Assembly (NCBI RefSeq): GCF_018613325.1
Contig: NZ_JAGGQJ010000033.1
Span: 62,001-126,000, forward strand
DNA length: 64,000 nt
Direction of reading: 5' to 3'
DNA from: Bacillus sp. ISL-34
Lineage (GTDB): Bacteria > Bacillota > Bacilli > Bacillales > DSM-1321
Shown: positions 1 through 64,000 of the stretch, in pieces
Numbering within the stretch: position 1 is the first letter of the stretch
How the letters are laid out: each line of letters begins with the position of its first letter
Position numbers and translations under genes: made by a program
The notes under the pieces: model-generated
Told to the model about the DNA's origin: nothing
Database searches by the model: none
The model's input: only the letters and a program-made list of their open reading frames with translations

Positions 1-1133
1 AAGATATGAACCAGGTAGAAGTGAACAATTACAAAGTTGGGGATCAAGTTAAAGCAACCGTTTCAAAGGTGGAAGAAAAACAGGTCATTGTCGATGTGGA
101 AAACAGCAATATTGATGGAATCATACCAATCAGTGAGCTTTCAAGCCTGCATGTCGAAAAGGCGTCAGATGCCGTTTCGGAAGGTGATGCATTGGAGCTG
201 GAAGTCATTAAAGTCGAAGAAGAAGCTCTCATTCTATCAAAACGTAAAATTGACGCTCTTAAAGCATGGGATGACCTGGAATTGAAATTTGAAAATGGAG
301 ACGTATTTGAGGCTGAAGTTAAAGATGTCGTCAAAGGCGGGCTTGTTGTAGATCTAGGCGTACGTGGTTTTGTTCCGGCTTCTCTAGTAGAAGACTATTT
401 CGTTGAAGACTTTTCTGATTACAAAAACAAAACTTTAACATTCAAGATCGTTGAGCTTGAGAAAGACAAGAATCGCTTAATCCTCTCGCATCGGGCAGTC
501 GTCCAAGACCAAAAGGAAAAGCAAAAAGCAAACGTTTTGGATAAGATTGAAAGCGGGCAAGTGCTTGAGGGCGTGGTCCAAAGGATTACCGATTTTGGTG
601 CATTCGTGGATATTGGAGGCGTAGACGGCCTTGTCCACATTTCCCAGCTTTCCCATCAGCATGTCGACAAGGCATCCGATGTCGTTTCCGAAGGGGATAA
701 AGTGCAAGTTAAAGTACTATCCATCGATCGTGATAATGAAAGGATCTCACTTTCCATTAAGGATACCCTTCCGGGACCTTGGGCAGGCATTTCAGAAAAA
801 GCTGCCAAAGGCTCTACACTGGAAGGTATCGTCAAACGCCTTGTTTCTTTCGGTGCATTCGTGGAGATTTTTCCAGGGGTAGAAGGGCTTGTCCATATTT
901 CACAGATTTCCCACAAGCATATTGCCACACCGCAAGAAGTGCTTAAAGAAGGCCAGTCTGTCGAAGTGAAAGTGCTGGAAGTCAATGAAACGGATCAACG
1001 CCTTTCATTGAGCATTAAGGAACTTGAAGAACCTCAAGCCAATTACAACACATCGGATTATGAGATCCCTGAAGAATCGAAGGGCTTTCAGCTAGGTGAA
1101 ATGATCGGTGATCAATTGAAAAAACTAAAATAA
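1..1133 (+). CDS. ypfD: S1-domain RNA-binding protein (30S ribosomal protein S1 homologue), 5' end at window edge
   Basis: A protein of four consecutive S1 (OB-fold) repeats, at roughly residues 10-80, 98-165, 186-254 and 272-340 counted from the ATG at 6. The repeats carry the typical 'FGAF/GLVHISQ' signatures. Proteins of this family bind single-stranded RNA and associate with the ribosome; the shorter Firmicute version is not thought to be as essential as enterobacterial S1. The frame stays open upstream of the ATG at 6 (codons GAT and probably GAA), and the B. subtilis protein has a few residues before the matching Met, so the true start probably lies just outside the window. The order ypfD-fni is that of B. 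subtilis. The C-terminus ends in GDQLKKLK, matching the family. Confidence 0.93.
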
Positions 1134-1140
1134 GATAATA

Positions 1141-2199
1141 ATGGTGATGGCCTTGGAGAGAAAACAACGAAAATTAGATCATATAGAATTTGCGCTAAAG
1201 ACAGGGCAGCAGTATAAAACCGGACTAGAAGATATTTCGTTTATTCACCAAAGCTTACCAGGTATTTCCTTGAATAATGTGAACCTTACAGCAGAAGTTG
1301 GCGGACTTGTATTAAGTTCGCCAATTTTTATAAATGCGATGACCGGAGGCGGAGGCCCTGAAACCGAAAAATTGAATGGTGACCTAGCCATTGCTGCACG
1401 GGAAACAGGAATCGCCATGGCTGTTGGATCTCAAATGGCAGCCATCAAGGATTCTAGCCAGCAAGCTTCTTTTAAAGTTGTAAGGCAGGAAAATCCTGAT
1501 GGTGTGTTGATTGGTAATCTCGGTGGTGAAGCAACAGTCGAACAGGCTAAGCGGGCCAGCGAAATGATCGGGGCAAATGCCCTTCAGATTCATATCAATG
1601 TAATTCAAGAATTGACGATGCCTGAAGGGGACAGGGATTTTGCGGGTACCCTTTCGAGAATAGAAGAAATCAACAGAACGATCGGAATTCCTGTCATCGT
1701 AAAAGAGGTTGGATTCGGGATGAGTATGGAAACGGTGCAGCAATTACATTCTGTAGGTGTTTCGATCATTGATGTAGGAGGGTTTGGCGGAACGAATTTT
1801 GCTAAAATCGAAAATGAGAGACGCGCGAAAATACTCGGATATTTCAATGAATGGGGCATACCTACGGCCGCTTCGATTGTTGAAGCAGTTAATGTTTCAC
1901 CACAGCTATCAGTCATTGGATCAGGTGGCATTCAAAGTCCTTTGGAAATTACAAAAAGTCTGGCATTAGGAGCGAAAGGTGTCGGATTGGCCGGACATTT
2001 CCTCAAGCTCTATAAAGAGTTGGGCTTGGAACAACTGATTAAAGAAATAAATTACATACATGAAGATTTAAAGATCATCATGACTGCACTCGGGTGTGGT
2101 AATATCTCAGAGCTAAGGAAATCAAAATTAGTCATCAAGGGCAATACCTATCATTGGTTATCTCAAAGGGGCATTGATTGTTCGGCATATGCTAAATGA
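1141..2199 (+). CDS. fni: Type 2 isopentenyl-diphosphate delta-isomerase (FMN-dependent)
   Basis: Interconverts isopentenyl and dimethylallyl diphosphate, supplying primers for the prenyl chains of menaquinone and undecaprenyl phosphate; it uses reduced FMN and Mg2+. At 352 aa it has the usual length. Visible signatures are the early MTGGGG loop (about residue 67), the 'HINVIQE..MPEGDR' segment (about 150), the [11 protein letters not shown]-phosphate loop and GSGGI near residue 260. It starts only 7 bases after ypfD stops, and the Shine-Dalgarno sequence is weak. ATG 1141, ATG 1147 or TTG 1153 are all possible starts. The first is given, and the family N-terminus (…ERKRQHINHAL…) would also suit 1147. 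A strong terminator follows. Confidence 0.93.
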
Positions 2200-2207
2200 C
2201 TGTCCAC

Positions 2208-2256
2208 AAAAAGAAGCATCTCAATTGAAACGAATTGAGATGCTTCTTTTTGTTCA
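2208..2256. terminator. Rho-independent terminator after fni (bidirectional with ypzI)
   Basis: A perfect 19-bp inverted repeat, AAAAAGAAGCATCTCAATT (2208-2226) and its complement at 2233-2251, around a 6-nt loop. A-rich and T-rich flanks let it end both fni on the plus strand and ypzI, which converges on it from the minus strand. Confidence 0.9.
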
Positions 2257-2265
2257 GGGATAGAC

Positions 2266-2397
2266 TTAACTATTCCTTTTTCGTGCCTCTTCAGGGCTTT
2301 CCATTCTAGTTGCCCCTTTATGATCCAGTGACTGGTCCCTGTCGGACTCCACCCGTTTACTTTCTTTCAATTTCTTCTCTTGCCGATCTTTTCCCAT
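2266..2397 (-). CDS. ypzI: YpzI family small protein (43 aa)
   Basis: A 43-residue, highly charged protein beginning MGKDRQEKKLKESKRVESDRDQ and ending EEARKRNS. I recognise it as the YpzI family of Bacillus, whose function is unknown. A strong AAAAAGGAGGTG ribosome binding site lies 6 bases before the ATG on the minus strand (start codon 2397-2395), and the stop is the TTA at 2266-2268. No membrane segment or cysteine is present; it is probably soluble and disordered. In B. subtilis a gene of this name also lies beside yphA, which supports the call. Converges on fni. Confidence 0.82.
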   Translation of the reverse strand: MGKDRQEKKLKESKRVESDRDQSLDHKGATRMESPEEARKRNS

Positions 2398-2510
2398 GTT
2401 TACACCTCCTTTTTAAATGATAGTGAGAAGGTTTTCCTTATTAAATGCCGTGCTTTACGTTTATACTTTGAATAAACTAGCCATAATGTTCCTAAAAGGG
2501 GGGGCGCTGC

Positions 2511-3131
2511 ATGGATGGAATTATATTTTATTGGATTTCATGGATAGTTTGGGTCATTGTCATGTTTTTTATTCCGAAAACGGTTCCCTTTCGTTTTGAT
2601 TTTCTTTTTCATCTATTAGCCGTTATGGTATTGGCTGGCTATAAACTGGAGGTTCCCTTGGTTTCCGTGCAGCTGAGCGGGCCGTATCTTTTCTTTATAC
2701 TGTGTGTGTATATTAGGAAGAAATCAATCATCAAGGTGATGGAACTTATCAGCGGAAGTCTTATTATCACTCTCGCTTATGCCAGTTTTCAACTTTTTTC
2801 CTTGCTTGATCCGATATGGCTCATCATGAAACCGTCTTATCTTTTGTGTATTTTCCTGAATTATCTTATCCTATTACTTTTTAAAAATTGGAAACATCGA
2901 TTGTTCGTCCTTTTAATTGGGATGATGATGGGAGATATCATATATTCTGGATTGCTTGCTTACCACTCTTTACCTTATGTGGCCCTTGCTTACGCATGGC
3001 ATGACAATGCAGTGCTGGTATTGGGCGTAAACATACTGTGGAGAATGTTGGAACTGGTTGGCCAATACATTTATTCAATATCCCAATCGAGATTTTTATC
3101 AAAACAAGGAAAAGAGAATTTTAATCAATGA
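2511..3131 (+). CDS. yphA: YphA-like polytopic membrane protein
   Basis: A 206-aa very hydrophobic protein with about six to seven predicted membrane segments (residues about 4-20, 28-50, 55-70, 75-98, 108-122, 130-150, 165-190). Its function is unknown. Its place directly before der and after fni/ypzI, and its length (B. subtilis YphA is about 199 aa), identify it. The start ATG at 2511 follows an AAAAGGGGGGGC purine run 7-8 bases upstream. The gene could be co-transcribed with nothing else, since 511 non-coding bases follow it. No catalytic motif is visible. Confidence 0.75.
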   Translation: MDGIIFYWISWIVWVIVMFFIPKTVPFRFDFLFHLLAVMVLAGYKLEVPLVSVQLSGPYLFFILCVYIRKKSIIKVMELISGSLIITLAYASFQLFSLLDPIWLIMKPSYLLCIFLNYLILLLFKNWKHRLFVLLIGMMMGDIIYSGLLAYHSLPYVALAYAWHDNAVLVLGVNILWRMLELVGQYIYSISQSRFLSKQGKENFNQ

Positions 3132-3642
3132 AGAGTATGGTGAAAAATTAAGGAAAATAGGTATAGGGTATTAGCGCTTTATCAAAAGGTTCTTGCTAAA
3201 TGTAACAAACTGGAATTGGAAGGCTTTTATTCATACAATCATTGTTGATTGGCGAGAAATTTGTTACTATAGGATAGTTAGAGGTCTGTAGATAATCGTA
3301 AAATGCTCTAAACAATTAAAAAGGAAGCCGTATGCCGAAGCTTTCTTCATTTTTTTGGGCTGTTTATAATCAAGTATGAACATGCAGAGGGGTCAGCTTC
3401 ACGTCACCTTAGGAACACTGGGGCGTCAAGTGGACAAACTGCCCGTGAATACTTGATACGTTTAACTGAACATCAGTTGGGAATTCTCTTACTGATGAAA
3501 GATTCCTTTAAATGATGATGGAATACAGCCTTTTCCTTTAAAAGGAAATAATGAAAATCAATAATGCAAAGCAACCGTAATAAATGCATTCATGAATTTC
3601 GTGACTTTGACAGAGATATAGTAGCAGAAAGGGTGAATAGCA
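3132..3642. other. Intergenic region yphA-der (511 bp) with terminator-like and other stem-loops
   Basis: I see no convincing protein gene here. The B. subtilis region holds yphB, which is not recognisable. Elements: a possible promoter (TTGATT 3245-3250, 17 nt, TATAGG 3268-3273); a stem AAGGAAGC/GCTTTCTT (3321-3328 and 3340-3347) followed by TTTTTT, like an intrinsic terminator; a dyad ATCAAGTAT/ATACTTGAT (3369-3377 and 3449-3457) enclosing 71 nt; and a tight hairpin AACTGA-aca-TCAGTT (3464-3478). A 15-codon ORF from 3332 overlaps the first stem and is not credible. The stem series suggests a structured leader for der. Confidence 0.5.
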
Positions 3643-4953
3643 ATGCCAAAACCGGTAATTGCGATAGTCGGTCGTCCGAACGTGGGAAAATCGACAATCT
3701 TTAATAGAATAGTTGGAGAACGGGTTTCGATAGTCGAAGACGTTCCTGGAGTGACTCGGGACAGGATATATAGTTCTGGTGAATGGTTGACACATGATTT
3801 TAACATTATTGATACAGGTGGAATTGATATCGGTGACGAGCCGTTCCTGGAACAAATTCGCCAGCAGGCAGAAATTGCCATCGACGAAGCTGATGTGATA
3901 ATTTTTATGACGAATGGTCGTGAAGGAGTAACGGCTGCTGATGAAGAAGTCGCTAAGATTCTCTTTAAATCGAGAAAGCCAGTTGTCCTTGCAGTAAATA
4001 AAGTCGATAACCCAGAAATGAAGGATCAAATTTATGATTTCTATGCGTTAGGTTTTGGCGATCCATTCCCGATCTCCGGGTCTCATGGACTTGGTCTTGG
4101 TGACCTTCTGGATGAAGCGGCCAAACATTTCCCTGAATTCAGCGGCCAGGATTATGATGATGATGTCATTAAATTCAGTTTGATTGGTAGACCGAACGTA
4201 GGTAAATCATCTCTGGTCAATGCATTGTTAGGTGAAGAACGTGTCATTGTAAGCGATATTGAAGGTACGACTCGCGACGCGATTGACTCTCCGTATAAGT
4301 ACAATGGCAAAGAATATGTCATTATTGATACAGCAGGGATGCGGAAAAAAGGTAAAGTGTATGAAAGCACAGAAAAATATAGCGTACTTCGTGCATTAAG
4401 GGCAATTGAACGTTCAGACGTTGTTCTTGTGGTCCTGAACGCTGAAGAAGGCATTCGTGAGCAGGATAAAAAAATTGCCGGATATGCCCATGAAGCGGGT
4501 AGGGCGGTCATCATCGTCGTCAATAAGTGGGATGCCATCGAAAAAGATGAAAAAACGATGAAGGATTTTGAAGAAAAGATCCGTGCCCATTTCCTATTCT
4601 TGGATTATGCGCCAATCATTTATCTTTCTGCCTTAACAAAAAAACGGACACATACCTTAATACCGGTCATTGATCAGGCTAGTGAGAATCATGCTATCCG
4701 GGTTCAGACAAATGTATTGAATGAAGTGGTCATGGATGCCGTGGCGATGAATCCGACACCGACACATAATGGCAACCGTTTGAAAATTTATTATACGACT
4801 CAGGTAGCGATCAAGCCGCCAACTTTCGTTGTATTCGTTAACGATCCGGAGTTATTGCATTTCTCATATGAGAGATTTTTAGAAAATCGAATTAGGGATG
4901 CCTTTGGTTTTGAAGGAACACCAATACGAATTTTTGGACGCCAGAGAAAATAG
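3643..4953 (+). CDS. der: Ribosome biogenesis GTPase Der (EngA)
   Basis: An essential GTPase with two tandem G domains and a C-terminal KH-like domain, needed for 50S subunit maturation. The G1 motifs GRPNVGKST (residues 10-18) and GRPNVGKSS (182-190) are both intact, as are the G3 motifs DTGG and DTAG and the G4 motifs NKVD and NKWD. The length of 436 aa is exactly that of the Bacillus family. The ATG at 3643 is preceded by AAAGGGTGA. The gene ends 16 bases before the gpsA start, so the two are probably co-transcribed, as in B. subtilis. Confidence 0.97.
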
Positions 4954-4969
4954 TAAAGGTGGTTATACC

Positions 4970-6022
4970 ATGGTGAAAGATAAAGAAAGTATCGCAGTGA
5001 TTGGAGCAGGGAGCTGGGGAACTGCTTTAGCGCTCGTGATCGCTGATAACCAGCATGAAGTGAGATTGTGGGGACATAATCAGAATCAAATCAATGAAAT
5101 AAATCAAAATCATACGAATGAAAAATACTTGCCTGGGATTGAATTGCCTTTAGGGATTAAAGGTTATTCTTCGATTAAGGAAGCATTGGTCGGGATTGAA
5201 ATAATAATTTTGGCTGTGCCGACCAAAGCCTACCGGGAAGTGCTTGGTCAGATCAAAGAGGCTCATGATAAGCCATTGACAATCGTTCATGTGAGTAAGG
5301 GGATTGAACCTGATTCCCTGCTTCGTATATCGGAAATGATTGAAGAAGTCTCATCGGCGGATTGGCTTAAAGATATAGTGGTTCTTTCAGGACCGAGTCA
5401 TGCTGAAGAAGTCAGTCTACGTCACCCGACAACAGTTGCCGTTTCTTCAAAGAATATGAAAGCTGCCGAAAGGGTTCAGGACATCTTTATCAATAATAAT
5501 TTCCGTGTGTATACAAATCCGGACTTGATTGGCGTTGAAATCGGAGGGGCATTAAAGAACATCATTGCATTGGCTGCCGGCATTACGGATGGTTTAGGCT
5601 ATGGGGATAATGCCAAGGCTGCCTTAATGACACGAGGATTGGCTGAAATATCCCGTCTAGGGGTGGCCATGGGGGCTAACCCACTAACGTTTTCAGGTTT
5701 AGCTGGGATTGGAGACTTGATCGTCACTTGTACAAGCGTACATTCCCGTAATTGGAGAGCTGGGAATATGCTTGGTAAAGGGCAAAAGCTTGAAGAAGTT
5801 TTGGAAAACATGGGTATGGTCGTTGAAGGTGTCAGAACCACTAAAGCCGCCTATCAGCTAGCTCAAAAGTACGAAGTGAACATGCCGATCACTGAAGCCC
5901 TGTACGATGTTTTATTCAATGGGGAAGAAGTGAAAAAGGCAGTTGACCTCTTGATGAATCGTTCAAAAACGAATGAGATGGAAGAACTTTTTAACATTTT
6001 GGATAGCAGACAGCAGGATTAA
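4970..6022 (+). CDS. gpsA: Glycerol-3-phosphate dehydrogenase [NAD(P)+]
   Basis: Reduces dihydroxyacetone phosphate to sn-glycerol 3-phosphate for phospholipid synthesis in the cytosol. The Rossmann motif GAGSWGTA lies at residues 12-19 and the catalytic-domain motif [13 protein letters not shown] near residue 190. The start is the ATG at 4970, giving 350 aa (B. subtilis about 345) and a good AAAGGTGG site 7 bases upstream. The reading frame stays open further back inside der, but those codons overlap der in another frame. Pairs with der. A perfect palindrome terminator lies about 140 bases downstream. Confidence 0.96.
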
Positions 6023-6159
6023 AATTCGAAACTGTTGATTTTTATAAAAGAATTTCATTAAATTAGGCATTTGATGATGCGCCTTGCCGTGTATCAGCAT
6101 ACAATGCAACGAAAGTAAACTAGTAATTTGACCTCGGCACGGGGGATTTAGTCAAATGA

Positions 6160-6191
6160 GCAGAAGATATCTAGATATCTTCTGCTTTTTT
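6160..6191 (+). terminator. Terminator after gpsA
   Basis: A perfectly palindromic 26-bp sequence (6160-6185, GCAGAAGATATC and its complement with almost no loop) followed by six T. It ends the der-gpsA transcript and separates it from the inserted putrescine module. Confidence 0.85.
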
Positions 6192-6236
6192 ATGGGCAAA
6201 AAATCATCCGTTCTCTTATGAATAATTGAATAGGTT

Positions 6237-6252
6237 ATTCAAATTTGCATAA
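6237..6252. promoter_or_regulatory. Candidate upstream activator site for the permease gene
   Basis: ATTCAAATTTGCATAA differs by one base from the ATGCAAATTTGCATAA dyad in front of patA (10709-10724). It lies about 50 bp upstream of the -24/-12 promoter and overlaps a second dyad, TTGAATA-ggt-TATTCAA (6226-6242). This is the position expected for binding of the enhancer-binding protein encoded at 8514. Inferred, not tested. Confidence 0.6.
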
Positions 6253-6302
6253 AAGCATTCTACATATTTCCTTGTTTTTTGTTAAAAATCGACTATTTTT
6301 TT

Positions 6303-6317
6303 TGGTATGAAAATTGC
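6303..6317 (+). promoter_or_regulatory. Sigma-54 (SigL) -24/-12 promoter of the permease gene
   Basis: TGGTAT-GAAAA-TTGC preceded by T matches the sigma-54 consensus TGGCAC-N5-TTGC with the invariant GG and GC at the right spacing. The transcript would begin near 6328. A CCAGAAAAGTT/AACTTTTCTGG hairpin lies in the leader (6354-6380). Confidence 0.72.
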
Positions 6318-6403
6318 GAGGTGTAATATGACCAAAAAAATTATAAGGGAGGCCAGAAAAGTTGGTTTAACTTTTCTGGCTAAAAAAGGAAGGGGAATGA
6401 TAC

Positions 6404-7756
6404 ATGCAAACAGGTAATCTGAAAAGGTCTTTAAACTTGTGGCATATCGTATTGCTTGGTGTTGGATATATGACGCCGATGGTTGTTTTTGATACATTTG
6501 GGATAGTTTCCGAAAAAACGGGGGGGCATGTGCCAACCGCTTATGTCATTGCTCTTTTAGCGATGTTGTTTACTGCAGCCAGTTATGGAAAAATGGTGAA
6601 AATTTATCCGCAGGCAGGTTCATCCTATACTTACACACAAAAAACGATCAATCCACATTTAGGCTTCCTTGTCGGGTGGTCTTCGTTACTTGATTATTTA
6701 TTTTTACCGATGGTGAACGGCATTTTAACAAAAATATACTTAACTGCCCTTTTTCCGGAGGTATACCCGTGGATATGGGTGGTGGCATTTGTCCTTTTAA
6801 TGACAGTCATTAACTTATTCAATGTTAATTTTGCAGCCAACTTCAATAGCTTCCTTGTTTTTTTTCAAATGTTGGTCATCGTTATTTTTGTCGGACTTGT
6901 CGTTAAAGGGGTCATGGGTGGAGAAGGGACTGGAGAGGTCTTATCGGTTCAGCCATTCTTCGGGCCTCATATGGAAATGTCGACGCTCATAACAGGTGCT
7001 ACAATCCTGTGTTTTTCTTTCTTGGGGTTTGACGCAGTCACTACTTTATCGGAAGAAACACCGAATCCATCCAAAACGGTTCCACAGGCCATCTTTTTGA
7101 CTGCCCTTATCGGAGGGGTTTTATTTGTGACGGCATCATTCTTTACACAGTTATTTTTCCCGGATGTTTCCCGTTTTAGCGATCCTGAAGCCGCTTCTCC
7201 GGAAATTGCCCTTTTCGTGGGCGGGAAGTTATTTCAAGCCTTCTTTCTTGCAGGAACTTTATGCGGTACCCTTGCCTCTGGGCTTGCATCTCATGCTAGT
7301 GTTTCTAGGTTGTTGTATGTCATGGGGCGTGACCAAATGATCCCGAAAAAACTATTTGGGTTTGTCCACCCCAAATACAACACGCCATTTTTTAATGTCA
7401 TATTTGTCGGGTCCATATCAATGGTTGCCTTATTCCTTGATTTGGTTACCGCCACTTCCCTCATAAACTTTGGGGCTTTAATTGCTTTTACTTTCGTGAA
7501 TATTTGTGTAATCGTCCATTCAATAAGAAACAAAAGCTTCAGAACGATTAAAGGATTTCTTTCAACTATTCTGTCCCCGGTTTTAGGTGCTGCATCGGTC
7601 TTCATCCTTTGGCTTAATCTCGAGAAGAGTTCATTGATCCTAGGAATAGTATGGGCGGTAATCGGGATTGGTTATCTTCTGTATCGGACGAAATGGTTTA
7701 CGGAATCTCCCCCGCTATTCCGTTTTGAAGAACACAGTGAATTTACTAATTCATGA
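6404..7756 (+). CDS. APC-family amino acid/polyamine permease, PuuP-like (probable putrescine importer)
   Basis: A 450-aa inner-membrane protein with about 12 membrane segments. The N-terminus [20 protein letters not shown] and the [14 protein letters not shown] and [13 protein letters not shown] segments are typical of the APC superfamily branch that includes the putrescine importer PuuP. Substrate assignment rests on context: the same sigma-54-type promoter and upstream dyad occur before patA, and the activator gene lies between. Start ATG 6404 has AGGAAGGGG about 8 bases upstream. Between gpsA and yphE this gene is foreign to the B. subtilis order. Another amine or amino acid as substrate cannot be excluded. 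Confidence 0.8.
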
Positions 7757-7773
7757 ACGAAGGAGGTTGTTAT

Positions 7774-8215
7774 TTGGCTGATGAGAAAATGAAAAGGTCT
7801 TTAACGCTCTTTCTATTCGGTTTTTTGATCGTGGCATTAGCAAACGGTGATTTAGCACTTATGGGATTGCCGCAGAGATATCACATGGAATGATTCCGGT
7901 AGCCTGCCTGCTCGCATTAATGGAGATGCTATTCACACCGTATATGATGGACAGAAAGGCGCAAAAGTCTATTAATACATATGCCGGTTTTCTTATAGGT
8001 TGGTGGATACTGAGGGATTATTTATTCATTTCAAGGGTCAATTACTTGTTGTTCAGCATTTTTTTCAGCAGCTTTTCCTTTTGTACCGGCCTTTGCATGT
8101 GTGCTCAATTTACTGATTATTGTGACGGTTATCAATGTCATGAGGGTGAAAATGGCTACTAACATTCGTCTCCTTGCTTTTCATGATCATATTCATCGTC
8201 ATATCTATCCGTTAA
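7774..8215 (+). pseudogene. Decayed second PuuP-like permease (frameshifted, truncated)
   Basis: A good ribosome binding site (GAAGGAGG, 7760-7767) precedes a TTG start at 7774 and the peptide LADEKMKRSLTLFLFGF, which parallels the start of the upstream permease. The frame then stops at 7888, but a shifted frame continues with IAAEISHGMIPVACLLALMEMLFT and a GFLIGWWILRDYLF segment. Later a third frame reads AAFPFVPAFACVLNLLIIV. So at least two frameshifts and loss of roughly two thirds of the gene are visible. Closest in style to the intact permease at 6404, hence a decaying tandem duplicate or relative. No functional product is expected. Confidence 0.8.
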
Positions 8216-8371
8216 TTTACATACAGGGAATGATCAAGTAAAAGTGAAGGTAGCAGAAACTATGAAAGCGTAAAGCCGGTTTAAGCAAAGGCGATCCTGA
8301 TCAGTAAATTATAAGGAAAGGGAACGGTCCAATATTAAATAAGTGTAAGGTGCATAGCAGGTTTTAAGGTC

Positions 8372-8402
8372 AAAAGGGTCCGTTAAAGGGCCCTTTTGTT
8401 GT
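8372..8402 (+). terminator. Terminator-like hairpin before the sigma-54 activator gene
   Basis: AAAAGGG (8372-8378) pairs with CCCTTTT (8391-8397) around a 12-nt loop, with T residues following. It sits in about 300 bp of non-coding sequence (8216-8513) between the permease remnant and the regulator. Apart from a possible -10 (TAAAAT near 8477) nothing else was recognised there. Confidence 0.55.
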
Positions 8403-8513
8403 GGAATAAAAAAAGGTAAATGCTGGATACGGGTAATCGTACATGTTATTTTTTATCTAGCAATTCAGAATTGTGATAAAATATAGGTTAGGTTACAAAA
8501 GGAGAGTGAAACT

Positions 8514-10619
8514 GTGTTATCTATTCCGGATGATAAAATAAGACCATTCATAACTATAACAATTGATCAGCCTACATTATCAGACCAAAAAATTCATGAG
8601 ATACAGGAACCTTTCTTCTTTCTTATGAAGGAAAATCAAGTGTTTGCGTATATCCGCATGGATGACCTCCCGTTAAATGAAAAAATAACGACAGTCGATC
8701 AGCTTTTACAGTATGCTTTTTCGATTGATAATGTCTGTAAATTAACTCCTAACATATCCTTGCCACATCTGTTTCAAATTATCGGTGAACCTATCGTACT
8801 GATAAAAACGGATGATGGCCTGCTTACCGGTTATGTAAAAAGGGAAGATGTGTTAGCTGAATTATTCAAGCAGGACAGCAAACAAAATTTAGACCTGTTA
8901 AATGTTATTTTAACCTCCATTCCTATGGGGATTTTTGTAGCTGATAAAGAAAAAAATATCGTGAACTTCAATGAATCAGGCTTGAAGATGATAAAAAAGC
9001 CTTCTGAACAAGTCCTGAATGAACCTGCTGCGAACATCTTCAATAAGCAGCATATACATAGCGTGTTTGCCAGCGGGAGCAGTATTTTGAATCAGTTGGA
9101 GATTACTGATGTCATGAGTGTGCTTGTCGACTATAGCCCGATCCTGAACCATGAAAAAGAAGTCGAAGGCCTGATCATCATCGTTCAGGATTTACCGATG
9201 GTTGAGGAAATGGCCATGGAAATAGAATTGATAAAAAGCTCGAATAAAGACTTGAATGCCATTTTAGCGAATATCTATGATGAAATACTTGTAGTCAATC
9301 AAAAAGGAGAGCTGCTGCGCTATAGTGACAGCATCATCTCAGGATTCTGGGGGAAGGATTTAAAGGATTATATCGGGAAGAATCTTTTGCAATTAGAAGA
9401 TGAAGGGATTTTTAATCCTTCGGTCACCCGGTTGGTCCTTGAACAAAAAAAGAAAGTATCGATTGTCCAAGATACGAAAATGAATAAGAAAGTCCTTTCC
9501 GTCGGCACCCCTGTGTTCAATGAAAAAGGGGATATAGATCGAATAGTCATTGCTTCAAGGGATATAACGGAAACGACACAATTGAAATCGGAATTAAATG
9601 AAATGAGGAAAGAACTGGATTCATTCAAAAAACAGGATCAATTTTATAAAGAGTTGGTTTTTGCCAGTCCTAAAATGGAGCAGATAATCAGCCAAGTCAA
9701 GAAAATCGCTCATTTTTCATCTACTGTATTAATCAACGGGGAGTCGGGAGTAGGTAAAGAAGTGATAGCCGAAGCCATTCATAAAATGGGCAGGCGATCC
9801 AAGCAGCCTTTCCTGAAGATAAATTGCGGGGCGATTCCGGAAAACCTCCTCGAAAGTGAATTGTTTGGTTATACGAAGGGTTCCTTTACAGGAGCGGATA
9901 AAAATGGGAAGGTAGGATACTTTCAACAGGCCAATAAGGGTGTATTATTCCTTGATGAAGTGGGTGACATGCCTATACACCTGCAAGTCAAGCTGCTGCG
10001 GGTCCTCCAGGAACAGGAAGTGATTCCGATTGGGAGCACTACACCCATTTCCATTGATGTTCAAATTGTTGCGGCCACGAATAAGAGTCTGGAAAAAATG
10101 GTCGAGATGGGGACGTTCAGAGAAGATTTATTCTATCGTTTGAACGTCATACCTATACATGTGCCCCCTTTAAGGGAAAGGCCGGAGGATATACCGCCTC
10201 TAGCCTTTCATTTCCTGCAAAAACTGAATGAAAGGTATCAGCGGAATTACCACTTTTCCCCCGATGCATTAAATATACTGGAAGTCTATACATGGCCGGG
10301 GAATATCCGTGAATTGCAGAACATGATTGAAAGGTTGGTTGTTTCTGCAGATGAAGAGATGATCGATGCTGATTTCATTCAAAGGTTCATACCTGTGGGC
10401 AGTGACTTTAAACAAACGAAACCCATTATTACGAGAATTCTTCCACTGCAGGAAGCGCAGGACCATGTCGAAGAGCAATTGATCATGCTTGCCATGAAAC
10501 AGTATAAAACTACGACCAAAGCGGCAAAAGCGCTCGGGATAAGTCAATCGTCAGTGAGCAGGAAGTATCAAAAAGTGTTAGCTGAACAGAGTAAGAAAAT
10601 CGAAAAAAATGCATATTGA
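8514..10619 (+). CDS. Sigma-54-dependent transcriptional activator (enhancer-binding protein, PAS-AAA+-Fis)
   Basis: A 701-aa activator of SigL promoters. The order is an N-terminal region of about 120 residues that resembles a CBS-domain pair (for example PIVLIKTDDGLLTGYVKRED), two PAS-like domains (about 125-235 and 245-360), an AAA+ sigma-54 interaction domain (about 390-620) and a Fis-type helix-turn-helix at the end. Walker A is GESGVGKE, the sigma-54 contact loop is GSFTGA (an allowed GAFTGA variant), and Walker B is VLFLDEVGD. The start is GTG at 8514 with AAAAGGAGAG 8 bases upstream. It lies between two sigma-54-promoted genes and most likely controls them; the inducer may be putrescine or a derivative. 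Architecture resembles RocR/BkdR-type regulators. Confidence 0.9.
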   Translation: MLSIPDDKIRPFITITIDQPTLSDQKIHEIQEPFFFLMKENQVFAYIRMDDLPLNEKITTVDQLLQYAFSIDNVCKLTPNISLPHLFQIIGEPIVLIKTDDGLLTGYVKREDVLAELFKQDSKQNLDLLNVILTSIPMGIFVADKEKNIVNFNESGLKMIKKPSEQVLNEPAANIFNKQHIHSVFASGSSILNQLEITDVMSVLVDYSPILNHEKEVEGLIIIVQDLPMVEEMAMEIELIKSSNKDLNAILANIYDEILVVNQKGELLRYSDSIISGFWGKDLKDYIGKNLLQLEDEGIFNPSVTRLVLEQKKKVSIVQDTKMNKKVLSVGTPVFNEKGDIDRIVIASRDITETTQLKSELNEMRKELDSFKKQDQFYKELVFASPKMEQIISQVKKIAHFSSTVLINGESGVGKEVIAEAIHKMGRRSKQPFLKINCGAIPENLLESELFGYTKGSFTGADKNGKVGYFQQANKGVLFLDEVGDMPIHLQVKLLRVLQEQEVIPIGSTTPISIDVQIVAATNKSLEKMVEMGTFREDLFYRLNVIPIHVPPLRERPEDIPPLAFHFLQKLNERYQRNYHFSPDALNILEVYTWPGNIRELQNMIERLVVSADEEMIDADFIQRFIPVGSDFKQTKPIITRILPLQEAQDHVEEQLIMLAMKQYKTTTKAAKALGISQSSVSRKYQKVLAEQSKKIEKNAY

Positions 10620-10621
10620 AT

Positions 10622-10667
10622 AAAAGCCGTTGCCGAGTGATGATCATCACTGGCAACGGCTTTTTTT
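10622..10667 (+). terminator. Terminator after the sigma-54 activator gene
   Basis: AAAAGCCGTTGCC (10622-10634) pairs with GGCAACGGC and the following T run (10652-10667). The loop itself contains the palindrome AGTGATGATCATCACT. Confidence 0.9.
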
Positions 10668-10687
10668 AATGGTTTTTCCAAAATGAT

Positions 10688-10724
10688 TATGCAAATTGAA
10701 ATATCGATATGCAAATTTGCATAA
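10688..10724. promoter_or_regulatory. Upstream activator sites for patA
   Basis: A perfect 16-bp palindrome TATGCAAATTTGCATA (10708-10723) preceded, about 20 bp upstream, by a half-match TTATGCAAATT (10688-10698). They lie 50-85 bp upstream of the sigma-54 promoter, and the perfect site recurs with one mismatch in front of the permease gene at 6237. Confidence 0.65.
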
Positions 10725-10773
10725 TTTTAGCGTTAATTATCAAAAAGAATGCGATTTTATTGGTTAATTAACT

Positions 10774-10788
10774 TGGCATGGTTCTTGC
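10774..10788 (+). promoter_or_regulatory. Sigma-54 (SigL) -24/-12 promoter of patA
   Basis: TGGCAT-GGTTC-TTGC preceded by T is an almost ideal -24/-12 element. The transcript would start near 10800, leaving a leader of about 95 nt before the patA ATG. Confidence 0.85.
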
Positions 10789-10876
10789 TTGATTAGTAAG
10801 TATAAGAAAAAAGGGAGGTAAGCATCAAAGTTTCATAAAAGAAGCAATCTCAATTAACCATCCACTAAAGTTATAA

Positions 10877-12268
<1,392 letters not shown>

Positions 12269-12281
12269 TTTAAATAAGCAG

Positions 12282-12309
12282 AAAAACAGCCTTTGGGCTG
12301 TTTTTTTGC
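12282..12309 (+). terminator. Terminator after patA
   Basis: AACAGCC (12285-12291) and GGCTGTT (12296-12302) form a short-loop hairpin followed by seven T; upstream A residues extend it. Confidence 0.85.
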
Positions 12310-12439
12310 TGCTTGGAGGGAGTATGGAGATTACTTACTATACTTATTTCTCGTTAAATATTTTTTTACGGAAATGAGTCATGAAAACGGGAATTACACA
12401 GATTGGACAAGGATTTAATTCCTTTAACGTAATTTGGTA

Positions 12440-12448
12440 TGTTATAAT
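12440..12448 (+). promoter_or_regulatory. Extended -10 promoter for yphE-yphF
   Basis: TG-T-TATAAT (12440-12448) is an extended -10 element 29 bases before the yphE ATG. No good -35 is seen, which is common for extended -10 promoters. Confidence 0.5.
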
Positions 12449-12476
12449 AATTTCTGGAAAAAGGAGTGATGAAGAT

Positions 12477-12674
12477 ATGACACCTGCTCTGCAAAAGATG
12501 TGGATATCCTTTATAGCAATGGGCTTTATGATTATCTCTATATTTCTAATCTACTTAAGCCGCTATAAATTAAAAGGTTTTTGGAGAGTCTTGACAGCAA
12601 TTATCGCATACATACTTATGATTCTAGCCGGCTTGATCATCCTTATCGTTGTTCTTAGCGGGCCAACCACTTGA
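12477..12674 (+). CDS. yphE: DUF2768 family small membrane protein YphE
   Basis: A 65-aa protein with two membrane-spanning stretches (about residues 9-27 and 41-62) separated by a short basic loop (SRYKLKG). I take it for YphE, whose function is unknown; DUF2768 is from memory. The ATG at 12477 follows AAAAAGGAGTGATG. The frame is open further upstream but that part lies over the promoter. It ends 13 bases before yphF, and the pair precedes spoIVA as in B. subtilis. Confidence 0.75.
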   Translation: MTPALQKMWISFIAMGFMIISIFLIYLSRYKLKGFWRVLTAIIAYILMILAGLIILIVVLSGPTT

Positions 12675-12687
12675 TAGGTGAGGAGAA

Positions 12688-13413
12688 ATGATGAGAAATT
12701 TTTTCAAAATATTATGTTTATTATGCATCTCTGTATCATTATCTGGCTGCTTATATCCGGAGAAGCAAAAAATGCAAAACCAACTGCCTTATAAAGAGCA
12801 AATACAATCCGTCCAAAGTGCAGTGGATCAATTTCAGAAAGATGAAGGCGGCATACTGCCCATCGTTACAAAAGATGCAGGTACACCGATTTATCAAAAA
12901 TATGTCATAAAATTTTCTAAGATTTCACCGAGGTATATGGCTGAACCGCCGGACAATGCCTTTGAATCAGGAGGCGTCTTTCAATACATCCTCGTTAATG
13001 TTGAAAAGGATCCGACCGTAAAGCTGTTGGATGTCAGGATGGCGCAGAAGATACAGGATGTTTCCTTGAGATTGACTGCTTATCAGCAAAGCAACGGATA
13101 CCCGCCATTTAAGGAAAGGTTATCCGATAATGTCTTCAAGCTTGATTATGAAAAAATGGGCCTGAAGGAAGCTCCGACGGTCACGAGCCCATTTTCACAA
13201 AAAGACTTATATCTTGTAGTCGATGGTCAAGGCAGCATTTTTGTTGATTATACCCCGGATTTACTTGAGGCATTGAAGAAGCATGAGGGGGAAATGAAGC
13301 CAGGTGAAGATATCCGGGAACTGCTGGTGCAGAGTTCGGAGTTCGTCCCTGCCTATTCATTACCATATACAATTGATGAAAAAACAAATAATCCAATATT
13401 TCTTACAAAATAG
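12688..13413 (+). CDS. yphF: YphF-like lipoprotein
   Basis: A 241-aa protein with a lipoprotein signal: positively charged MMRNFFK, a hydrophobic core, then the lipobox LSGC (Cys at about residue 21). The mature part would be anchored on the outer face of the membrane or, during sporulation, the forespore side. Function unknown. No repeats or catalytic motifs are visible. The ATG at 12688, with a second Met next to it at 12691, follows GTGAGGAGAA. Co-transcribed with yphE. Assignment is by position and length (B. subtilis YphF about 244 aa). Confidence 0.75.
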   Translation: MMRNFFKILCLLCISVSLSGCLYPEKQKMQNQLPYKEQIQSVQSAVDQFQKDEGGILPIVTKDAGTPIYQKYVIKFSKISPRYMAEPPDNAFESGGVFQYILVNVEKDPTVKLLDVRMAQKIQDVSLRLTAYQQSNGYPPFKERLSDNVFKLDYEKMGLKEAPTVTSPFSQKDLYLVVDGQGSIFVDYTPDLLEALKKHEGEMKPGEDIRELLVQSSEFVPAYSLPYTIDEKTNNPIFLTK

Positions 13414-13415
13414 GC

Positions 13416-13463
13416 ATAACCCTTCTTCTGCAAAATATATTGTAGGGGAAGGGTTATTTCTTT
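13416..13463 (+). terminator. Terminator after yphF
   Basis: ATAACCCTTC (13416-13425) pairs with GAAGGGTTAT (13448-13457), then TTCTTTT. Confidence 0.8.
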
Positions 13464-13528
13464 TATCTTTATTTCATCTTACTTTTAAAATAACAACCCT
13501 TATATAAAATTTCTGGTGGAGGAAGGGA

Positions 13529-13591
13529 TTGAACCAGGGAAATAATTGGAATAAATTTTTAGGACAACATCATAGATATATAATGTCCTAA
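13529..13591 (+). CDS. Possible 20-aa micro-ORF upstream of spoIVA
   Basis: A TTG at 13529 is preceded at 6 bases by a strong GGAGGAAGGG site (13518-13527) and opens a 20-codon frame (MNQGNNWNKFLG…, ending RYIMS) that stops at 13591, 54 bases before spoIVA. The ribosome binding site is better than many real ones in this window, but the peptide has no recognised family. It overlaps the dyad at 13558-13592. It could be a sporulation micropeptide, a leader peptide or chance. Confidence 0.35.
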   Translation: MNQGNNWNKFLGQHHRYIMS

Positions 13592-13592
13592 A
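13558..13592. promoter_or_regulatory. Dyad TTTAGGACA-N17-TGTCCTAAA upstream of spoIVA
   Basis: A perfect 9-bp inverted repeat (13558-13566 and 13584-13592) around an AT-rich 17-nt spacer. The spacing would allow a dimeric regulator to bind two half sites; it could equally form a loose RNA hairpin in the spoIVA leader. No T-run follows, so it is not a terminator. Confidence 0.45.
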
Positions 13593-13645
13593 TAAATGCA
13601 AATGGATAAACGAAATCCCAAAACTCTAATTCGGGAGGGGATACC

Positions 13646-15124
13646 TTGGAAAAGGTAGATATTTTTAAAGATATAGCTGAACGGACTGGTGGCGACATAT
13701 ATTTGGGGGTGGTCGGAGCCGTCAGGACGGGGAAATCCACATTTATTAAAAAATTCATGGAGCTAGTCGTCATTCCGAACATTCCGTCAGAGGCGGACCG
13801 TGCCAGGGCACAGGATGAATTGCCTCAAAGTGCTGCTGGAAAGACGATCATGACGACGGAACCTAAATTCGTACCGAACCAGGCAGCATCGATTCAAGTA
13901 GCTGAAGGTCTCGACGTGAACATCCGTTTAGTCGATTGTGTCGGTTATACAATACCTGGGGCTAAAGGGTATGAAGATGAAAATGGTCCCCGCATGATTC
14001 ACACGCCTTGGTATGAAGAGCCGATTCCGTTCAATGAAGCGGCTGAGATCGGTACTCGCAAGGTAATTCAGGATCATTCCACATTAGGCGTAGTCGTTAC
14101 GACGGATGGGTCGATAGGAGAAATCCCGCGAAGTGATTATTTAGAGGCCGAGGAAAGGGTTGTCGAAGAATTGAAGGAGGTTGGCAAGCCATTTATCATG
14201 ATTGTCAATTCCGTTCAGCCTCACCACCCGAATACGATAGCACTGAAGGAATCCTTGCAGGAAAAGTATGATATCCCTGTATTGGCCATGAGTGTCGAAG
14301 GAATGCGGGAATCGGATGTTTACAGCGTACTCCGCGAGGCCCTGTACGAATTTCCAGTTCTCGAGGTCAATGTTAATCTTCCGAGCTGGGTAATGGTTCT
14401 GCGTGAGGATCATTGGTTAAGGGAAAGTTACCAAGAAGCGGTTAAAGAGACCGTCAAGGACATTAAACGCCTGAGGGATGTAGATCGCGTAGTCGGTCAT
14501 TTCAATGAATTCGAGTTCATTGACCGTGCAGCGCTTGCAGGCATTGAGATGGGGCAGGGTGTTGCAGAGATCGACCTATACGCACCTGATGAACTCTATG
14601 ATGATATTCTGAAGGAAATTGTCGGTGTGGAGATTCGGGGCAAGGATCATCTATTATCTTTGATGCAGGACTTTGCGTATGCGAAAGCGGAGTATGATCA
14701 GGTGGCCGATGCATTGAGAATGGTCAAACAAACAGGATATGGTGTCGCAGCCCCTTCCCTTAACGATATGAGTCTTGATGAACCGGAAATCATCCGTCAG
14801 GGAGCCAGGTTCGGTGTCAGGCTAAAAGCCGTAGCCCCTTCCATCCATATGATCAAGGTCGATGTCGAATCCGAATTCTCGCCAATCATCGGTACGGAAA
14901 AGCAAAGTGAAGAATTAGTCCGGTATCTGATGCAGGATTTCGAAGACAATCCGCTTTCCATTTGGAACTCCGATATTTTTGGCAGAAGCCTAAGTTCCTA
15001 CGTAAGGGAAGGCATACAGGTGAAATTAGCGATGATGCCTGACAATGCCCGCTACAAATTGAAAGAAACACTGGAGAGGATTATTAATGAGGGCAGTGGG
15101 GGATTGATTGCCATCATCTTATAA
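13646..15124 (+). CDS. spoIVA: Stage IV sporulation protein A (spore coat morphogenetic ATPase)
   Basis: An ATP-hydrolysing cytoskeletal protein of the mother cell that polymerises on the outer forespore membrane and forms the basement layer of the coat. The Walker A-like loop GAVRTGKST is at residues 24-32, and the C-terminus GGLIAIIL is the conserved tail that binds SpoVM and membrane. The 492-aa length equals that of B. subtilis and the sequence matches it throughout. The start is TTG at 13646 with GGGAGGGG 6 bases upstream. Monocistronic here, ended by the hairpin at 15141. Confidence 0.98.
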   Translation: MEKVDIFKDIAERTGGDIYLGVVGAVRTGKSTFIKKFMELVVIPNIPSEADRARAQDELPQSAAGKTIMTTEPKFVPNQAASIQVAEGLDVNIRLVDCVGYTIPGAKGYEDENGPRMIHTPWYEEPIPFNEAAEIGTRKVIQDHSTLGVVVTTDGSIGEIPRSDYLEAEERVVEELKEVGKPFIMIVNSVQPHHPNTIALKESLQEKYDIPVLAMSVEGMRESDVYSVLREALYEFPVLEVNVNLPSWVMVLREDHWLRESYQEAVKETVKDIKRLRDVDRVVGHFNEFEFIDRAALAGIEMGQGVAEIDLYAPDELYDDILKEIVGVEIRGKDHLLSLMQDFAYAKAEYDQVADALRMVKQTGYGVAAPSLNDMSLDEPEIIRQGARFGVRLKAVAPSIHMIKVDVESEFSPIIGTEKQSEELVRYLMQDFEDNPLSIWNSDIFGRSLSSYVREGIQVKLAMMPDNARYKLKETLERIINEGSGGLIAIIL

Positions 15125-15140
15125 AAACGTTTAAAAGCTG

Positions 15141-15170
15141 GACCAACTCCATTTATGGATTGGTCTTTTT
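15141..15170 (+). terminator. Terminator after spoIVA
   Basis: GACCAAcTCCAT / ATGGAtTGGTC stem (15141-15165) followed by TTTTT. Confidence 0.85.
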
Positions 15171-15628
15171 GCATGCGATGGACGGCAGGATCGCAAGAAA
15201 AATATCATTTATGAATGCTGATATTTGAAATAATCTGCTGTTTTTTAGTATAATCTTGAAAAAACCCTGTGGTTAAGCGATTTTCAGCAATATAATAAGT
15301 TTAAATTCTATAAAAAAGGGAAATGATGAATAGCGTAAGACAAAATTTATAATATATACAATTATTAATGAAAAGATTCCCATTATTTTTTGAATTCCCT
15401 TGCTAAGCTAATAGGATTTGTGATAATCTACATACAGAAAACGCGTTATAACAGCGATTTCAACCTATACATAAATTTCTGGATGAATTATTTGGAAATT
15501 AATTCGGCTTGGTAATCCTTGATTGCCAGGGAATGAAAATTTTTGGACCGAAGCTAATATCAAATCACTATTATAGTGTTGTAATAATGATTTTTTATAA
15601 AGATTCCTTTTGGGAGGAGGTGAATGGC
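15171..15628. other. Long non-coding region upstream of hbs with promoter
   Basis: Some 460 AT-rich bases without a credible gene. A good sigma-A promoter with extended -10 is seen: TTGCTA (15400-15405), 16 nt, TG-T-GATAAT (15419-15427). This implies a leader of about 195 nt for hbs. A small palindrome CACTATTATAGTG lies near 15568-15580 in that leader. In B. subtilis hbs also has a long upstream region with more than one promoter. Confidence 0.55.
15400..15427 (+). promoter_or_regulatory. Sigma-A promoter for hbs
   Basis: TTGCTA at 15400-15405, 16-nt spacer, GATAAT at 15422-15427 with TG one base before it. Confidence 0.6.
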
Positions 15629-15901
15629 ATGAACAAAACAGAATTAATTAATGAAGTTGTTACAGCAACTGAAATTTCTAAGAAAGACGCTACAAAAGCT
15701 GTTGATGCTGTTTTTGATACAATCTTAGAAGCTCTAAAAAACGGTGATAAAGTCCAATTGATTGGTTTTGGTAACTTTGAAGTTCGTGAACGTGCGGCTC
15801 GTAAAGGCCGTAACCCACAAACTGGTGACGAAATCGAAATTGCAGCTAGCAAAGTGCCAGCTTTCAAACCCGGTAAAGCGCTGAAAGATGCAGTGAAGTA
15901 A
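15629..15901 (+). CDS. hbs: DNA-binding protein HU
   Basis: A nucleoid protein that binds and bends DNA without strict sequence preference as a dimer. The 90-aa sequence begins [10 protein letters not shown] and contains [21 protein letters not shown], the DNA-clasping beta arm with its conserved RNPQTG tip. The ATG at 15629 follows GGGAGGAGGTGA, one of the strongest ribosome binding sites in the window and in keeping with very high expression. Single gene with its own promoter and terminator. Confidence 0.97.
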
Positions 15902-15930
15902 TTCTACCATTACATACGGGTGCTTAACCG

Positions 15931-15963
15931 AAAAGGGCCGCGTGAAAACGCGGCCCTTTTTTT
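15931..15963 (+). terminator. Terminator after hbs
   Basis: A 13-bp perfect stem AAAAGGGCCGCGT / ACGCGGCCCTTTT with a GAAA tetraloop (15931-15960) and extra T. Confidence 0.95.
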
Positions 15964-16203
15964 GCTTCTTAATTTCCATCTGTGATAATATAAAAGACAG
16001 TGAATATTTTAGAAACGCTGCAGATGGTTAATCCGTCACAAGGAAATGCCCAACCAAAAACCGCTTCCGGCGAAACTGCCGTTCAAGGGCGTAATGTATG
16101 GGTCTTCTTTAATAATTGCAATTATGGATATCCGGGTGCAACGCGCTTTGGATTTTTTATCTGAATACATAATATTATTGATTTTTTTAGGAGGTACAAA
16201 AAA
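15964..16203. other. Intergenic region hbs-folE
   Basis: About 240 bases after the hbs terminator. It contains an inverted repeat CCATCTG (15976-15982) / CAGATGG (16021-16027) with a 38-nt spacer. A 46-codon frame opening at ATG 16027 or nearby lacks a ribosome binding site and is not called. No promoter could be placed with confidence. Confidence 0.4.
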
Positions 16204-16770
16204 ATGGCTAATGTTGATCATGCCAAATTGGAAGAAGCGGTTAAAATGCTTCTTGAGGCTGTAGGGGAAGACCCAACGAGGGAAGGACTGCTGGATACTC
16301 CTAGCCGTGTAGCCAGAATGTATGAAGAAATTTTTTCTGGGCTTAATCAGGATCCAAAGGAATATTTTGATACTGTTTTTGGAGAGGACCATGAAGAACT
16401 CGTTCTTGTAAAGGATATTCCGTTTTACTCAGTATGTGAACATCATTTAGTCCCTTTTTACGGGAAAGCCCATGTAGCATACATTCCGAAAAACGGAAAA
16501 GTGACTGGCTTAAGTAAATTGGCACGGGCGGTTGAGGCTGTATCCAAGCGTCCGCAACTTCAGGAGCGCATCACTTCTACAGTTGCTGACTCGATAATGG
16601 AAAAGCTCGAGCCTCATGGTGTAATGGTTGTAGTAGAGGCTGAACATATGTGCATGACCATGCGAGGTGTAAAAAAACCTGGATCTAAAACAGTGACTTC
16701 AGCTGTAAGGGGAACGTTTGCGAAGGATCATCGTACTAGGGCTGAAGTGCTGGCATTCATTAAAGACTAA
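16204..16770 (+). CDS. folE: GTP cyclohydrolase I
   Basis: Converts GTP to 7,8-dihydroneopterin triphosphate, the first step of folate synthesis. The zinc and catalytic residues are visible in [10 protein letters not shown] (about residues 77-86) and the later HMCMTMRGV. The length of 188 aa is close to B. subtilis MtrA (190). ATG 16204 follows TTAGGAGGTAC. It is followed after 19 bases by mtrB, the same pair as the B. subtilis mtrAB operon, where mtrA is the older name of this gene. Confidence 0.97.
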
Positions 16771-16789
16771 GGACATGGGGGCAGGAAAA

Positions 16790-17038
16790 ATGAATGAAAA
16801 AAAGATTCTAAATGATTTTGTCGTAATCAAAGCCATTGAGGATAGTGTGAACGTCATCGGGTTGACAAGGGGAACGGACACCAAGTTTCATCACTCCGAA
16901 AAACTTGACTCAGGAGAGGTGATGATCGCACAATTCACGGAACATACCTCGGCAATTAAAATCAGGGGCCATGCAAAAGTCTATACTCCATTCGGAGAGA
17001 TAGAAAGTGATTCCAAAAAGAATTCACCTGAGAAATGA
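16790..17038 (+). CDS. mtrB: Tryptophan RNA-binding attenuation protein (TRAP)
   Basis: An undecameric ring protein that, when loaded with tryptophan, binds (G/U)AG repeats in trp leader RNA and controls transcription and translation of tryptophan genes. The core [19 protein letters not shown] and [12 protein letters not shown] is essentially that of B. subtilis TRAP, including the Lys/Lys/Arg RNA-contact region. At 82 aa it is about 7 residues longer at the C-terminus than the 75-aa B. subtilis protein. The ATG 16790 is chosen from homology, with GGGGCAGG upstream; an in-frame ATG at 16775 is possible. Its best-known target, the trp operon, is not at its usual site downstream of aroH here. 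Confidence 0.95.
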
Positions 17039-17199
17039 TAGCTTCTCAATACTTGGTTAATTAGTAAATCAATCATCTGATATCGCGTTTAACAAGCTGT
17101 AAATTTCCCGCATCCATTTCTTTGAGCAAAAGACGATGGTTTCCTGACCATTGGAAGTTTCATTTTATAAACGTTGACCATTTCATCTGATTGTTTTTA

Positions 17200-17208
17200 T
17201 GGTATAAT
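17200..17208 (+). promoter_or_regulatory. Extended -10 promoter for hepS-menG-hepT
   Basis: TG-G-TATAAT (17200-17208), about 75 bases before the hepS TTG. A TTGACC lies at 17174, but its spacing (23 nt) is too long to act as a normal -35. Confidence 0.5.
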
Positions 17209-17283
17209 AATGTGTATTTTACACAGACAGAAACCAATATGTATGAAAAAAATTATCTTTCGGGGATGCAAGGGTGATCTCAA

Positions 17284-18114
17284 TTGTTAAACATAACGGA
17301 CGACATAAGGCAATTAAAACGATTAATAGAAACGAAAGCTCAACATCCATATTTATTGAAGTATATACAAAAGCCAAGCTTGGACGAAGATAAACTGATA
17401 TTGCTTTGGGGATTGTTTAACGATTTGGACGTTTTAAGCGAAAAACGGAATCAATACATCATTTCAACCATGTTAGTGCAAATAGCTCTGGATACCCATG
17501 AAGTCGTCTCGAATTCGGGAGAAGGAACCGAGCTGCCCGAGGTATTGAAAAATCGCCAATTACAAGTGCTTGCCGGTGATTACTATAGTGGCTTGTATTA
17601 TCAAGGGCTTGCCAGTGTAGGTAATGTTGATATGATCCGTATACTTTCGAGCGCGATAAAAAAAATAAATGACAATAAAATCATTCTTTACCAACTAGGG
17701 TCCATCAATGATGTCCCAACGCTTCTAATGACGATAAAAGCGATTGAGGCTTCGCTGATTCATAAATTGGCGGATTATTATAATGAGCCTGCCTGGATAG
17801 AAATAGCGGAAGACCTGCTGCTTTTAAAACGGTTGCATGCCGAGAAGAGCAGTTATATGGAGTCGGGGCAATCGATAGTTTTTGATGTCCTAAGGGAAAT
17901 GCCTTTCGATGACTCGATTGGCGGGGAAGTTCCCATTTCGGAAAAAGAAGAACAGGTGCGCACCCAATTCGACAAGTGCCTCAGGGACGCCAGGCATTCC
18001 GTACAGCGCTCGATGCGGAAGCTGGCAAAGTTGGATGATGAACTTCTGGAAAGAGTGAAGGACATCTTGGAACAAACAGAGAGTATAGCAAATTCATATG
18101 TGAAAGAAGGGTGA
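17284..18114 (+). CDS. hepS: Heptaprenyl diphosphate synthase component I
   Basis: The small, non-catalytic but essential subunit of the heterodimeric enzyme that makes the C35 side chain of menaquinone-7. The conserved parts QLQVLAGDYYSGLYY and SALI/IKKINDNK resemble B. subtilis HepS. Length is 276 aa against about 251. The start is TTG at 17284, with an AAGGGTGAT site about 7 bases upstream. It heads the hepS-menG-hepT operon, ending 3 bases before menG. Confidence 0.93.
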   Translation: MLNITDDIRQLKRLIETKAQHPYLLKYIQKPSLDEDKLILLWGLFNDLDVLSEKRNQYIISTMLVQIALDTHEVVSNSGEGTELPEVLKNRQLQVLAGDYYSGLYYQGLASVGNVDMIRILSSAIKKINDNKIILYQLGSINDVPTLLMTIKAIEASLIHKLADYYNEPAWIEIAEDLLLLKRLHAEKSSYMESGQSIVFDVLREMPFDDSIGGEVPISEKEEQVRTQFDKCLRDARHSVQRSMRKLAKLDDELLERVKDILEQTESIANSYVKEG

Positions 18115-18117
18115 ACC

Positions 18118-18828
18118 ATGGAGCAGTCTAAAGAGCAAAAAGTTCATCATGTCTTTGAAAAGATCTACGGAAATTATGACAAGATGAATTCCCTCATCAG
18201 CTTTAAACAGCATCTTAAATGGCGGAAGGCTACAATGGCCATCATGAATGTCCCAAAAGGCGCCCATGCACTGGATGTATGCTGTGGAACAGCGGACTGG
18301 ACCATTGCCCTTGCTAACGAAGTAGGACCAGAAGGAAAGGTTGTTGGTCTGGATTTTAGTAAGAACATGCTGAAAATCGGTGAACAAAAGGTGAATGAAC
18401 TCAATCTAGATCAAGTGTCCCTAATGCATGGGAATGCAATGGAGCTTCCTTTTGAGGATAATAGCTTTGACTATGTCACGATCGGTTTCGGGCTGCGGAA
18501 TGTCCCCGATTACATGAAAGTGCTTAAAGAGTTAAACCGGGTAGCCAAGCCGGGTGGAATGGTCGTTTGCCTGGATACTTCACAGCCAACGATGCTTGGC
18601 TTTAAACAGGGCTATTATTTTTATTTCCGTTTCATCATGCCCATGTTCGGCAAATTATTCGCAAAAAGCTATAGCGAATACTCATGGCTGCAGGAATCGG
18701 CTCGGGATTTCCCTGGCATGAAAAAGCTTGAAAACATGTTCAAGCAGGCGGGAATGGAAAATGTCAGTTATAAGGCCCATTTCGGTGGGGTAGCAGCAAC
18801 ACATTTCGGGTACAAGCCTTCAAAATAA
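18118..18828 (+). CDS. menG: Demethylmenaquinone methyltransferase
   Basis: The SAM-dependent last step of menaquinone synthesis (UbiE/MenG family). The SAM-binding motif [11 protein letters not shown] lies at about residues 51-61, followed by GLDFSKNML, and GFGLRNVPD is the family signature. The 236-aa length is standard. Start ATG 18118 follows GAAGGGTGAACC. Sits between the two subunits of heptaprenyl diphosphate synthase, so all three products serve menaquinone. Confidence 0.96.
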
Positions 18829-18862
18829 GCATAATAGCAATGGACAAAGCTGGGTGGAATGT

Positions 18863-19825
18863 ATGAAATTTAAAATGATGTATTCATTTTTGAATGCAGA
18901 TTTGCAATTAATAGAAAAAGAACTGGAAGCCGCAATTGAAGCGGATTCCACGGTTTTAAGGGAAGCTTCCCTGCATTTGCTGCAATCCGGTGGAAAACGG
19001 ATCCGTCCGGTATTCGTCCTATTGGGTGCGAAGTTTGGCAACTATGATATTCATGTCGTAAAGCATGTCGCAGCGACTTTGGAACTGATCCATACAGCTT
19101 CCCTTGTACATGATGATGTTGTGGATGATGCGGATTTACGCAGGGGATCTGCTACCATTAAGTCAAAATGGGATAATCGTGTCGCCATGTACACAGGCGA
19201 CTTCATTTTTGCTCGTGCACTGGAAATGATGGCGGTTATCGAGTCACCGCTAGCGCATCAAATTCTAGCTGATACTATGGTTGAATTATGTCTTGGGGAG
19301 ATTGAACAAATAAAGGATAAATACAATTTCGAACAGAATTGGCGGATATACTTTAGAAGGATCAAACGGAAAACGGCACTGCTCATTGCATCCAGCTGCC
19401 AGTTGGGAGCCATTTCAGCGGGTGTTGAAGAGAGTATTCACCAAAAGCTATTTAAATTCGGATATTATGTCGGTATGTCTTATCAAATCACCGATGATAT
19501 ATTGGATTTTACTGCTTCGGAAGAAGAGCTTGGGAAACCAGCCGGCAGTGATTTGATTCAAGGTAATATCACTTTACCCGCATTGATCGCCATGGAAGAT
19601 CCAAAGTTAAAAAAGCTTATCGAAACAGTTCGGGAAGATACGCCAAAAGACGAAATGTCCCATATAATTCATGCGATAAAAACTTCCGGTGCCATTGAAC
19701 AGGCAGCGAGGGTCAGTGATATGTATTTAGAAAAGGCTTTTACTGAGTTGAAAGGTCTTCCTGCCATTAAAGCTAGAAAAACTTTATCGGATATCGCGAA
19801 AAATATCGGAAAAAGAAAGTTTTGA
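18863..19825 (+). CDS. hepT: Heptaprenyl diphosphate synthase component II
   Basis: The catalytic subunit, a trans-prenyltransferase extending farnesyl diphosphate to C35 with HepS. Both aspartate-rich Mg2+ motifs are present: DDVVDDADLRRG (first, near residue 84) and DDILDF (near 213), together with GGKRIRP. ATG 18863 (MKFKMMYSF) is preferred because it matches the B. subtilis internal MKFKMAYSF and has GGTGG 5 bases upstream; a GTG at 18854 is possible. The C-terminus IGKRKF is identical to the family. Confidence 0.95.
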   Translation: MKFKMMYSFLNADLQLIEKELEAAIEADSTVLREASLHLLQSGGKRIRPVFVLLGAKFGNYDIHVVKHVAATLELIHTASLVHDDVVDDADLRRGSATIKSKWDNRVAMYTGDFIFARALEMMAVIESPLAHQILADTMVELCLGEIEQIKDKYNFEQNWRIYFRRIKRKTALLIASSCQLGAISAGVEESIHQKLFKFGYYVGMSYQITDDILDFTASEEELGKPAGSDLIQGNITLPALIAMEDPKLKKLIETVREDTPKDEMSHIIHAIKTSGAIEQAARVSDMYLEKAFTELKGLPAIKARKTLSDIAKNIGKRKF

Positions 19826-19873
19826 TAATGGGAGTTGCGAAACTCATCAAACAATGGTAATATTCTAAAAGTA

Positions 19874-19890
19874 TTGCCTTATATAGGCAA
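19874..19890. promoter_or_regulatory. Small dyad upstream of ndk
   Basis: TTGCCT-TATAT-AGGCAA, a perfect 6-bp inverted repeat about 30 bases before the ndk start. Could be an operator or part of the leader; no family is recognised. Confidence 0.3.
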
Positions 19891-19921
19891 ATAACAATGA
19901 TACATATTAGGAGTGACATTC

Positions 19922-20368
19922 ATGGAAAGAACATTTTTAATGGTTAAGCCTGACGGCGTTCAACGCAATTTAATCGGTGAAATCGTTTCCCGTTTTGAAA
20001 AGAAAGGCTTCCTTCTTGCAGGAGCAAAATTAATGGTCATTTCTCAAGAATTGGCTGAGCAGCATTATGGCGAGCACAAAGAACGTCCTTTCTTTGGCGA
20101 ATTAGTGGACTTCATTACTTCAGGTCCTGTCTTCGCAATGGTTTGGGAAGGTGAAAACGTAATCGCTACTGCACGTCAAATGATGGGTGCCACTAACCCT
20201 AAAGATGCAGCAGCAGCAACAATTCGTGGCGATTTTGCCGTAACTGTCGGCAAAAACATCATTCACGGATCTGATTCAGCTGAAAGCGCTGTACGTGAAA
20301 TCGGTTTATTCTTCAAAGAAGAAGAACTTGTTGAGTACTCTAAACTTGTTAACGAGTGGGTATATTAA
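19922..20368 (+). CDS. ndk: Nucleoside diphosphate kinase
   Basis: Transfers the gamma phosphate from ATP to other (deoxy)nucleoside diphosphates through a phosphohistidine. The catalytic histidine is His115 in NIIHGSDS. 148 aa, the family length. The ATG at 19922 has TTAGGAGTGAC as binding site; an in-frame GTG at 19913 lies inside that site and is not used. Placed between hepT and cheR as in B. subtilis. Confidence 0.97.
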
Positions 20369-20386
20369 TTAATACGATTTCTTTAT

Positions 20387-20432
20387 AAAAAGCGGGTTCC
20401 ATCGTCATATGCGATGGAACCCGCTTTTTTTT
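20387..20432 (+). terminator. Terminator after ndk
   Basis: AAAAAGCGGGTTCCATCG pairs perfectly with CGATGGAACCCGCTTTTT around a 7-nt loop, with further T. Confidence 0.95.
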
Positions 20433-20513
20433 GAATTGGCTTTTTAGTTTCGAGCAGCAACGTAAGGAATTATTTTAGTTTAAAGAAAATATGGCACTCT
20501 CCGATATATATAA

Positions 20514-21332
<819 letters not shown>

Positions 21333-21342
21333 ATGCTTTAGA

Positions 21343-21383
21343 AAAAAGGGACTGATCCTGCATGTGTGCATTCAGTCCCTTTT
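21343..21383 (+). terminator. Terminator after cheR
   Basis: AAAAGGGACTGA pairs with TCAGTCCCTTTT across a 16-nt loop. Confidence 0.85.
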
Positions 21384-21558
21384 CGTTTGCCGTGTAATAG
21401 TAAATCAAGTAGAACTCTAAATTTGAAAGATTAAACTATATCGAAAATGTTTAAGTACTTGTAAAATAGAAAGAAAAGTGATTAAATTCAAACAATATGG
21501 TTTTTACGTTTTACATATACCCACATTTCATAAAATTGTGGTATATTGATACATATAC

Positions 21559-21568
21559 ACTTTAAAGT
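21559..21568. promoter_or_regulatory. Candidate operator ACTTTAAAGT upstream of aroC
   Basis: A perfect 10-bp palindrome (12-bp with the flanking C/G) followed by GCTAAAA, about 12 bases after a possible -10 (TATATT) and 19 bases before the aroC start. The same ACTTTAAAGTG-TAAAA arrangement occurs before hisC (24285-24294). Confidence 0.45.
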
Positions 21569-21587
21569 GCTAAAAGGGGGCTGGAAG

Positions 21588-22760
21588 ATGAGATATTTAA
21601 CAGCGGGAGAATCACATGGTCCGCAACTGACTACTATCATTGAAGGATTACCGGCAGGAATGCCGATTTCGAAAGAGGATATTAATCAAGAATTAGGACG
21701 CCGGCAAAAAGGGCATGGACGTGGAAGAAGGATGCAGATCGAGAAAGATCAGGCTTTTATTTCTTCGGGAATCAGACATGGCTACACACTCGGTTCACCG
21801 GTTGCTTTGGTGGTTGAGAACGATGACTGGAAGCATTGGACAAAGATTATGGGAAGCGAAGGGCTTTCAGAAGAGGAAGCTGAAGAAATTAAACGTAAAA
21901 TCACCCGGCCTCGTCCTGGTCATGCCGACTTGAACGGTGGAATTAAATATGGCCACCGCGATTTGAGAAATGTTCTGGAACGCTCTTCAGCCCGTGAAAC
22001 GACAGTAAGGGTGGCAGCAGGTGCTGTCGCTAAAAAGCTATTGTCTTTATTGGGGATAGAAGTGGCATCGCATGTTTTGGAAATTGGCGGAGTGAAGGCA
22101 GAACCGCCAAAATACGAAAGTATTCAGCAATTGCAACAAGTAACAGAAGAATCTTCCGTTAGATGTTTTGACAAAAACGTAGAGCAGCAGATGAAGGATG
22201 CAATCGATGAAGCTAAACAAAAAGGAGATTCCATTGGCGGCATCGTTGAAGTCATTGTAGAAGGAATGCCGGTGGGTGTAGGAAGTTATGTGCATTATGA
22301 CCGTAAGCTTGATGCAAAACTAGCCGCAGCAATAATGAGCATCAATGCATTTAAAGGGGTGGAAATAGGTCTTGGATTTGAAGCGGCCCATCTATTTGGC
22401 AGTGATGTCCATGATGAAATCGCATGGGACGAAGAACAGGGCTATTACCGGAAAACCAATCGCCTTGGCGGTTTTGAAGGCGGTATGACAACTGGAATGC
22501 CGATAGTTGTACGCGGTGTGATGAAACCGATCCCCACTTTATATAAACCTTTGAAAAGCGTTGATATTGACACGAAGGAAGTGTTTGAAGCAAGTGTCGA
22601 ACGTTCCGATAGTTGTGCGGTTCCTGCAGCAGCAGTAGTTGCTGAGGCAGTAGTGGCATGGGAACTGGCGGCCGCCATCGTTGATCAATTCCCTTCAGAT
22701 CGTTATGAGCAATTAGCGGAATACATAAGATCATATCGGGAAGAAGTAAAGGGGTTTTAA
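21588..22760 (+). CDS. aroC: Chorismate synthase
   Basis: Converts 5-enolpyruvylshikimate 3-phosphate to chorismate with reduced FMN as cofactor. Signatures: GESHGP.L (residues 7-14), the [14 protein letters not shown] segment, and [15 protein letters not shown]. 390 aa. The ATG 21588 has AAAGGGGGC upstream; the frame extends back 14 codons without a site. First gene of an aroC-aroB-aroH unit; called aroF in B. subtilis. Confidence 0.97.
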
Positions 22761-22763
22761 ATC

Positions 22764-23843
22764 ATGGAATCCATCCAAATAAAAACGGCTTCCAAGCAAT
22801 ATCCGGTTTTAATTGGCAAGAAGGCAATAAATGAATTGCCCGAATTAATAACACATGAATTAAATCATCTAAACAAGATTCTGATCATAACTGATGAGAA
22901 AGTGGCGGCACTTCATTTGCAGACTGTGAAAAACGCCCTGATCAAGACGGGGAAACCGGTCCTGCATCATGTAGTGCCAGAAGGGGAGCATGCTAAAACA
23001 TTCGATGTGTTTTATGAATGCCAAAGCTTCTGCTTATCTCAACAGATTAATCGCAAGTCATTGATTATCGCCCTTGGGGGTGGTGCAGTCGGTGATTTGG
23101 CTGGATTCGTTGCGGCTACTTTTATGAGAGGGATTCCATTTATACAGGTTCCGACGACTTTACTCGCCCACGATAGTGCAGTGGGCGGCAAGGTTGCCAT
23201 CAATCACCCGCTAGGGAAAAATATGATTGGGGCCTTTCATCAGCCTGAAGCGGTCATTTATGATCTTGAATTTTTAAAAACTCTGCCTCTTAAAGAATTA
23301 AGGTCAGGTTTTGCAGAAGTCATTAAGCATTCATTGATAGCCGATAATGAGTTTTATCTATGGTTAAAGTCGAATATTGTTGATTTGAATGATATAACGG
23401 ATGAGCAATTCCTGACAATGATTACAAAAGGGATTGGCATTAAAGCTAAAATTGTCGAAGAGGATGAGAAGGAAAACGGCATTCGTGCCTTTTTGAATTT
23501 TGGTCATACGCTCGGACATGCAGTGGAAGGTTCAATGGGATACGGAAACTTTACGCATGGGGAATCCATTTTAATCGGGATGGTATATGCTCTTAAATTA
23601 AGCAGAAAGAAAGTGGATCTCGATTTTAAACTGGATGAGTTCATTAACTGGGTATCTTCTTTAGGTTATCAAATAACCATTCCAACACGACTTGAACATG
23701 CAATGCTGCTTGAATTAATGAAAACAGACAAAAAATCGGTCAATGATTCAGCTACCTTTGTCCTGCTAAACGAGGTGGGGTCACCGCTATTAATGGATAT
23801 AGCCGACTCTGAGCTGATAGAGGAATTGACGGATATGATATAG
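22764..23843 (+). CDS. aroB: 3-Dehydroquinate synthase
   Basis: NAD+- and metal-dependent cyclisation of DAHP to 3-dehydroquinate, the second step of the shikimate pathway. The GGGAVGDLAGFVA glycine-rich motif (about residues 96-108), the PTTLLAHDSAVGGK motif and the metal ligands in FGHTLGHAVE and HGE are intact. 359 aa. Begins 3 bases after aroC stops. Confidence 0.97.
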   Translation: MESIQIKTASKQYPVLIGKKAINELPELITHELNHLNKILIITDEKVAALHLQTVKNALIKTGKPVLHHVVPEGEHAKTFDVFYECQSFCLSQQINRKSLIIALGGGAVGDLAGFVAATFMRGIPFIQVPTTLLAHDSAVGGKVAINHPLGKNMIGAFHQPEAVIYDLEFLKTLPLKELRSGFAEVIKHSLIADNEFYLWLKSNIVDLNDITDEQFLTMITKGIGIKAKIVEEDEKENGIRAFLNFGHTLGHAVEGSMGYGNFTHGESILIGMVYALKLSRKKVDLDFKLDEFINWVSSLGYQITIPTRLEHAMLLELMKTDKKSVNDSATFVLLNEVGSPLLMDIADSELIEELTDMI

Positions 23844-23868
23844 AGTTCAGGAGAAGGGGGGACTATGT

Positions 23869-24237
23869 GTGATTAGAGGGATAAGGGGTGCCACTACTGT
23901 AGAAAAAGACACGGAAATGGAAGTGATTTCCGCTGCCGAAAAGTTGATGGCAGAGATCATTCAGGTCAACGAGATTGATCCCGAAATGGTCGCTTCTGTG
24001 TTTTTTTCTGCTACGGAAGAGATTCGTTCTGTATTCCCTGCCAAAGCTTTAAGAAAATTCGAAGGCTGGACTTATGTACCGGTTACATGCATGAAAGAAA
24101 TACCGGTGAGCAATTCCTTGCCATTTTGCATTCGGGTCATGATTCACGTAAATACGACAAAATCTCAAAAAGAGATACAGCATGTATATCAGGCAGGGGC
24201 CACGGTATTACGGCCAGATTTGACAAAGCAGATATAA
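23869..24237 (+). CDS. aroH: Chorismate mutase, AroH class (monofunctional)
   Basis: Rearranges chorismate to prephenate, leading to phenylalanine and tyrosine. The sequence IRGIRGATTVEKDTE with Arg7 and the later CIRVM (catalytic Arg90 region) match the trimeric B. subtilis enzyme. 122 aa. It starts with GTG at 23869 after GAAGGGGGGAC. In B. subtilis trpE follows; here only 72 bases separate it from the hisC start. Confidence 0.96.
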   Translation: MIRGIRGATTVEKDTEMEVISAAEKLMAEIIQVNEIDPEMVASVFFSATEEIRSVFPAKALRKFEGWTYVPVTCMKEIPVSNSLPFCIRVMIHVNTTKSQKEIQHVYQAGATVLRPDLTKQI

Positions 24238-24284
24238 GATGATTTTAAATCTATGAATATGATATACTATTCTTGCACTTTCTT

Positions 24285-24294
24285 ACTTTAAAGT
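24285..24294. promoter_or_regulatory. Candidate operator ACTTTAAAGT upstream of hisC
   Basis: Palindrome ACTTTAAAGT followed by GATAAAA, 17 bases after a possible -10 TATACT (24263-24268) and 25 bases before the hisC ATG. Second copy of the motif seen before aroC. Confidence 0.45.
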
Positions 24295-24318
24295 GATAAA
24301 AATATAGAGGTGATTGAC

Positions 24319-25431
24319 ATGAAATGGAATGAAGCGGTCCTTTCCTTGAAGTCTTATCAACCGGGAAAATCCACTGATGAAGTGAAAAAATTATACGGGT
24401 TGGAAAAAATCACGAAATTAGCTTCAAATGAAAATCCTTTCGGCTGTTCGGAAAAGGTCAAGGAGTCCGTCAGGAATTCAACCCATTCGTTTGCCATCTA
24501 TCCAGATGGATATGCCACGATGCTAAGGGAAGCTGTTGCAAAACATACAGGTGTGAAAGAAACTCAGCTTATTTTTGGAAATGGATCTGATGAGAACATT
24601 CAAATCATCTCCAGAAGCCTATTGGGGGCTGGAAAGAATACGGTCATGGCAACAGGCACTTTTTCACAGTATCGCCATAATGCCACGCTGGAAGGTGCGG
24701 AAATCAGGGAAGTTCCTCATATTGATGGTGCTCATGATCTAGAAGGAATGCTTAAAGTTATTGATGAAAAAACAGCAGTTGTCTGGCTTTGTACACCAAA
24801 TAATCCAACAGGTAAATACATTTCGGAACCGGACCTATTATCGTTCATCGAAAAAGTGCCGGAAGATGTTCTTATCGTTTTGGATGAAGCTTATTGTGAA
24901 TATGCAACGGCTGAGGATTACCCGAGAACGAATCAATGGATCAATAAATATAAAAATTTGATCATACTCCGGACATTCTCAAAAATTTATGGACTTGCCA
25001 GTTTTAGGGTAGGGTACGGTTTGGCGGATGAGAATATCATCCAGAAACTAGATCCAGCCCGGGAACCATTCAATGTCAACACATTCGCACAGAATATTGC
25101 TATCGTCGCTTTGGAAGATCAAGCCTTCATTGAAAAATGCAAGGAAGAAAATCAAAAAGGGCTCAAGCGGTACTATGAATTTTGCGATAAGGAAAATTTG
25201 GCTTATTACCCGTCACAAGGTAATTTCATCTTTATCCATTTTAAACAGGATGCCGATGTGGTATTTCAATATTTGCTTGAGCGCGGATACATCGCAAGGT
25301 CGGGGAAATCTTTCGGTTTTCCTAACAGCTTGAGGGTCACGATTGGTTCTACGGAAGAAAATGAAGGAATGATTAACGCTATTAAAACTTTTTTGAATGA
25401 AGTTGAGGCACCTTCTGATTCGCTGCTTTAA
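24319..25431 (+). CDS. hisC: Histidinol-phosphate / aromatic aminotransferase
   Basis: A PLP enzyme that, in bacilli, serves both histidine synthesis and the last step of tyrosine and phenylalanine synthesis, which explains its place among aro genes. Motifs: LASNENPFGCS near the start, NNPTG, DEAYCEY, and TFSKIYGLASFRVGYG with the PLP lysine. 370 aa from ATG 24319, which has AGAGGTGAT upstream; a GTG at 24310 overlaps that site. Family I aminotransferase. Confidence 0.95.
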   Translation: MKWNEAVLSLKSYQPGKSTDEVKKLYGLEKITKLASNENPFGCSEKVKESVRNSTHSFAIYPDGYATMLREAVAKHTGVKETQLIFGNGSDENIQIISRSLLGAGKNTVMATGTFSQYRHNATLEGAEIREVPHIDGAHDLEGMLKVIDEKTAVVWLCTPNNPTGKYISEPDLLSFIEKVPEDVLIVLDEAYCEYATAEDYPRTNQWINKYKNLIILRTFSKIYGLASFRVGYGLADENIIQKLDPAREPFNVNTFAQNIAIVALEDQAFIEKCKEENQKGLKRYYEFCDKENLAYYPSQGNFIFIHFKQDADVVFQYLLERGYIARSGKSFGFPNSLRVTIGSTEENEGMINAIKTFLNEVEAPSDSLL

Positions 25432-25478
25432 CGTTTCATCAAACCTAGAGGAGCATAAAAGATGCGGGGGAGAGAAGA

Positions 25479-26582
25479 GTGAAGGGTAAGGTTTTTGTAA
25501 TAGGTCTAGGTCTAATTGGCGGATCATTGGCCATGGCTGTTCGCCATGCACATCCTGAAGCCGTGATTGTTGGTACGGACCTAAGTGAAAAGAATATTCA
25601 ACTATCGATGCTATTGGGGATCATTGATGATTCTGTATCATCATTGGAAGCGGGAGCATGTGATGCTGATTTGATTCTACTTGCTGTGCCTGTCAATGAA
25701 ACCGTAAAGATTTTAGCTCAATTGGCTGAGATGGATTTAAAGAGAGATGTCCTCATATCGGATGCAGGAAGCACGAAGGATACAGTCGTTAAGGCAGCAA
25801 AACCATTGATAGATAAAGGGGTGGCCTTCATCGGGGGGCACCCTATGGCTGGTTCCCATAAAAGCGGTGCTGCGGCAGCCAAATTGCATTTATTCGAACA
25901 TGCATTTTATTTGCTTACTCCTGGAGATTCCATCGAAGAAGTAAAAGTAGAGCAGCTGAAAGGGTGGCTGCAAGGGACAAGAGCGAACTTTCTGGTTGTG
26001 AGTCCTGCCACACATGATAAGCTGACTGGGGTCATTAGTCATTTCCCGCATATTGTCGCATCGGGGCTCGTTAAGCAGGCAGAAAATTACAGTAAGGAAA
26101 ATAAGTTGATTTCAAGGCTTGCAGCAGGTGGATTTCGAGATATTACAAGAATTGCTTCAAGCAGTCCGGAAATGTGGCGTGACATTTTGTTACATAACCG
26201 GGATGTGTTACTTGAATTAATGAATGATTGGCTGAATGAAATGGAGCATATAAAAGGCCTGGTTGCGAATGAAGATAGTGAAGAAATCCTTCGATTCTTT
26301 ACCGATGCCAAGATTTTCAGGGATGATTTGCCAACACATGCGAAAGGCGCCATACCAGCGTTTTATGATTTATATATCGATATACCGGATTATGCCGGAA
26401 TAATTTCTGAGATTACCGGATATTTGGCACAAGAAGGTATCAGCATTACAAACATAAGGATCATTGAAACCAGGGAAGAGATATACGGTGTGCTGGTCAT
26501 AAGCTTCCAAACGGATGTTGATCGCATAAAAGCTGCAGAGTGTATTTCAAGACATACAGATTATGAAACGATCCTGGCATAA
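25479..26582 (+). CDS. tyrA: Prephenate dehydrogenase with C-terminal ACT domain
   Basis: Oxidative decarboxylation of prephenate to 4-hydroxyphenylpyruvate for tyrosine. The Rossmann motif GLGLIGGS is at residues 9-16; the catalytic-domain [12 protein letters not shown] motif follows near residue 120. A C-terminal ACT domain (about residues 297-367) probably binds tyrosine for feedback control. 367 aa. The start is GTG at 25479; an ATG at 25462 is closed by a stop. Lies between hisC and aroA. Confidence 0.96.
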
Positions 26583-26605
26583 CATTTATAGGGAAGGATG
26601 GTTTT

Positions 26606-27892
26606 ATGAATACAAAAAAATTACAAACGAACATCCAATCATTACGTGGTTCGATTGCCATACCTGGAGATAAGTCGATCTCCCATCGTTCGATAATGTT
26701 CGGAGCCCTTGCCGAGGGGGAAACGACAGTCACTAATTTTCTTCCAGGAGCCGATTGTTTAAGTACGATTTCCTGTTTTAAGCAGCTTGGAGTCCATATT
26801 GAACAAGATGGCCAGCACGTCAAAATTGAAGGCAAAGGATTTACTGGATTAAAGGAACCGGAATCAGTACTGGATGTCGGAAATTCTGGTACCACGATCA
26901 GGTTAATGATGGGCATTTTGGCAGGACAGGAATTTTCGGCCGTTTTGGCAGGTGACGAATCGATAGCCAAACGTCCAATGACCCGGGTAGTCAACCCGCT
27001 TCGTCAAATGGGAGCGGTCATTGATGGCCGAAAAGGAGCCGAATACACCCCACTTTTCATAAGAGGCGGCAAATTACAAGGGTTTCGCTATGAATTGCCA
27101 GTGGCAAGTGCGCAGGTAAAATCAGCGATAATCTTGGCCGGTTTACAGGCAGAAGGTGAAACGATCATTATCGAACCGGAAGAGACCCGCGATCATACAG
27201 AACGGATGATCCAAGAGTTTGGCGGAAAAATCGAAAAAGACGGTCAAACGATTAAAGTAAGCGGAAACCAAGTCTTCAAAGGAACCACCATCCATGTGCC
27301 GGGTGATATTTCTTCAGCGGCTTTCTTCATGGTGGCTGCAGCGATTACGGAAAATAGTGAAGTGGTTTTAAAGAATGTGGGCCTTAATTCGACAAGGACC
27401 GGAATCATCGAAGTCATGAAATCGATGGGGGCGGATATTACGATAGAGAAGAAGACGACCGAGGGTGAACCTGCAGGGGATATCACTGTCAGAAGCTCCC
27501 GACTAAAGGGAACGACCATCAGCGGTGATCTAATTCCCCGTCTCATCGATGAAATACCGGTCATTGCACTTCTGGCAACACAGGCTGAAGGGATAACGAC
27601 AATCAAGGATGCAGCAGAACTTAAAGTGAAAGAGACGAATCGAATTGATACTGTTGCAAATGAGCTTTCCGTCCTGGGGGCAGATATAACCCCGACAGCA
27701 GACGGATTGATCATCAAAGGGCGTAAAGCCCTGAATGGTGGTAAGGTTACAAGCCATGGAGATCATCGTATCGGGATGATGCTTGCTGTAGCGGCTTTGA
27801 TAACGGATGGGGAAGTGGAACTTGCCGACCCTGATGCCATAGATGTATCATATCCACAATTTTTTGGGCATATGACGCAATTGATAAAGTGA
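26606..27892 (+). CDS. aroA: 3-Phosphoshikimate 1-carboxyvinyltransferase (EPSP synthase)
   Basis: Adds enolpyruvyl from PEP to shikimate 3-phosphate. Motifs: [18 protein letters not shown] near residue 21, [14 protein letters not shown] near 92, and [10 protein letters not shown] near the C-terminus. The GNSGTT segment, without the GNAGTA form, and length of 428 aa fit the Firmicute enzymes (called aroE in B. subtilis). ATG 26606 follows AGGGAAGGATGG. Last gene of the aromatic block. Confidence 0.97.
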
Positions 27893-27896
27893 ATAT

Positions 27897-27938
27897 AAAA
27901 AAAGTTTACATACCTTATTTGGTCTGTAAACTTTTTTT
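27897..27938 (+). terminator. Terminator after aroA
   Basis: AAAAAAAGTTTACA (27897-27910) pairs with TGTAAACTTTTTTT (27925-27938). Confidence 0.95.
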
Positions 27939-27954
27939 AAATGCTTAAAAGTGT

Positions 27955-27968
27955 TGAAAGCGCTAACA
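27955..27968. promoter_or_regulatory. Perfect match to a catabolite-responsive element (cre)
   Basis: TGAAAGCGCTAACA fits the CcpA consensus TGWAANCGNTNWCA at every position. It lies in the 367-bp space between aroA and ypiA, some 290 bases upstream of ypiA. The rest of this space holds a dyad TATGGTAAAC/GTTTACTATG (about 28121-28150) and no gene. Confidence 0.55.
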
Positions 27969-28259
27969 TTCGGGCTTATTGTATCTGTAGTGAACATGAA
28001 AATAATGAAAAAGGGGTTCATGATCAAAAAGGAGATTTACCGTAGCGTGGAGAATTAACTAGTAACCTTTTTTTAATGGGAATGGGAGGGGACTTCATCA
28101 ATGGAATACAGGGCTACAGTATGGTAAACTAATGAATACTGTTTACTATGCATCTCGCGATTATATGGTATTTTGTCTTAATGGCAGAATATGTTACATT
28201 ATGGCGTGAGTGTGTATGACTAGGGACCAAGTCTATCATGCAAAAGGAAGGATTCAACA

Positions 28260-29531
28260 ATGAACACAGTGGAACAAGTTATACAGCATTTAAAAAAAGG
28301 GGAATTAACGGAAGCTCTTAAACATATAAATCGAATTAAATCATCAGAGTCAGCAGAGGACATATTGTTGCTGGCCGAAGAAATGCTCCAGCTTGGTTTT
28401 GCGGAGGAGGCAAAGGATCTTTTTGAACATCTGCTGCAACTCTATCCCGATGAAGGAGAATTGATTGTTTCGTTGGCGGAAATCCTGATTGACATGGACC
28501 AGGAAGATGAAGCGATGCTGATGCTTGAAAAAGTAAGTCCAGATGATGAAGTATATCCAAGTGCTTTGCTTTTGGAAGCGGACCTTTATCAATTACAGGG
28601 AATGGATGAGGTCAGCGAACGGAAATTACTGCAGGCCAAGGAAATGCTTCCAGATGAGATCATCATTGATTTTGCACTAGCTGAACTGTTCTTTCATCAA
28701 GGAAGGGATCAGGAAGCCATTGCAAATTACATAAAGGTTTTGGAACAGGAACAAGAAATCGCTGGTGTTAATGTCAATCAGAGGCTTGCTGAAGCATTAA
28801 GCAGTTCGGGGAAATTCGAGGAGGCACTTCCGCACTTTGAAAAGGCCTTGAATGACGGGCTTGAAATCAATACCCTATTTGAATATGCATTTACAGCTTT
28901 TCAGGCAGGTCTTTATGAGACAGCCGTACGAAAGTTCATTGAACTTAAGGAATTAGATCATGAATACCATTCTTTATATTTGTACCTGGCAAAGAGTTAT
29001 GAACATCTTGAAGATCTGGAAAATGCCTTGAAAACAGTCAAAGAAGGAATCAAGGCTGATGAATTCAATAAGGAACTTTACTTCTTCGGTGGAAAAATAG
29101 CCTTGAAAAGCGGGCTTGAAGAAGAGGCGGAAAATCTATTTAAAGAAGCACTAGCCATTGATCCTGGATACCTGGAAGCTGCACTCACCCTCTTGAAATT
29201 GTATATGCACCACGAAAGGTATGAAGATGTATTGGAGTGTATTGGTGAAGTAAGGCGATATGGAGAGGATGATCCGCAGTTTGAATGGATAGCTGCTGTA
29301 TCATATCAGCATACTGAACAATTTAAAGAGTCATTAACCAGCTATCATAAAGCATATAATTCATTCAAGAACAATCAAGATTTCCTTGAAGATTATGGTT
29401 TCTTTTTAATTGAAGAAGGAGACAGGGCCACATCTAGAGAAGTATTTAATAAGCTGCTTGAGATGAACCCGGCGAATGATGAGTATGCGTTGATTTTGGA
29501 GCGGCTAGGTGAAAGCACAGATGAAATGTAG
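28260..29531 (+). CDS. ypiA: Tetratricopeptide-repeat protein YpiA
   Basis: A 423-aa soluble protein built from about ten TPR-like helical pairs along its whole length (for example AEEAKDLFEHLLQLYPDEGE, EEALPHFEKALNDG, EEAENLFKEALAIDPG). Such scaffolds bind other proteins; the specific partner is unknown. Very acidic. In B. subtilis ypiA lies between aroE (aroA) and ypiB, just as here. ATG 28260 follows AAAGGAAGG. Followed by ypiB after 41 bases. Confidence 0.9.
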   Translation: MNTVEQVIQHLKKGELTEALKHINRIKSSESAEDILLLAEEMLQLGFAEEAKDLFEHLLQLYPDEGELIVSLAEILIDMDQEDEAMLMLEKVSPDDEVYPSALLLEADLYQLQGMDEVSERKLLQAKEMLPDEIIIDFALAELFFHQGRDQEAIANYIKVLEQEQEIAGVNVNQRLAEALSSSGKFEEALPHFEKALNDGLEINTLFEYAFTAFQAGLYETAVRKFIELKELDHEYHSLYLYLAKSYEHLEDLENALKTVKEGIKADEFNKELYFFGGKIALKSGLEEEAENLFKEALAIDPGYLEAALTLLKLYMHHERYEDVLECIGEVRRYGEDDPQFEWIAAVSYQHTEQFKESLTSYHKAYNSFKNNQDFLEDYGFFLIEEGDRATSREVFNKLLEMNPANDEYALILERLGESTDEM

Positions 29532-29572
29532 ATAAGTGAAATAAAACTAAATCTAGACAGAGGAGGGAATTC

Positions 29573-30124
29573 ATGGTGGCTGCCCCTGTTTCTGTGAATG
29601 AGAAGAAGGATTTTATTCGGTGGTTTTTAAATCATTATCAACTGAAACGAAGAGAATGCGTGTGGATATTGAATTACTTAATGAGTCATGATCAACTAAT
29701 GAAAAAGGTCCATTTTGTAGAAAATGCACAATATTGCCCACGTGGACTGATTATGTCGACACATTGTGTGGATGAGGTTCCTTTCAGGTTCTATAAGTCC
29801 AATATCATGACGACCGATGCAGAGAAATCCTTTCATGATATCCGTTTGAATCGGGATGAAGACATTTATATTCAGCTTAATTTTAAATCGTCTTATTCTT
29901 CCTATCAATATGCAGCGGTACTCGAGAACAATCCCTTCATGCCGAAGTCAACGGCATCGAATGAAAAAGATCAGCTGCTGGCTGAACAATTTTTGGAAAG
30001 AAGCATGTTGTATTTTCAAAGGGACCGTCTGCTTAAGGAAATCGATGAAGCCCTTGATAAGCATGATGAACAAGCGTTTAAGAACTTAACCGAACAATTG
30101 AATCAATTAAAAGTACTTGGATGA
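29573..30124 (+). CDS. ypiB: UPF0302 family protein YpiB (IDEAL domain)
   Basis: A 183-aa protein matching B. subtilis YpiB through [31 protein letters not shown] and [12 protein letters not shown] short C-terminal IDEAL-type helix is visible ([20 protein letters not shown]). The biochemical role is not established; I make no functional claim beyond the family. ATG 29573 follows GAGGAGGGAATT. Confidence 0.9.
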
Positions 30125-30133
30125 AATAAATTG

Positions 30134-30166
30134 ACCTTTCCGTAATCAGGAAAGGTTTTTATTTTT
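30134..30166 (+). terminator. Terminator after ypiB
   Basis: ACCTTTCC (30134-30141) pairs with GGAAAGGT (30149-30156), followed by a long T-rich run. Confidence 0.85.
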
Positions 30167-30286
30167 TATAAAACATTGATAAAATCCACATTTTTGTAAA
30201 GACTATGGGTATATGGTAAAGATGTTATAAAAATAATGGTAAAATGATAAGGAGTTGATTTGAAAAATCGGGAGTGAAGAGAAAAC

Positions 30287-30748
30287 ATGAAGTGGACAGC
30301 AAAAGATCTTGACATGTATATGCAGTCAAAAGAGTATGTGGATACCGTTTTGATTCCTTTGGTTCCCCTATCTTTTCGAGGGCAAATGAAACAAACGGGC
30401 TCAATGAATGAATTTCTTACCATTTTAAGCTTGGAAATTGAAAAGCAGATGAAAGGAAGGATTCTTTTATTGCCAACATTTCATTATTTAAGTGATGAAA
30501 TGGATAAGGTTGAGCGGTTAAAGCATTGGGCCAATGAAGTGAAAGAAAATAATTTCGAGCATGTTTTTTTCCTTACATCGGATTTTGAGTGGAAAAAGGA
30601 AGAGCCGGAATTAGAAAATAATTTAGTATGGATTCCTGCCATCCCCCTGGAGGGGCTTGAAATTGAACAAGCAAGGGAAATGATTAACCAGCAAGTTCTC
30701 CAAATCCTTGATATTTTCTCTTATAATTGGAAAAATGAAAAAAAGTAG
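30287..30748 (+). CDS. ypiF: DUF2487 family protein YpiF
   Basis: A 153-aa protein of unknown function with a C-terminal amphipathic half (EIEQAREMINQQVLQILDIF). Identified by position between ypiB and qcrA and by its start MKWTAKDLDMYMQSKEYVDT. ATG 30287 follows GGGAGTGAAGAG. No membrane helix or metal motif. It may be transcribed on its own. Confidence 0.82.
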   Translation: MKWTAKDLDMYMQSKEYVDTVLIPLVPLSFRGQMKQTGSMNEFLTILSLEIEKQMKGRILLLPTFHYLSDEMDKVERLKHWANEVKENNFEHVFFLTSDFEWKKEEPELENNLVWIPAIPLEGLEIEQAREMINQQVLQILDIFSYNWKNEKK

Positions 30749-30800
30749 GATTTTTCGCATTATTTGACACATAGTTGCCACCTTTTGGGTTTTACAAATA

Positions 30801-30829
30801 TTGACCTTGGTAAATTATTGAGATATCAT
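30801..30829 (+). promoter_or_regulatory. Sigma-A promoter for qcrABC
   Basis: TTGACC (30801-30806), exactly 17 nt, TATCAT (30824-30829), about 70 bases before the qcrA ATG. Confidence 0.6.
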
Positions 30830-30908
30830 GGAAATGTCCTAGTTTTATAGTGTCGCTATTTATTGGTCCTTTGGGCTCTCAGTATAGTAATAGAGGGGGG
30901 GAAAACGC

Positions 30909-31415
30909 ATGAGCAAGCATAATGTTTCACGACGTCAATTCCTTAATTACACACTTACTGGCGTTGGTGGATTTATGGCGGCCGGTATGTTGATGCCTAT
31001 GGTTAGGTTTGCAATTGATCCTGTTTTATCAGCTGATAAAGGCGGGGATTACGTTGCAACTAAACAGAAGGTAGGTGAACTGACTACCGAACCAACACGA
31101 GTCGACTTCAGTTTTAAACAGGTCGATGGGTGGTATGAGTCTGAAGAAACAAATACAGCTTGGGTTTACAAAACGGAAGATGGTAAGATCGTTGCTTTAT
31201 CTCCAATCTGTAAACATTTAGGCTGTACGGTAGGGTGGAATACGGATAAGACTAATCCGAATCAATTTTTCTGTCCTTGCCATTACGGCAGGTATACGAA
31301 AGATGGGATGAATGTCAAAGGGACACCGCCGGTTTCACCATTGGATGTCTATGACACGAAAGAAAAAGATGGAATACTTTATTTGGGTCAACTAAAACCG
31401 CACGGGGAGGCGTAA
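30909..31415 (+). CDS. qcrA: Menaquinol:cytochrome c reductase Rieske iron-sulfur subunit
   Basis: Carries the 2Fe-2S cluster of the bacillus bc complex. The ligands are seen in CKHLGC (about residues 105-110) and CPCHYG (about 124-129). The N-terminus SRRQFLNYTLTG is a twin-arginine motif followed by a membrane anchor, consistent with Tat export of the folded cluster domain. 168 aa. ATG 30909 follows GAGGGGGG. First gene of qcrABC; ends 3 bases before qcrB. Confidence 0.97.
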   Translation: MSKHNVSRRQFLNYTLTGVGGFMAAGMLMPMVRFAIDPVLSADKGGDYVATKQKVGELTTEPTRVDFSFKQVDGWYESEETNTAWVYKTEDGKIVALSPICKHLGCTVGWNTDKTNPNQFFCPCHYGRYTKDGMNVKGTPPVSPLDVYDTKEKDGILYLGQLKPHGEA

Positions 31416-31418
31416 ACA

Positions 31419-32093
31419 TTGCTAACAAAGTTATATGACTGGGTGGACGAGCGTTTAGATATTACGCCGTTATGGCGGGATATTGCTGACCATGAGGTTC
31501 CTGAACATGTTAACCCCGCACATCATTTTTCTGCATTCGTATATTGTTTTGGTGGGTTAACTTTTTTTATTACGGTCATCCAAATCTTGTCAGGCATGTT
31601 CTTGACGATGTACTATGTCCCGGACATTAAAAACGCTTGGGAATCTGTTTATTATTTGCAAAATGAAGTTGCCTTCGGTCAAATAGTCCGTGGTATGCAT
31701 CACTGGGGAGCAAGTCTAGTTATCGTTATGATGTTTTTACATACTCTTCGTGTCTTCTTCCAGGGAGCTTACAAAAAACCGCGTGAATTGAACTGGATGG
31801 TCGGCGTATTGATTTTCTTCATCATGCTGGCATTAGGCTTGACTGGTTATTTATTGCCATGGGATATGAAAGCGCTATTCGCAACGAAAGTTACTTTGAC
31901 AATTGTCGAATCGGTACCGTTGATGGGACCGGCACTCAAGACATTGATAGCAGGAGATCCAACCATCGTTGGAGCACAGACATTGACACGATTCTTTGCA
32001 ATTCATGTATTCTTCCTGCCAGCAGCATTATTTGCTTTACTAGCGGCTCATTTCCTGATGATCCGAAAACAAGGTATTTCAGGTCCACTATAA
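31419..32093 (+). CDS. qcrB: Menaquinol:cytochrome c reductase cytochrome b subunit
   Basis: A cytochrome b6-type 224-aa subunit with four membrane helices and the haem-ligating histidines in GMHHWGA (about residue 92) and the later FFAIHVF. Forms the quinol-oxidising core with QcrC. It begins with TTG at 31419 after GGGGAGGCG. Short b6 length (not the full cytochrome b) is normal for this complex, whose second half is fused into QcrC. Confidence 0.97.
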   Translation: MLTKLYDWVDERLDITPLWRDIADHEVPEHVNPAHHFSAFVYCFGGLTFFITVIQILSGMFLTMYYVPDIKNAWESVYYLQNEVAFGQIVRGMHHWGASLVIVMMFLHTLRVFFQGAYKKPRELNWMVGVLIFFIMLALGLTGYLLPWDMKALFATKVTLTIVESVPLMGPALKTLIAGDPTIVGAQTLTRFFAIHVFFLPAALFALLAAHFLMIRKQGISGPL

Positions 32094-32149
32094 AAGAATG
32101 GTGAACCAAGAACCAAAAAAACCTTTTCATAAAGGAGGGGAATTGTTCA

Positions 32150-32917
32150 ATGCATCGTGGGAAAGGTATGAAATTCGTAGGTGACTCGCGTATCTCCGCG
32201 GACCGTAAACCGAATATTCCGAAAGATTATTCAGAATATCCTGGGAAAACTGAAGCATTTTGGCCTAATTTCCTTTTAAAAGAATGGATGGTAGGAGCTG
32301 TATTTCTTGTAGGTTATCTATGCCTGACAGTCGCACATCCGTCACCATTGGAAAGGATAGCAGATCCTACAGATACAGCGTATATTCCGCTGCCAGACTG
32401 GTATTTCCTATTCCTTTACCAATTACTTAAATATACCTATGCTTCAGGCCCTTATAATGCAATCGGGGCTCTAGTAATACCTGGTTTGGCTTTCGGAGCA
32501 TTGCTCTTGGCACCTTTTTTAGATCGTGGTCCAGAGCGGAGCCCGGCAAAACGTCCTTTTGCTGTAGGCTTCATGCTATTGGCAATTGCCGGCGTATTCT
32601 ATTTAACATGGGAGTCTGCAGCCCACCACGATTGGGAAGCTTCCAAGAAACAAGGAGCGATCGTGGAAGGTGCAGACATTGATAAAGAGAGCGATGGGTA
32701 TAAACTGATGGATTCTAGCGGCTGTATTAGCTGTCACGGAGCAGAGTTAACTGGTGGAGCAGGAGCGCCAAGCTTAATTGACACTGGCTTGAGCCCAGAA
32801 GAAGTCTCTAAAATCGCAGTCAAAGGCCAGGGCGCTATGCCAGCTGGCATGTTCAAAGGTACAGATGAAGAATTGGCGACATTAGCTGAATTTGTATCTG
32901 GTTTATCGGCAAAATAA
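32150..32917 (+). CDS. qcrC: Menaquinol:cytochrome c reductase cytochrome b/c subunit
   Basis: A fusion of subunit IV-like membrane part (three helices, residues about 40-160) with a C-terminal cytochrome c domain. The haem-c site is Cys192-Ile-Ser-Cys195-His196, and the axial Met is probably in GAMPAGMF. 255 aa, as in B. subtilis. ATG 32150 follows AAAGGAGGGG. The C domain faces outside and would pass electrons to cytochrome c oxidase. Confidence 0.96.
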   Translation: MHRGKGMKFVGDSRISADRKPNIPKDYSEYPGKTEAFWPNFLLKEWMVGAVFLVGYLCLTVAHPSPLERIADPTDTAYIPLPDWYFLFLYQLLKYTYASGPYNAIGALVIPGLAFGALLLAPFLDRGPERSPAKRPFAVGFMLLAIAGVFYLTWESAAHHDWEASKKQGAIVEGADIDKESDGYKLMDSSGCISCHGAELTGGAGAPSLIDTGLSPEEVSKIAVKGQGAMPAGMFKGTDEELATLAEFVSGLSAK

Positions 32918-32956
32918 TATAGCCATCAACAGCATTTTCCTTCATATGCTGCAAAT

Positions 32957-32988
32957 GAAGCTGACGACTACGGTTGTCGGCTTTTTTA
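32957..32988 (+). terminator. Terminator after qcrC
   Basis: AGCTGACGAC and GTTGTCGGCT pair with G-U wobbles, followed by TTTTT. Confidence 0.75.
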
Positions 32989-33094
32989 TTGGTAAATTGA
33001 AGTGTAAATGAGAAGAAATTGAAATGAATGCTTGGTTTTCTGGTTGATGGCCTGTAAAATGAGTATACATGAAAATGTTAGTGAGGGTAAAAGA

Positions 33095-33691
33095 ATGAAT
33101 GTTATCTACAGTTGGCTTGCAAATCGGCAAATGCTCGCTTTGTTATTAATGATAAATATATTCGGAACTGCCTATGGATATTATTGGTATGGCAGTCAAT
33201 TGGAAAATACTCCTGCGGTTTTTTTGGCATTTGTACCGGACAGCCCGACAGCTAGCCTGTTTTTTGTATTTGTTTTATTGGGGTTCCTATTAAGAAGGAA
33301 TTTCGGATTTATGGAAGCGTTGGCGATAATAACACTATTCAAATATGGCATATGGGCAGTTGTAATGAATTTGATGACCTTCGTGACAACAGGTTCATTG
33401 CCTTGGGAAGGTTATATGTTAATGGCTTCTCATTTGGGGATGGCGATTCAAGGGGTATTATATGCACCATTTTATCGAATAAAACCTTGGCATTTGATAG
33501 TGGCCGGGATATGGACCATACATAATGACATAATCGACTATGTTTTTGAAATGATGCCAATATACCGTGATTTATTGGTGTATATGAATTCGATAGGTTA
33601 TTTCACTTTTTGGCTCAGTATACTTTCCATTTTTGTCGGCTGGTACTTTGGATATAGAAAAAAGCGGTTCACCCTGTCCTTCATTTCTTAA
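33095..33691 (+). CDS. ypjA: DUF1405 membrane protein YpjA
   Basis: A 198-aa polytopic membrane protein with about six helices; function unknown. Identified by gene order (qcrC-ypjA-ypjB) and by motifs such as FVPDSPTASLFF and KYGIWAVVMN. The ATG at 33095 is preferred for its GAGGGTAAAAGA site; the frame is open further upstream. A hairpin terminator follows. Confidence 0.8.
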   Translation: MNVIYSWLANRQMLALLLMINIFGTAYGYYWYGSQLENTPAVFLAFVPDSPTASLFFVFVLLGFLLRRNFGFMEALAIITLFKYGIWAVVMNLMTFVTTGSLPWEGYMLMASHLGMAIQGVLYAPFYRIKPWHLIVAGIWTIHNDIIDYVFEMMPIYRDLLVYMNSIGYFTFWLSILSIFVGWYFGYRKKRFTLSFIS

Positions 33692-33739
33692 AAAGTTAAC
33701 TCTAAATACAGCTTTGTAAAAGCAGGGTTAACTTTTTTA
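33690..33739 (+). terminator. Terminator after ypjA
   Basis: AAAAAGTTAAC (33690-33700) pairs with GTTAACTTTTTT (33727-33738) around a 26-nt loop. Confidence 0.8.
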
Positions 33740-33810
33740 TGTTGAACGAGGTCTACTCATGTTTTTTCTTTCATATCGTTTTAGTAGAGATATGAGGAGG
33801 GACGAGTAGC

Positions 33811-34596
33811 ATGTTGAAAAAATTCATATTAACCATTGCTGTTTTATTTGTCGTCTTACATTTCCCTGTCTATGCAGAATCCTCTTCAAGTTTGGAGCAA
33901 TTAGATAACATTTCCGATAGAGCCTTGGAAATGACCAAGTTGAAGCGATATGGAGATTCGGAAAAGATGCTGACGTTTTTTTCTGACCGGTTTTTAAAAG
34001 ATACAGCGAAAGAGCAGATCCTTGACATGGACGAACTTCGAATTATCACTGTAGCTCATAATGAGGCATTGATGACAATAAAGGATATGAACAAGGGAGA
34101 TTCCGAAAAGGTTAATTCTGTTACAAAGTTCCGGCTTGTTGTTGATGCGGTCAAGTCTACCCATCAGCCACTTTGGACAGAGATGGAGGATCAAATGATG
34201 AATTCTTTCCAGCAGACAAAGAATGCCGCGATCAAACAAGACACAATTACATTCAATAGCCAATTGAACTTATTCCTATCACAATATGAAATGATATATC
34301 CAAGCTTGAAAGTCGACCTTTCCAAAGAAACGATGCAGCAACTGGACACAAGGATTCAATACATCAACCAATACCGTCCAGAGGTAATCAGTGATGGAGA
34401 GAATCAAGAGGAACTGGAAGCGCTGCAAAACGAACTAACCTCCATTTTTGATGATATGGGGGAAGATGATGCAGATCCTTCCCTTTGGTGGGTCATCATA
34501 TCGACAGGCTCAATCATTATCATGACGCTTTCTTATGTAGGCTGGAGAAAATATAAAGGTGATAGGGAAAAACCAAGGAAAGAACATAATGATTAA
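33811..34596 (+). CDS. ypjB: Sporulation protein YpjB
   Basis: A 261-aa protein with an N-terminal signal sequence (MLKKFILTIAVLFVVLHFPVYA), a long helical outer domain and one C-terminal membrane helix (about residues 227-245) followed by a basic tail. This is the layout of YpjB, reported as a sporulation protein in B. subtilis; its activity is unknown. ATG 33811 follows GAGGAGGGACG. Position after ypjA agrees. Confidence 0.85.
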   Translation: MLKKFILTIAVLFVVLHFPVYAESSSSLEQLDNISDRALEMTKLKRYGDSEKMLTFFSDRFLKDTAKEQILDMDELRIITVAHNEALMTIKDMNKGDSEKVNSVTKFRLVVDAVKSTHQPLWTEMEDQMMNSFQQTKNAAIKQDTITFNSQLNLFLSQYEMIYPSLKVDLSKETMQQLDTRIQYINQYRPEVISDGENQEELEALQNELTSIFDDMGEDDADPSLWWVIISTGSIIIMTLSYVGWRKYKGDREKPRKEHND

Positions 34597-34622
34597 AAAG
34601 ACAGGGGTAGAGAACACTATAT

Positions 34623-34651
34623 TTGACAGGGTTACCTTCAATCCATAGAAT
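34623..34651 (+). promoter_or_regulatory. Sigma-A promoter for the metallopeptidase gene
   Basis: TTGACA (34623-34628), 17 nt, TAGAAT (34646-34651), 31 bases before the ATG: near-consensus. Confidence 0.7.
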
Positions 34652-34681
34652 TAAGGGTAATAATAGTTATAGGAGGATACC

Positions 34682-35356
34682 ATGTATTTCATTTATTTGG
34701 CGATTATCATTTTAATCCCGATTTATGCACAAATGAAAGTGAAAAGCACGTATAAAAAATATTCAAAGGTATCGGCTTCTTCCGGAATGAATGGTGCTGA
34801 GACGGCGCGGGCCATTTTGGATCAAAATGGACTGTTCAATGTCAGGGTCGAAGAGACACCTGGAATGCTTTCCGACCATTATGACCCAAGGGATAAAACG
34901 GTGCGTTTATCAACGAATAACTATCACGGCCATTCAGTTGCCGGTGTAGCGGTTGCAGCCCATGAAGTCGGACATGCGATTCAAGATAAAGAAGCATATG
35001 CATTCTTGCGTTTCCGCCATGCATTAGTACCGGTAGCTAATTTTGGCTCTAACATATCTTGGATTTTGATTTTAATCGGGATGTTAGCTTCACTTCCTGG
35101 GTTGCTTTTGGCGGGTATCGTATTTATGGCAGCCGCTGTATTGTTCCAAGTGATAACCCTGCCGGTTGAATTCAATGCTTCTTCCCGGGCTATGGATCAA
35201 CTCGTTTCCGCTGGGGTCATCCGGAATGATGAAGAACGGGAAACGAAAAAAGTATTAAGTGCTGCTGCGATGACCTATGTTGCTGCCGCTCTTGTAGCCG
35301 TACTGGAATTAGTTCGTCTTCTGCTTATGTATACAGGAATGAGGGAAGAAGATTAA
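34682..35356 (+). CDS. Membrane zinc metallopeptidase (YugP-like)
   Basis: A 224-aa protein with an N-terminal membrane helix, the zinc motif HEVGH in AAHEVGHAIQ (about residues 96-105), two central helices (about 120-160) and a C-terminal helix. Residues SGMNGAETARAILD and PVEFNASSRAMD are typical of the neutral zinc metallopeptidase family to which B. subtilis YugP belongs. The substrate is unknown. ATG 34682 follows ATAGGAGGATACC. In B. subtilis no such gene lies between ypjB and ypjC, so this position differs. Confidence 0.87.
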   Translation: MYFIYLAIIILIPIYAQMKVKSTYKKYSKVSASSGMNGAETARAILDQNGLFNVRVEETPGMLSDHYDPRDKTVRLSTNNYHGHSVAGVAVAAHEVGHAIQDKEAYAFLRFRHALVPVANFGSNISWILILIGMLASLPGLLLAGIVFMAAAVLFQVITLPVEFNASSRAMDQLVSAGVIRNDEERETKKVLSAAAMTYVAAALVAVLELVRLLLMYTGMREED

Positions 35357-35361
35357 TTTGA

Positions 35362-35394
35362 AAAAAGGACTCCATCTTGGGATGGGGTCCTTTT
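35362..35394 (+). terminator. Terminator after the metallopeptidase gene
   Basis: AAAAGGACTCCATC pairs with GATGGGGTCCTTTT around a TTGG loop (one G-U). Confidence 0.85.
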
Positions 35395-35494
35395 CATATT
35401 TAAGAGTATTTGCTGCACATTGCTAATAAAATTCAGTTAGAAAGGGCAACATTCATAAGGATTGGATTCCATCGGCATGCCATAAATCAATGGA

Positions 35495-36367
35495 TTACCT
35501 TTCAATGGGATTCTTGTTCTCATCAAGTGTAAAGCCCTCACCCAATACATCATGAACTTCACTTACAGATACAAATGCATGAGGGTCCACCGATGTTATG
35601 GCATTTTTTAAGCGGACTAACTCATTTTTCCCGACAACACAATAGAGTACTTCCCGATCATTGCGTGTAAAGGATCCATATCCCCTTAATACAGTTACGC
35701 CCCGTTCCATATCATTCATGATTTTTTCTGCAATTTCCATGTTTTTATCACTAATGATCATTGCACCTCTGGCAGCATAGGCTCCTTCTTGCATAAAGTC
35801 GATTACTCTGGCACCTATAAATACGGCAACGAGGGTATACATCGCTTCACGGTAATCCAGGTAGGTAAGGATGGACAGGCCGATGACGACGGCATCAAAG
35901 ATGAACATGGTACGTCCCATGCCCATCCCTAAGTAACGATGCGCAAAACGGGCAATGATATCCACTCCGCCTGTTGTCCCTCCGTAACGAAAGATGATGC
36001 CCAACCCGACACCAACAGAGACCCCGGCAAACAATGCCACCAGCATCAAATCGTTTCCGAGATCGATTTCGATTTCGTATCTCTCGAAAACCCATAGCCA
36101 AACGGAGAGGCCAACCGTTCCGATTATCGTATAAAAGAAAGATGTTCGCCCTAAATATTTCCACCCTATTAAAAATAAGGGAATATTCAAAATCAAATTA
36201 GAATAAGAAGGATTTATTCCGATAAGTTGATATATAATCAATGTGAGACCGGTGAATCCGCCTTCGGCCAAGTTGTTCTGCATGTTAAAATGCACGAGGC
36301 CAAAGGCGAAGATTCCAGCCCCAAAAAGGATGAATATGATATTTTTCAATTTTAAGCCCAAAAGCAT
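35495..36367 (-). CDS. ypjC: YitT family membrane protein YpjC (DUF2179)
   Basis: A 290-aa protein with five to six N-terminal membrane helices (to about residue 165) and a cytoplasmic C-terminal DUF2179 domain (about 215-280). The segment NNLAEGGFTGLTLIIY is family-typical. Function unknown. On the minus strand the ATG at 36367 (MLLGLKLKNI) has a TGGAGG site and matches the B. subtilis start and length; the frame is open 10 codons further. It is the only minus-strand gene in this stretch, as in B. subtilis. Confidence 0.85.
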   Translation of the reverse strand: MLLGLKLKNIIFILFGAGIFAFGLVHFNMQNNLAEGGFTGLTLIIYQLIGINPSYSNLILNIPLFLIGWKYLGRTSFFYTIIGTVGLSVWLWVFERYEIEIDLGNDLMLVALFAGVSVGVGLGIIFRYGGTTGGVDIIARFAHRYLGMGMGRTMFIFDAVVIGLSILTYLDYREAMYTLVAVFIGARVIDFMQEGAYAARGAMIISDKNMEIAEKIMNDMERGVTVLRGYGSFTRNDREVLYCVVGKNELVRLKNAITSVDPHAFVSVSEVHDVLGEGFTLDENKNPIER

Positions 36368-36529
36368 GTTCCATACCTCCAAAGGTTTACATTTCATTAA
36401 TTTACTTATTATAACTAATTAACCAACTATGGGCAATTTTGATTCGTGAACGTATCTGTTGTCATCTGTTTCACTTTTAGCTAACATGGAGAAGGTATGA
36501 TGTTAGAAAACGAAAGAATGGGTGACTAT

Positions 36530-36889
36530 ATGGAAAAGCATAAGACGATCCAACAAATGCAAGCGGAAGTCGACCAATACATAGGACAATTTAAAGAAGG
36601 ATATTTCAGCCCTCTGGCCATGCTGGCCCGCATGTCTGAAGAACTTGGGGAGTTGGCTAGGGAAGTCAATCATTACCATGGAGAAAAACCAAAGAAGGCA
36701 ACAGAGGAAGAGAATACGATTGAAGCGGAATTGGGGGACATGCTTTTTGTGTTGATTTGTTTTGCCAATTCTTTAGGGATTGACCTTCAAAACTCGCATG
36801 ATTTGGTCATGGAAAAGTTCACTACCCGTGATAAAGATAGATGGACAAGAAAAGAAGAAAAAATGGAGGAGGAAGGTAAAGATGAGTAA
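36530..36889 (+). CDS. ypjD: MazG-type nucleotide pyrophosphohydrolase YpjD
   Basis: Likely hydrolyses a (d)NTP to the monophosphate; the physiological substrate is unknown. The Mg2+-binding pattern ExxEL…ExxD is visible as [13 protein letters not shown] and EAELGDMLF. 119 aa from ATG 36530, which aligns with the B. subtilis N-terminus. An ATG at 36500 has the better ribosome binding site (GGAG 8 bases before) and would give 129 aa, so the start is uncertain. Overlaps dapB by 8 bases: the start of the dapB operon. Confidence 0.88.
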
Positions 36890-37682
36890 AGTGAAAGTGA
36901 TTGTAGCTGGTCCACGTGGCAGAATGGGAAATGAAGCGGTGAAGCTTGTACATAGGACAGAAGGGTTTGAATTGGCAGCTGTCATAGATCGCAAGCATAA
37001 CGGGGAAAGCCTTTCCGCAATAGAAGGTTTTCACGGTATTGAAGCACCGGTTTTTTCGGATATAAATGAATGCTTTTCTTCTGTAAATGCGGACGTTTTG
37101 ATTGATTTGACCACACCGGAAGTGGGGATGTTTCATACCGAAACGGCACTTAAACATGGCATCCGCCCTGTAGTGGGAACGACTGGTTTTACAAAGGAAG
37201 ATTTAGCTAAGCTGGATTCATTAACAAAAGAAAAGGGCATTGGTTGCATCATTGCGCCAAACTTTGCCATTGGAGCCATTTTGATGATGAAGTTTTCCCA
37301 AATGGCCGCAAAGTATTTCCCGGATGTGGAAATCATAGAAATGCACCATGATCAAAAACTGGATGCTCCTTCTGGAACTGCTTCCAAAACGGCAGACATG
37401 ATTGCAGCGGTACGTGAAACAAAACAACAGGGGCACCCAAATGAAAAAGAAACCATCCAGGGGGCAAGAGGCGCAAATGTAGATGGCATGCATATCCACA
37501 GTGTCCGGCTGCCTGGGTTGGTTGCCCATCAACAGGTGCTTTTCGGAAGTGATGGAGAGTTATTGACGGTTCGGCATGATTCCTTTAATCGAGCTTCCTT
37601 CATGTCAGGAGTCAAACTTGCTGTCGATACCGTCATGAAATTGGATGTTCTTGTATATGGCCTGGAAAATATTATTGAATAG
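36882..37682 (+). CDS. dapB: 4-Hydroxy-tetrahydrodipicolinate reductase
   Basis: NAD(P)H reduction of hydroxytetrahydrodipicolinate in the lysine/diaminopimelate pathway. The cofactor motif GPRGRMG lies at residues 10-16, the catalytic region [15 protein letters not shown] near residue 150. 266 aa. ATG 36882 has AGGAGGAAGG upstream and overlaps the end of ypjD. Head of the dapB-mgsA-bshB1-bshA-cca-birA run. Confidence 0.97.
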
Positions 37683-37700
37683 GGATCAGGAGGATTTACG

Positions 37701-38126
37701 ATGAAAATTGCCTTAATTGCCCATGATATGAAAAAAGAAGATATCATTCAATTTGTAACAGCCTATAAAGATGTATTTGAGCAGCATGAATTATTTGCTA
37801 CAGGAACAACCGGGAAAAGAATCATGGAAGAAGTATCACTGCCTGTCCATCGTTTTCATTCAGGACCTCTTGGCGGGGATCAGGAAATAGGTGCAATGAT
37901 TGCACGCGGAGAAATGGACATGGTCCTATTTTTCCGCGATCCATTGACATCTCAGCCACATGAACCTGATGTATCGGCGCTTATACGCCTATCAGATGTC
38001 TATGAAATTCCCTTGGCGACAAATATGGGCACGGCAGAAGTGCTGATACAAGGTTTGAAACATGGGTATATGGACTGGCTAAAACTACGGAAAAAACAAG
38101 GTGAGATAAATGATAAACAAAAGTAA
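37701..38126 (+). CDS. mgsA: Methylglyoxal synthase
   Basis: Converts dihydroxyacetone phosphate to methylglyoxal, relieving sugar phosphate build-up. The phosphate-binding motifs ATGTTGKR and [12 protein letters not shown] and the catalytic aspartates in [10 protein letters not shown] are present. 141 aa, standard. ATG 37701 follows CAGGAGG. Overlaps bshB1 by 17 bases. Confidence 0.97.
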
Positions 38127-38823
38127 CATAGATATTCTGGCTTTCGGAGCACATGCGGATGATGTTGAAATCGGTATGGGTGGCACGATTGCTAAATATG
38201 TGCAACAAGGCAGGGAAATTGTCATTTGTGATTTGACAAAAGCTGAAATGTCATCCAATGGAACCGTTCCATTGCGGCAAGAGGAAGCGCATAAGGCTGC
38301 TGAAATCCTTGGGGTGAAGAGGATTTCCCTTGATCTACCCGATCGGGGACTATACATGAAAGCGGAATATATAAATCAAATCATTTCGGTCATTCGCCAA
38401 TATAAACCTGCCCTTGTATTTGCACCATTTTTGGAAGATCGCCATCCCGATCATGGTAACTGTGCCCAATTAGTGGAAGAAGCAGTTTTTTCGGCAGGAG
38501 TAAGAAAGTATATGGAAGAAGCGGGCTTGAATTCTCATCGTGTCCAAAATATGTACTATTATATGATCAATGGGTTTCACAAACCGGACTTCGTCGTGGA
38601 CATCACTTCCACAATATCGAAAAAGCTTGATAGCCTTAGGGCATATCGCAGCCAATTCGAAAAAAGTCAAGTAACTGTAGAAACACCGCTAGTCAATGGC
38701 TATATCGAGACTGTCGAGGCACGGGAGCGGATGTTCGGCAAAGAAGTGGGTGTCGCCTATGCGGAGGGATTCATGACAAAAAAACCGTTACTGATCGATG
38801 CCGACTTGTTAGGAGAAAAATAA
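38110..38823 (+). CDS. bshB1: N-acetyl-alpha-D-glucosaminyl L-malate deacetylase 1 (bacillithiol)
   Basis: A zinc deacetylase of the LmbE family, second step of bacillithiol synthesis. The zinc and catalytic motif is [15 protein letters not shown] (about residues 12-25), with a later DRHPDHGNC. 237 aa. ATG 38110 overlaps mgsA in another frame, indicating translational coupling. Next gene bshA carries the first step. Confidence 0.96.
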
Positions 38824-38827
38824 TCTT

Positions 38828-39967
38828 ATGAAATTAAAAATTGGAATTACCTGTTACCCTACAGTTGGGGGTTCTGGTGTCGTAGCAACTGAATTAGGTA
38901 AGATGCTTGCAGAAAAAGGACATGAAATACATTTCATTTCTTCAAGCCTCCCTTTTCGTTTAAATAAGAGGTACTGTAATATTTTTTATCACCAAGTTGA
39001 AGTGAACTCATATTCAGTCTTTCAATATCCACCTTATGACCTGGCGCTTGCGAGCAAGATGGCAGATGTCGTAAAACGGGAGAAATTAGATATCCTCCAC
39101 GTTCATTATGCGATTCCACATGCTGTTTGTGCGATCCTTGCAAAGCAGATGTCAGGAAATGAAGTAAAAATCGTAACCACACTGCATGGTACGGACATAA
39201 CCGTATTAGGCCATGATCCCTCATTGACCAATTTGATTAAATTCGGGATAGAGCAATCCGATGTCGTTACAGGAGTATCTAATTCCCTTGTTCAGCAGAC
39301 GCACGAATTAATCGCGCCGGATAAGGAAATCAAAACCGTTTATAATTTTATTGATGAAAGAGATTACCATAAATCCGATTCCGATTACCTTAAGGATGAA
39401 TACGGAATCAGTGAAGATGAAAAAGTGATCATACATGTTTCGAATTTCCGTTCGGTCAAGCGAGTGAAAGACGTCATCCAGGCGTTTTATCTAACTCAAA
39501 AGAAAATGCCTGCAAAGCTTCTACTCGTAGGTGACGGGCCGGAAGTGACAACCGTATTGAATTTGGCTAAAGATCTTGGAATCGATGATTCGGTCTTGTT
39601 TCTTGGTAAGCAGGATAATCTTGCCGAATTATATTCAATCAGTGATTTGATTTTCCTGTTATCGGAAAAAGAGAGTTTCGGACTTGTGCTGCTTGAGGCG
39701 ATGGCATGTGGAGTTCCTTGTATCGGGACAAACATCGGGGGAATTCCTGAAGTCATCGTTGACGGGAAGACTGGTTATATTTGTGAATTGGGAGATGTCA
39801 AAATGGTTGCTGAAAAAGCGATTGGACTTTTAAGCGACCCGATTTTACATAAACGCTTTTCTGAAGCTGCGCTGGAAAGGGCCAATACTAATTTTCACAG
39901 TGATACGATCATGGCTGAGTATGAAGCCATCTACATTCAGGCACTTGAAGGTAAATCCATGGAATAG
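38828..39967 (+). CDS. bshA: N-acetyl-alpha-D-glucosaminyl L-malate synthase (bacillithiol glycosyltransferase)
   Basis: A GT4 glycosyltransferase joining UDP-GlcNAc and L-malate, the first step of bacillithiol. The N-terminus [19 protein letters not shown] is the family hallmark; the donor-site motif [17 protein letters not shown] lies near residue 275. 379 aa. Starts 4 bases after bshB1. Confidence 0.97.
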
Positions 39968-39980
39968 GGAGGGGATGCTG

Positions 39981-41165
39981 ATGGATCGGTTATTCTTAAA
40001 ATCAGTACCCATTCTGGAATTGATTGAAGAAGCAGGATACGAGGCTTATTTCGTTGGCGGCTCAGTAAGGGATTATATCCTTGGCAGGCCCATTAACGAT
40101 GTGGACATCGCCACTTCCGCAACACCACAGGAAATCAAAAGGATTTTTCCTAATACGGCAGATATCGGGATCGACCACGGAACAGTGCTTGTCATTACGG
40201 ATACGGGTACATACGAAATTACGACGTTTAGAACGGAAAGCGGGTATTCGGACTTTCGCAGACCCGATGCTGTTCAATTTGTCCGTTCTTTGACTGAAGA
40301 TTTGCAAAGAAGAGATTTTACGATGAATGCAATGGCAATGGATAAGACCGGAAAAATCATCGATCCATTTAATGGTAAGCGAGATTTGGCTGAAAAAAGG
40401 ATTATCACGGTTGGCAACCCGCATGAAAGATTTCATGAGGATGCTTTGAGAATGATGCGTGCATTAAGATTCGTCAGTCAACTAGATTTTGCACTGGATA
40501 CAGAAACCTTTGATTCCCTTAAAGTGAACGCCCAGATCATCAGTGAAATCGCTGTCGAAAGAATCCTGGTTGAATTTGAGAAGCTATTGGCCGGCTCCAA
40601 TAAGATAAGGGCTTTCTCACTCTTGCTGGAAAGCGGTTTATATCAATACCTGCCTCTATTCTCCGGTAAAAAGGATCATTTAATGGACTTACTGAACCTG
40701 CCGCTTCATCAGCTAAAAGCGGCAGAAATATGGTCTATAATCATGGTTCACACAAAGGATCAGGAAATGGAAGAGGCCTTGAGGGAATGGAAGCTGCCAT
40801 TGAAAACGATAAGAAACGTTCAACGGACGATACAGCTAGTGAAGAAAGAAGATCCATCAGCCATCGATGTATTTCAGGCAGGTCATGGCGTAACTGTACA
40901 AGCTGCTAAAGTCAGGGCGGCACTGACTGGCGGTAATGTACCGGATGCGGAGGAGAAGGCACATCAAAGCTACAATGGACTTATTATTAAACAAATGTCG
41001 GATCTTGCCGTTACGGGGACGGATTTATTGAATTGGCAACAAGAAAAGCCAGGACCATGGGTCAAGGAATACTTGGAAAAAATATTGAATGCTGTCCTGA
41101 ATGAAGAATTAAGAAATGATAAAGAAGAAATAAAGAGGTGGCTGGTGAAATGCAATCTGAGTTAA
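39981..41165 (+). CDS. cca: CCA tRNA nucleotidyltransferase
   Basis: Adds or repairs the CCA end of tRNAs without a template. The nucleotidyltransferase motif GGSVRD.ILGRPINDVDIATSATP (residues about 21-44) holds the metal aspartates DVD; RRDFTMNAMAMD and the EDALRMMRALRF stretch are also family signatures. 394 aa. ATG 39981 is chosen over ATG 39975 because GGAGGGG then has normal spacing. Overlaps birA by 16 bases. Confidence 0.97.
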   Translation: MDRLFLKSVPILELIEEAGYEAYFVGGSVRDYILGRPINDVDIATSATPQEIKRIFPNTADIGIDHGTVLVITDTGTYEITTFRTESGYSDFRRPDAVQFVRSLTEDLQRRDFTMNAMAMDKTGKIIDPFNGKRDLAEKRIITVGNPHERFHEDALRMMRALRFVSQLDFALDTETFDSLKVNAQIISEIAVERILVEFEKLLAGSNKIRAFSLLLESGLYQYLPLFSGKKDHLMDLLNLPLHQLKAAEIWSIIMVHTKDQEMEEALREWKLPLKTIRNVQRTIQLVKKEDPSAIDVFQAGHGVTVQAAKVRAALTGGNVPDAEEKAHQSYNGLIIKQMSDLAVTGTDLLNWQQEKPGPWVKEYLEKILNAVLNEELRNDKEEIKRWLVKCNLS

Positions 41166-42130
41166 GAACAAAGCTGATGGAAGCCCTCTCAAAAGCGGAT
41201 GGTGCGTTTATATCCGGTCAGGAAATTGCTGAATACATTGGCTGTTCGCGCACAGCTGTCTGGAAGCATATAGAAGACCTGCGCAGTGAAGGTTATAATG
41301 TGGAAGCCGTAAGGAAAAAAGGCTACCGGATCATATCAGCGCCGGAAAAAGTGTCCGAGAGCGAAATACAGCTTGGCTTGGAAACAAAAACGATCGGCAA
41401 GATGATCCACTATCAGGAAACTGTAGAATCCACACAAAAAATTGCGCATCAACTAGCAAATGAAGGCGTTCAGGAGGGTACCCTCGTCGTTGCCGAGGAG
41501 CAGATATCCGGAAAAGGAAGGCTAATGAGATCTTGGCATTCCCCAAAATTCAGCGGCATATGGATGAGTCTCATCCTAAGACCGAAAATCCCGATTCATG
41601 AGGCTCCACAGCTTACATTATTGGCCGCGGTCGCTGTGGCTCAGGCTATAGAGGATACCACTGATCTGAAGCCACAAATAAAGTGGCCGAATGATATTTT
41701 GGTGAATCGCAAGAAAGTGGTGGGCATCCTGACGGAGATGCAGGCGGAATCAGATAGGATCCATTCTGTCATTATCGGAATTGGAATGAATATCAATCAG
41801 CAATTGGAGGATTTTCCTGAAGATCTGCAGGAAAAAGCGTCTTCCCTTCTCATAGAAAGTGGAGGGACGGTTTCTAGGTCCAAGGTCATTCAACGAGCAT
41901 TGTTTCGTCTGGAAAATTTGTACGAACTCTATTTAAATCAAGGCTTCATGCCAATAAAGGATTTATGGGAGAGTTATGCGATCAGCCTTGGACAGGTTAT
42001 CAAAGCAAGTACCGTTAATGACACGATTGTCGGAAAAGCATTGGGCATAACGGATTCAGGCGTTTTACTCCTTGAAGACGGCAAAGGAACCGTACATTCA
42101 ATATATTCTGCAGATATTGAAATTCAGTAG
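41150..42130 (+). CDS. birA: Bifunctional biotin-protein ligase / biotin operon repressor
   Basis: Biotinylates acetyl-CoA and pyruvate carboxylases and, via its N-terminal winged helix (ISGQEIAEYIGCSRTAVWKHIEDLR, about residues 20-44), represses biotin genes when charged with biotinyl-AMP. The ligase motif GKGRLMRSWHSP replaces the usual GRGR with GKGR, and KWPNDI holds the catalytic lysine. 326 aa. ATG 41150; GTG 41138 is an alternative. Confidence 0.96.
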   Translation: MQSELRTKLMEALSKADGAFISGQEIAEYIGCSRTAVWKHIEDLRSEGYNVEAVRKKGYRIISAPEKVSESEIQLGLETKTIGKMIHYQETVESTQKIAHQLANEGVQEGTLVVAEEQISGKGRLMRSWHSPKFSGIWMSLILRPKIPIHEAPQLTLLAAVAVAQAIEDTTDLKPQIKWPNDILVNRKKVVGILTEMQAESDRIHSVIIGIGMNINQQLEDFPEDLQEKASSLLIESGGTVSRSKVIQRALFRLENLYELYLNQGFMPIKDLWESYAISLGQVIKASTVNDTIVGKALGITDSGVLLLEDGKGTVHSIYSADIEIQ

Positions 42131-42176
42131 GTTTTTGTCAAATTGTGAAAATTAAATAGAAATTTTGAATTTGGCT

Positions 42177-42185
42177 TGTTATAAT
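42177..42185 (+). promoter_or_regulatory. Extended -10 promoter of the panBCD transcript
   Basis: TG-T-TATAAT (42177-42185), implying a start near 42192 and a leader of about 280 nt before panB. No clear -35. Confidence 0.55.
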
Positions 42186-42191
42186 GCAAGT

Positions 42192-42403
42192 GGGCAGTAT
42201 CTCATGTGAACTGCACCCCCATAAATACCAAATTATTTGAAAATCTGCCTTGATCCAGAGAACTGGACGGGGACGGAGGGATGAAACTTCTGATGAAACA
42301 AAGGGATTGACTAAATGATAAGTGCTGTTTATTGATCGAGATGTGGCTTTTTAAGCCTTTTTTCGTGGCGAAACAGATACTTTTTTAGTCAGTCCCTTTT
42401 TTT
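42192..42403 (+). ncRNA. Structured panB leader with nested stems and intrinsic terminator (candidate pan-type leader)
   Basis: After the likely start there is a hairpin TCCAG-AGAA-CTGGA (42254-42267) and two copies of GATGAAAC (42280-42287 and 42292-42299). Then AAGGGATTGACTAAA (42301-42315) pairs with TTTAGTCAGTCCCTT (42384-42398, one G-U), followed by T's to 42403. Inside that stem CTGTTT (42325-42330) pairs with AAACAG (42371-42376), and GGCTT/AAGCC (42345-42349 and 42353-42357) forms a third hairpin with its own T6. Such a structure can work as a terminator or switch. A conserved 'pan' RNA motif upstream of panB is known in bacilli, but I cannot confirm that this is it. Confidence 0.6.
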
Positions 42404-42471
42404 GAGCATGAATGTATACACACCAGTTTTCGCTGATGTTTTCATCTCCTCCATCAAAAGGAGGAAACGTA

Positions 42472-43308
42472 ATGAAATTGTCCGGAGATTTTTTGAAAAT
42501 GAAACAAAATCAAGAGAAAATTGTCATGCTGACGGCTTATGATTACCCATCAGCAAAGTTAGCCGAACAATCAGGTGTAGACATGATTTTAGTCGGCGAT
42601 TCTTTAGGAATGGTCGTATTGGGATATGAATCGACGATTCCGGTTACGGTGAATGACATGATCCATCATACAAAGGCAGTAAAACGCGGGGCACGGGATA
42701 CATTTGTTGTGACGGATATGCCTTTTATGAGCTATCACCTATCTATGGATGAAACACTAAAGAATGCAGCCCGGATCATGCAGGAAGGTCATGCGGATGC
42801 CGTGAAGCTTGAGGGAGCGGATGATGTTGTTGAAAAAATATCAGCATTGACCAAGGCGGGCATCCCGGTAGTGGCCCATCTTGGCTTGACTCCTCAATCA
42901 GTCGGCGTTCTGGGCGGATATAAAGTGCAAGGAAAAGATGCCGAAAGTGCAGCACAGCTCTTGGAAGATGCGAGAAAGTGTGAAGCGGCGGGAGCGATGG
43001 CAGTAGTATTTGAATGTGTACCATATCAAGTGGGGGAACTCATCACACGGAACCTGGGCATTCCAACCATTGGAATTGGGGCAGGTGCTGAAACGGATGG
43101 TCAAGTCCTCGTTTACCATGATGTCATCAAGTATGGGGTAGACAGGCTTGCGAAATTCGTAAAAGTTTATGGAGATGCAAATGAACTGATTGGCCAATCG
43201 ATAACAAGCTTCGTGAATGAAGTGAAATCTAAAGATTTCCCGTCGGAAGAACATACATTTACGATGAAGGAAGAGCAGCTTTCTGAACTTTACGGAGGGA
43301 AAAGATGA
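42472..43308 (+). CDS. panB: 3-Methyl-2-oxobutanoate hydroxymethyltransferase
   Basis: Makes ketopantoate from 2-oxoisovalerate and methylene-tetrahydrofolate, first step of pantothenate synthesis. Motifs: [14 protein letters not shown] near residue 20, VGDSLGMV with the Mg2+ aspartate, and KLEGA. 278 aa. ATG 42472 has AAAAGGAGG upstream. Behind the structured leader; overlaps panC by 4 bases. Confidence 0.97.
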
Positions 43309-44153
43309 AAACTTTTACATCGGCAGCCGATTTGCAACTGGAACTAAGAGAGGAAAAAAGCAATCACAAAAGCATTGGCTATGTAGCGACAATGGGATTT
43401 TTACATGAGGGGCATGCAACCCTTTTGGAAAAGGCGCGCAAAGAAAATGATATTGTGGTATTGAGTATTTTTGTCAATCCGATGCAATTTGGACCCAATG
43501 AGGATTTTGAAACATATCCGCGGGATTTGGAACGGGATGAAAATGTCGCAGCCAATGGCGGAGTGGATTATCTCTTCTATCCAACAGTCCACGAAATGTA
43601 CGGTGAAGAACCATCTGTGAAAGTTGTTGTCCAAAGCAGGACTGATGTTTTATGCGGCAGACAAAGGCCTGGACACTTTGATGGTGTTGCGACAGTCTTA
43701 ACGAAATTCTTCAATATCATCCTTCCTGATAGAGCTTACTTTGGTAAGAAGGATGCCCAGCAAGTCGCCGTGATAGATGGACTGATCAAAGACTTCAATT
43801 TCCCTATCCAGCTAATTGCTGTAGATACCGTACGTGAAAAAGATGGATTAGCGAAGAGCTCGCGAAATGTGAACCTATCAGATCAGGAACGCTTGGAGGC
43901 TAAAGAGCTGTACCAAAGTTTATTGAAGGCTAAAGAGGCGGTTGAATCAGGTGAAAGAAATGCAGCAACCGTTACGGCTCTAGTAAGTGAACATATTGGT
44001 GCCCATACAAGTGGAGCGATCGACTATATTGAAATCTATCAATACCCGGAACTTAAACCGCTTGAATTGTTATCAGGAAACATCATCATTGCAATTGCTG
44101 TAAAGTTCAAGCATGCAAGACTAATTGATAATATCACTTTATATGTAGAATAA
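43305..44153 (+). CDS. panC: Pantothenate synthetase (pantoate-beta-alanine ligase)
   Basis: ATP-dependent condensation of pantoate and beta-alanine. The nucleotidyl-transfer motif HEGH (in [13 protein letters not shown], about residues 28-40), [12 protein letters not shown] and the later KSSRNVNLS are all present. 282 aa. The ATGA overlap with panB indicates coupling. Confidence 0.97.
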
Positions 44154-44178
44154 TTCATGAAGATCTGGGGGAATTGAG

Positions 44179-44562
44179 ATGTTTCGAACGATGATGAATG
44201 GAAAAATCCACCGTGCAAGGGTAACTGAGGCTAATTTGAACTATGTTGGCAGCATTACGATTGATGAAGACATAATTGATGCGGTGGGTATTCTGCCAAA
44301 TGAAAAAGTCGCCATCGTGAATAATAATAATGGTGCACGACTTGAAACGTATGTGATTGCGGGTGAACGGGGGAGCGGTGTCGTGTGTCTGAACGGAGCG
44401 GCAGCAAGACTGGTGCAGCCGGATGATATCGTGATAATCATTTCTTATGTGATGGTTTCAGAGGATAAACTGGGGGATCATAAACCAAAAGTTGCAATCA
44501 TGGATGAAAATAACAAAATCATTGATCTGATTTCAAACGAACCTGCAGCTACAATCATGTAA
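44179..44562 (+). CDS. panD: Aspartate 1-decarboxylase
   Basis: Supplies beta-alanine for PanC. The proenzyme self-cleaves between Gly24 and Ser25 (NYVGSITID) to give the pyruvoyl group; Arg54-type and Tyr58-type residues follow. 127 aa. ATG 44179 follows GGGGGAATTGAG. Completes the panBCD operon. Confidence 0.97.
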
Positions 44563-44566
44563 GCGG

Positions 44567-44616
44567 AGGGCCGGCACAATATGCATGGATCATGCATACA
44601 GGTGCCGGCCCTTTTC
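44567..44616 (+). terminator. Terminator after panD
   Basis: AGGGCCGGCAC (44567-44577) pairs with GTGCCGGCCCT (44602-44612), then TTT; the loop contains an ATGCAT dyad. Confidence 0.88.
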
Positions 44617-44723
44617 GTCCGTTGATGAACGGCTTGTTTCCTTTATTACGATTATTATGGTATAAAAAAGATAAGAGAATTCCATCAGGAAGTGGAGAAA
44701 GTGAAGTTTGAGGTGTACAATTC

Positions 44724-47504
44724 ATGATGCAACGATATGTAGTGGTCGATTTGGAAACAACAGGGAATTCTCCGAAAAAAGGGGATAGGATTATTCAATT
44801 TGCTGGCGTGGTCATCGAAAATGACCAAATTGTGGATGAATACTCGACATATATCCACCCTGGACAGGAAATTTCCTTGTTTATTGAAGAATTGACCGGA
44901 ATAAGCAACGAGACGGTAAAAAATGCACCTGACTTTGAAGATGTTGCAGAAAATATTGCCCGGCTTATAGAAGGGGCTTGTTTTGTTGCCCATAATGTTT
45001 TATTTGATTTATCTTTTCTACAGGAAGAACTAGTACGATGCGGGTTTGAGCCGTTTTATGGTTCCACCCTTGATACAGTAGAGCTAGCGAAAATATTAAA
45101 ACCAACATCCGATGGATATAAGCTGCACCAGCTGGCTAAAGAAGAAAACCTTGATCATTCCAGACCCCATCAAGCGGATAGTGATGCATATGCCACCGCT
45201 TTATTATTGTTGGAATTGAAAAAAAAGCTGATGAATCTTCCAGTGATGACACTTAAACAGTTATATCGATTATCTTATTCCTTACAAAGTGAGATTTCCG
45301 AATTGATAGATGCTTGCATTGCAAGCAAACTTGCTAAAGCAGAGATCCATTCACCAGATCTTATTACTTATAGGGGCCTTGCATTTAAAAAGGCCGAAGA
45401 CGAAACTGATCAAAAAGACACGGAGTCGGAATTCCCGCTCGATGATGAGGAAAAAATAGCCCTGCTTCAAAGTGCATTCCCTGCCTTTGAAGCAAGAAGC
45501 GGACAACTTGATATGATGAACTTGATTCATCATTCCTTCGAATCCAGCCAGGATGCAATCATTGAAGCTGGGACAGGTATTGGGAAATCCATAGGCTATC
45601 TGCTTCCGGCCGTTTATTTTGCAAAAAAACATCATAAACCTGTCGTCGTTTCGACGTACACGCTTCAGCTACAGGATCAACTTCTTCAAAACGAGGTTCC
45701 CAAGCTTAAAAAGATACTTCCCTTCTCCTTTCAAGCTGTTTTGCTAAAGGGGAGAAGTAATTATTTGAGCTTGGCAAAGTTCGAAAGGGCATTGCGTGAG
45801 AAGGAAGATAATTATGAAACGGCATTAACGAAAATGCAGATATTGGTTTGGCTTACCGAAACCGTAACAGGCGATAAAGATGAATTGAATCTTACAAGCG
45901 GCGGTCAGCTATTTTGGAATAGGCTTCAAAGTGATGGTCTTACATACGCCGGATTAAAACAGCCCTGGCTTGAATTGGATTTTTTTGAACGGGCAAAAAG
46001 AACAGCTGCCAAGGCGGATATCATCATCACTAACCATTCATTTTTAATGACCGATCTGCTTACAGAAGATGCCTTGATTCCAAAAAAAGGGTATTTGATT
46101 CTCGATGAAGCGCACCATTTGGAACAGGCTGCATCCAAACAGCTTGGGAGCAGGCTTAATTACATTTCGGTGAAGACGGTTTTGAACAGACTGGGGACAT
46201 CAGATCAAAAGCAATTATTATATAAATTGGACAGGATGCTCTTAAATAATGGATTGGCTGATGGGAAGTCCCACTATGAATTAGATCAAAAGCTTAGTGA
46301 TTTTTCCTATGAATTCGAACAGCTTTTTTATTACATTTCCAATCAGGCGGAAAAACTTTCACGTTCCATGGGTCCGAAACGGCTTTCATTCAAAATAGAT
46401 GATGGGAGATGGGGTAAAGCGATTCTGGTCGCTGAGCGATTGGTGGATTTATTAGGATACATCATCATGGAGTTAGAAAAAAGATTGGCTCTTTTATTGA
46501 ATAATGAGTCCCCCTTAGGAAAAAATTCATTATTTCACTTGAATGATATCGAGGTGCTGCTTGGACATTTACAGGATACCAGGGACTCCTTGCATGAATT
46601 TTTCATCAAGCCGCATGAAGAAAATATTTATTGGCTTGATTATACGAATGCAGCACCCCAGCATGGGGTGACTTTGACGGTTCAGCCGATTGCAGGAAGT
46701 AAACGGTTATGGGATTCCTATTTCGGACGCCAAAAAAGTGTGGTCATGACATCGGCAACCCTCGTGGTGAAGGATTCTTTTAAGTATTTTAAAGAACAAC
46801 TCGGTTTAGAGAATGAACCAATGCAGACAGCAAGTTTTCCTTCACCCTTTCCTTATAAGGAACTCGTAAAGGTACTGGTTCCAAATGATCTACCAGATAT
46901 CAATTGCTTATCGGTGGAGGAATTCTCCGAAACCGCGGCAAACCATATTATTGCTGCCGCTCAAGCAGCGAAAGGGAGGATGATGGTATTATTCACCTCG
47001 CATGAAATGCTGAGGGCGACCTATCATTCCATCAAAGACAGTGGGGTACTGGATGAGTTCACCCTGTTTGCACAAGGGATTTCTGGCGGAAGCAGGATGA
47101 GGCTGCTCAGGAATTTCCAAAACTTCGAGAAAGCCGTCCTGTTTGGGACAACCAGCCTATGGGAAGGCGTCGATATCCCAGGCGAGGATTTATCTTGTTT
47201 AATCATTGTCAGGCTGCCATTTTCGCCACCGGATGAACCAGTGACAGCTGCAAAATGCCAACTTCTCGAGAAGCAAGGGCGTAACCCTTTTTCCGCGTAT
47301 TCTTTACCTGAAGCCCTGTTAAGGTTCCGGCAAGGATTCGGCAGGCTTATACGCACGCCAGAAGATAAAGGGGTTATGGTTATTCTTGATCGCCGCATCA
47401 TCACTGCCAAATATGGCCCTGAATTTCAAAAGGCCATTCCGGAAGTGGACTGGCACCAGGCCTCAATAACAGAAATGGCTGAAATGATAGAGAAGTGGAT
47501 CTAA
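44724..47504 (+). CDS. dinG: DinG-type exonuclease/helicase
   Basis: A 926-aa protein. The N-terminal DEDD 3'-5' exonuclease domain (about residues 1-165) contains VDLETTG and HNVLFDLSFLQEE; the C-terminal part is a superfamily 2, XPD-like ATPase with Walker A EAGTGIGKSIGYLLP, the DEAH box LDEAHHLEQ, and the last motif FRQGFGRLIRTPED. Firmicute DinG carries the exonuclease; several members lack the iron-sulfur cluster and helicase activity, and no clear four-cysteine cluster is seen here. Role in nucleic-acid processing or repair is inferred. Confidence 0.93.
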   Translation: MMQRYVVVDLETTGNSPKKGDRIIQFAGVVIENDQIVDEYSTYIHPGQEISLFIEELTGISNETVKNAPDFEDVAENIARLIEGACFVAHNVLFDLSFLQEELVRCGFEPFYGSTLDTVELAKILKPTSDGYKLHQLAKEENLDHSRPHQADSDAYATALLLLELKKKLMNLPVMTLKQLYRLSYSLQSEISELIDACIASKLAKAEIHSPDLITYRGLAFKKAEDETDQKDTESEFPLDDEEKIALLQSAFPAFEARSGQLDMMNLIHHSFESSQDAIIEAGTGIGKSIGYLLPAVYFAKKHHKPVVVSTYTLQLQDQLLQNEVPKLKKILPFSFQAVLLKGRSNYLSLAKFERALREKEDNYETALTKMQILVWLTETVTGDKDELNLTSGGQLFWNRLQSDGLTYAGLKQPWLELDFFERAKRTAAKADIIITNHSFLMTDLLTEDALIPKKGYLILDEAHHLEQAASKQLGSRLNYISVKTVLNRLGTSDQKQLLYKLDRMLLNNGLADGKSHYELDQKLSDFSYEFEQLFYYISNQAEKLSRSMGPKRLSFKIDDGRWGKAILVAERLVDLLGYIIMELEKRLALLLNNESPLGKNSLFHLNDIEVLLGHLQDTRDSLHEFFIKPHEENIYWLDYTNAAPQHGVTLTVQPIAGSKRLWDSYFGRQKSVVMTSATLVVKDSFKYFKEQLGLENEPMQTASFPSPFPYKELVKVLVPNDLPDINCLSVEEFSETAANHIIAAAQAAKGRMMVLFTSHEMLRATYHSIKDSGVLDEFTLFAQGISGGSRMRLLRNFQNFEKAVLFGTTSLWEGVDIPGEDLSCLIIVRLPFSPPDEPVTAAKCQLLEKQGRNPFSAYSLPEALLRFRQGFGRLIRTPEDKGVMVILDRRIITAKYGPEFQKAIPEVDWHQASITEMAEMIEKWI

Positions 47505-47574
47505 AGAATCTTTAGATTTTTCATTAATCTAAAATGAATTTTTAAGAATTTATAAAGAAAAATAACCTTTGAAC

Positions 47575-47583
47575 TGGTATAAT
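47575..47583 (+). promoter_or_regulatory. Extended -10 promoter for ypmA-ypmB
   Basis: TG-G-TATAAT, 78 bases before the ypmA ATG. Confidence 0.45.
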
Positions 47584-47660
47584 GTGATAGGTGGTAAAGC
47601 CTTCGAATCCTATTCATACCAGTGGTTGTTGACAATTTATTAAAATGGAGGGGCGTTTTC

Positions 47661-47831
47661 ATGGAAAGTAAAATCGAAGTAATTTCAACAGTCAGGTTGC
47701 AACATTCTCCTGATCTGTATAAAATTGTGGATTCCTTGAACCGAACATTGAAAAAAGATGATTTGATGTTCGGTCTGGCATTGGATTCCGAAGATCAAGA
47801 AAAAGCGATATTTACAATTTATCGTACATAG
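47661..47831 (+). CDS. ypmA: Small protein YpmA
   Basis: A 56-aa protein of unknown function, MESKIEVISTVRLQHSPDLYK…. Same length and place (between dinG and ypmB) as B. subtilis YpmA. ATG 47661 has GGAGGGGC upstream; the longer frame has no site. Confidence 0.85.
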   Translation: MESKIEVISTVRLQHSPDLYKIVDSLNRTLKKDDLMFGLALDSEDQEKAIFTIYRT

Positions 47832-47849
47832 AAAGAGGGAAAAGCAGCT

Positions 47850-48326
47850 TTGAAAAAATGGTTGATTATTGCTTCTATCCTGGTCCTTTGTTTTATCGGA
47901 TTTGTCAGCGGGGCATATATTAAAGCGTTGCAGCCTAAAAAAGAGGCTGGTAATGAGGCTTTTAAAAAGGCGAAGGAAGAGGGCGGCCTTGTGACCATGG
48001 AAGAATTCTACCTTTATAATGGGCAGGATTCATACTCCGTCATCATTGGTAAGGGAGAAAAAGGGACTAAAAAAATAGTCTGGCTTCCTGAGGATAAGAA
48101 GAAAGAAATAGTAGTGGAAAACTATAAAGATGGTAAATCCAAAAAAGAGATCTTGAACATTGTCAAAGAAAAGCTTAATCCCCAAAAAATCATTTCGGTT
48201 AAGCTGGGCATGGAAAAGAACGTTCCGCTTTGGGAAGTAACGTATCTTGATGAATCCGAGCGTTTTAACTATGACTATTATGATTTTAAAACTGGGGAAT
48301 GGCTAAAGTATTATCGAAGCATTTAG
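47850..48326 (+). CDS. ypmB: PepSY-type membrane-anchored protein YpmB
   Basis: A 158-aa protein with one N-terminal membrane helix (about residues 4-25) and an exposed domain of the PepSY/YpmB type, ending WEVTYLDESERFNYDYYDFKTGEW. Function unknown. Starts with TTG at 47850 after GAGGGAAAAGC. Directly before aspB as in B. subtilis. Confidence 0.85.
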   Translation: MKKWLIIASILVLCFIGFVSGAYIKALQPKKEAGNEAFKKAKEEGGLVTMEEFYLYNGQDSYSVIIGKGEKGTKKIVWLPEDKKKEIVVENYKDGKSKKEILNIVKEKLNPQKIISVKLGMEKNVPLWEVTYLDESERFNYDYYDFKTGEWLKYYRSI

Positions 48327-48345
48327 AATGGAGGATTAATTTAAA

Positions 48346-49530
48346 ATGAAATTAGCGAACCGGGTTCAGTCATTAACGCCATCAACAACATTGGCCATTA
48401 CGGCAAAAGCAAAGGAACTTAAGGCCCAGGGTCTAGATATAATTGGTTTGGGTGCTGGTGAACCAGACTATAATACGCCCCAACATATCATAGATGCAGC
48501 ACTTCTATCCATGAATGAAGGTCAAACTAAATACACGCCATCCGCTGGTCTGCCGAAGCTAAAAGAAGCAATTGCGGCTAAATTGAAGCGTGATCAAGGC
48601 TTGGAATACAAACCATCTGAAATTTTAGTTGGTTCAGGTGCAAAGCACGCGCTTTACACATTGTTTCAAGCCATCCTGGATGAAGAAGATGAAGTCATTG
48701 TTCCGATACCTTATTGGGTGAGCTATCCTGAGCAAATCAAGCTTGCTGACGGAAAGCCAGTTTATGTAGTCGGTACGGAAGAAAATCAATATAAAATCAC
48801 AAAAGAACAATTGGAACAAGCAATTACCGAAAAAACGAAAGCCGTTATCATCAATTCGCCAAGCAATCCAACGGGCATGCTTTATTCCAGGGAAGAATTG
48901 GCGGCTATCGGGGAAGTTTGCCTGGCTCATGATATCTTGATCGTTTCCGACGAAATTTACGAAAAATTGGTTTATGGAAATGCTAAACATACATCCATTG
49001 CAGAGATTTCACCTGAATTGAAAAAGCAAACGATCATCATCAACGGTGTTTCTAAATCGCATTCGATGACTGGATGGAGAATTGGTTATGCTGTCGGTGA
49101 AGAATCCATCATTAAAGCAATGACGAACCTTGCCAGCCATAGCACATCTAATCCTACCACAACTGCTCAATATGGTGCGATTGCGGCTTATGAGGGTACA
49201 CAAGAGCCTGTTGAAGAAATGCGTCAGGCGTTTGAAGGCCGTTTGAATAAGATATATGATAAATTGGTTGAAATTCCAGGCATTAGCTGCATTAAACCAC
49301 AAGGGGCATTTTATTTATTCCCGAACGTTAAACATGCGGTTGAATTAACAGGGTACAGCAATGTCGAAGATTTCACGACTGCGTTGCTGGAAGAAGCTCA
49401 AGTGGCTGTTATCCCAGGTTCAGGGTTTGGTGCACCTGATAACATCAGACTCTCTTATGCAACTTCACTGGAACTGCTGGAAGCAGCAGTTGAAAGAATA
49501 CATTCATTCGTTAAATCCAAAATGGCATAA
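48346..49530 (+). CDS. aspB: Aspartate aminotransferase
   Basis: A PLP enzyme of class I (subgroup Ib) exchanging amino groups between aspartate and 2-oxoglutarate. Motifs: GLGAGEPDYNTP near residue 33, NSPSNPTG, SDEIYE, and SKSHSMTGWRIGY with the PLP lysine. 394 aa. ATG 48346 follows GGAGGATT. It is the last gene of the B. subtilis-like backbone in this window; asnS, its normal neighbour, is missing. Confidence 0.95.
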   Translation: MKLANRVQSLTPSTTLAITAKAKELKAQGLDIIGLGAGEPDYNTPQHIIDAALLSMNEGQTKYTPSAGLPKLKEAIAAKLKRDQGLEYKPSEILVGSGAKHALYTLFQAILDEEDEVIVPIPYWVSYPEQIKLADGKPVYVVGTEENQYKITKEQLEQAITEKTKAVIINSPSNPTGMLYSREELAAIGEVCLAHDILIVSDEIYEKLVYGNAKHTSIAEISPELKKQTIIINGVSKSHSMTGWRIGYAVGEESIIKAMTNLASHSTSNPTTTAQYGAIAAYEGTQEPVEEMRQAFEGRLNKIYDKLVEIPGISCIKPQGAFYLFPNVKHAVELTGYSNVEDFTTALLEEAQVAVIPGSGFGAPDNIRLSYATSLELLEAAVERIHSFVKSKMA

Positions 49531-49539
49531 TTTTTTAAT

Positions 49540-49583
49540 AACCTGCCGGCCTGGCTACATCAGGGTCTGCAGGTTTTTTTTTT
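49540..49583 (+). terminator. Terminator after aspB
   Basis: AACCTGC (49540-49546) and GCAGGTT (49569-49575) followed by eight more T. Confidence 0.85.
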
Positions 49584-49757
49584 GAATTATATTTTGATAT
49601 GGTACTTTCGGGGAGAAGACATGATAAGTATTTTAGCTCACTTCACTATGGCAAGGGAAGGTGAATTACTGGCCTCCCTTCATCAATGGAGTTTTTTGTC
49701 CCATTAAGACCTTCAGAGAAAACAGTTCATTAAACAAGCTTGTAAAGAATAAAGAAA

Positions 49758-49814
49758 ATCATATATGATTTTTAATAAAAATCGATTGCAATCATATATG
49801 ATTTCATATATGAT
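49758..49814. promoter_or_regulatory. Three GntR operators in front of gntR-dapA-hpaE-hpaD
   Basis: ATCATATATGAT at 49758-49769 and again at 49791-49802, directly followed by TTCATATATGAT at 49803-49814. The last two lie head to tail, centred 12 bp apart, and end 6 bases before the gntR ATG. The first is centred 33 bp upstream. Their match to 61403-61426 makes them likely sites of the GntR protein encoded next. Apart from these the 290-bp gap after aspB holds no gene. Confidence 0.75.
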
Positions 49815-49820
49815 GAAAAT

Positions 49821-50498
49821 ATGGAAGAGAAAAACAAAAACCCCAGCAAAAAGCAAATAGCTTATGAGCACCTTCGTAAATTAATTTTGGATGGAACATA
49901 TGGTTCCGGACAGCGGATCATCATTGATCAAAAGGCAAAAGAACTAAGTTTAAGTCCGATTCCTGTCAGGGAAGCGATCAGACAGCTTGAATCTGACGGC
50001 CTTATTCAATATAAGCCTTATAGTGGAGCAGTTGTAACAAGCATAAATGAAAGCGAATACATTGAAACCCTTTCAGTTTTATCTTTGCTTGAAGGATATG
50101 CGGCTGCCCTCAGTTCTTTAACGATGAATGATCAAGATTTTGAAAATCTGATTAATTTAAACAAAGAAATGGAAAAAGCCCTCCATAACTTTGAATTAGA
50201 GCTGTTTGGTAAGTTAAACGAATGTTTCCATGCACAAATTTATGAAAAGTGCGGAAATTCCTTTTTAAAGGAGGAAATTAAACAGGCGCAGCAAAGAATG
50301 AATAGAGTCAGAAAGTCCATGTTCACAATGGTGCCGCAACGCGCAGTCCAATCGATTCGAGAACATGAAAGCATCATAAAGCTTTTAAAGGAAAAAGCAT
50401 CTTTTGAAGAAATTGAATCATTGGTGAGAAAGCATAAATTGAATGCCATTAGTACATTCAAGCAGAGGGCGGAAACTAATCACGATCAGGCACTTTGA
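49821..50498 (+). CDS. GntR family regulator (FCD/FadR type) of 4-HPA catabolism
   Basis: A 225-aa regulator with an N-terminal winged helix (about residues 10-75, including LILDGTYGSGQRI and SPIPVREAIRQLESDGLI) and a helical FCD ligand domain with the metal-type residues in NECFHAQIY and REHESI. It probably represses its own operon and the hpaG1-hpaG2-hpaF operon and is released by a pathway intermediate. The ATG at 49821 has no purine-rich site upstream, since the operators occupy that space; a leaderless or poorly translated message is possible. Confidence 0.9.
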   Translation: MEEKNKNPSKKQIAYEHLRKLILDGTYGSGQRIIIDQKAKELSLSPIPVREAIRQLESDGLIQYKPYSGAVVTSINESEYIETLSVLSLLEGYAAALSSLTMNDQDFENLINLNKEMEKALHNFELELFGKLNECFHAQIYEKCGNSFLKEEIKQAQQRMNRVRKSMFTMVPQRAVQSIREHESIIKLLKEKASFEEIESLVRKHKLNAISTFKQRAETNHDQAL

Positions 50499-50608
50499 TG
50501 ACCCAGGCTTTGTTTTATAATAGTCGATCGATTATTCATAAAAGCAAAGCCGATTTTTTCACTTTGATTATTCCGAATATTCAAATAAATGGAAGGGTGG
50601 TAGAAAAA

Positions 50609-51526
50609 ATGTACGAGGAAATCAAAAGTCGGTTAAGAGGATCAATAGCTCCAGTTATCACTCCGTTTGATGACAAGATGGATGTGGATGTAAAGGCAAT
50701 TGAAAATCTGGTAAACTGGCATATTGAAAGCGGTTCCCATGGAATCTCGGTATGCGGGACTACCGGCGAGCCGAGTTCTTTAACGATTGAGGAACGGGAA
50801 TTAGTGATGGAAACGGCAATTAGAACAGCGAAATCCCGTGTTCCAGTTGCACCAGGTACAGGATCTGCCAATCAGAAAGAAACGTTGCATTTGACAAAAA
50901 GGGCACAGGAAATGGGGGCGGATGCTGCTTTAGTCATCGTTCCTTATTACAATAAGCCGAATCAACAGGCACTTTACAATCATTTTAAGACGGTAGCCGA
51001 TTCCGTTGATATCCCGATTATCGTTTATAACATTCCCGGAAGAACGGGGACGAATTTAGAAGTGAAGACATTGGCACGCTTAGCTGAAGATTGCGAAAAT
51101 ATTATTGGTGTAAAGGAATCTAATAAGGATTTCGAACATGTGAACCGTGTCTTATTGAATTGTGGAAGGGATTTTCTTTTATATTCGGGCATCGAATTAT
51201 TATGCTATCCAATGTTGGCTATTGGAGGGGCAGGACATATTAGTGCTACAGCTAATATCACTCCTAAAGAAGTGGCGGAAATTTATAATCATTGGGTCGA
51301 TGGTGATGTGGAAAAGGCACTTGATCTCCATTACAAATTAATGCCATTGAATGATGTTTTGTTTAAAGAAACCAATCCAGGACCATTAAAGGCTGCGATG
51401 GGGATGATGGGGAAAATCAATCCTGCATTGAGGCCGCCAATGGGACCGCCTTCGGGACCGTTAGAGAAAGAACTGCGTGAAACCCTTCAATCATACGGAT
51501 TGATTGACCAAATAATCCAGTCATAA
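50609..51526 (+). CDS. DapA/DHDPS-family aldolase, probable final step of 4-HPA pathway (HpaI role)
   Basis: A class I (Schiff base) aldolase of 305 aa in the dihydrodipicolinate synthase family. The Schiff-base lysine is Lys169 in IGVKESNKD; GTTGEPS, PYYNKP (Tyr113-114) and YNIPGRTG supply the remaining triad and the carboxylate-binding arginine. In this cluster it most probably splits 2,4-dihydroxyhept-2-ene-1,7-dioate into pyruvate and succinic semialdehyde, the job done by the unrelated HpaI in E. coli; that is inference. A second DHDPS for lysine is the alternative. ATG 50609 has GGAAGGGTGG upstream; the longer frame overlaps gntR. Confidence 0.8.
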   Translation: MYEEIKSRLRGSIAPVITPFDDKMDVDVKAIENLVNWHIESGSHGISVCGTTGEPSSLTIEERELVMETAIRTAKSRVPVAPGTGSANQKETLHLTKRAQEMGADAALVIVPYYNKPNQQALYNHFKTVADSVDIPIIVYNIPGRTGTNLEVKTLARLAEDCENIIGVKESNKDFEHVNRVLLNCGRDFLLYSGIELLCYPMLAIGGAGHISATANITPKEVAEIYNHWVDGDVEKALDLHYKLMPLNDVLFKETNPGPLKAAMGMMGKINPALRPPMGPPSGPLEKELRETLQSYGLIDQIIQS

Positions 51527-51603
51527 TTGCTAAATTGGGAAGATTGCACTAATCCAAACGATTATTGTCATCTTCCCGAATTAATTTTAAAGGAGGATTT
51601 ATC

Positions 51604-53118
51604 ATGCAAACTTTTCCCGTGCAAGATGTCAAGCATTACATCAATGGTCAATTTGTTGATGGTATTTCAGGAAAAACATTTGAAAATCTAAGCCCTTTTA
51701 ATAATCAGGCAATCAATATTGTGGCAGAAGGGTTTAAAGAGGATATTGATCAAGCGGTAGCTGCTGCAAGAGCTGCATTCGATAACGGTCCATGGAGAAC
51801 GATGAAAGTGGAAGAAAGGTTGAAGTACATTAATAGGATTGCTGATTTAATTGAGGAAAATGCCGAAGAAATTTCCTTTTTGGAATCGCTTGATACAGGG
51901 TTGCCGATTAGCCAGACAAAAAAACAGGCGGCAAGGGGAGCGGAGAATTTCCGTTTTTATTCTGAAATGGTGAAAATCAGGCTAATAGGAGAGTCATATC
52001 AAGTGGATGACACTTTCATCAATTATACGATTCATAAACCAATAGGCGTGGCAGGATTAATCACTCCTTGGAATGCGCCTTTCATGTTAGAAACCTGGAA
52101 AATCGCCCCGGCTCTGGCTACAGGTAATACATGTGTCCTTAAACCGGCGGAATGGTCTCCATTGACTGCCAATAAATTGGCACAAATCATTGACCAATCC
52201 GGTCTGCCGAAAGGGGTATTCAATATCGTTCACGGTTTTGGGGAGACAGCAGGGGCGTCCTTGGTTGCCCATCCTGAAGTCCAATTGATATCCTTTACCG
52301 GAGAAACGACGACTGGCGCTGAAATCATTAAAAATGGTGCGGATACAATGAAACGTTTTTCCATGGAGCTCGGGGGCAAATCGCCAGCGGTCATCTTTGG
52401 AGATGCCGATCTGGAAAAGGCCCTGGATTCAGTGGTTTGGGGAATTTATTCATTCAATGGGGAGCGATGCACAGCCAATTCCAGATTATTTGTCCATGAA
52501 TCGATAATAGACCAGTTCGTTGCAGAATTGAAGGAACGTGTTCATAATATAAAAATTGGAAACCCAATGGACCCAGAAACGGAAATCGGACCGCTGATCC
52601 ATCGTAACCATTTTAATAATGTCTCCCGTTATCTGGATATAGCAAAAGATGAAGGGGCGCAAATTGTAAGCGGTGCCATACCGAGTGCGTTCAAGGAAGG
52701 GAATTATATTGCCCCGACGCTTCTCTTGAACTGTACAAATGAGATGACGGTAGCCCAGGAAGAGATTTTTGGACCAGTCATGGCAGTCATTCCTTTCAAG
52801 ACTGAAGAGGAAGTACTGAGAATGGCAAACGATGTAAAGTATGGGCTAGCTGCTTATGTATGGACCAATGATATGAAACGTGGACATAGGTTTGCTCAAG
52901 CTGTCGATAGCGGGATGGTCTGGGTGAATTCCCAAAACGTAAGGGATTTGCGGATACCATTTGGAGGATCAAAATATAGTGGGGTAGGACGTGAAGGTGG
53001 CCATTATAGCTTTGAATTCTACACGGAAACACAAGTTATTCACGTAGCAATTGGGGAACATCACATTCCGAAATTTGGAGATATAAAACGAAATGCCGTT
53101 TCTTCTGCTGAAAAATAA
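51604..53118 (+). CDS. hpaE: 5-Carboxymethyl-2-hydroxymuconate semialdehyde dehydrogenase
   Basis: An NAD+-dependent aldehyde dehydrogenase oxidising the ring-cleavage semialdehyde to 5-carboxymethyl-2-hydroxymuconate. The general base is Glu255 (SMELGGKSP) and the nucleophile Cys289 (NGERCTANSR); TPWNAPFMLETWK is typical of the HpaE group. 504 aa. ATG 51604 follows AAAGGAGG. Second enzyme after ring opening; between the aldolase and hpaD genes. General ALDH activity cannot be excluded but the context is strong. Confidence 0.92.
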   Translation: MQTFPVQDVKHYINGQFVDGISGKTFENLSPFNNQAINIVAEGFKEDIDQAVAAARAAFDNGPWRTMKVEERLKYINRIADLIEENAEEISFLESLDTGLPISQTKKQAARGAENFRFYSEMVKIRLIGESYQVDDTFINYTIHKPIGVAGLITPWNAPFMLETWKIAPALATGNTCVLKPAEWSPLTANKLAQIIDQSGLPKGVFNIVHGFGETAGASLVAHPEVQLISFTGETTTGAEIIKNGADTMKRFSMELGGKSPAVIFGDADLEKALDSVVWGIYSFNGERCTANSRLFVHESIIDQFVAELKERVHNIKIGNPMDPETEIGPLIHRNHFNNVSRYLDIAKDEGAQIVSGAIPSAFKEGNYIAPTLLLNCTNEMTVAQEEIFGPVMAVIPFKTEEEVLRMANDVKYGLAAYVWTNDMKRGHRFAQAVDSGMVWVNSQNVRDLRIPFGGSKYSGVGREGGHYSFEFYTETQVIHVAIGEHHIPKFGDIKRNAVSSAEK

Positions 53119-53149
53119 ACCGGGTTTCATTTAAGAAGGGGAGAATACT

Positions 53150-54133
53150 ATGAATTTTTCTATTATTCGTGTTGCAAGAACGATACTTAATGTAACAGAT
53201 TTAGATAAATCAAGAGCCTTTTATGTGGATGCTTTAGGTTTCATTGAAACGGAAAGAACAAATGATCACATATATTTACGTGGTTTAGAGGAAGCGCATC
53301 ATCACTCTCTTATCTTGCAAAAGGCAGAAAAGCCAAGCGTTGAAGCGATAGGATACAAGGTTGAAAAAGAGGAAGACCTAGAAAAATTGGAATCTTTCTT
53401 CATGTCCAAGGGAATGAAGATGAAGTGGATGAAGGAAGGAACACAGCATGCACTAGGCAAGTCGCTCCGGGTTCAGGATATTTCAGGATTGCCGGTTGAG
53501 TTTTTTAGCAAAATGGATAAAGCAGAGAGATTGCTGCAACGATTCGATATGCATAGGGGTTCAAGGGTCCAAAGGATCGATCATGTAAATTGTAGTGTAA
53601 CGAATGTGCAAAGAGCCCATGATTTTTATGTGAAAGAATTAGGTTTTGCCTGCTCGGAAGATACAGTGGATGAATCGGGTCAATTATGGGCAACGTGGCT
53701 GCATAGAAAGCAAACGGTCCATGACCAGGCATTCATGAACGGACTTGGTCCAAGACTTCATCATGTAGGCTTCTTTCTGCCTGACCCCCTTGCACTTATC
53801 CATGCCTGTGATGTACTGGCATCACTAGGATATGCCCAGTCCATCGAACGCGGTCCCGGAAGGCATGGCCTATCCAATGCATTCTTCCTATATTTAAGAG
53901 ACCCGGACGGTCACAGAATCGAATTATATAATGGGGATTACTTAACAGCTGACCCGGATACCGAACCGATTCATTGGGATTTGAATGATCCAAGGCGTCA
54001 GACCTTCTGGGGAGCCAAAGCTCCGGATTCATGGTTTGATGAGGCTTCTGCTGTTCTAGATATAATATCAGGTGAAGAAGTTCCTCTTGAAGAACCGATT
54101 CTGGCAAAAAGCAAGCCCGAATTCATCATCTGA
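53150..54133 (+). CDS. hpaD: 3,4-Dihydroxyphenylacetate 2,3-dioxygenase (homoprotocatechuate, extradiol)
   Basis: A type I extradiol dioxygenase (VOC fold) opening the ring of homoprotocatechuate with O2. Two VOC modules are visible (about residues 8-125 and 143-270); metal ligands are His145 (IDHVNC), His204 or 205 (RLHHVGF) and Glu258 (RIELYNGDY). 327 aa. The sequence resembles the Brevibacterium Fe- and Arthrobacter Mn-dependent enzymes and not E. coli HpaD, an unrelated type. ATG 53150. Followed at 8 bases by a run of 13 G. Confidence 0.93.
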   Translation: MNFSIIRVARTILNVTDLDKSRAFYVDALGFIETERTNDHIYLRGLEEAHHHSLILQKAEKPSVEAIGYKVEKEEDLEKLESFFMSKGMKMKWMKEGTQHALGKSLRVQDISGLPVEFFSKMDKAERLLQRFDMHRGSRVQRIDHVNCSVTNVQRAHDFYVKELGFACSEDTVDESGQLWATWLHRKQTVHDQAFMNGLGPRLHHVGFFLPDPLALIHACDVLASLGYAQSIERGPGRHGLSNAFFLYLRDPDGHRIELYNGDYLTADPDTEPIHWDLNDPRRQTFWGAKAPDSWFDEASAVLDIISGEEVPLEEPILAKSKPEFII

Positions 54134-54141
54134 AAAGAAGC

Positions 54142-54154
54142 GGGGGGGGGGGGG
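54142..54154 (+). repeat. Run of 13 G after hpaD
   Basis: A single-base tract of 13 G beginning 8 bases after the hpaD stop, in an otherwise AT-rich genome. Long G runs are rare in bacilli; it may be slippage-prone or a sequencing artefact. It lies outside any frame. Confidence 0.9.
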
Positions 54155-54736
54155 ATAGGGTGAATGATTGTGCTTCCCGGCAAAACATATTGAAAATCAT
54201 GATCAATTTGGAGAGGGCGGACATATATCTGTTCACCGCTTAAGGGAACAGAACTGGTGAATAGTTGATGGAAAACTGCTCGATTTTGGAAGATTTGTTT
54301 ACTGAGTTCTTAATGTAACCTTTCACAAAGAAAAGGAAGAAAGATGGATTTGGATATCATTCATGTTCAGCGCCCACTTGAGTTGGCACTTACATTTCAA
54401 TGATTCTCTTAAATTGGAAGGAAAGGAGATTCATATCAAATGGAAAAGTGAAAGAATAAAGAAGTCGAAAAAGATGACGGATATGCGAGCCAAGACTATT
54501 ACTTAAAAGATATGGTCAAAGGAAAGGGCAGCAGTGGGAACTTACTGCTGCCCTATCTGTAAGCGTCATCGGTTAGACAAAAGGAGTACGGAGAGCTTAA
54601 GAATTGGGGATTTATACCTCTTGCAGCAAATGAGTTTGTTTGGGTTAGGGGATCGAGGGGGATATGGGCCAATAAGCAAGCGGCGGATTACTAGTACCGT
54701 CTTTGGAAAAATATAAACAAGTAGAGGTGTGAATTG
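54155..54736. other. About 580 bp without an intact gene, containing a broken small ORF and stem-loop
   Basis: Between hpaD and the DUF485 gene. At 54440 ATG with AAGGAGATTC upstream reads three codons to a TGA, after which the same frame continues for 38 codons (KNKEVEKDDGYASQDYYLK… to a TAA at 54560), perhaps a decayed small protein. GGGCAGCAGT (54526-54535) pairs with ACTGCTGCCC (54544-54553) without a T-run. No promoter is certain. A 60-codon frame from 54534 lies over the stem and looks spurious. Confidence 0.5.
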
Positions 54737-55075
54737 ATGGTTCGGTTGGAAAAAAACCTTGAAGAATCAGAACAAACTAATCTAGTGGATTATGAAAAGA
54801 TTGTTGCCTCCAAAGAGTTTCAGAATATGCTTTCCGATAAAAAGAAATTCATCATCCCTTTTACAATTTTCTTTATGGGATATTCCCTGCTTTTGCCCTT
54901 CTTAGTTTTTTACACAAATATCCTGGATCACCCTTTCATAGGAGACATAACATGGGCGTGGGTGTACGGTGTCTCCATTACGGTTATGTCTGTATGGGTT
55001 TGCAGCATATATGTAAGGAAATCAGAAGGAATCGATGAACAAATAAAAGAAATCATCGAGAAAGAAGGGCTTTGA
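54737..55075 (+). CDS. DUF485 membrane protein (symporter partner)
   Basis: A 112-aa protein with two membrane helices (about residues 38-60 and 75-95) and a helical charged N-terminus (YEKIVASKEFQNMLSDKKKF), the DUF485 pattern. Such proteins are found next to acetate/solute:sodium symporters (the YjcH-ActP pair) and end 3 bases before the transporter here. Their role may be in stabilising or tuning transport. ATG 54737 has AGAGGTG upstream; TTG 54734 is the adjacent alternative. Confidence 0.87.
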   Translation: MVRLEKNLEESEQTNLVDYEKIVASKEFQNMLSDKKKFIIPFTIFFMGYSLLLPFLVFYTNILDHPFIGDITWAWVYGVSITVMSVWVCSIYVRKSEGIDEQIKEIIEKEGL

Positions 55076-55078
55076 ATC

Positions 55079-56644
55079 ATGAATTGGACAGTTATTATTC
55101 TCTTTGCACTAATGTCGATAGGCACCCTTTTCATTACGTATTTCGCTTCAAAAAAAACTAAAACGGCAGGCTCTTTTTATACGGCTGGGGGCGGTTTGAC
55201 CGCTAGGCAAAATGGACTTGCACTGGCCGGGGATTTTATGTCGGCATCCACGTTTTTAGGGTTGATTGGAGCATTTTCCTTAACGGGGTATGATGGATTT
55301 TTCCTGATGTATGGAGCACTTGTATCATTCCTTGTCGTGTTATTCCTAGTGGCTGAACCTTTAAGGAACTTAGGGAAATACACATTGGCTGATATGGTGA
55401 CTACAAGGTTTAAATATAAACAGGTCCGGGGAGTGACCGCTTTCAATACCTTGGTGATATCAGTCATGTACATGCTGGGTCAACTTGTTGCTGCAGGTGC
55501 TTTATTTAAATTGCTTTTAGACATCCCGTATAATACCTCTGTCATCATCGTAGGTATTGTAATGTTGGTATTTGTTCTATTTGGGGGGATGACGGCGACG
55601 AGCTGGGTGCAGATCATTAAAGCCATCCTGCTGATTGGCGGAGTGTTTATATTATTCATGATCGTCATGTGGAAGTTGAATTTTAGTTTCATCGGAATTT
55701 TCACGGAAATGAAAACAGCGACACCCATGGGTGCAGATTACCTGAAGGCAGGTATTAAATATGCCAGTGGGTGGGATGCAGCTTCCTTGTCTCTGGGCCT
55801 AATTCTGGGAACGGCAGGTCTACCGCACATATTAATCCGTTTTTTGACTGTCCCGAATGCACAAGTGGCAAGGAAGTCGGTTGTTTGGGTGATGTGGATT
55901 ATGGGTGCTTTTCATATCATGGTCATTTTTCTCGGATTCGGTGCTGCGAAGTTGGTTGGAACATCGAATATCATGGCCGCTAATCCAGCGGGTAACATGG
56001 CTGCACCTTTATTGGCCCAACTTGTGGGCGGGGACATCTTATTCGCCTTTATTGCGGCCGTTTCCTTTGCAACGATACTCGCAGTTGTTGCGGGAATCGT
56101 TTTAACAGGTGCTACGGCATTTTCACATGATTTTTACAATGAAATATTAAAAGATGGAAAAGCTACGGAAAAACAGCAAATGACTATGGCTAGATGGGCT
56201 TCCATTGGTGTGACTGCACTTGCAATCGTTTTATCATTAGGTCTGCAGGAATTCAATGTAGCGTTTCTGGCATCGATTGCCTTTACATTGGCCGCCAGTT
56301 CGAATTTACCAGTCATCCTTCTTACGATCTATTGGAAAAAATTCAATAAAACCGGTGCAATAGTCGGTATGATGACAGGTCTTTTTGGTACACTTTTGCT
56401 CGTGGCACTAAGTCCAAATGTCTGGAACCCGGTCCCCGGAGCCACCATTATGACAGGTGACCCGATTTTTCCTTTGAATTCACCAGGAATCGTTTCCATT
56501 CCGCTTGGGTTCCTTGCATGCTATTTGGGTGCCATGCTCGGTAACCGCAGGACTGGTTTGGAAACGGTTACAAAAGACAATTATAATGAAATCCTCGTAA
56601 AGTCCAATACCGGTCATGATGTTAAGGGTGTTTTGCGACATTGA
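55079..56644 (+). CDS. Solute:sodium symporter (ActP-like), probable 4-HPA or aryl-acid importer
   Basis: A 521-aa protein with about 13 membrane helices of the SSS family (ActP branch). Family segments include GGGLTARQNGLALAGDFMSASTFLG, GLPHILIRFLTVPNAQVAR and LAASSNLPVILL. It ends in a hydrophilic tail. Substrate is assigned from context only: it sits in the hpa cluster, so uptake of 4-hydroxyphenylacetate or a related organic acid is likely, acetate being the alternative. Coupled to the DUF485 gene; ended by a hairpin at 56696. Confidence 0.85.
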   Translation: MNWTVIILFALMSIGTLFITYFASKKTKTAGSFYTAGGGLTARQNGLALAGDFMSASTFLGLIGAFSLTGYDGFFLMYGALVSFLVVLFLVAEPLRNLGKYTLADMVTTRFKYKQVRGVTAFNTLVISVMYMLGQLVAAGALFKLLLDIPYNTSVIIVGIVMLVFVLFGGMTATSWVQIIKAILLIGGVFILFMIVMWKLNFSFIGIFTEMKTATPMGADYLKAGIKYASGWDAASLSLGLILGTAGLPHILIRFLTVPNAQVARKSVVWVMWIMGAFHIMVIFLGFGAAKLVGTSNIMAANPAGNMAAPLLAQLVGGDILFAFIAAVSFATILAVVAGIVLTGATAFSHDFYNEILKDGKATEKQQMTMARWASIGVTALAIVLSLGLQEFNVAFLASIAFTLAASSNLPVILLTIYWKKFNKTGAIVGMMTGLFGTLLLVALSPNVWNPVPGATIMTGDPIFPLNSPGIVSIPLGFLACYLGAMLGNRRTGLETVTKDNYNEILVKSNTGHDVKGVLRH

Positions 56645-56695
56645 ATGATGTGCCTATAAATAAAGTGCAGGTCATCGCACTTGTGAATCGAATTT

Positions 56696-56724
56696 AAAAA
56701 GCAGCCATCTAGGTTGCTTTTTTT
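56696..56724 (+). terminator. Terminator after the symporter gene
   Basis: AAAAAGCAGCC pairs with GGTTGCTTTTT (one G-U), followed by T-rich sequence; the LysR gene converges from the other side. Confidence 0.75.
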
Positions 56725-56812
56725 CTTTTTCATTGGAATAGAAATTCAAACCAACACCATAGATTATGAGAAGAGGTACAAATGATATGAAGGTTTAAGG
56801 ATAACTGGCCAT

Positions 56813-57682
56813 TCATTCAGAAAATGTTTCTAGAAATTTGACGGCGCCTTTGGAAAGATAGCGTTCTTCGAGCCAAATAAGGGCGGCTTCGGATTGTACT
56901 TCACAATCTATCAATTCGACAATTTTTATACCCTGGGTTGAAAACGATTTGGATGTGGTACGTGGCATGATGGTAGCGCCTATTCCCTCCTTCACTAAAG
57001 ATAATATCATTGCAGCATCAGGACATTCACATAGAACCGCAGGTTCAAATCCATGTCTGAAGCACTCATCCACTATAAGTTCATAAGTACCTGGACCGCT
57101 TACCCTATGCAGCAATAAGAGGGGAAATTCCTTAATTTGTTTAAATTCGATGCAGTCTGGGATATCCCAATCATTTGGGGTGACAAGTACAAAATCTTCC
57201 GGTGGAAGGTTAACCGATGAGAATCGCTTCCCGTTAATTGGGAGTCGCACAATGGCCAACTCGATTTCCCTGTTTATTAAGCCTTCCGTCAAACGGTACG
57301 TATCTCCTTCCATTAACTTGAAGCGTATCTCAGGAAACTTTGCTCTAAAGGTTTTCATCCTTTGTGGAATGTAAGAAAAGCAAGTTTTTACTGACCCTAT
57401 GGAAAGAGTGCCCTTTACCCCTTTACTGACTTCCTTCACTTCCAGAAGTGTTTCTTCAAACTGGTTCAATAGAGCTTCAGCTTTTTTATATAGGACATGG
57501 CCAGTTTCAGTGAGTTCAAGTTTCTTTCCATTCCGATCGAAAAGTTTTTCACCGATTTCCATTTCCATCAATTTAAGTTGCTGGCTAAGGGGCGGTTGAG
57601 CCATATGCAATTTTTTTGCAGCTTTTGTTACTTGTTCTTCCTGAACGATTGTCACAAAATATTTTAACTGCCGAATGTCCAT
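56813..57682 (-). CDS. LysR family transcriptional regulator
   Basis: A 289-aa regulator: N-terminal helix-turn-helix (residues 1-60, MDIRQLKYFVTIVQEEQVTKAAKK and AQPPLSQQLKLME) and a periplasmic-binding-like effector domain. Divergent from hpaB1, which it likely regulates in response to an aromatic ligand. On the minus strand the ATG at 57682 has a GAGGTG site; a further upstream ATG exists in frame. The 165-bp gap to hpaB1 holds a candidate binding site (57748-57771). Confidence 0.9.
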   Translation of the reverse strand: MDIRQLKYFVTIVQEEQVTKAAKKLHMAQPPLSQQLKLMEMEIGEKLFDRNGKKLELTETGHVLYKKAEALLNQFEETLLEVKEVSKGVKGTLSIGSVKTCFSYIPQRMKTFRAKFPEIRFKLMEGDTYRLTEGLINREIELAIVRLPINGKRFSSVNLPPEDFVLVTPNDWDIPDCIEFKQIKEFPLLLLHRVSGPGTYELIVDECFRHGFEPAVLCECPDAAMILSLVKEGIGATIMPRTTSKSFSTQGIKIVELIDCEVQSEAALIWLEERYLSKGAVKFLETFSE

Positions 57683-57747
57683 TTGATACACCTCATACAT
57701 ATGATTTACATATACATATTGAATTTTTTAAGTATTTTATATATATC

Positions 57748-57771
57748 ATAACACATGGTATATTTTGTTAT
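57748..57771. promoter_or_regulatory. Candidate LysR box between lysR and hpaB1
   Basis: ATAACA-N12-TGTTAT (57748-57753 and 57766-57771), an inverted repeat of the spacing LysR dimers use, in the divergent promoter region. Confidence 0.45.
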
Positions 57772-57804
57772 AGAAATTAATTCAATATTTAGAATTTATT
57801 ATAT

Positions 57805-57818
57805 TGTAAGCGCTTCAT
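57805..57818. promoter_or_regulatory. cre-like site upstream of hpaB1
   Basis: TGTAAGCGCTTCAT matches the relaxed CcpA consensus TGWAARCGYTWNCW at 13 of 14 positions; 29 bases before the hpaB1 start. Suggests glucose repression of the hydroxylase gene. Confidence 0.4.
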
Positions 57819-57847
57819 TTACATTGATGCTAAAGGGGGATGCAAGC

Positions 57848-59320
57848 ATGCCGGCTAAAACAGGTAAAGAATATATCGATAGGGTAGACAAAGCAAAGGC
57901 GAATGTATGGATAAATGGAGAGCAAGTAAAAGATAAGATCAGTCAACACCCAGCTTTTAAAGGGGTCATGAAAACACAGGCTGAATTATATGATTTGCAG
58001 CATGATTCCGCGAAAAATGACATCATGACTTATATTTCACCAACTTCAAACGAAAGAGTAGGGACCTCATTCATGCAGCCGCGGACTAAGGAAGACCTTG
58101 AAAAAAGGAGGAAAATGATTCAAGAATGGGCAAGGCATAATAATGGAATGATGGGACGTTCCCCTGACTATATCAACAGTGGGATGATGGCGTACGGTAC
58201 TGCAGCGGATATGTTCGGCACTCAGGATTCGGCATTTGCAAAAAATATGAAGGATTATTATGAGCTCTGCCGGGAAGAGGATTTGTCGTTGACACATACC
58301 TTGATTCAACCCCAAGTTAATAGGGGAGTTAGTGCCGCAAAGCTTCCGGACCCTTACATCGCTGCACGGATTGCTGGCAAGAATTCAGAAGGGCTTATTA
58401 TAAAGGGAGCCAGATTATTAGCTACACAAGGTGGAATAACGGATGAAATCATGGTTTTCCCTTCAACATTGCTAAAACAATCAGAAGAAGAAAACCCTTA
58501 TGCATTCGCATTCTCCATACCAAATAATACACCGGGGTTGAAATTCATCTGTCGTGAATCATTCGACTATGGCAAATCACATTTTGACCATCCACTTGGT
58601 TCACGATTTGAGGAAATGGATACGATTATCGTTTTTGATGATGTAGTCGTTCCTTGGAATCGGGTATTTGCATATGGGGATGTCGGCATTTGCAACCAGG
58701 CTTATAATGAAAGCAATGCAGTTGTTCATATGACCCATCAGGTGGTATCGAAGAATATCGCCAAAACCGAGTTCATTCTGGGGATTTTGCAACTTATGGT
58801 GGAAACCATCAATATTGGGCAATACCAGCATGTTCAGGAGAAAATCTCGGAAGTCATCATAGCGCTTGAAACGCTAAAGGCTTTCATTACAGCTTCGGAG
58901 GCAAACGCGAAAGTGGATAAATGGGGAATGATGACACCTGATTTTACACCATTAAACATTGCCCGTAATTATTATCCGAAGATTTACCCTAGATTCAGTG
59001 AAATAATGCAGCTTCTTGGAGCTAGCGGCTTAATGGCGATTCCAAATGAAGCCGATTTCAATTCCGAGCTTCGACCGGATTTGGATAAATATCTTCAAGC
59101 CGCGAATGGCGGAGCCTATGACAGGGTAAAATTGTATCGTCTCGCATGGGATGTATGCATGAGTTCATTTGGATCCAGGCAAACGCTGTACGAAAGATTC
59201 TTTTTTGGAGATCCGGTCCGTATGGCGAGCGCTTTATATAACGGCTATGATAAACAGGAATATGTGGATCGTGTCAAGGAGTTCTTGAACCGCACTGAAA
59301 ACCTTGCAGAAATAAACTGA
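57848..59320 (+). CDS. hpaB: 4-Hydroxyphenylacetate 3-monooxygenase oxygenase, Thermus-type (HpaB-1)
   Basis: A FADH2-dependent oxygenase that hydroxylates 4-HPA to homoprotocatechuate using flavin from a separate reductase. The 490-aa protein follows Thermus thermophilus HpaB closely: NLWYKGEKV-like NVWINGEQVKD, MMGRSPDYINSGMMAYG, QVNRGVSAAKLPDPYIAA, and the C-terminal LYERFFFGDPVRM. ATG 57848 has AAAGGGGGATGC upstream; the frame is open further back across the promoter. No flavin reductase lies beside it. A second oxygenase of another lineage occurs at 61580. Confidence 0.9.
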   Translation: MPAKTGKEYIDRVDKAKANVWINGEQVKDKISQHPAFKGVMKTQAELYDLQHDSAKNDIMTYISPTSNERVGTSFMQPRTKEDLEKRRKMIQEWARHNNGMMGRSPDYINSGMMAYGTAADMFGTQDSAFAKNMKDYYELCREEDLSLTHTLIQPQVNRGVSAAKLPDPYIAARIAGKNSEGLIIKGARLLATQGGITDEIMVFPSTLLKQSEEENPYAFAFSIPNNTPGLKFICRESFDYGKSHFDHPLGSRFEEMDTIIVFDDVVVPWNRVFAYGDVGICNQAYNESNAVVHMTHQVVSKNIAKTEFILGILQLMVETINIGQYQHVQEKISEVIIALETLKAFITASEANAKVDKWGMMTPDFTPLNIARNYYPKIYPRFSEIMQLLGASGLMAIPNEADFNSELRPDLDKYLQAANGGAYDRVKLYRLAWDVCMSSFGSRQTLYERFFFGDPVRMASALYNGYDKQEYVDRVKEFLNRTENLAEIN

Positions 59321-59347
59321 GCACGGCAGCATTGGCAAAACATTTTA

Positions 59348-59386
59348 ATTTAAAGGCCTTCCCGATGATGAGGAAGGCCTTTAAAT
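59348..59386. terminator. Bidirectional terminator between hpaB1 and hpaF
   Basis: A 15-bp perfect stem ATTTAAAGGCCTTCC (59348-59362) / GGAAGGCCTTTAAAT (59372-59386) with a 9-nt loop, serving the two converging genes. Confidence 0.88.
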
Positions 59387-59398
59387 ATGAAATCTTGT

Positions 59399-59785
59399 TC
59401 ATTTATTATATCGTTTATGGATATTATTCTTTTTATATGTGCCAAAGTCACTGAATTCCGTAAGTTCCATGGAGAGGGCAAGATACCTTTTTGAAAAGAG
59501 GGATGACAAATGGGTTTCCATCGTTTCGAAAAGTTGGTCACATACTTTGGTTTTATCACTGTCCTGGCGTCCAGCGCCAATTTTTAGTACGGCATGAACA
59601 AAGGCATCATCCTCTGTACCATCGGCAACACGATAATGCTTCAATTCAATGGCCCGGGAACGAATGCCGCCAATTGGAAAGATGGAAGGATAAGATATCA
59701 GTACATCATTCACCTTCCTTAATAAGTTGTCAATCTGGATTTCATCTTTGATATTATCCGTATATTCAATAATAATATGAGGCAT
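59399..59785 (-). CDS. hpaF: 5-Carboxymethyl-2-hydroxymuconate delta-isomerase
   Basis: A tautomerase-fold isomerase converting 5-carboxymethyl-2-hydroxymuconate to 2-oxo-5-carboxy-hept-3-enedioate. The N-terminus MPHIIIEYTDN supplies the catalytic Pro once Met is removed, and SRAIELKHYRVADG.EDDAFVHA is typical. 128 aa. Last gene of the minus-strand hpaG1-hpaG2-hpaF operon, 4 bases after hpaG2. Confidence 0.92.
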   Translation of the reverse strand: MPHIIIEYTDNIKDEIQIDNLLRKVNDVLISYPSIFPIGGIRSRAIELKHYRVADGTEDDAFVHAVLKIGAGRQDSDKTKVCDQLFETMETHLSSLFSKRYLALSMELTEFSDFGTYKKNNIHKRYNK

Positions 59786-59789
59786 GTGA

Positions 59790-60590
59790 TTAGTCCCTTC
59801 CGTTAATTCTGGATTTTAGGTGAGGCAGATCCCCGCCTTCAGTAAATATATCGTCACCGACTATTGTGCTGACGAGTTTCCCGATACCTTCAATTTCAGT
59901 GATGATTTCATCGCCTACAGCAGTATCCGCCAATCCTTCTGGTGTGCCTGTCAATATGATATCGCCTGGTCTCAATGTCATGAAGCTGCTAAAATATTCA
60001 ATTAAATCAGCAATGCTGAAAATCATGTCTTTCGTGTTGCCTTGCTGAGTCAATTTTCCGTTGACGTAGGTTTTGATGGCAAGATTCGAAGGATCTGGAA
60101 TATCTTTGGCATCGACTAGCCACGGCCCAATGGGGGTGCAGGTATCGCGATTTTTGACCTTTAAGTTCGGTCGGTAGTAATTCTCCAGATAATCCCGTAT
60201 TGCATAATCATTTGCGATCGTATATCCACTTACATACTTAAAGGCTTCTTCCTTTTTTATGTTCTTCGCCTTTTTTCCGATGACGACTGCCAGTTCACAT
60301 TCATAATGCATATAAGCTGCATCTGCAGGCCGTCTTGTCTGTCCCCGGTGGCCGATAAAGGTATTGGGACCTTTTAAGAACGCAAGGGGTTCTTCCGGGG
60401 CTTTAAAAGCAAGCTCCTTCGCATGGTCTGCATAATTCAAGCCAAGCGCGAAGACAGTTCGTGGTTCCACCGGGGGAAGCCAGACAACATTCTGCTCATT
60501 GACAATCCGGCCATCCGCCAATTGTAGCTGGCCATGATATTCAATTGCTGGATGTATGGCACCTGCATAGGCTACACGTGCTCTCTTCAT
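59790..60590 (-). CDS. Fumarylacetoacetate hydrolase-family protein, HpaG C-terminal-type isomerase/decarboxylase subunit
   Basis: 266 aa of the FAH fold. FALGLNYADHAKEL, the metal motif ECELAVVIGKKAKN, GYTIANDYAIRDY and LRPGDIILTGTPEGL are present. It corresponds to the C-terminal half of the fused E. coli HpaG, which decarboxylates and isomerises the OPET intermediate. Its start overlaps the stop of the upstream homologue by 4 bases. Could also take over the hydratase (HpaH) role, since that gene is not seen. Confidence 0.87.
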   Translation of the reverse strand: MKRARVAYAGAIHPAIEYHGQLQLADGRIVNEQNVVWLPPVEPRTVFALGLNYADHAKELAFKAPEEPLAFLKGPNTFIGHRGQTRRPADAAYMHYECELAVVIGKKAKNIKKEEAFKYVSGYTIANDYAIRDYLENYYRPNLKVKNRDTCTPIGPWLVDAKDIPDPSNLAIKTYVNGKLTQQGNTKDMIFSIADLIEYFSSFMTLRPGDIILTGTPEGLADTAVGDEIITEIEGIGKLVSTIVGDDIFTEGGDLPHLKSRINGRD

Positions 60591-61375
60591 AAAATCCCCT
60601 CCAGTGACAGTTTTTCTTCGGAAATGATGGTATTTTCCAAATATCCGATTTCGTCAATTTCTATTCTGACATGATCATTGGCTTTTGCCAGCGGTGCATT
60701 CTCTGGAACTCCAACCAGAAGGACGTCACCCGTACTCAAAGTCATGAAGTCTGTTACATCCTCAATAAGGCGTGATATGGAGCGAATTAGATTTGAAGTT
60801 GAATTTTCTTGCCTTAGCTCTCCATTTATATATACACGGATTCCTAAAGAATCGGGGTTGGATATAAATTCCTTGGATACGACCCAGGGACCGATCGGGC
60901 AAAATCCATCACGGGCTTTATGGCGGATAGCAGGGCGGAAAACGCTTTCATGAGGGATGCTAATATCATTGGCAATCGTAAATCCTTCTATATAATCCAA
61001 TGCATGTTCTTTCTTGACTCTTGTGGCCGTTTTACTGATTACAATTCCAAGTGCGGCCCCGATTTCCAATTCAGGTATGCTGTTTGGAAGGGGAACTGGA
61101 TTTGAAAAAGAGGAAAACGTGTTTCTAGGTTTAATATAAAGGATCGGCCCTTTAGGAGGTTCATTATAGGGAGGATGGTCGAACTTTCCCTTCAATCCTT
61201 CCAATGATCCTTTATAGTTTAATAATGTTCCATATACCGTTCCAGAAATAGGGTTATCCAACTTTATTTGTGATACCTCATACTTATTACCGTCCATTAA
61301 TATATAGCGGTTCGACAGTATTTCGATTTCTTCGGAATAATCTGACTTTTGGAGCTTCACCCTTGCTTTTTTCAT
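60587..61375 (-). CDS. Fumarylacetoacetate hydrolase-family protein, HpaG N-terminal-type subunit
   Basis: 262 aa of the FAH fold and homologue of the next gene. GTVYGTLLNYKGSLEGL, the metal-type ELEIGAALGIVIS, GFTIANDISIPHESVFRP and STGDVLLVGVPENAP are visible. It matches the N-terminal half of fused HpaG, so the enzyme here is a split, probably heteromeric protein. The minus-strand ATG at 61375 is preceded by GGGGTGAG; a GTG at 61381 is the alternative. First gene of the operon and downstream of the paired GntR operator. Confidence 0.87.
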   Translation of the reverse strand: MKKARVKLQKSDYSEEIEILSNRYILMDGNKYEVSQIKLDNPISGTVYGTLLNYKGSLEGLKGKFDHPPYNEPPKGPILYIKPRNTFSSFSNPVPLPNSIPELEIGAALGIVISKTATRVKKEHALDYIEGFTIANDISIPHESVFRPAIRHKARDGFCPIGPWVVSKEFISNPDSLGIRVYINGELRQENSTSNLIRSISRLIEDVTDFMTLSTGDVLLVGVPENAPLAKANDHVRIEIDEIGYLENTIISEEKLSLEGIL

Positions 61376-61402
61376 GGACACTCACCCCTTGATTTTTTAT
61401 TA

Positions 61403-61426
61403 ATCATATATGATATCGTATATGAT
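61403..61426. promoter_or_regulatory. Paired GntR operator between hpaG1 and hpaB2
   Basis: ATCATATATGAT (61403-61414) directly followed by ATCGTATATGAT (61415-61426): the same 12-bp head-to-tail arrangement as at 49791-49814. Located 28 bases upstream of the hpaG1 start on the minus strand and about 35 bases upstream of a possible -10 TATAAT (61462-61467) on the plus strand. Confidence 0.75.
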
Positions 61427-61579
61427 TTTTTGCTTAAGTTCAACAAATTTAGATTATTCAGTATAATTAGACAAAAAATGTTAGAAAAAAGATTGGTTTC
61501 AACAGAAAAATGCCTTGAACATTTAGTTAGTATGAAGCTAGGAATTCAAATTGAAAGAATGTGAATGGGGGATGTTCCA

Positions 61580-63079
61580 ATGATGAATGGCAAAGAGTAT
61601 TTAGAAAGTTTACGAGATGGAAGAACTGTATTCTTGAACGGCGATAAGGTAGATGATGTGACGACACACCCGGCATATCGCAATTCTGCCAGATCAATTG
61701 CCCAACTATATGATGCTCTCCATGATCCGGTAAGTGCACGGATTTTAACGGCCAGGACAGATGCAGGCCATACTACCCATAAGTTTTTCAAGGCTTCAAA
61801 GAACGCAACAGAGCTGCTTGAAGCAAGGGATGCCATAGCACAATGGTCAAAATTGAGCTATGGTTTCATGGGTCGTACGCCTGATTACAAAGCTGCTTTT
61901 ACAGGATCATTGGGACCGTATAGCGATTTTTATAAGGGATTTGAAGATAATGCGAAAAGATGGTATGAAAAAACCACAAGGGACGTTCCCTTCTGTAACC
62001 ATACAATTATAAATCCGGCAATGGATAGGAATAAACCGCTACATGAAAATAAAGAGGTTTTTGTGCGTACTGTAGAAGAACGGGATGATGGAATAACCGT
62101 AAGCGGAGCCAAAATGGTTGGAACTTCTGCAGCTCTTACGAATTACAATTTTGTCGCGAATTATTCTCCTGTCGATCTTGGGGAAGGAGATAGAAGCCAT
62201 GCATTGATTTTCTTTGTGCCGATGAATGCGCCGGGATTAAAAATGATCAGCAGACAGTCTTTTGAAGAAACGGCTGCCAAGACAGGCACTCCTTTCGATT
62301 ACCCGCTTTCAAGCCGGTTCGACGAAAATGACGCAGTCATCGTCCTAGATCATGTTTTCATCCCATGGGAGAATGTATTCGCCTATAATAATGTGGAAAT
62401 TGCCAATGGATTTAGATCCAAGACTGGGTGGATGAACCGATATACATTTCATGGCTGTACACGCTATGCGGTGAAATTGGACTTTATGGCTGGGCTTCTA
62501 ATGAAGGCTACGGAAATGGCAGGAACGAATCAATTTAGGGGAGTTCAAGCCAATATCGGGGAAGTGCTTGCTTACAGGAATATGTTTTGGGCAATCTCGA
62601 CAGCGATGGCTGCAGATCCGATGGAAGGGCCCAATGGCACCGTTCTGCCCAATAGCACATACGCAACTGCATATAGGGTGTTCGCACCTATGGTTTGGCC
62701 AAAGGTGAAACAGATATTTGAACAGGTTGTAGCAGGTAATCTCATTCAACTCCCATCAAGCTCCAAAGATTTTTTAAACCCTGAGGTCCGTCCGTATCTC
62801 GATAAATATTATAAGGGTTCAGGCGGGGTTTCGGCTGTGGAAAGGGTAAAACTGATGAAACTTATATGGGATTCCATCGGAACGGAATTTGGTGGAAGGA
62901 ATGAGTTATATGAAATCAATTATGCGGGTAACCATGAAAATATTAGGCTTGAAACCATGAAAATGGCAGATTCAAATGGACAATCGGATAAATTCAAAGC
63001 TTTTGTGGACTCGGCAATGGACGATTATGACCTTCATGGCTGGACAAATGATAAGTGGATAAATGAAGATGAAGATTAA
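61580..63079 (+). CDS. 4-Hydroxyphenylacetate 3-monooxygenase oxygenase, E. coli-type (HpaB-2)
   Basis: A second FADH2-dependent oxygenase, 499 aa, of the lineage that contains E. coli HpaB: DGRTVFLNGDKVDDVTTHPA, RDAIAQWSKLSYGFMGRTPDYKAAF, PLSSRFDENDAVIVLDHVFIPWENV and GTEFGGRNELYEINYAG. It may act on 4-HPA or on a related phenol. ATG 61580 is preferred (GGGGGAT 8 bases before); an ATG at 61565 is possible. Divergent from hpaG1 across the paired operator. The reductase partner is not in the window. Confidence 0.88.
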   Translation: MMNGKEYLESLRDGRTVFLNGDKVDDVTTHPAYRNSARSIAQLYDALHDPVSARILTARTDAGHTTHKFFKASKNATELLEARDAIAQWSKLSYGFMGRTPDYKAAFTGSLGPYSDFYKGFEDNAKRWYEKTTRDVPFCNHTIINPAMDRNKPLHENKEVFVRTVEERDDGITVSGAKMVGTSAALTNYNFVANYSPVDLGEGDRSHALIFFVPMNAPGLKMISRQSFEETAAKTGTPFDYPLSSRFDENDAVIVLDHVFIPWENVFAYNNVEIANGFRSKTGWMNRYTFHGCTRYAVKLDFMAGLLMKATEMAGTNQFRGVQANIGEVLAYRNMFWAISTAMAADPMEGPNGTVLPNSTYATAYRVFAPMVWPKVKQIFEQVVAGNLIQLPSSSKDFLNPEVRPYLDKYYKGSGGVSAVERVKLMKLIWDSIGTEFGGRNELYEINYAGNHENIRLETMKMADSNGQSDKFKAFVDSAMDDYDLHGWTNDKWINEDED

Positions 63080-63270
63080 TGCATTGATGCTGATTTGATC
63101 CAGCTCTGAATGAATTAATCTGATTAAGAAAACGTGAAAAAGAAATGTTTGTATCGGACTCCCACCGGCCTTTCCACCACTGCGTGATATGAATGCGTTT
63201 ACATTTTATCTTGATAGGTAAGGTGTGGAAAAAGTATAATATTATGTAAAAGGAAAGCCCAGGGGGAATC

Positions 63271-64000
63271 ATGACGAATCTTTTGAATCTTAAGAATGAT
63301 AAAGGTGAAATTCATTTAAATGATGAGAGGATGATCCTGACTTCCTCTTCAATTTTCGGTACCCTAAGAAAAGATTTGATCGAAAATATTGGATTTGAAA
63401 GGATGAAGTCTTTTTTAATACGTTATGGCTGGAATATCGGAGTCAATGATGCTAAAAAGGCACTAAAAGGGAATTTGTCAACGGTTAAGGAAATACTGAG
63501 GCAAGGGCCCATTTTACATATGCTGCAGGGTTATACAAAAGTTAATACTACGAAACTGGAATTATCAATGCATAATCAAACGGATGTACACTCTGTGAAG
63601 GTGGAAGGGGTTTGGGTGAATTCCTATGAGGCAGAGGAACATATCACCCAGACAGGCATCGCAAAAAAGCCAGTCTGTTATACATTGACGGGTTATGCAA
63701 GTGGATTTTATTCAACGGTCTGCGGTCATGAAGTGATTTTTAAGGAAAGTGCCTGTAAGGGAGCAGGCCAATTAGAGTGTATATACGAAGGTAAATCGAT
63801 ACATTTATGGGGCATGGAGATTCAGGATGAGTTGAAATATTATAAAAGCAAACCGATTGTTCAAGAGCTTGCCGTGACATATGAAAAGCTGCTGGAGGAA
63901 CGCAATAGTTTGTCAAAAGTGATGGATATTCATAATTTGCTGACAGAAGAGTTAATTAACGGAAGAAGCCTTCAATCGATTGTGAGGACGGTTTATCAGA
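63271..64000 (+). CDS. XylR_N/V4R-domain transcriptional regulator (3'-truncated by window end)
   Basis: Begins ATG 63271 after AGGGGGAATC and stays open to the window end (243 codons). The first 110 residues look like an XylR N-terminal activator domain (LRKDLIENIGFERMKSFLIRYGWNIG) that binds aromatic compounds. A V4R metal-type domain follows (about 140-180: YASGFYSTVCGHEVIFKESACKGAGQLEC), then a coiled-coil linker. In Firmicutes this head is often joined to a PucR-type helix-turn-helix and not a sigma-54 AAA+ domain; the tail is not visible. Probably the aromatic sensor of the cluster. Confidence 0.78.
   Translation, partial: MTNLLNLKNDKGEIHLNDERMILTSSSIFGTLRKDLIENIGFERMKSFLIRYGWNIGVNDAKKALKGNLSTVKEILRQGPILHMLQGYTKVNTTKLELSMHNQTDVHSVKVEGVWVNSYEAEEHITQTGIAKKPVCYTLTGYASGFYSTVCGHEVIFKESACKGAGQLECIYEGKSIHLWGMEIQDELKYYKSKPIVQELAVTYEKLLEERNSLSKVMDIHNLLTEELINGRSLQSIVRTVYQ

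Follow-up and report, generated by a model that had tools for sequence, protein, structure and literature searches.

Paired palindromic boxes as candidate operators of an FCD-type GntR regulator at both ends of a 4-HPA island in Bacillus sp. ISL-34

A 4-HPA island in Bacillus sp. ISL-34 has a pair of abutting 12-bp boxes at either end, which raises the question of which protein recognizes these pairs and which promoters it controls. We address this question in the window, by which we mean the whole stretch of 64,000 nt analysed, and in the orthologous loci and genomes of other Bacilli. The island measures 11.6 kb. Its features are as follows, with positions in the window and promoter elements assigned by eye.

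49758..49769: box A, a single palindrome ATCATATATGAT, 33 bp start to start from box B
49786..49791, + strand: predicted gntR -35, TTGCAA, its last base shared with box B
49791..49802: box B, the primary palindrome ATCATATATGAT, which fills the gntR -35/-10 spacer
49803..49814: box C, the second palindrome TTCATATATGAT, which abuts box B
49809..49814, + strand: predicted gntR -10, TATGAT, 17 bp after the -35 and within box C
49821..50498, + strand: gntR, FCD/GntR regulator (Pfam FCD 4e-18, GntR 7e-11)
50609..51526, + strand: hpaI-type aldolase (DapA fold), first gene past gntR (TIGR02313 above cut-off)
51604..53118, + strand: hpaE, 5-carboxymethyl-2-hydroxymuconate semialdehyde dehydrogenase (TIGR02299 above cut-off)
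53150..54133, + strand: hpaD, 3,4-dihydroxyphenylacetate 2,3-dioxygenase (TIGR02295 above cut-off)
56813-57700: LysR gene, inside the island
59399..59785, - strand: hpaF, 5-carboxymethyl-2-hydroxymuconate isomerase (Pfam CHMI 2.7e-53)
59790..60590, - strand: hpaG2, HpaG C-terminal type (TIGR02303 above cut-off)
60587..61381, - strand: hpaG1, HpaG N-terminal type (TIGR02305 above cut-off)
61403..61414: first box of the hpaG operator (box 1), ATCATATATGAT
61415..61426: second box of that operator (box 2), ATCGTATATGAT, which holds the predicted hpaG1 -10
61420-61415, - strand: predicted hpaG1 -10, TACGAT, inside box 2
61438..61443, - strand: predicted hpaG1 -35, TTGAAC, 17 bp from the -10
61439..61467, + strand: predicted hpaB2 promoter (TTCAAC 61439-61444, 17 bp, TATAAT 61462-61467)

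The 12-mer ATCATATATGAT is its own reverse complement. The gntR-side 24-mer (49791-49814) consists of ATCATATATGAT and TTCATATATGAT and the hpaG-side 24-mer (61403-61426) of ATCATATATGAT and ATCGTATATGAT, the second palindrome having one mismatch in either pair. The letters and coordinates reported in the first-pass annotation for both pairs and for the copy at 49758 match the sequence exactly, and the identical spacing that it noted is 12 bp in both pairs; its term 'head-to-tail' has no meaning for single self-complementary 12-mers, and each pair consists of two palindromes side by side. Without mismatches, the 12-mer has three copies in the 5.38-Mb genome, all of them inside the island, and with one mismatch it has 44 sites, five in the island and 39 outside (reversed control 19). 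The 24-mer, in contrast, occurs at the two island positions only, even with up to three mismatches, in the genome-wide search for the composite that the annotation had called for (reversed control 0; 0.00 expected by chance in 100 shuffles of the window). A lone box is thus unspecific, whereas the pair is specific.

Across genomes, the 24-mer co-occurs with gntR. All 20 genomes of the family that have a gntR ortholog carry exactly two 24-mers, and among the 23 without an ortholog one genome (G001) has one, with two mismatches and with no ortholog at 1e-40. In the class, the 24-mer is found within two mismatches in 17 of 39 ortholog carriers and in six of 359 other genomes (P = 1e-14, Fisher test), although some of these 'non-carriers' may hold a missed ortholog, no more than seven candidates having been scored per genome. 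In 16 of the 17 carriers the 24-mer adjoins gntR or hpa genes; the other 22 carriers have no 24-mer within two mismatches. Seven class genomes carry it away from hpa genes, with no hpa gene within 1.5 kb on either side (G356, G370, G288, and G179, G190, G260 and G375, the last four being genomes of one genus with one shared site); we take these sites as background.

Around the orthologs, the spacing of box pairs peaks at exactly 12 bp, with 34 pairs (33 distinct; because the sequences of L051 and L054 overlap on a contig, one 12-bp and one 32-bp pair are double-counted) in 23 of 44 loci, 20 near gntR and 14 elsewhere; further peaks lie at 24, 32-33 and 44-45 bp, and the background is ~0.05 per offset. 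At the cut used, 12-bp pairs are lacking in the remaining 21 loci. These 44 loci are drawn from 62 by leaving out the same-genus relatives L038-L047 and L122-L127 as well as L057 and L103, and the 62 rows are not independent, as 17 come from the genus and L046 and L125 represent a single contig. The 12-bp spacing is found again in other genera.

Two readings in which GntR does not own the boxes can be weighed against these counts. AT-rich palindromes arising by chance near promoters would fit the 44 one-mismatch sites and the seven class genomes with a distant 24-mer; the shuffle expectation, the two-site genome count, the spacing peak over its low background and the co-occurrence with gntR nevertheless speak against a chance origin of the pairs, and we give it negligible weight. 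The pairs might also belong to another regulator, such as the LysR protein encoded within the island, with gntR merely linked. However, LysR regulators usually recognize inverted repeats of the T-N11-A form. Outside the genus only three of 45 loci contain a LysR gene (at least 40% identity), and six of 17 genus loci lack one, among them L045-L047 and L124-L126, which keep both operators; the surveyed loci were chosen for gntR, whose presence there is by construction, but the genome-wide co-occurrence is unbiased evidence. These observations speak against LysR as owner of the boxes, and we consider ownership by any such linked regulator very improbable.

At gntR the elements form one compact unit in the order -35, box B in the spacer, box C with the -10, 6 nt and ATG, and the -35 form TTGaa is common among divergent orthologs. 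In 11 aligned genus loci, the conserved block starts at box A and extends to the ATG. The ATG lies exactly 6 nt past a TAYNNT hexamer in 52 of 62 gntR loci (35 of 45 outside the genus), the start having been picked among candidates for its fit, compared with 27 of the 2960 ATGs of the window; further gntR loci have a -10/-35 pair with a gap of 6-7 nt, seven by script and one by eye. A leaderless mRNA has its start codon at, or a few nt from, its 5' end and has no Shine-Dalgarno sequence. No motif of that kind precedes the gntR ATG in the window, and promoter geometry puts the predicted +1 at the A of the ATG; the gntR mRNA is therefore probably leaderless, starting at its own ATG. Two loci, L050 and L051, are exceptions in that a leader bearing a Shine-Dalgarno sequence precedes the gene. 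At hpaG1, the likely start is the ATG at 61375, which is preceded by the Shine-Dalgarno-like AGGGGTGA.

Taken with the class of the protein, this arrangement suggests to us, with a probability of about 0.66, that the gntR product is a VanR-type FCD autorepressor that would occupy abutting boxes as neighbouring dimers, with a leaderless gntR message that begins at its own ATG. It would repress its own operon, putatively gntR-hpaI-hpaE-hpaD, and the opposed operon, putatively hpaG1-hpaG2-hpaF, by binding abutting palindromic ATCRTATAYGAT boxes set exactly 12 bp apart. A pair of adjacent dimers on the 24-mer is a reasonable inference, the two most likely lying ~50 degrees apart around the helix. 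With the -35/-10 spacer taken up by box B and the -10 lying in box C, occupancy of both boxes would exclude RNA polymerase at gntR; box A, three helical turns upstream, would lengthen the array, and release would probably come from a pathway compound in the FCD metal pocket. More tentatively, GntR dimers could follow boxes at 12, 24, 33 and 45 bp as a phase-locked array. Because 33 is 12 plus two helical turns, the angular steps from box A to B and from B to C would be about equal and, with the last box holding the -10 and the repressor start codon at +1, operator, promoter and leaderless start would make up a single cassette of ~66 bp, possibly in several Bacilli families.

The number of dimers and their arrangement can be read in two other ways. 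One dimer per promoter could bind box B only, through a longer palindrome AAATCATATATGATTT, with box C being mainly the -10 and an auxiliary half-site. In 34 gntR promoters both halves of box B are strongly conserved (half-site match 5.24 and 5.35 of 6) and box C is degenerate in its left half (3.76 of 6), so that in divergent orthologs box C may act as a weak site or as a half-site. This set leaves out 18 of 52 promoters (16 same-genus relatives, L057 and L103) and excludes 10 gntR loci without the 6-nt geometry; its selection rule, TA[TC]NNT before the ATG, partly fixes four columns in the half of box C that holds the -10, but R (31/34), T (32/34), A (29/34) and G (28/34) in box C are conserved against the sigma-A consensus and outside this rule. 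A single dimer would also suit box A, a 16-bp extended palindrome conserved in the genus, and the weaker adjacent half-site of the FadR subfamily, 7-12 nt from the centre of the main palindrome (PMC4494728, available text). Against it, each box at both promoters in the genus is a complete palindrome or close to one (0-2 mismatches), the register of the pair relative to the predicted -10 is different at hpaG1, and other operators have 12-bp pairs but no TTG-17-TATNAT arrangement; we regard this reading as unlikely. Less probable again is a tetrameric GntR that bridges two operators by DNA looping, either box A with boxes B/C or the two island ends. Operators do stand at both ends, the distance of box A from box B is kept at 33 or 32 bp in some other genera, and tetrameric Atu1419, which loops palindromes 190 bp apart (PMC7797058, available text), is among the solved structural relatives; yet a 33-bp loop is very short, box A is not visible in many orthologs, and other gene orders are seen among orthologous loci.

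With neighbouring dimers preferred, the targets can be considered. The first-pass annotation had named the gntR operon and the divergent hpaG and hpaB2 units. The pairs do overlap the predicted gntR and hpaG1 promoters, but control of hpaB2 is doubtful because the operator persists beside hpaG in eight genus loci (seven distinct genomes) where hpaB2 is not found in the sequence examined, which argues against it as a necessary target. Moreover, the hpaG pair sits upstream of the predicted hpaB2 -35, which overlaps that of hpaG1, and hpaB2 adjoins its own putative activator gene.

The FCD GntR class assigned to the regulator by the annotation is borne out by Pfam, with an N-terminal winged helix (PF00392) and a C-terminal FCD domain (PF07729) both over cut-off. 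The FCD metal site of many members consists of Asp/Asn plus three His, and by analogy N133, H137, H182 and H205, invariant across 32 orthologs, would form this site. In the recognition helix, P48, R50, E51 and A52 are invariant and I47 nearly so in the same orthologs. VanR-group FCD regulators have six FCD helices instead of seven (PMC7797058, PMC12042122, available text). The AlphaFold2 model, which is moderate (pLDDT 79.9, pTM 0.65) and of the protein without DNA, has six (77-224) and thereby places the gntR product in this VanR type. Foldseek with this model gives Atu1419 as first match; a second Foldseek comparison ranks several other FCD structures above it, including DhdR, PmiR and McbR.

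Several known systems share parts of this arrangement. HpaR/HpcR of enterobacteria, which belong to the MarR family, repress the 4-HPA meta-cleavage genes; the same pathway would thus be repressed here, but protein family and operator differ. In the leaderless repressor mRNAs of lambda cI (from PRM) and Tn1721 tetR, the start codon likewise lies at the transcription start, but neither is an FCD regulator and neither is known to have such tandem boxes. According to the available text of PMC7797058, Atu1419 of Agrobacterium fabrum, a VanR-type FCD GntR, is likewise an autorepressor and a repressor of an aromatic-acid (hydroxycinnamic acid) pathway. Its palindrome ATGTATACAT is short, as here, with some copies that overlap -10 elements and another that lies in a -35/-10 spacer; however, the distances between its palindromes are 190 and 109 bp and the protein is tetrameric, whereas the boxes here abut at 12 bp, and in the half-site the third base from the centre is G in Atu1419 and mostly A here, with C one step further out. 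For NanR of Escherichia coli, also an FCD GntR, the available text of PMC8012715 describes several dimers packed on a continuous operator in which spacing matters. That operator is a direct repeat, (GGTATA)3, whereas the boxes here are palindromes without GGTATA, and its cooperativity needs a 32-residue N-terminal extension that is absent here (nine residues before the first helix, which starts at residue 10 of the model).

The canonical FadR-subfamily operator is NyGTM-N0-1-KACNy, with GT and AC 2-3 nt apart around the centre (PMC4494728, available text). The window boxes ATCATATATGAT have no GT..AC, and a single GT is present in box 2 at 61415. In orthologs L114, L117 and L118 the sequence is ATCGTATACGAT, which fits GT-N2-AC. 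The same text describes 'additional half-sites' as a weaker box near the main palindrome and leaves their function open; in the present loci the second box, which merges with the -10, can be a complete palindrome and keeps a fixed distance of 12 bp. The word 'hydroxyphenylacetate' has no occurrence at a word start in that text.

The first-pass annotation knew of no described operator of this form. For homoprotocatechuate this agrees with the open-access literature searched, but multi-site and multi-dimer FCD operators are described in the available texts on NanR and Atu1419. The 12-mer ATCATATATGAT was not found in open-access literature, nor was a GntR regulator tied to homoprotocatechuate in Bacilli in a mostly open-access search. 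For the homoprotocatechuate pathway of Bacilli, the analysis puts forward a regulator together with an operator code, neither of which was found described in the open-access literature searched. It also offers a natural series of promoters, their box spacings being fixed, in which cooperation of neighbouring FCD dimers, including the unexplained 'additional half-sites', can be studied, and points to a probably leaderless repressor gene, found across Bacilli, whose start codon appears locked to its operator.

Other FCD genes of the same genome (15 matches, 14 over cut-off) were inspected at up to four candidate starts each. Several, for example L152 and L154, have no Shine-Dalgarno sequence flagged at their listed starts, and their true starts are therefore uncertain. 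One of the 12-mer sites outside the island (C14:29763, one mismatch) sits in the reading frame of another FCD gene.

Re-reading of the sequence showed both box pairs of the first-pass annotation to be exact in coordinates and letters: boxes B and C (49791-49802 and 49803-49814) before gntR, and boxes 1 and 2 (61403-61414 and 61415-61426) at hpaG1. Because the box ATCATATATGAT reads identically on both strands, every copy is a full palindromic site and each pair consists of two palindromes abutting at 12 bp. Across the 5.38-Mb genome, a search for the 24-nt composite allowing up to three mismatches returned just the two island sites. The exact 12-mer has three copies in the genome, every one within the island; a single box with one mismatch occurs at 44 genome sites, five of which belong to the island, whereas the reversed control gives 19, and taken alone it is not specific.

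The composite accompanies the gntR gene in related genomes. In the family (43 genomes, up to two mismatches), each of the 20 carriers of a gntR ortholog has exactly two 24-mers, and one match was found among the 23 non-carriers. In the class (398 genomes), matches occur in 17 of 39 carriers versus six of 359 other genomes (compared by Fisher test); the 24-mer adjoins gntR or hpa genes in 16 of the 17 matching carriers, and no gntR or hpa gene lies within 1.5 kb of it in genome G288 or in any of the six matching non-carriers. Among the 22 class carriers lacking a match, the boxes are more degenerate in those inspected. The source genome shares its genus with records named Peribacillus.

The gntR product (49821) has GntR and FCD domains, a structure model of moderate confidence suggests six FCD helices, and its solved structural relatives are FCD regulators, Atu1419 among them. 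Residues N133, H137, H182 and H205 are invariant and, by analogy, may bind metal.

We surveyed box spacing in 44 representative loci around gntR orthologs, taking 85 boxes of no more than one mismatch as anchors and accepting partners with up to three. By far the commonest distance is 12 bp (39 counts in both directions, with a background of about 0.05 per offset and direction), followed by 24, 32-33 and 44-45 bp; distances of 8, 10, 11 and 14 bp have no partners, 13 bp has one and 7 bp three. When every pair is counted a single time, 23 of the 44 loci together hold 34 pairs at 12 bp, and the other 21 hold none at the cut used; 20 lie near gntR and 14 elsewhere, one of the latter being counted twice via overlapping loci. 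Comparable pairs in other genera are found near hpaD, hpaG, hpaI and other genes.

At gntR, the pair coincides with a predicted promoter:

49786-49791, + strand: predicted -35 of gntR, TTGCAA
49809-49814, + strand: predicted -10 of gntR, TATGAT, the right half of box C

The 17-bp spacer contains box B minus its first base. The gntR ATG lies 6 nt downstream of the -10, which at the usual distance would make its A the first transcribed base, and no Shine-Dalgarno sequence was found before it. A TAYNNT hexamer followed by ATG exactly 6 nt on recurs at 52 of 62 gntR loci (35 of 45 outside the genus), with the fitting start chosen wherever there were several candidates. A script assigned seven of the ten remaining loci a -10/-35 pair with a 6-7 nt gap, L116 was assigned by eye without a good -35, and the last two, L050 and L051, carry a leader plus a Shine-Dalgarno sequence. 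The hexamer stands at this distance from 27 of 2960 ATGs in the window (both strands); among the candidate starts listed for 14 FCD genes of the genome over the cut-off, only gntR has it at a plausible start, and L162, another of these genes, has it at an internal ATG. Promoter geometry, absent Shine-Dalgarno sequence and recurrence across loci together indicate that the repressor mRNA is probably leaderless. Locus L101 has two gntR homologs (9295-9969 and 11935-12612) 2.6 kb apart, both with ATG 6 nt past a -10-like hexamer and with box pairs differing in quality.

Box strength was scored in a set of 34 gntR promoters of reduced redundancy, aligned at the ATG. The halves of box B match the consensus at 5.24/6 and 5.35/6, the -10 half of box C at 5.5/6, a value in part predetermined by the selection rule, and its left half at 3.76/6 versus 2.0 for random draws. 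The R-T-A triplet preceding the -10 and the G within it are conserved, though they lie off the sigma-A and extended -10 consensus, which argues for box C as a protein-binding site, but a weaker one. Same-genus loci have zero to two mismatches in each of the two boxes, and an alignment of 11 shows little conservation before box A (49758-49769), near-invariant boxes A, B and C and ATG, and an A-to-B interval of varying sequence and constant length. Among 52 loci searched with up to two mismatches, box A occurs at 33 bp in the 16 same-genus loci that reach far enough (L124 is too short) and in L088, L091, L093 and L095, at 32 bp in L048 (two mismatches) and L090, and at 24 bp in L096 and L097; it was not found at these distances in the others. 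Since a 12-bp step exceeds one helical turn by about 1.5 bp, and a 33-bp step exceeds three turns by a similar amount, the angular steps from A to B and from B to C would be nearly equal.

The second pair overlaps the predicted hpaG1 promoter, and the region also holds a predicted hpaB2 promoter and a further regulatory gene:

61420-61415, - strand: predicted -10 of hpaG1, TACGAT, within box 2
61439-61467: predicted hpaB2 promoter, TTCAAC-17-TATAAT, divergent from that of hpaG1
63271-64000, continuing to L167:2131: XylR_N-V4R-GGDEF_2-HTH_30 protein, 619 aa, adjoining hpaB2

Box 1 overlies the hpaG1 start region, so that the pair keeps the 12-bp spacing of gntR in another register relative to the predicted -10, and both boxes lie upstream of the predicted hpaB2 -35. 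The -35 elements of the two promoters overlap in a GTTCAAC heptamer (61438-61444). All ten same-genus loci extending beyond hpaG (L046 and L125 being the same contig) retain the operator. In eight (L045-L047, L123-L127), hpaB2 was not found in the 2.6 to 12 kb fetched beyond hpaG; a remnant of it persists in L039, and L122 carries it in full. The 619-aa protein, whose sensor is XylR-type and whose output is PucR-type, and which is likely an aromatic-responsive regulator, is full length in L122, partial in L039 and not found in the fetched part of the other eight. Given the operator's retention without hpaB2, the position of the boxes and this neighbouring regulator, we assign boxes 1 and 2 to hpaG as its predicted operator; of the earlier suggestion that GntR controls both hpaG and hpaB2, the former part is retained and the latter is doubtful.

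In the favoured reading, GntR dimers would sit on adjacent boxes and repress by occlusion, with a pathway compound that occupies the FCD pocket as inducer; the number of dimers, the effector, the operon limits and the leaderless start are what we infer. Atu1419, a tetramer, binds 10-bp palindromes at the -10 and between -35 and -10, far apart, unlike the abutting 12-bp boxes here (PMC7797058), and three NanR dimers pack along GGTATA repeats by means of an N-terminal extension that the 49821 protein lacks (PMC8012715). A 2015 comparative study describes weaker additional half-sites, to which it assigns no function, centred on FadR-subfamily operators at a distance of 7-12 nt from the middle of the site, a theme of which the box pair is a clear, fixed-spacing form (PMC4494728). 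The 12-mer was not found in any open-access paper searched.

The island encodes two different HpaB oxygenases (57755-59320 and 61565-63079), one of HpaB-1 type over the cut-off and the other closer to HpaB-2, below the HpaB-2 cut-off. In the L041 assembly, several genes (DinG, HpaE, SSF, HpaB1) appear to be split between reading frames, possibly by sequencing errors. L045-L047 and L124-L126 lack the island LysR gene and keep both operators; L045-L047 also lack the island transporter genes.
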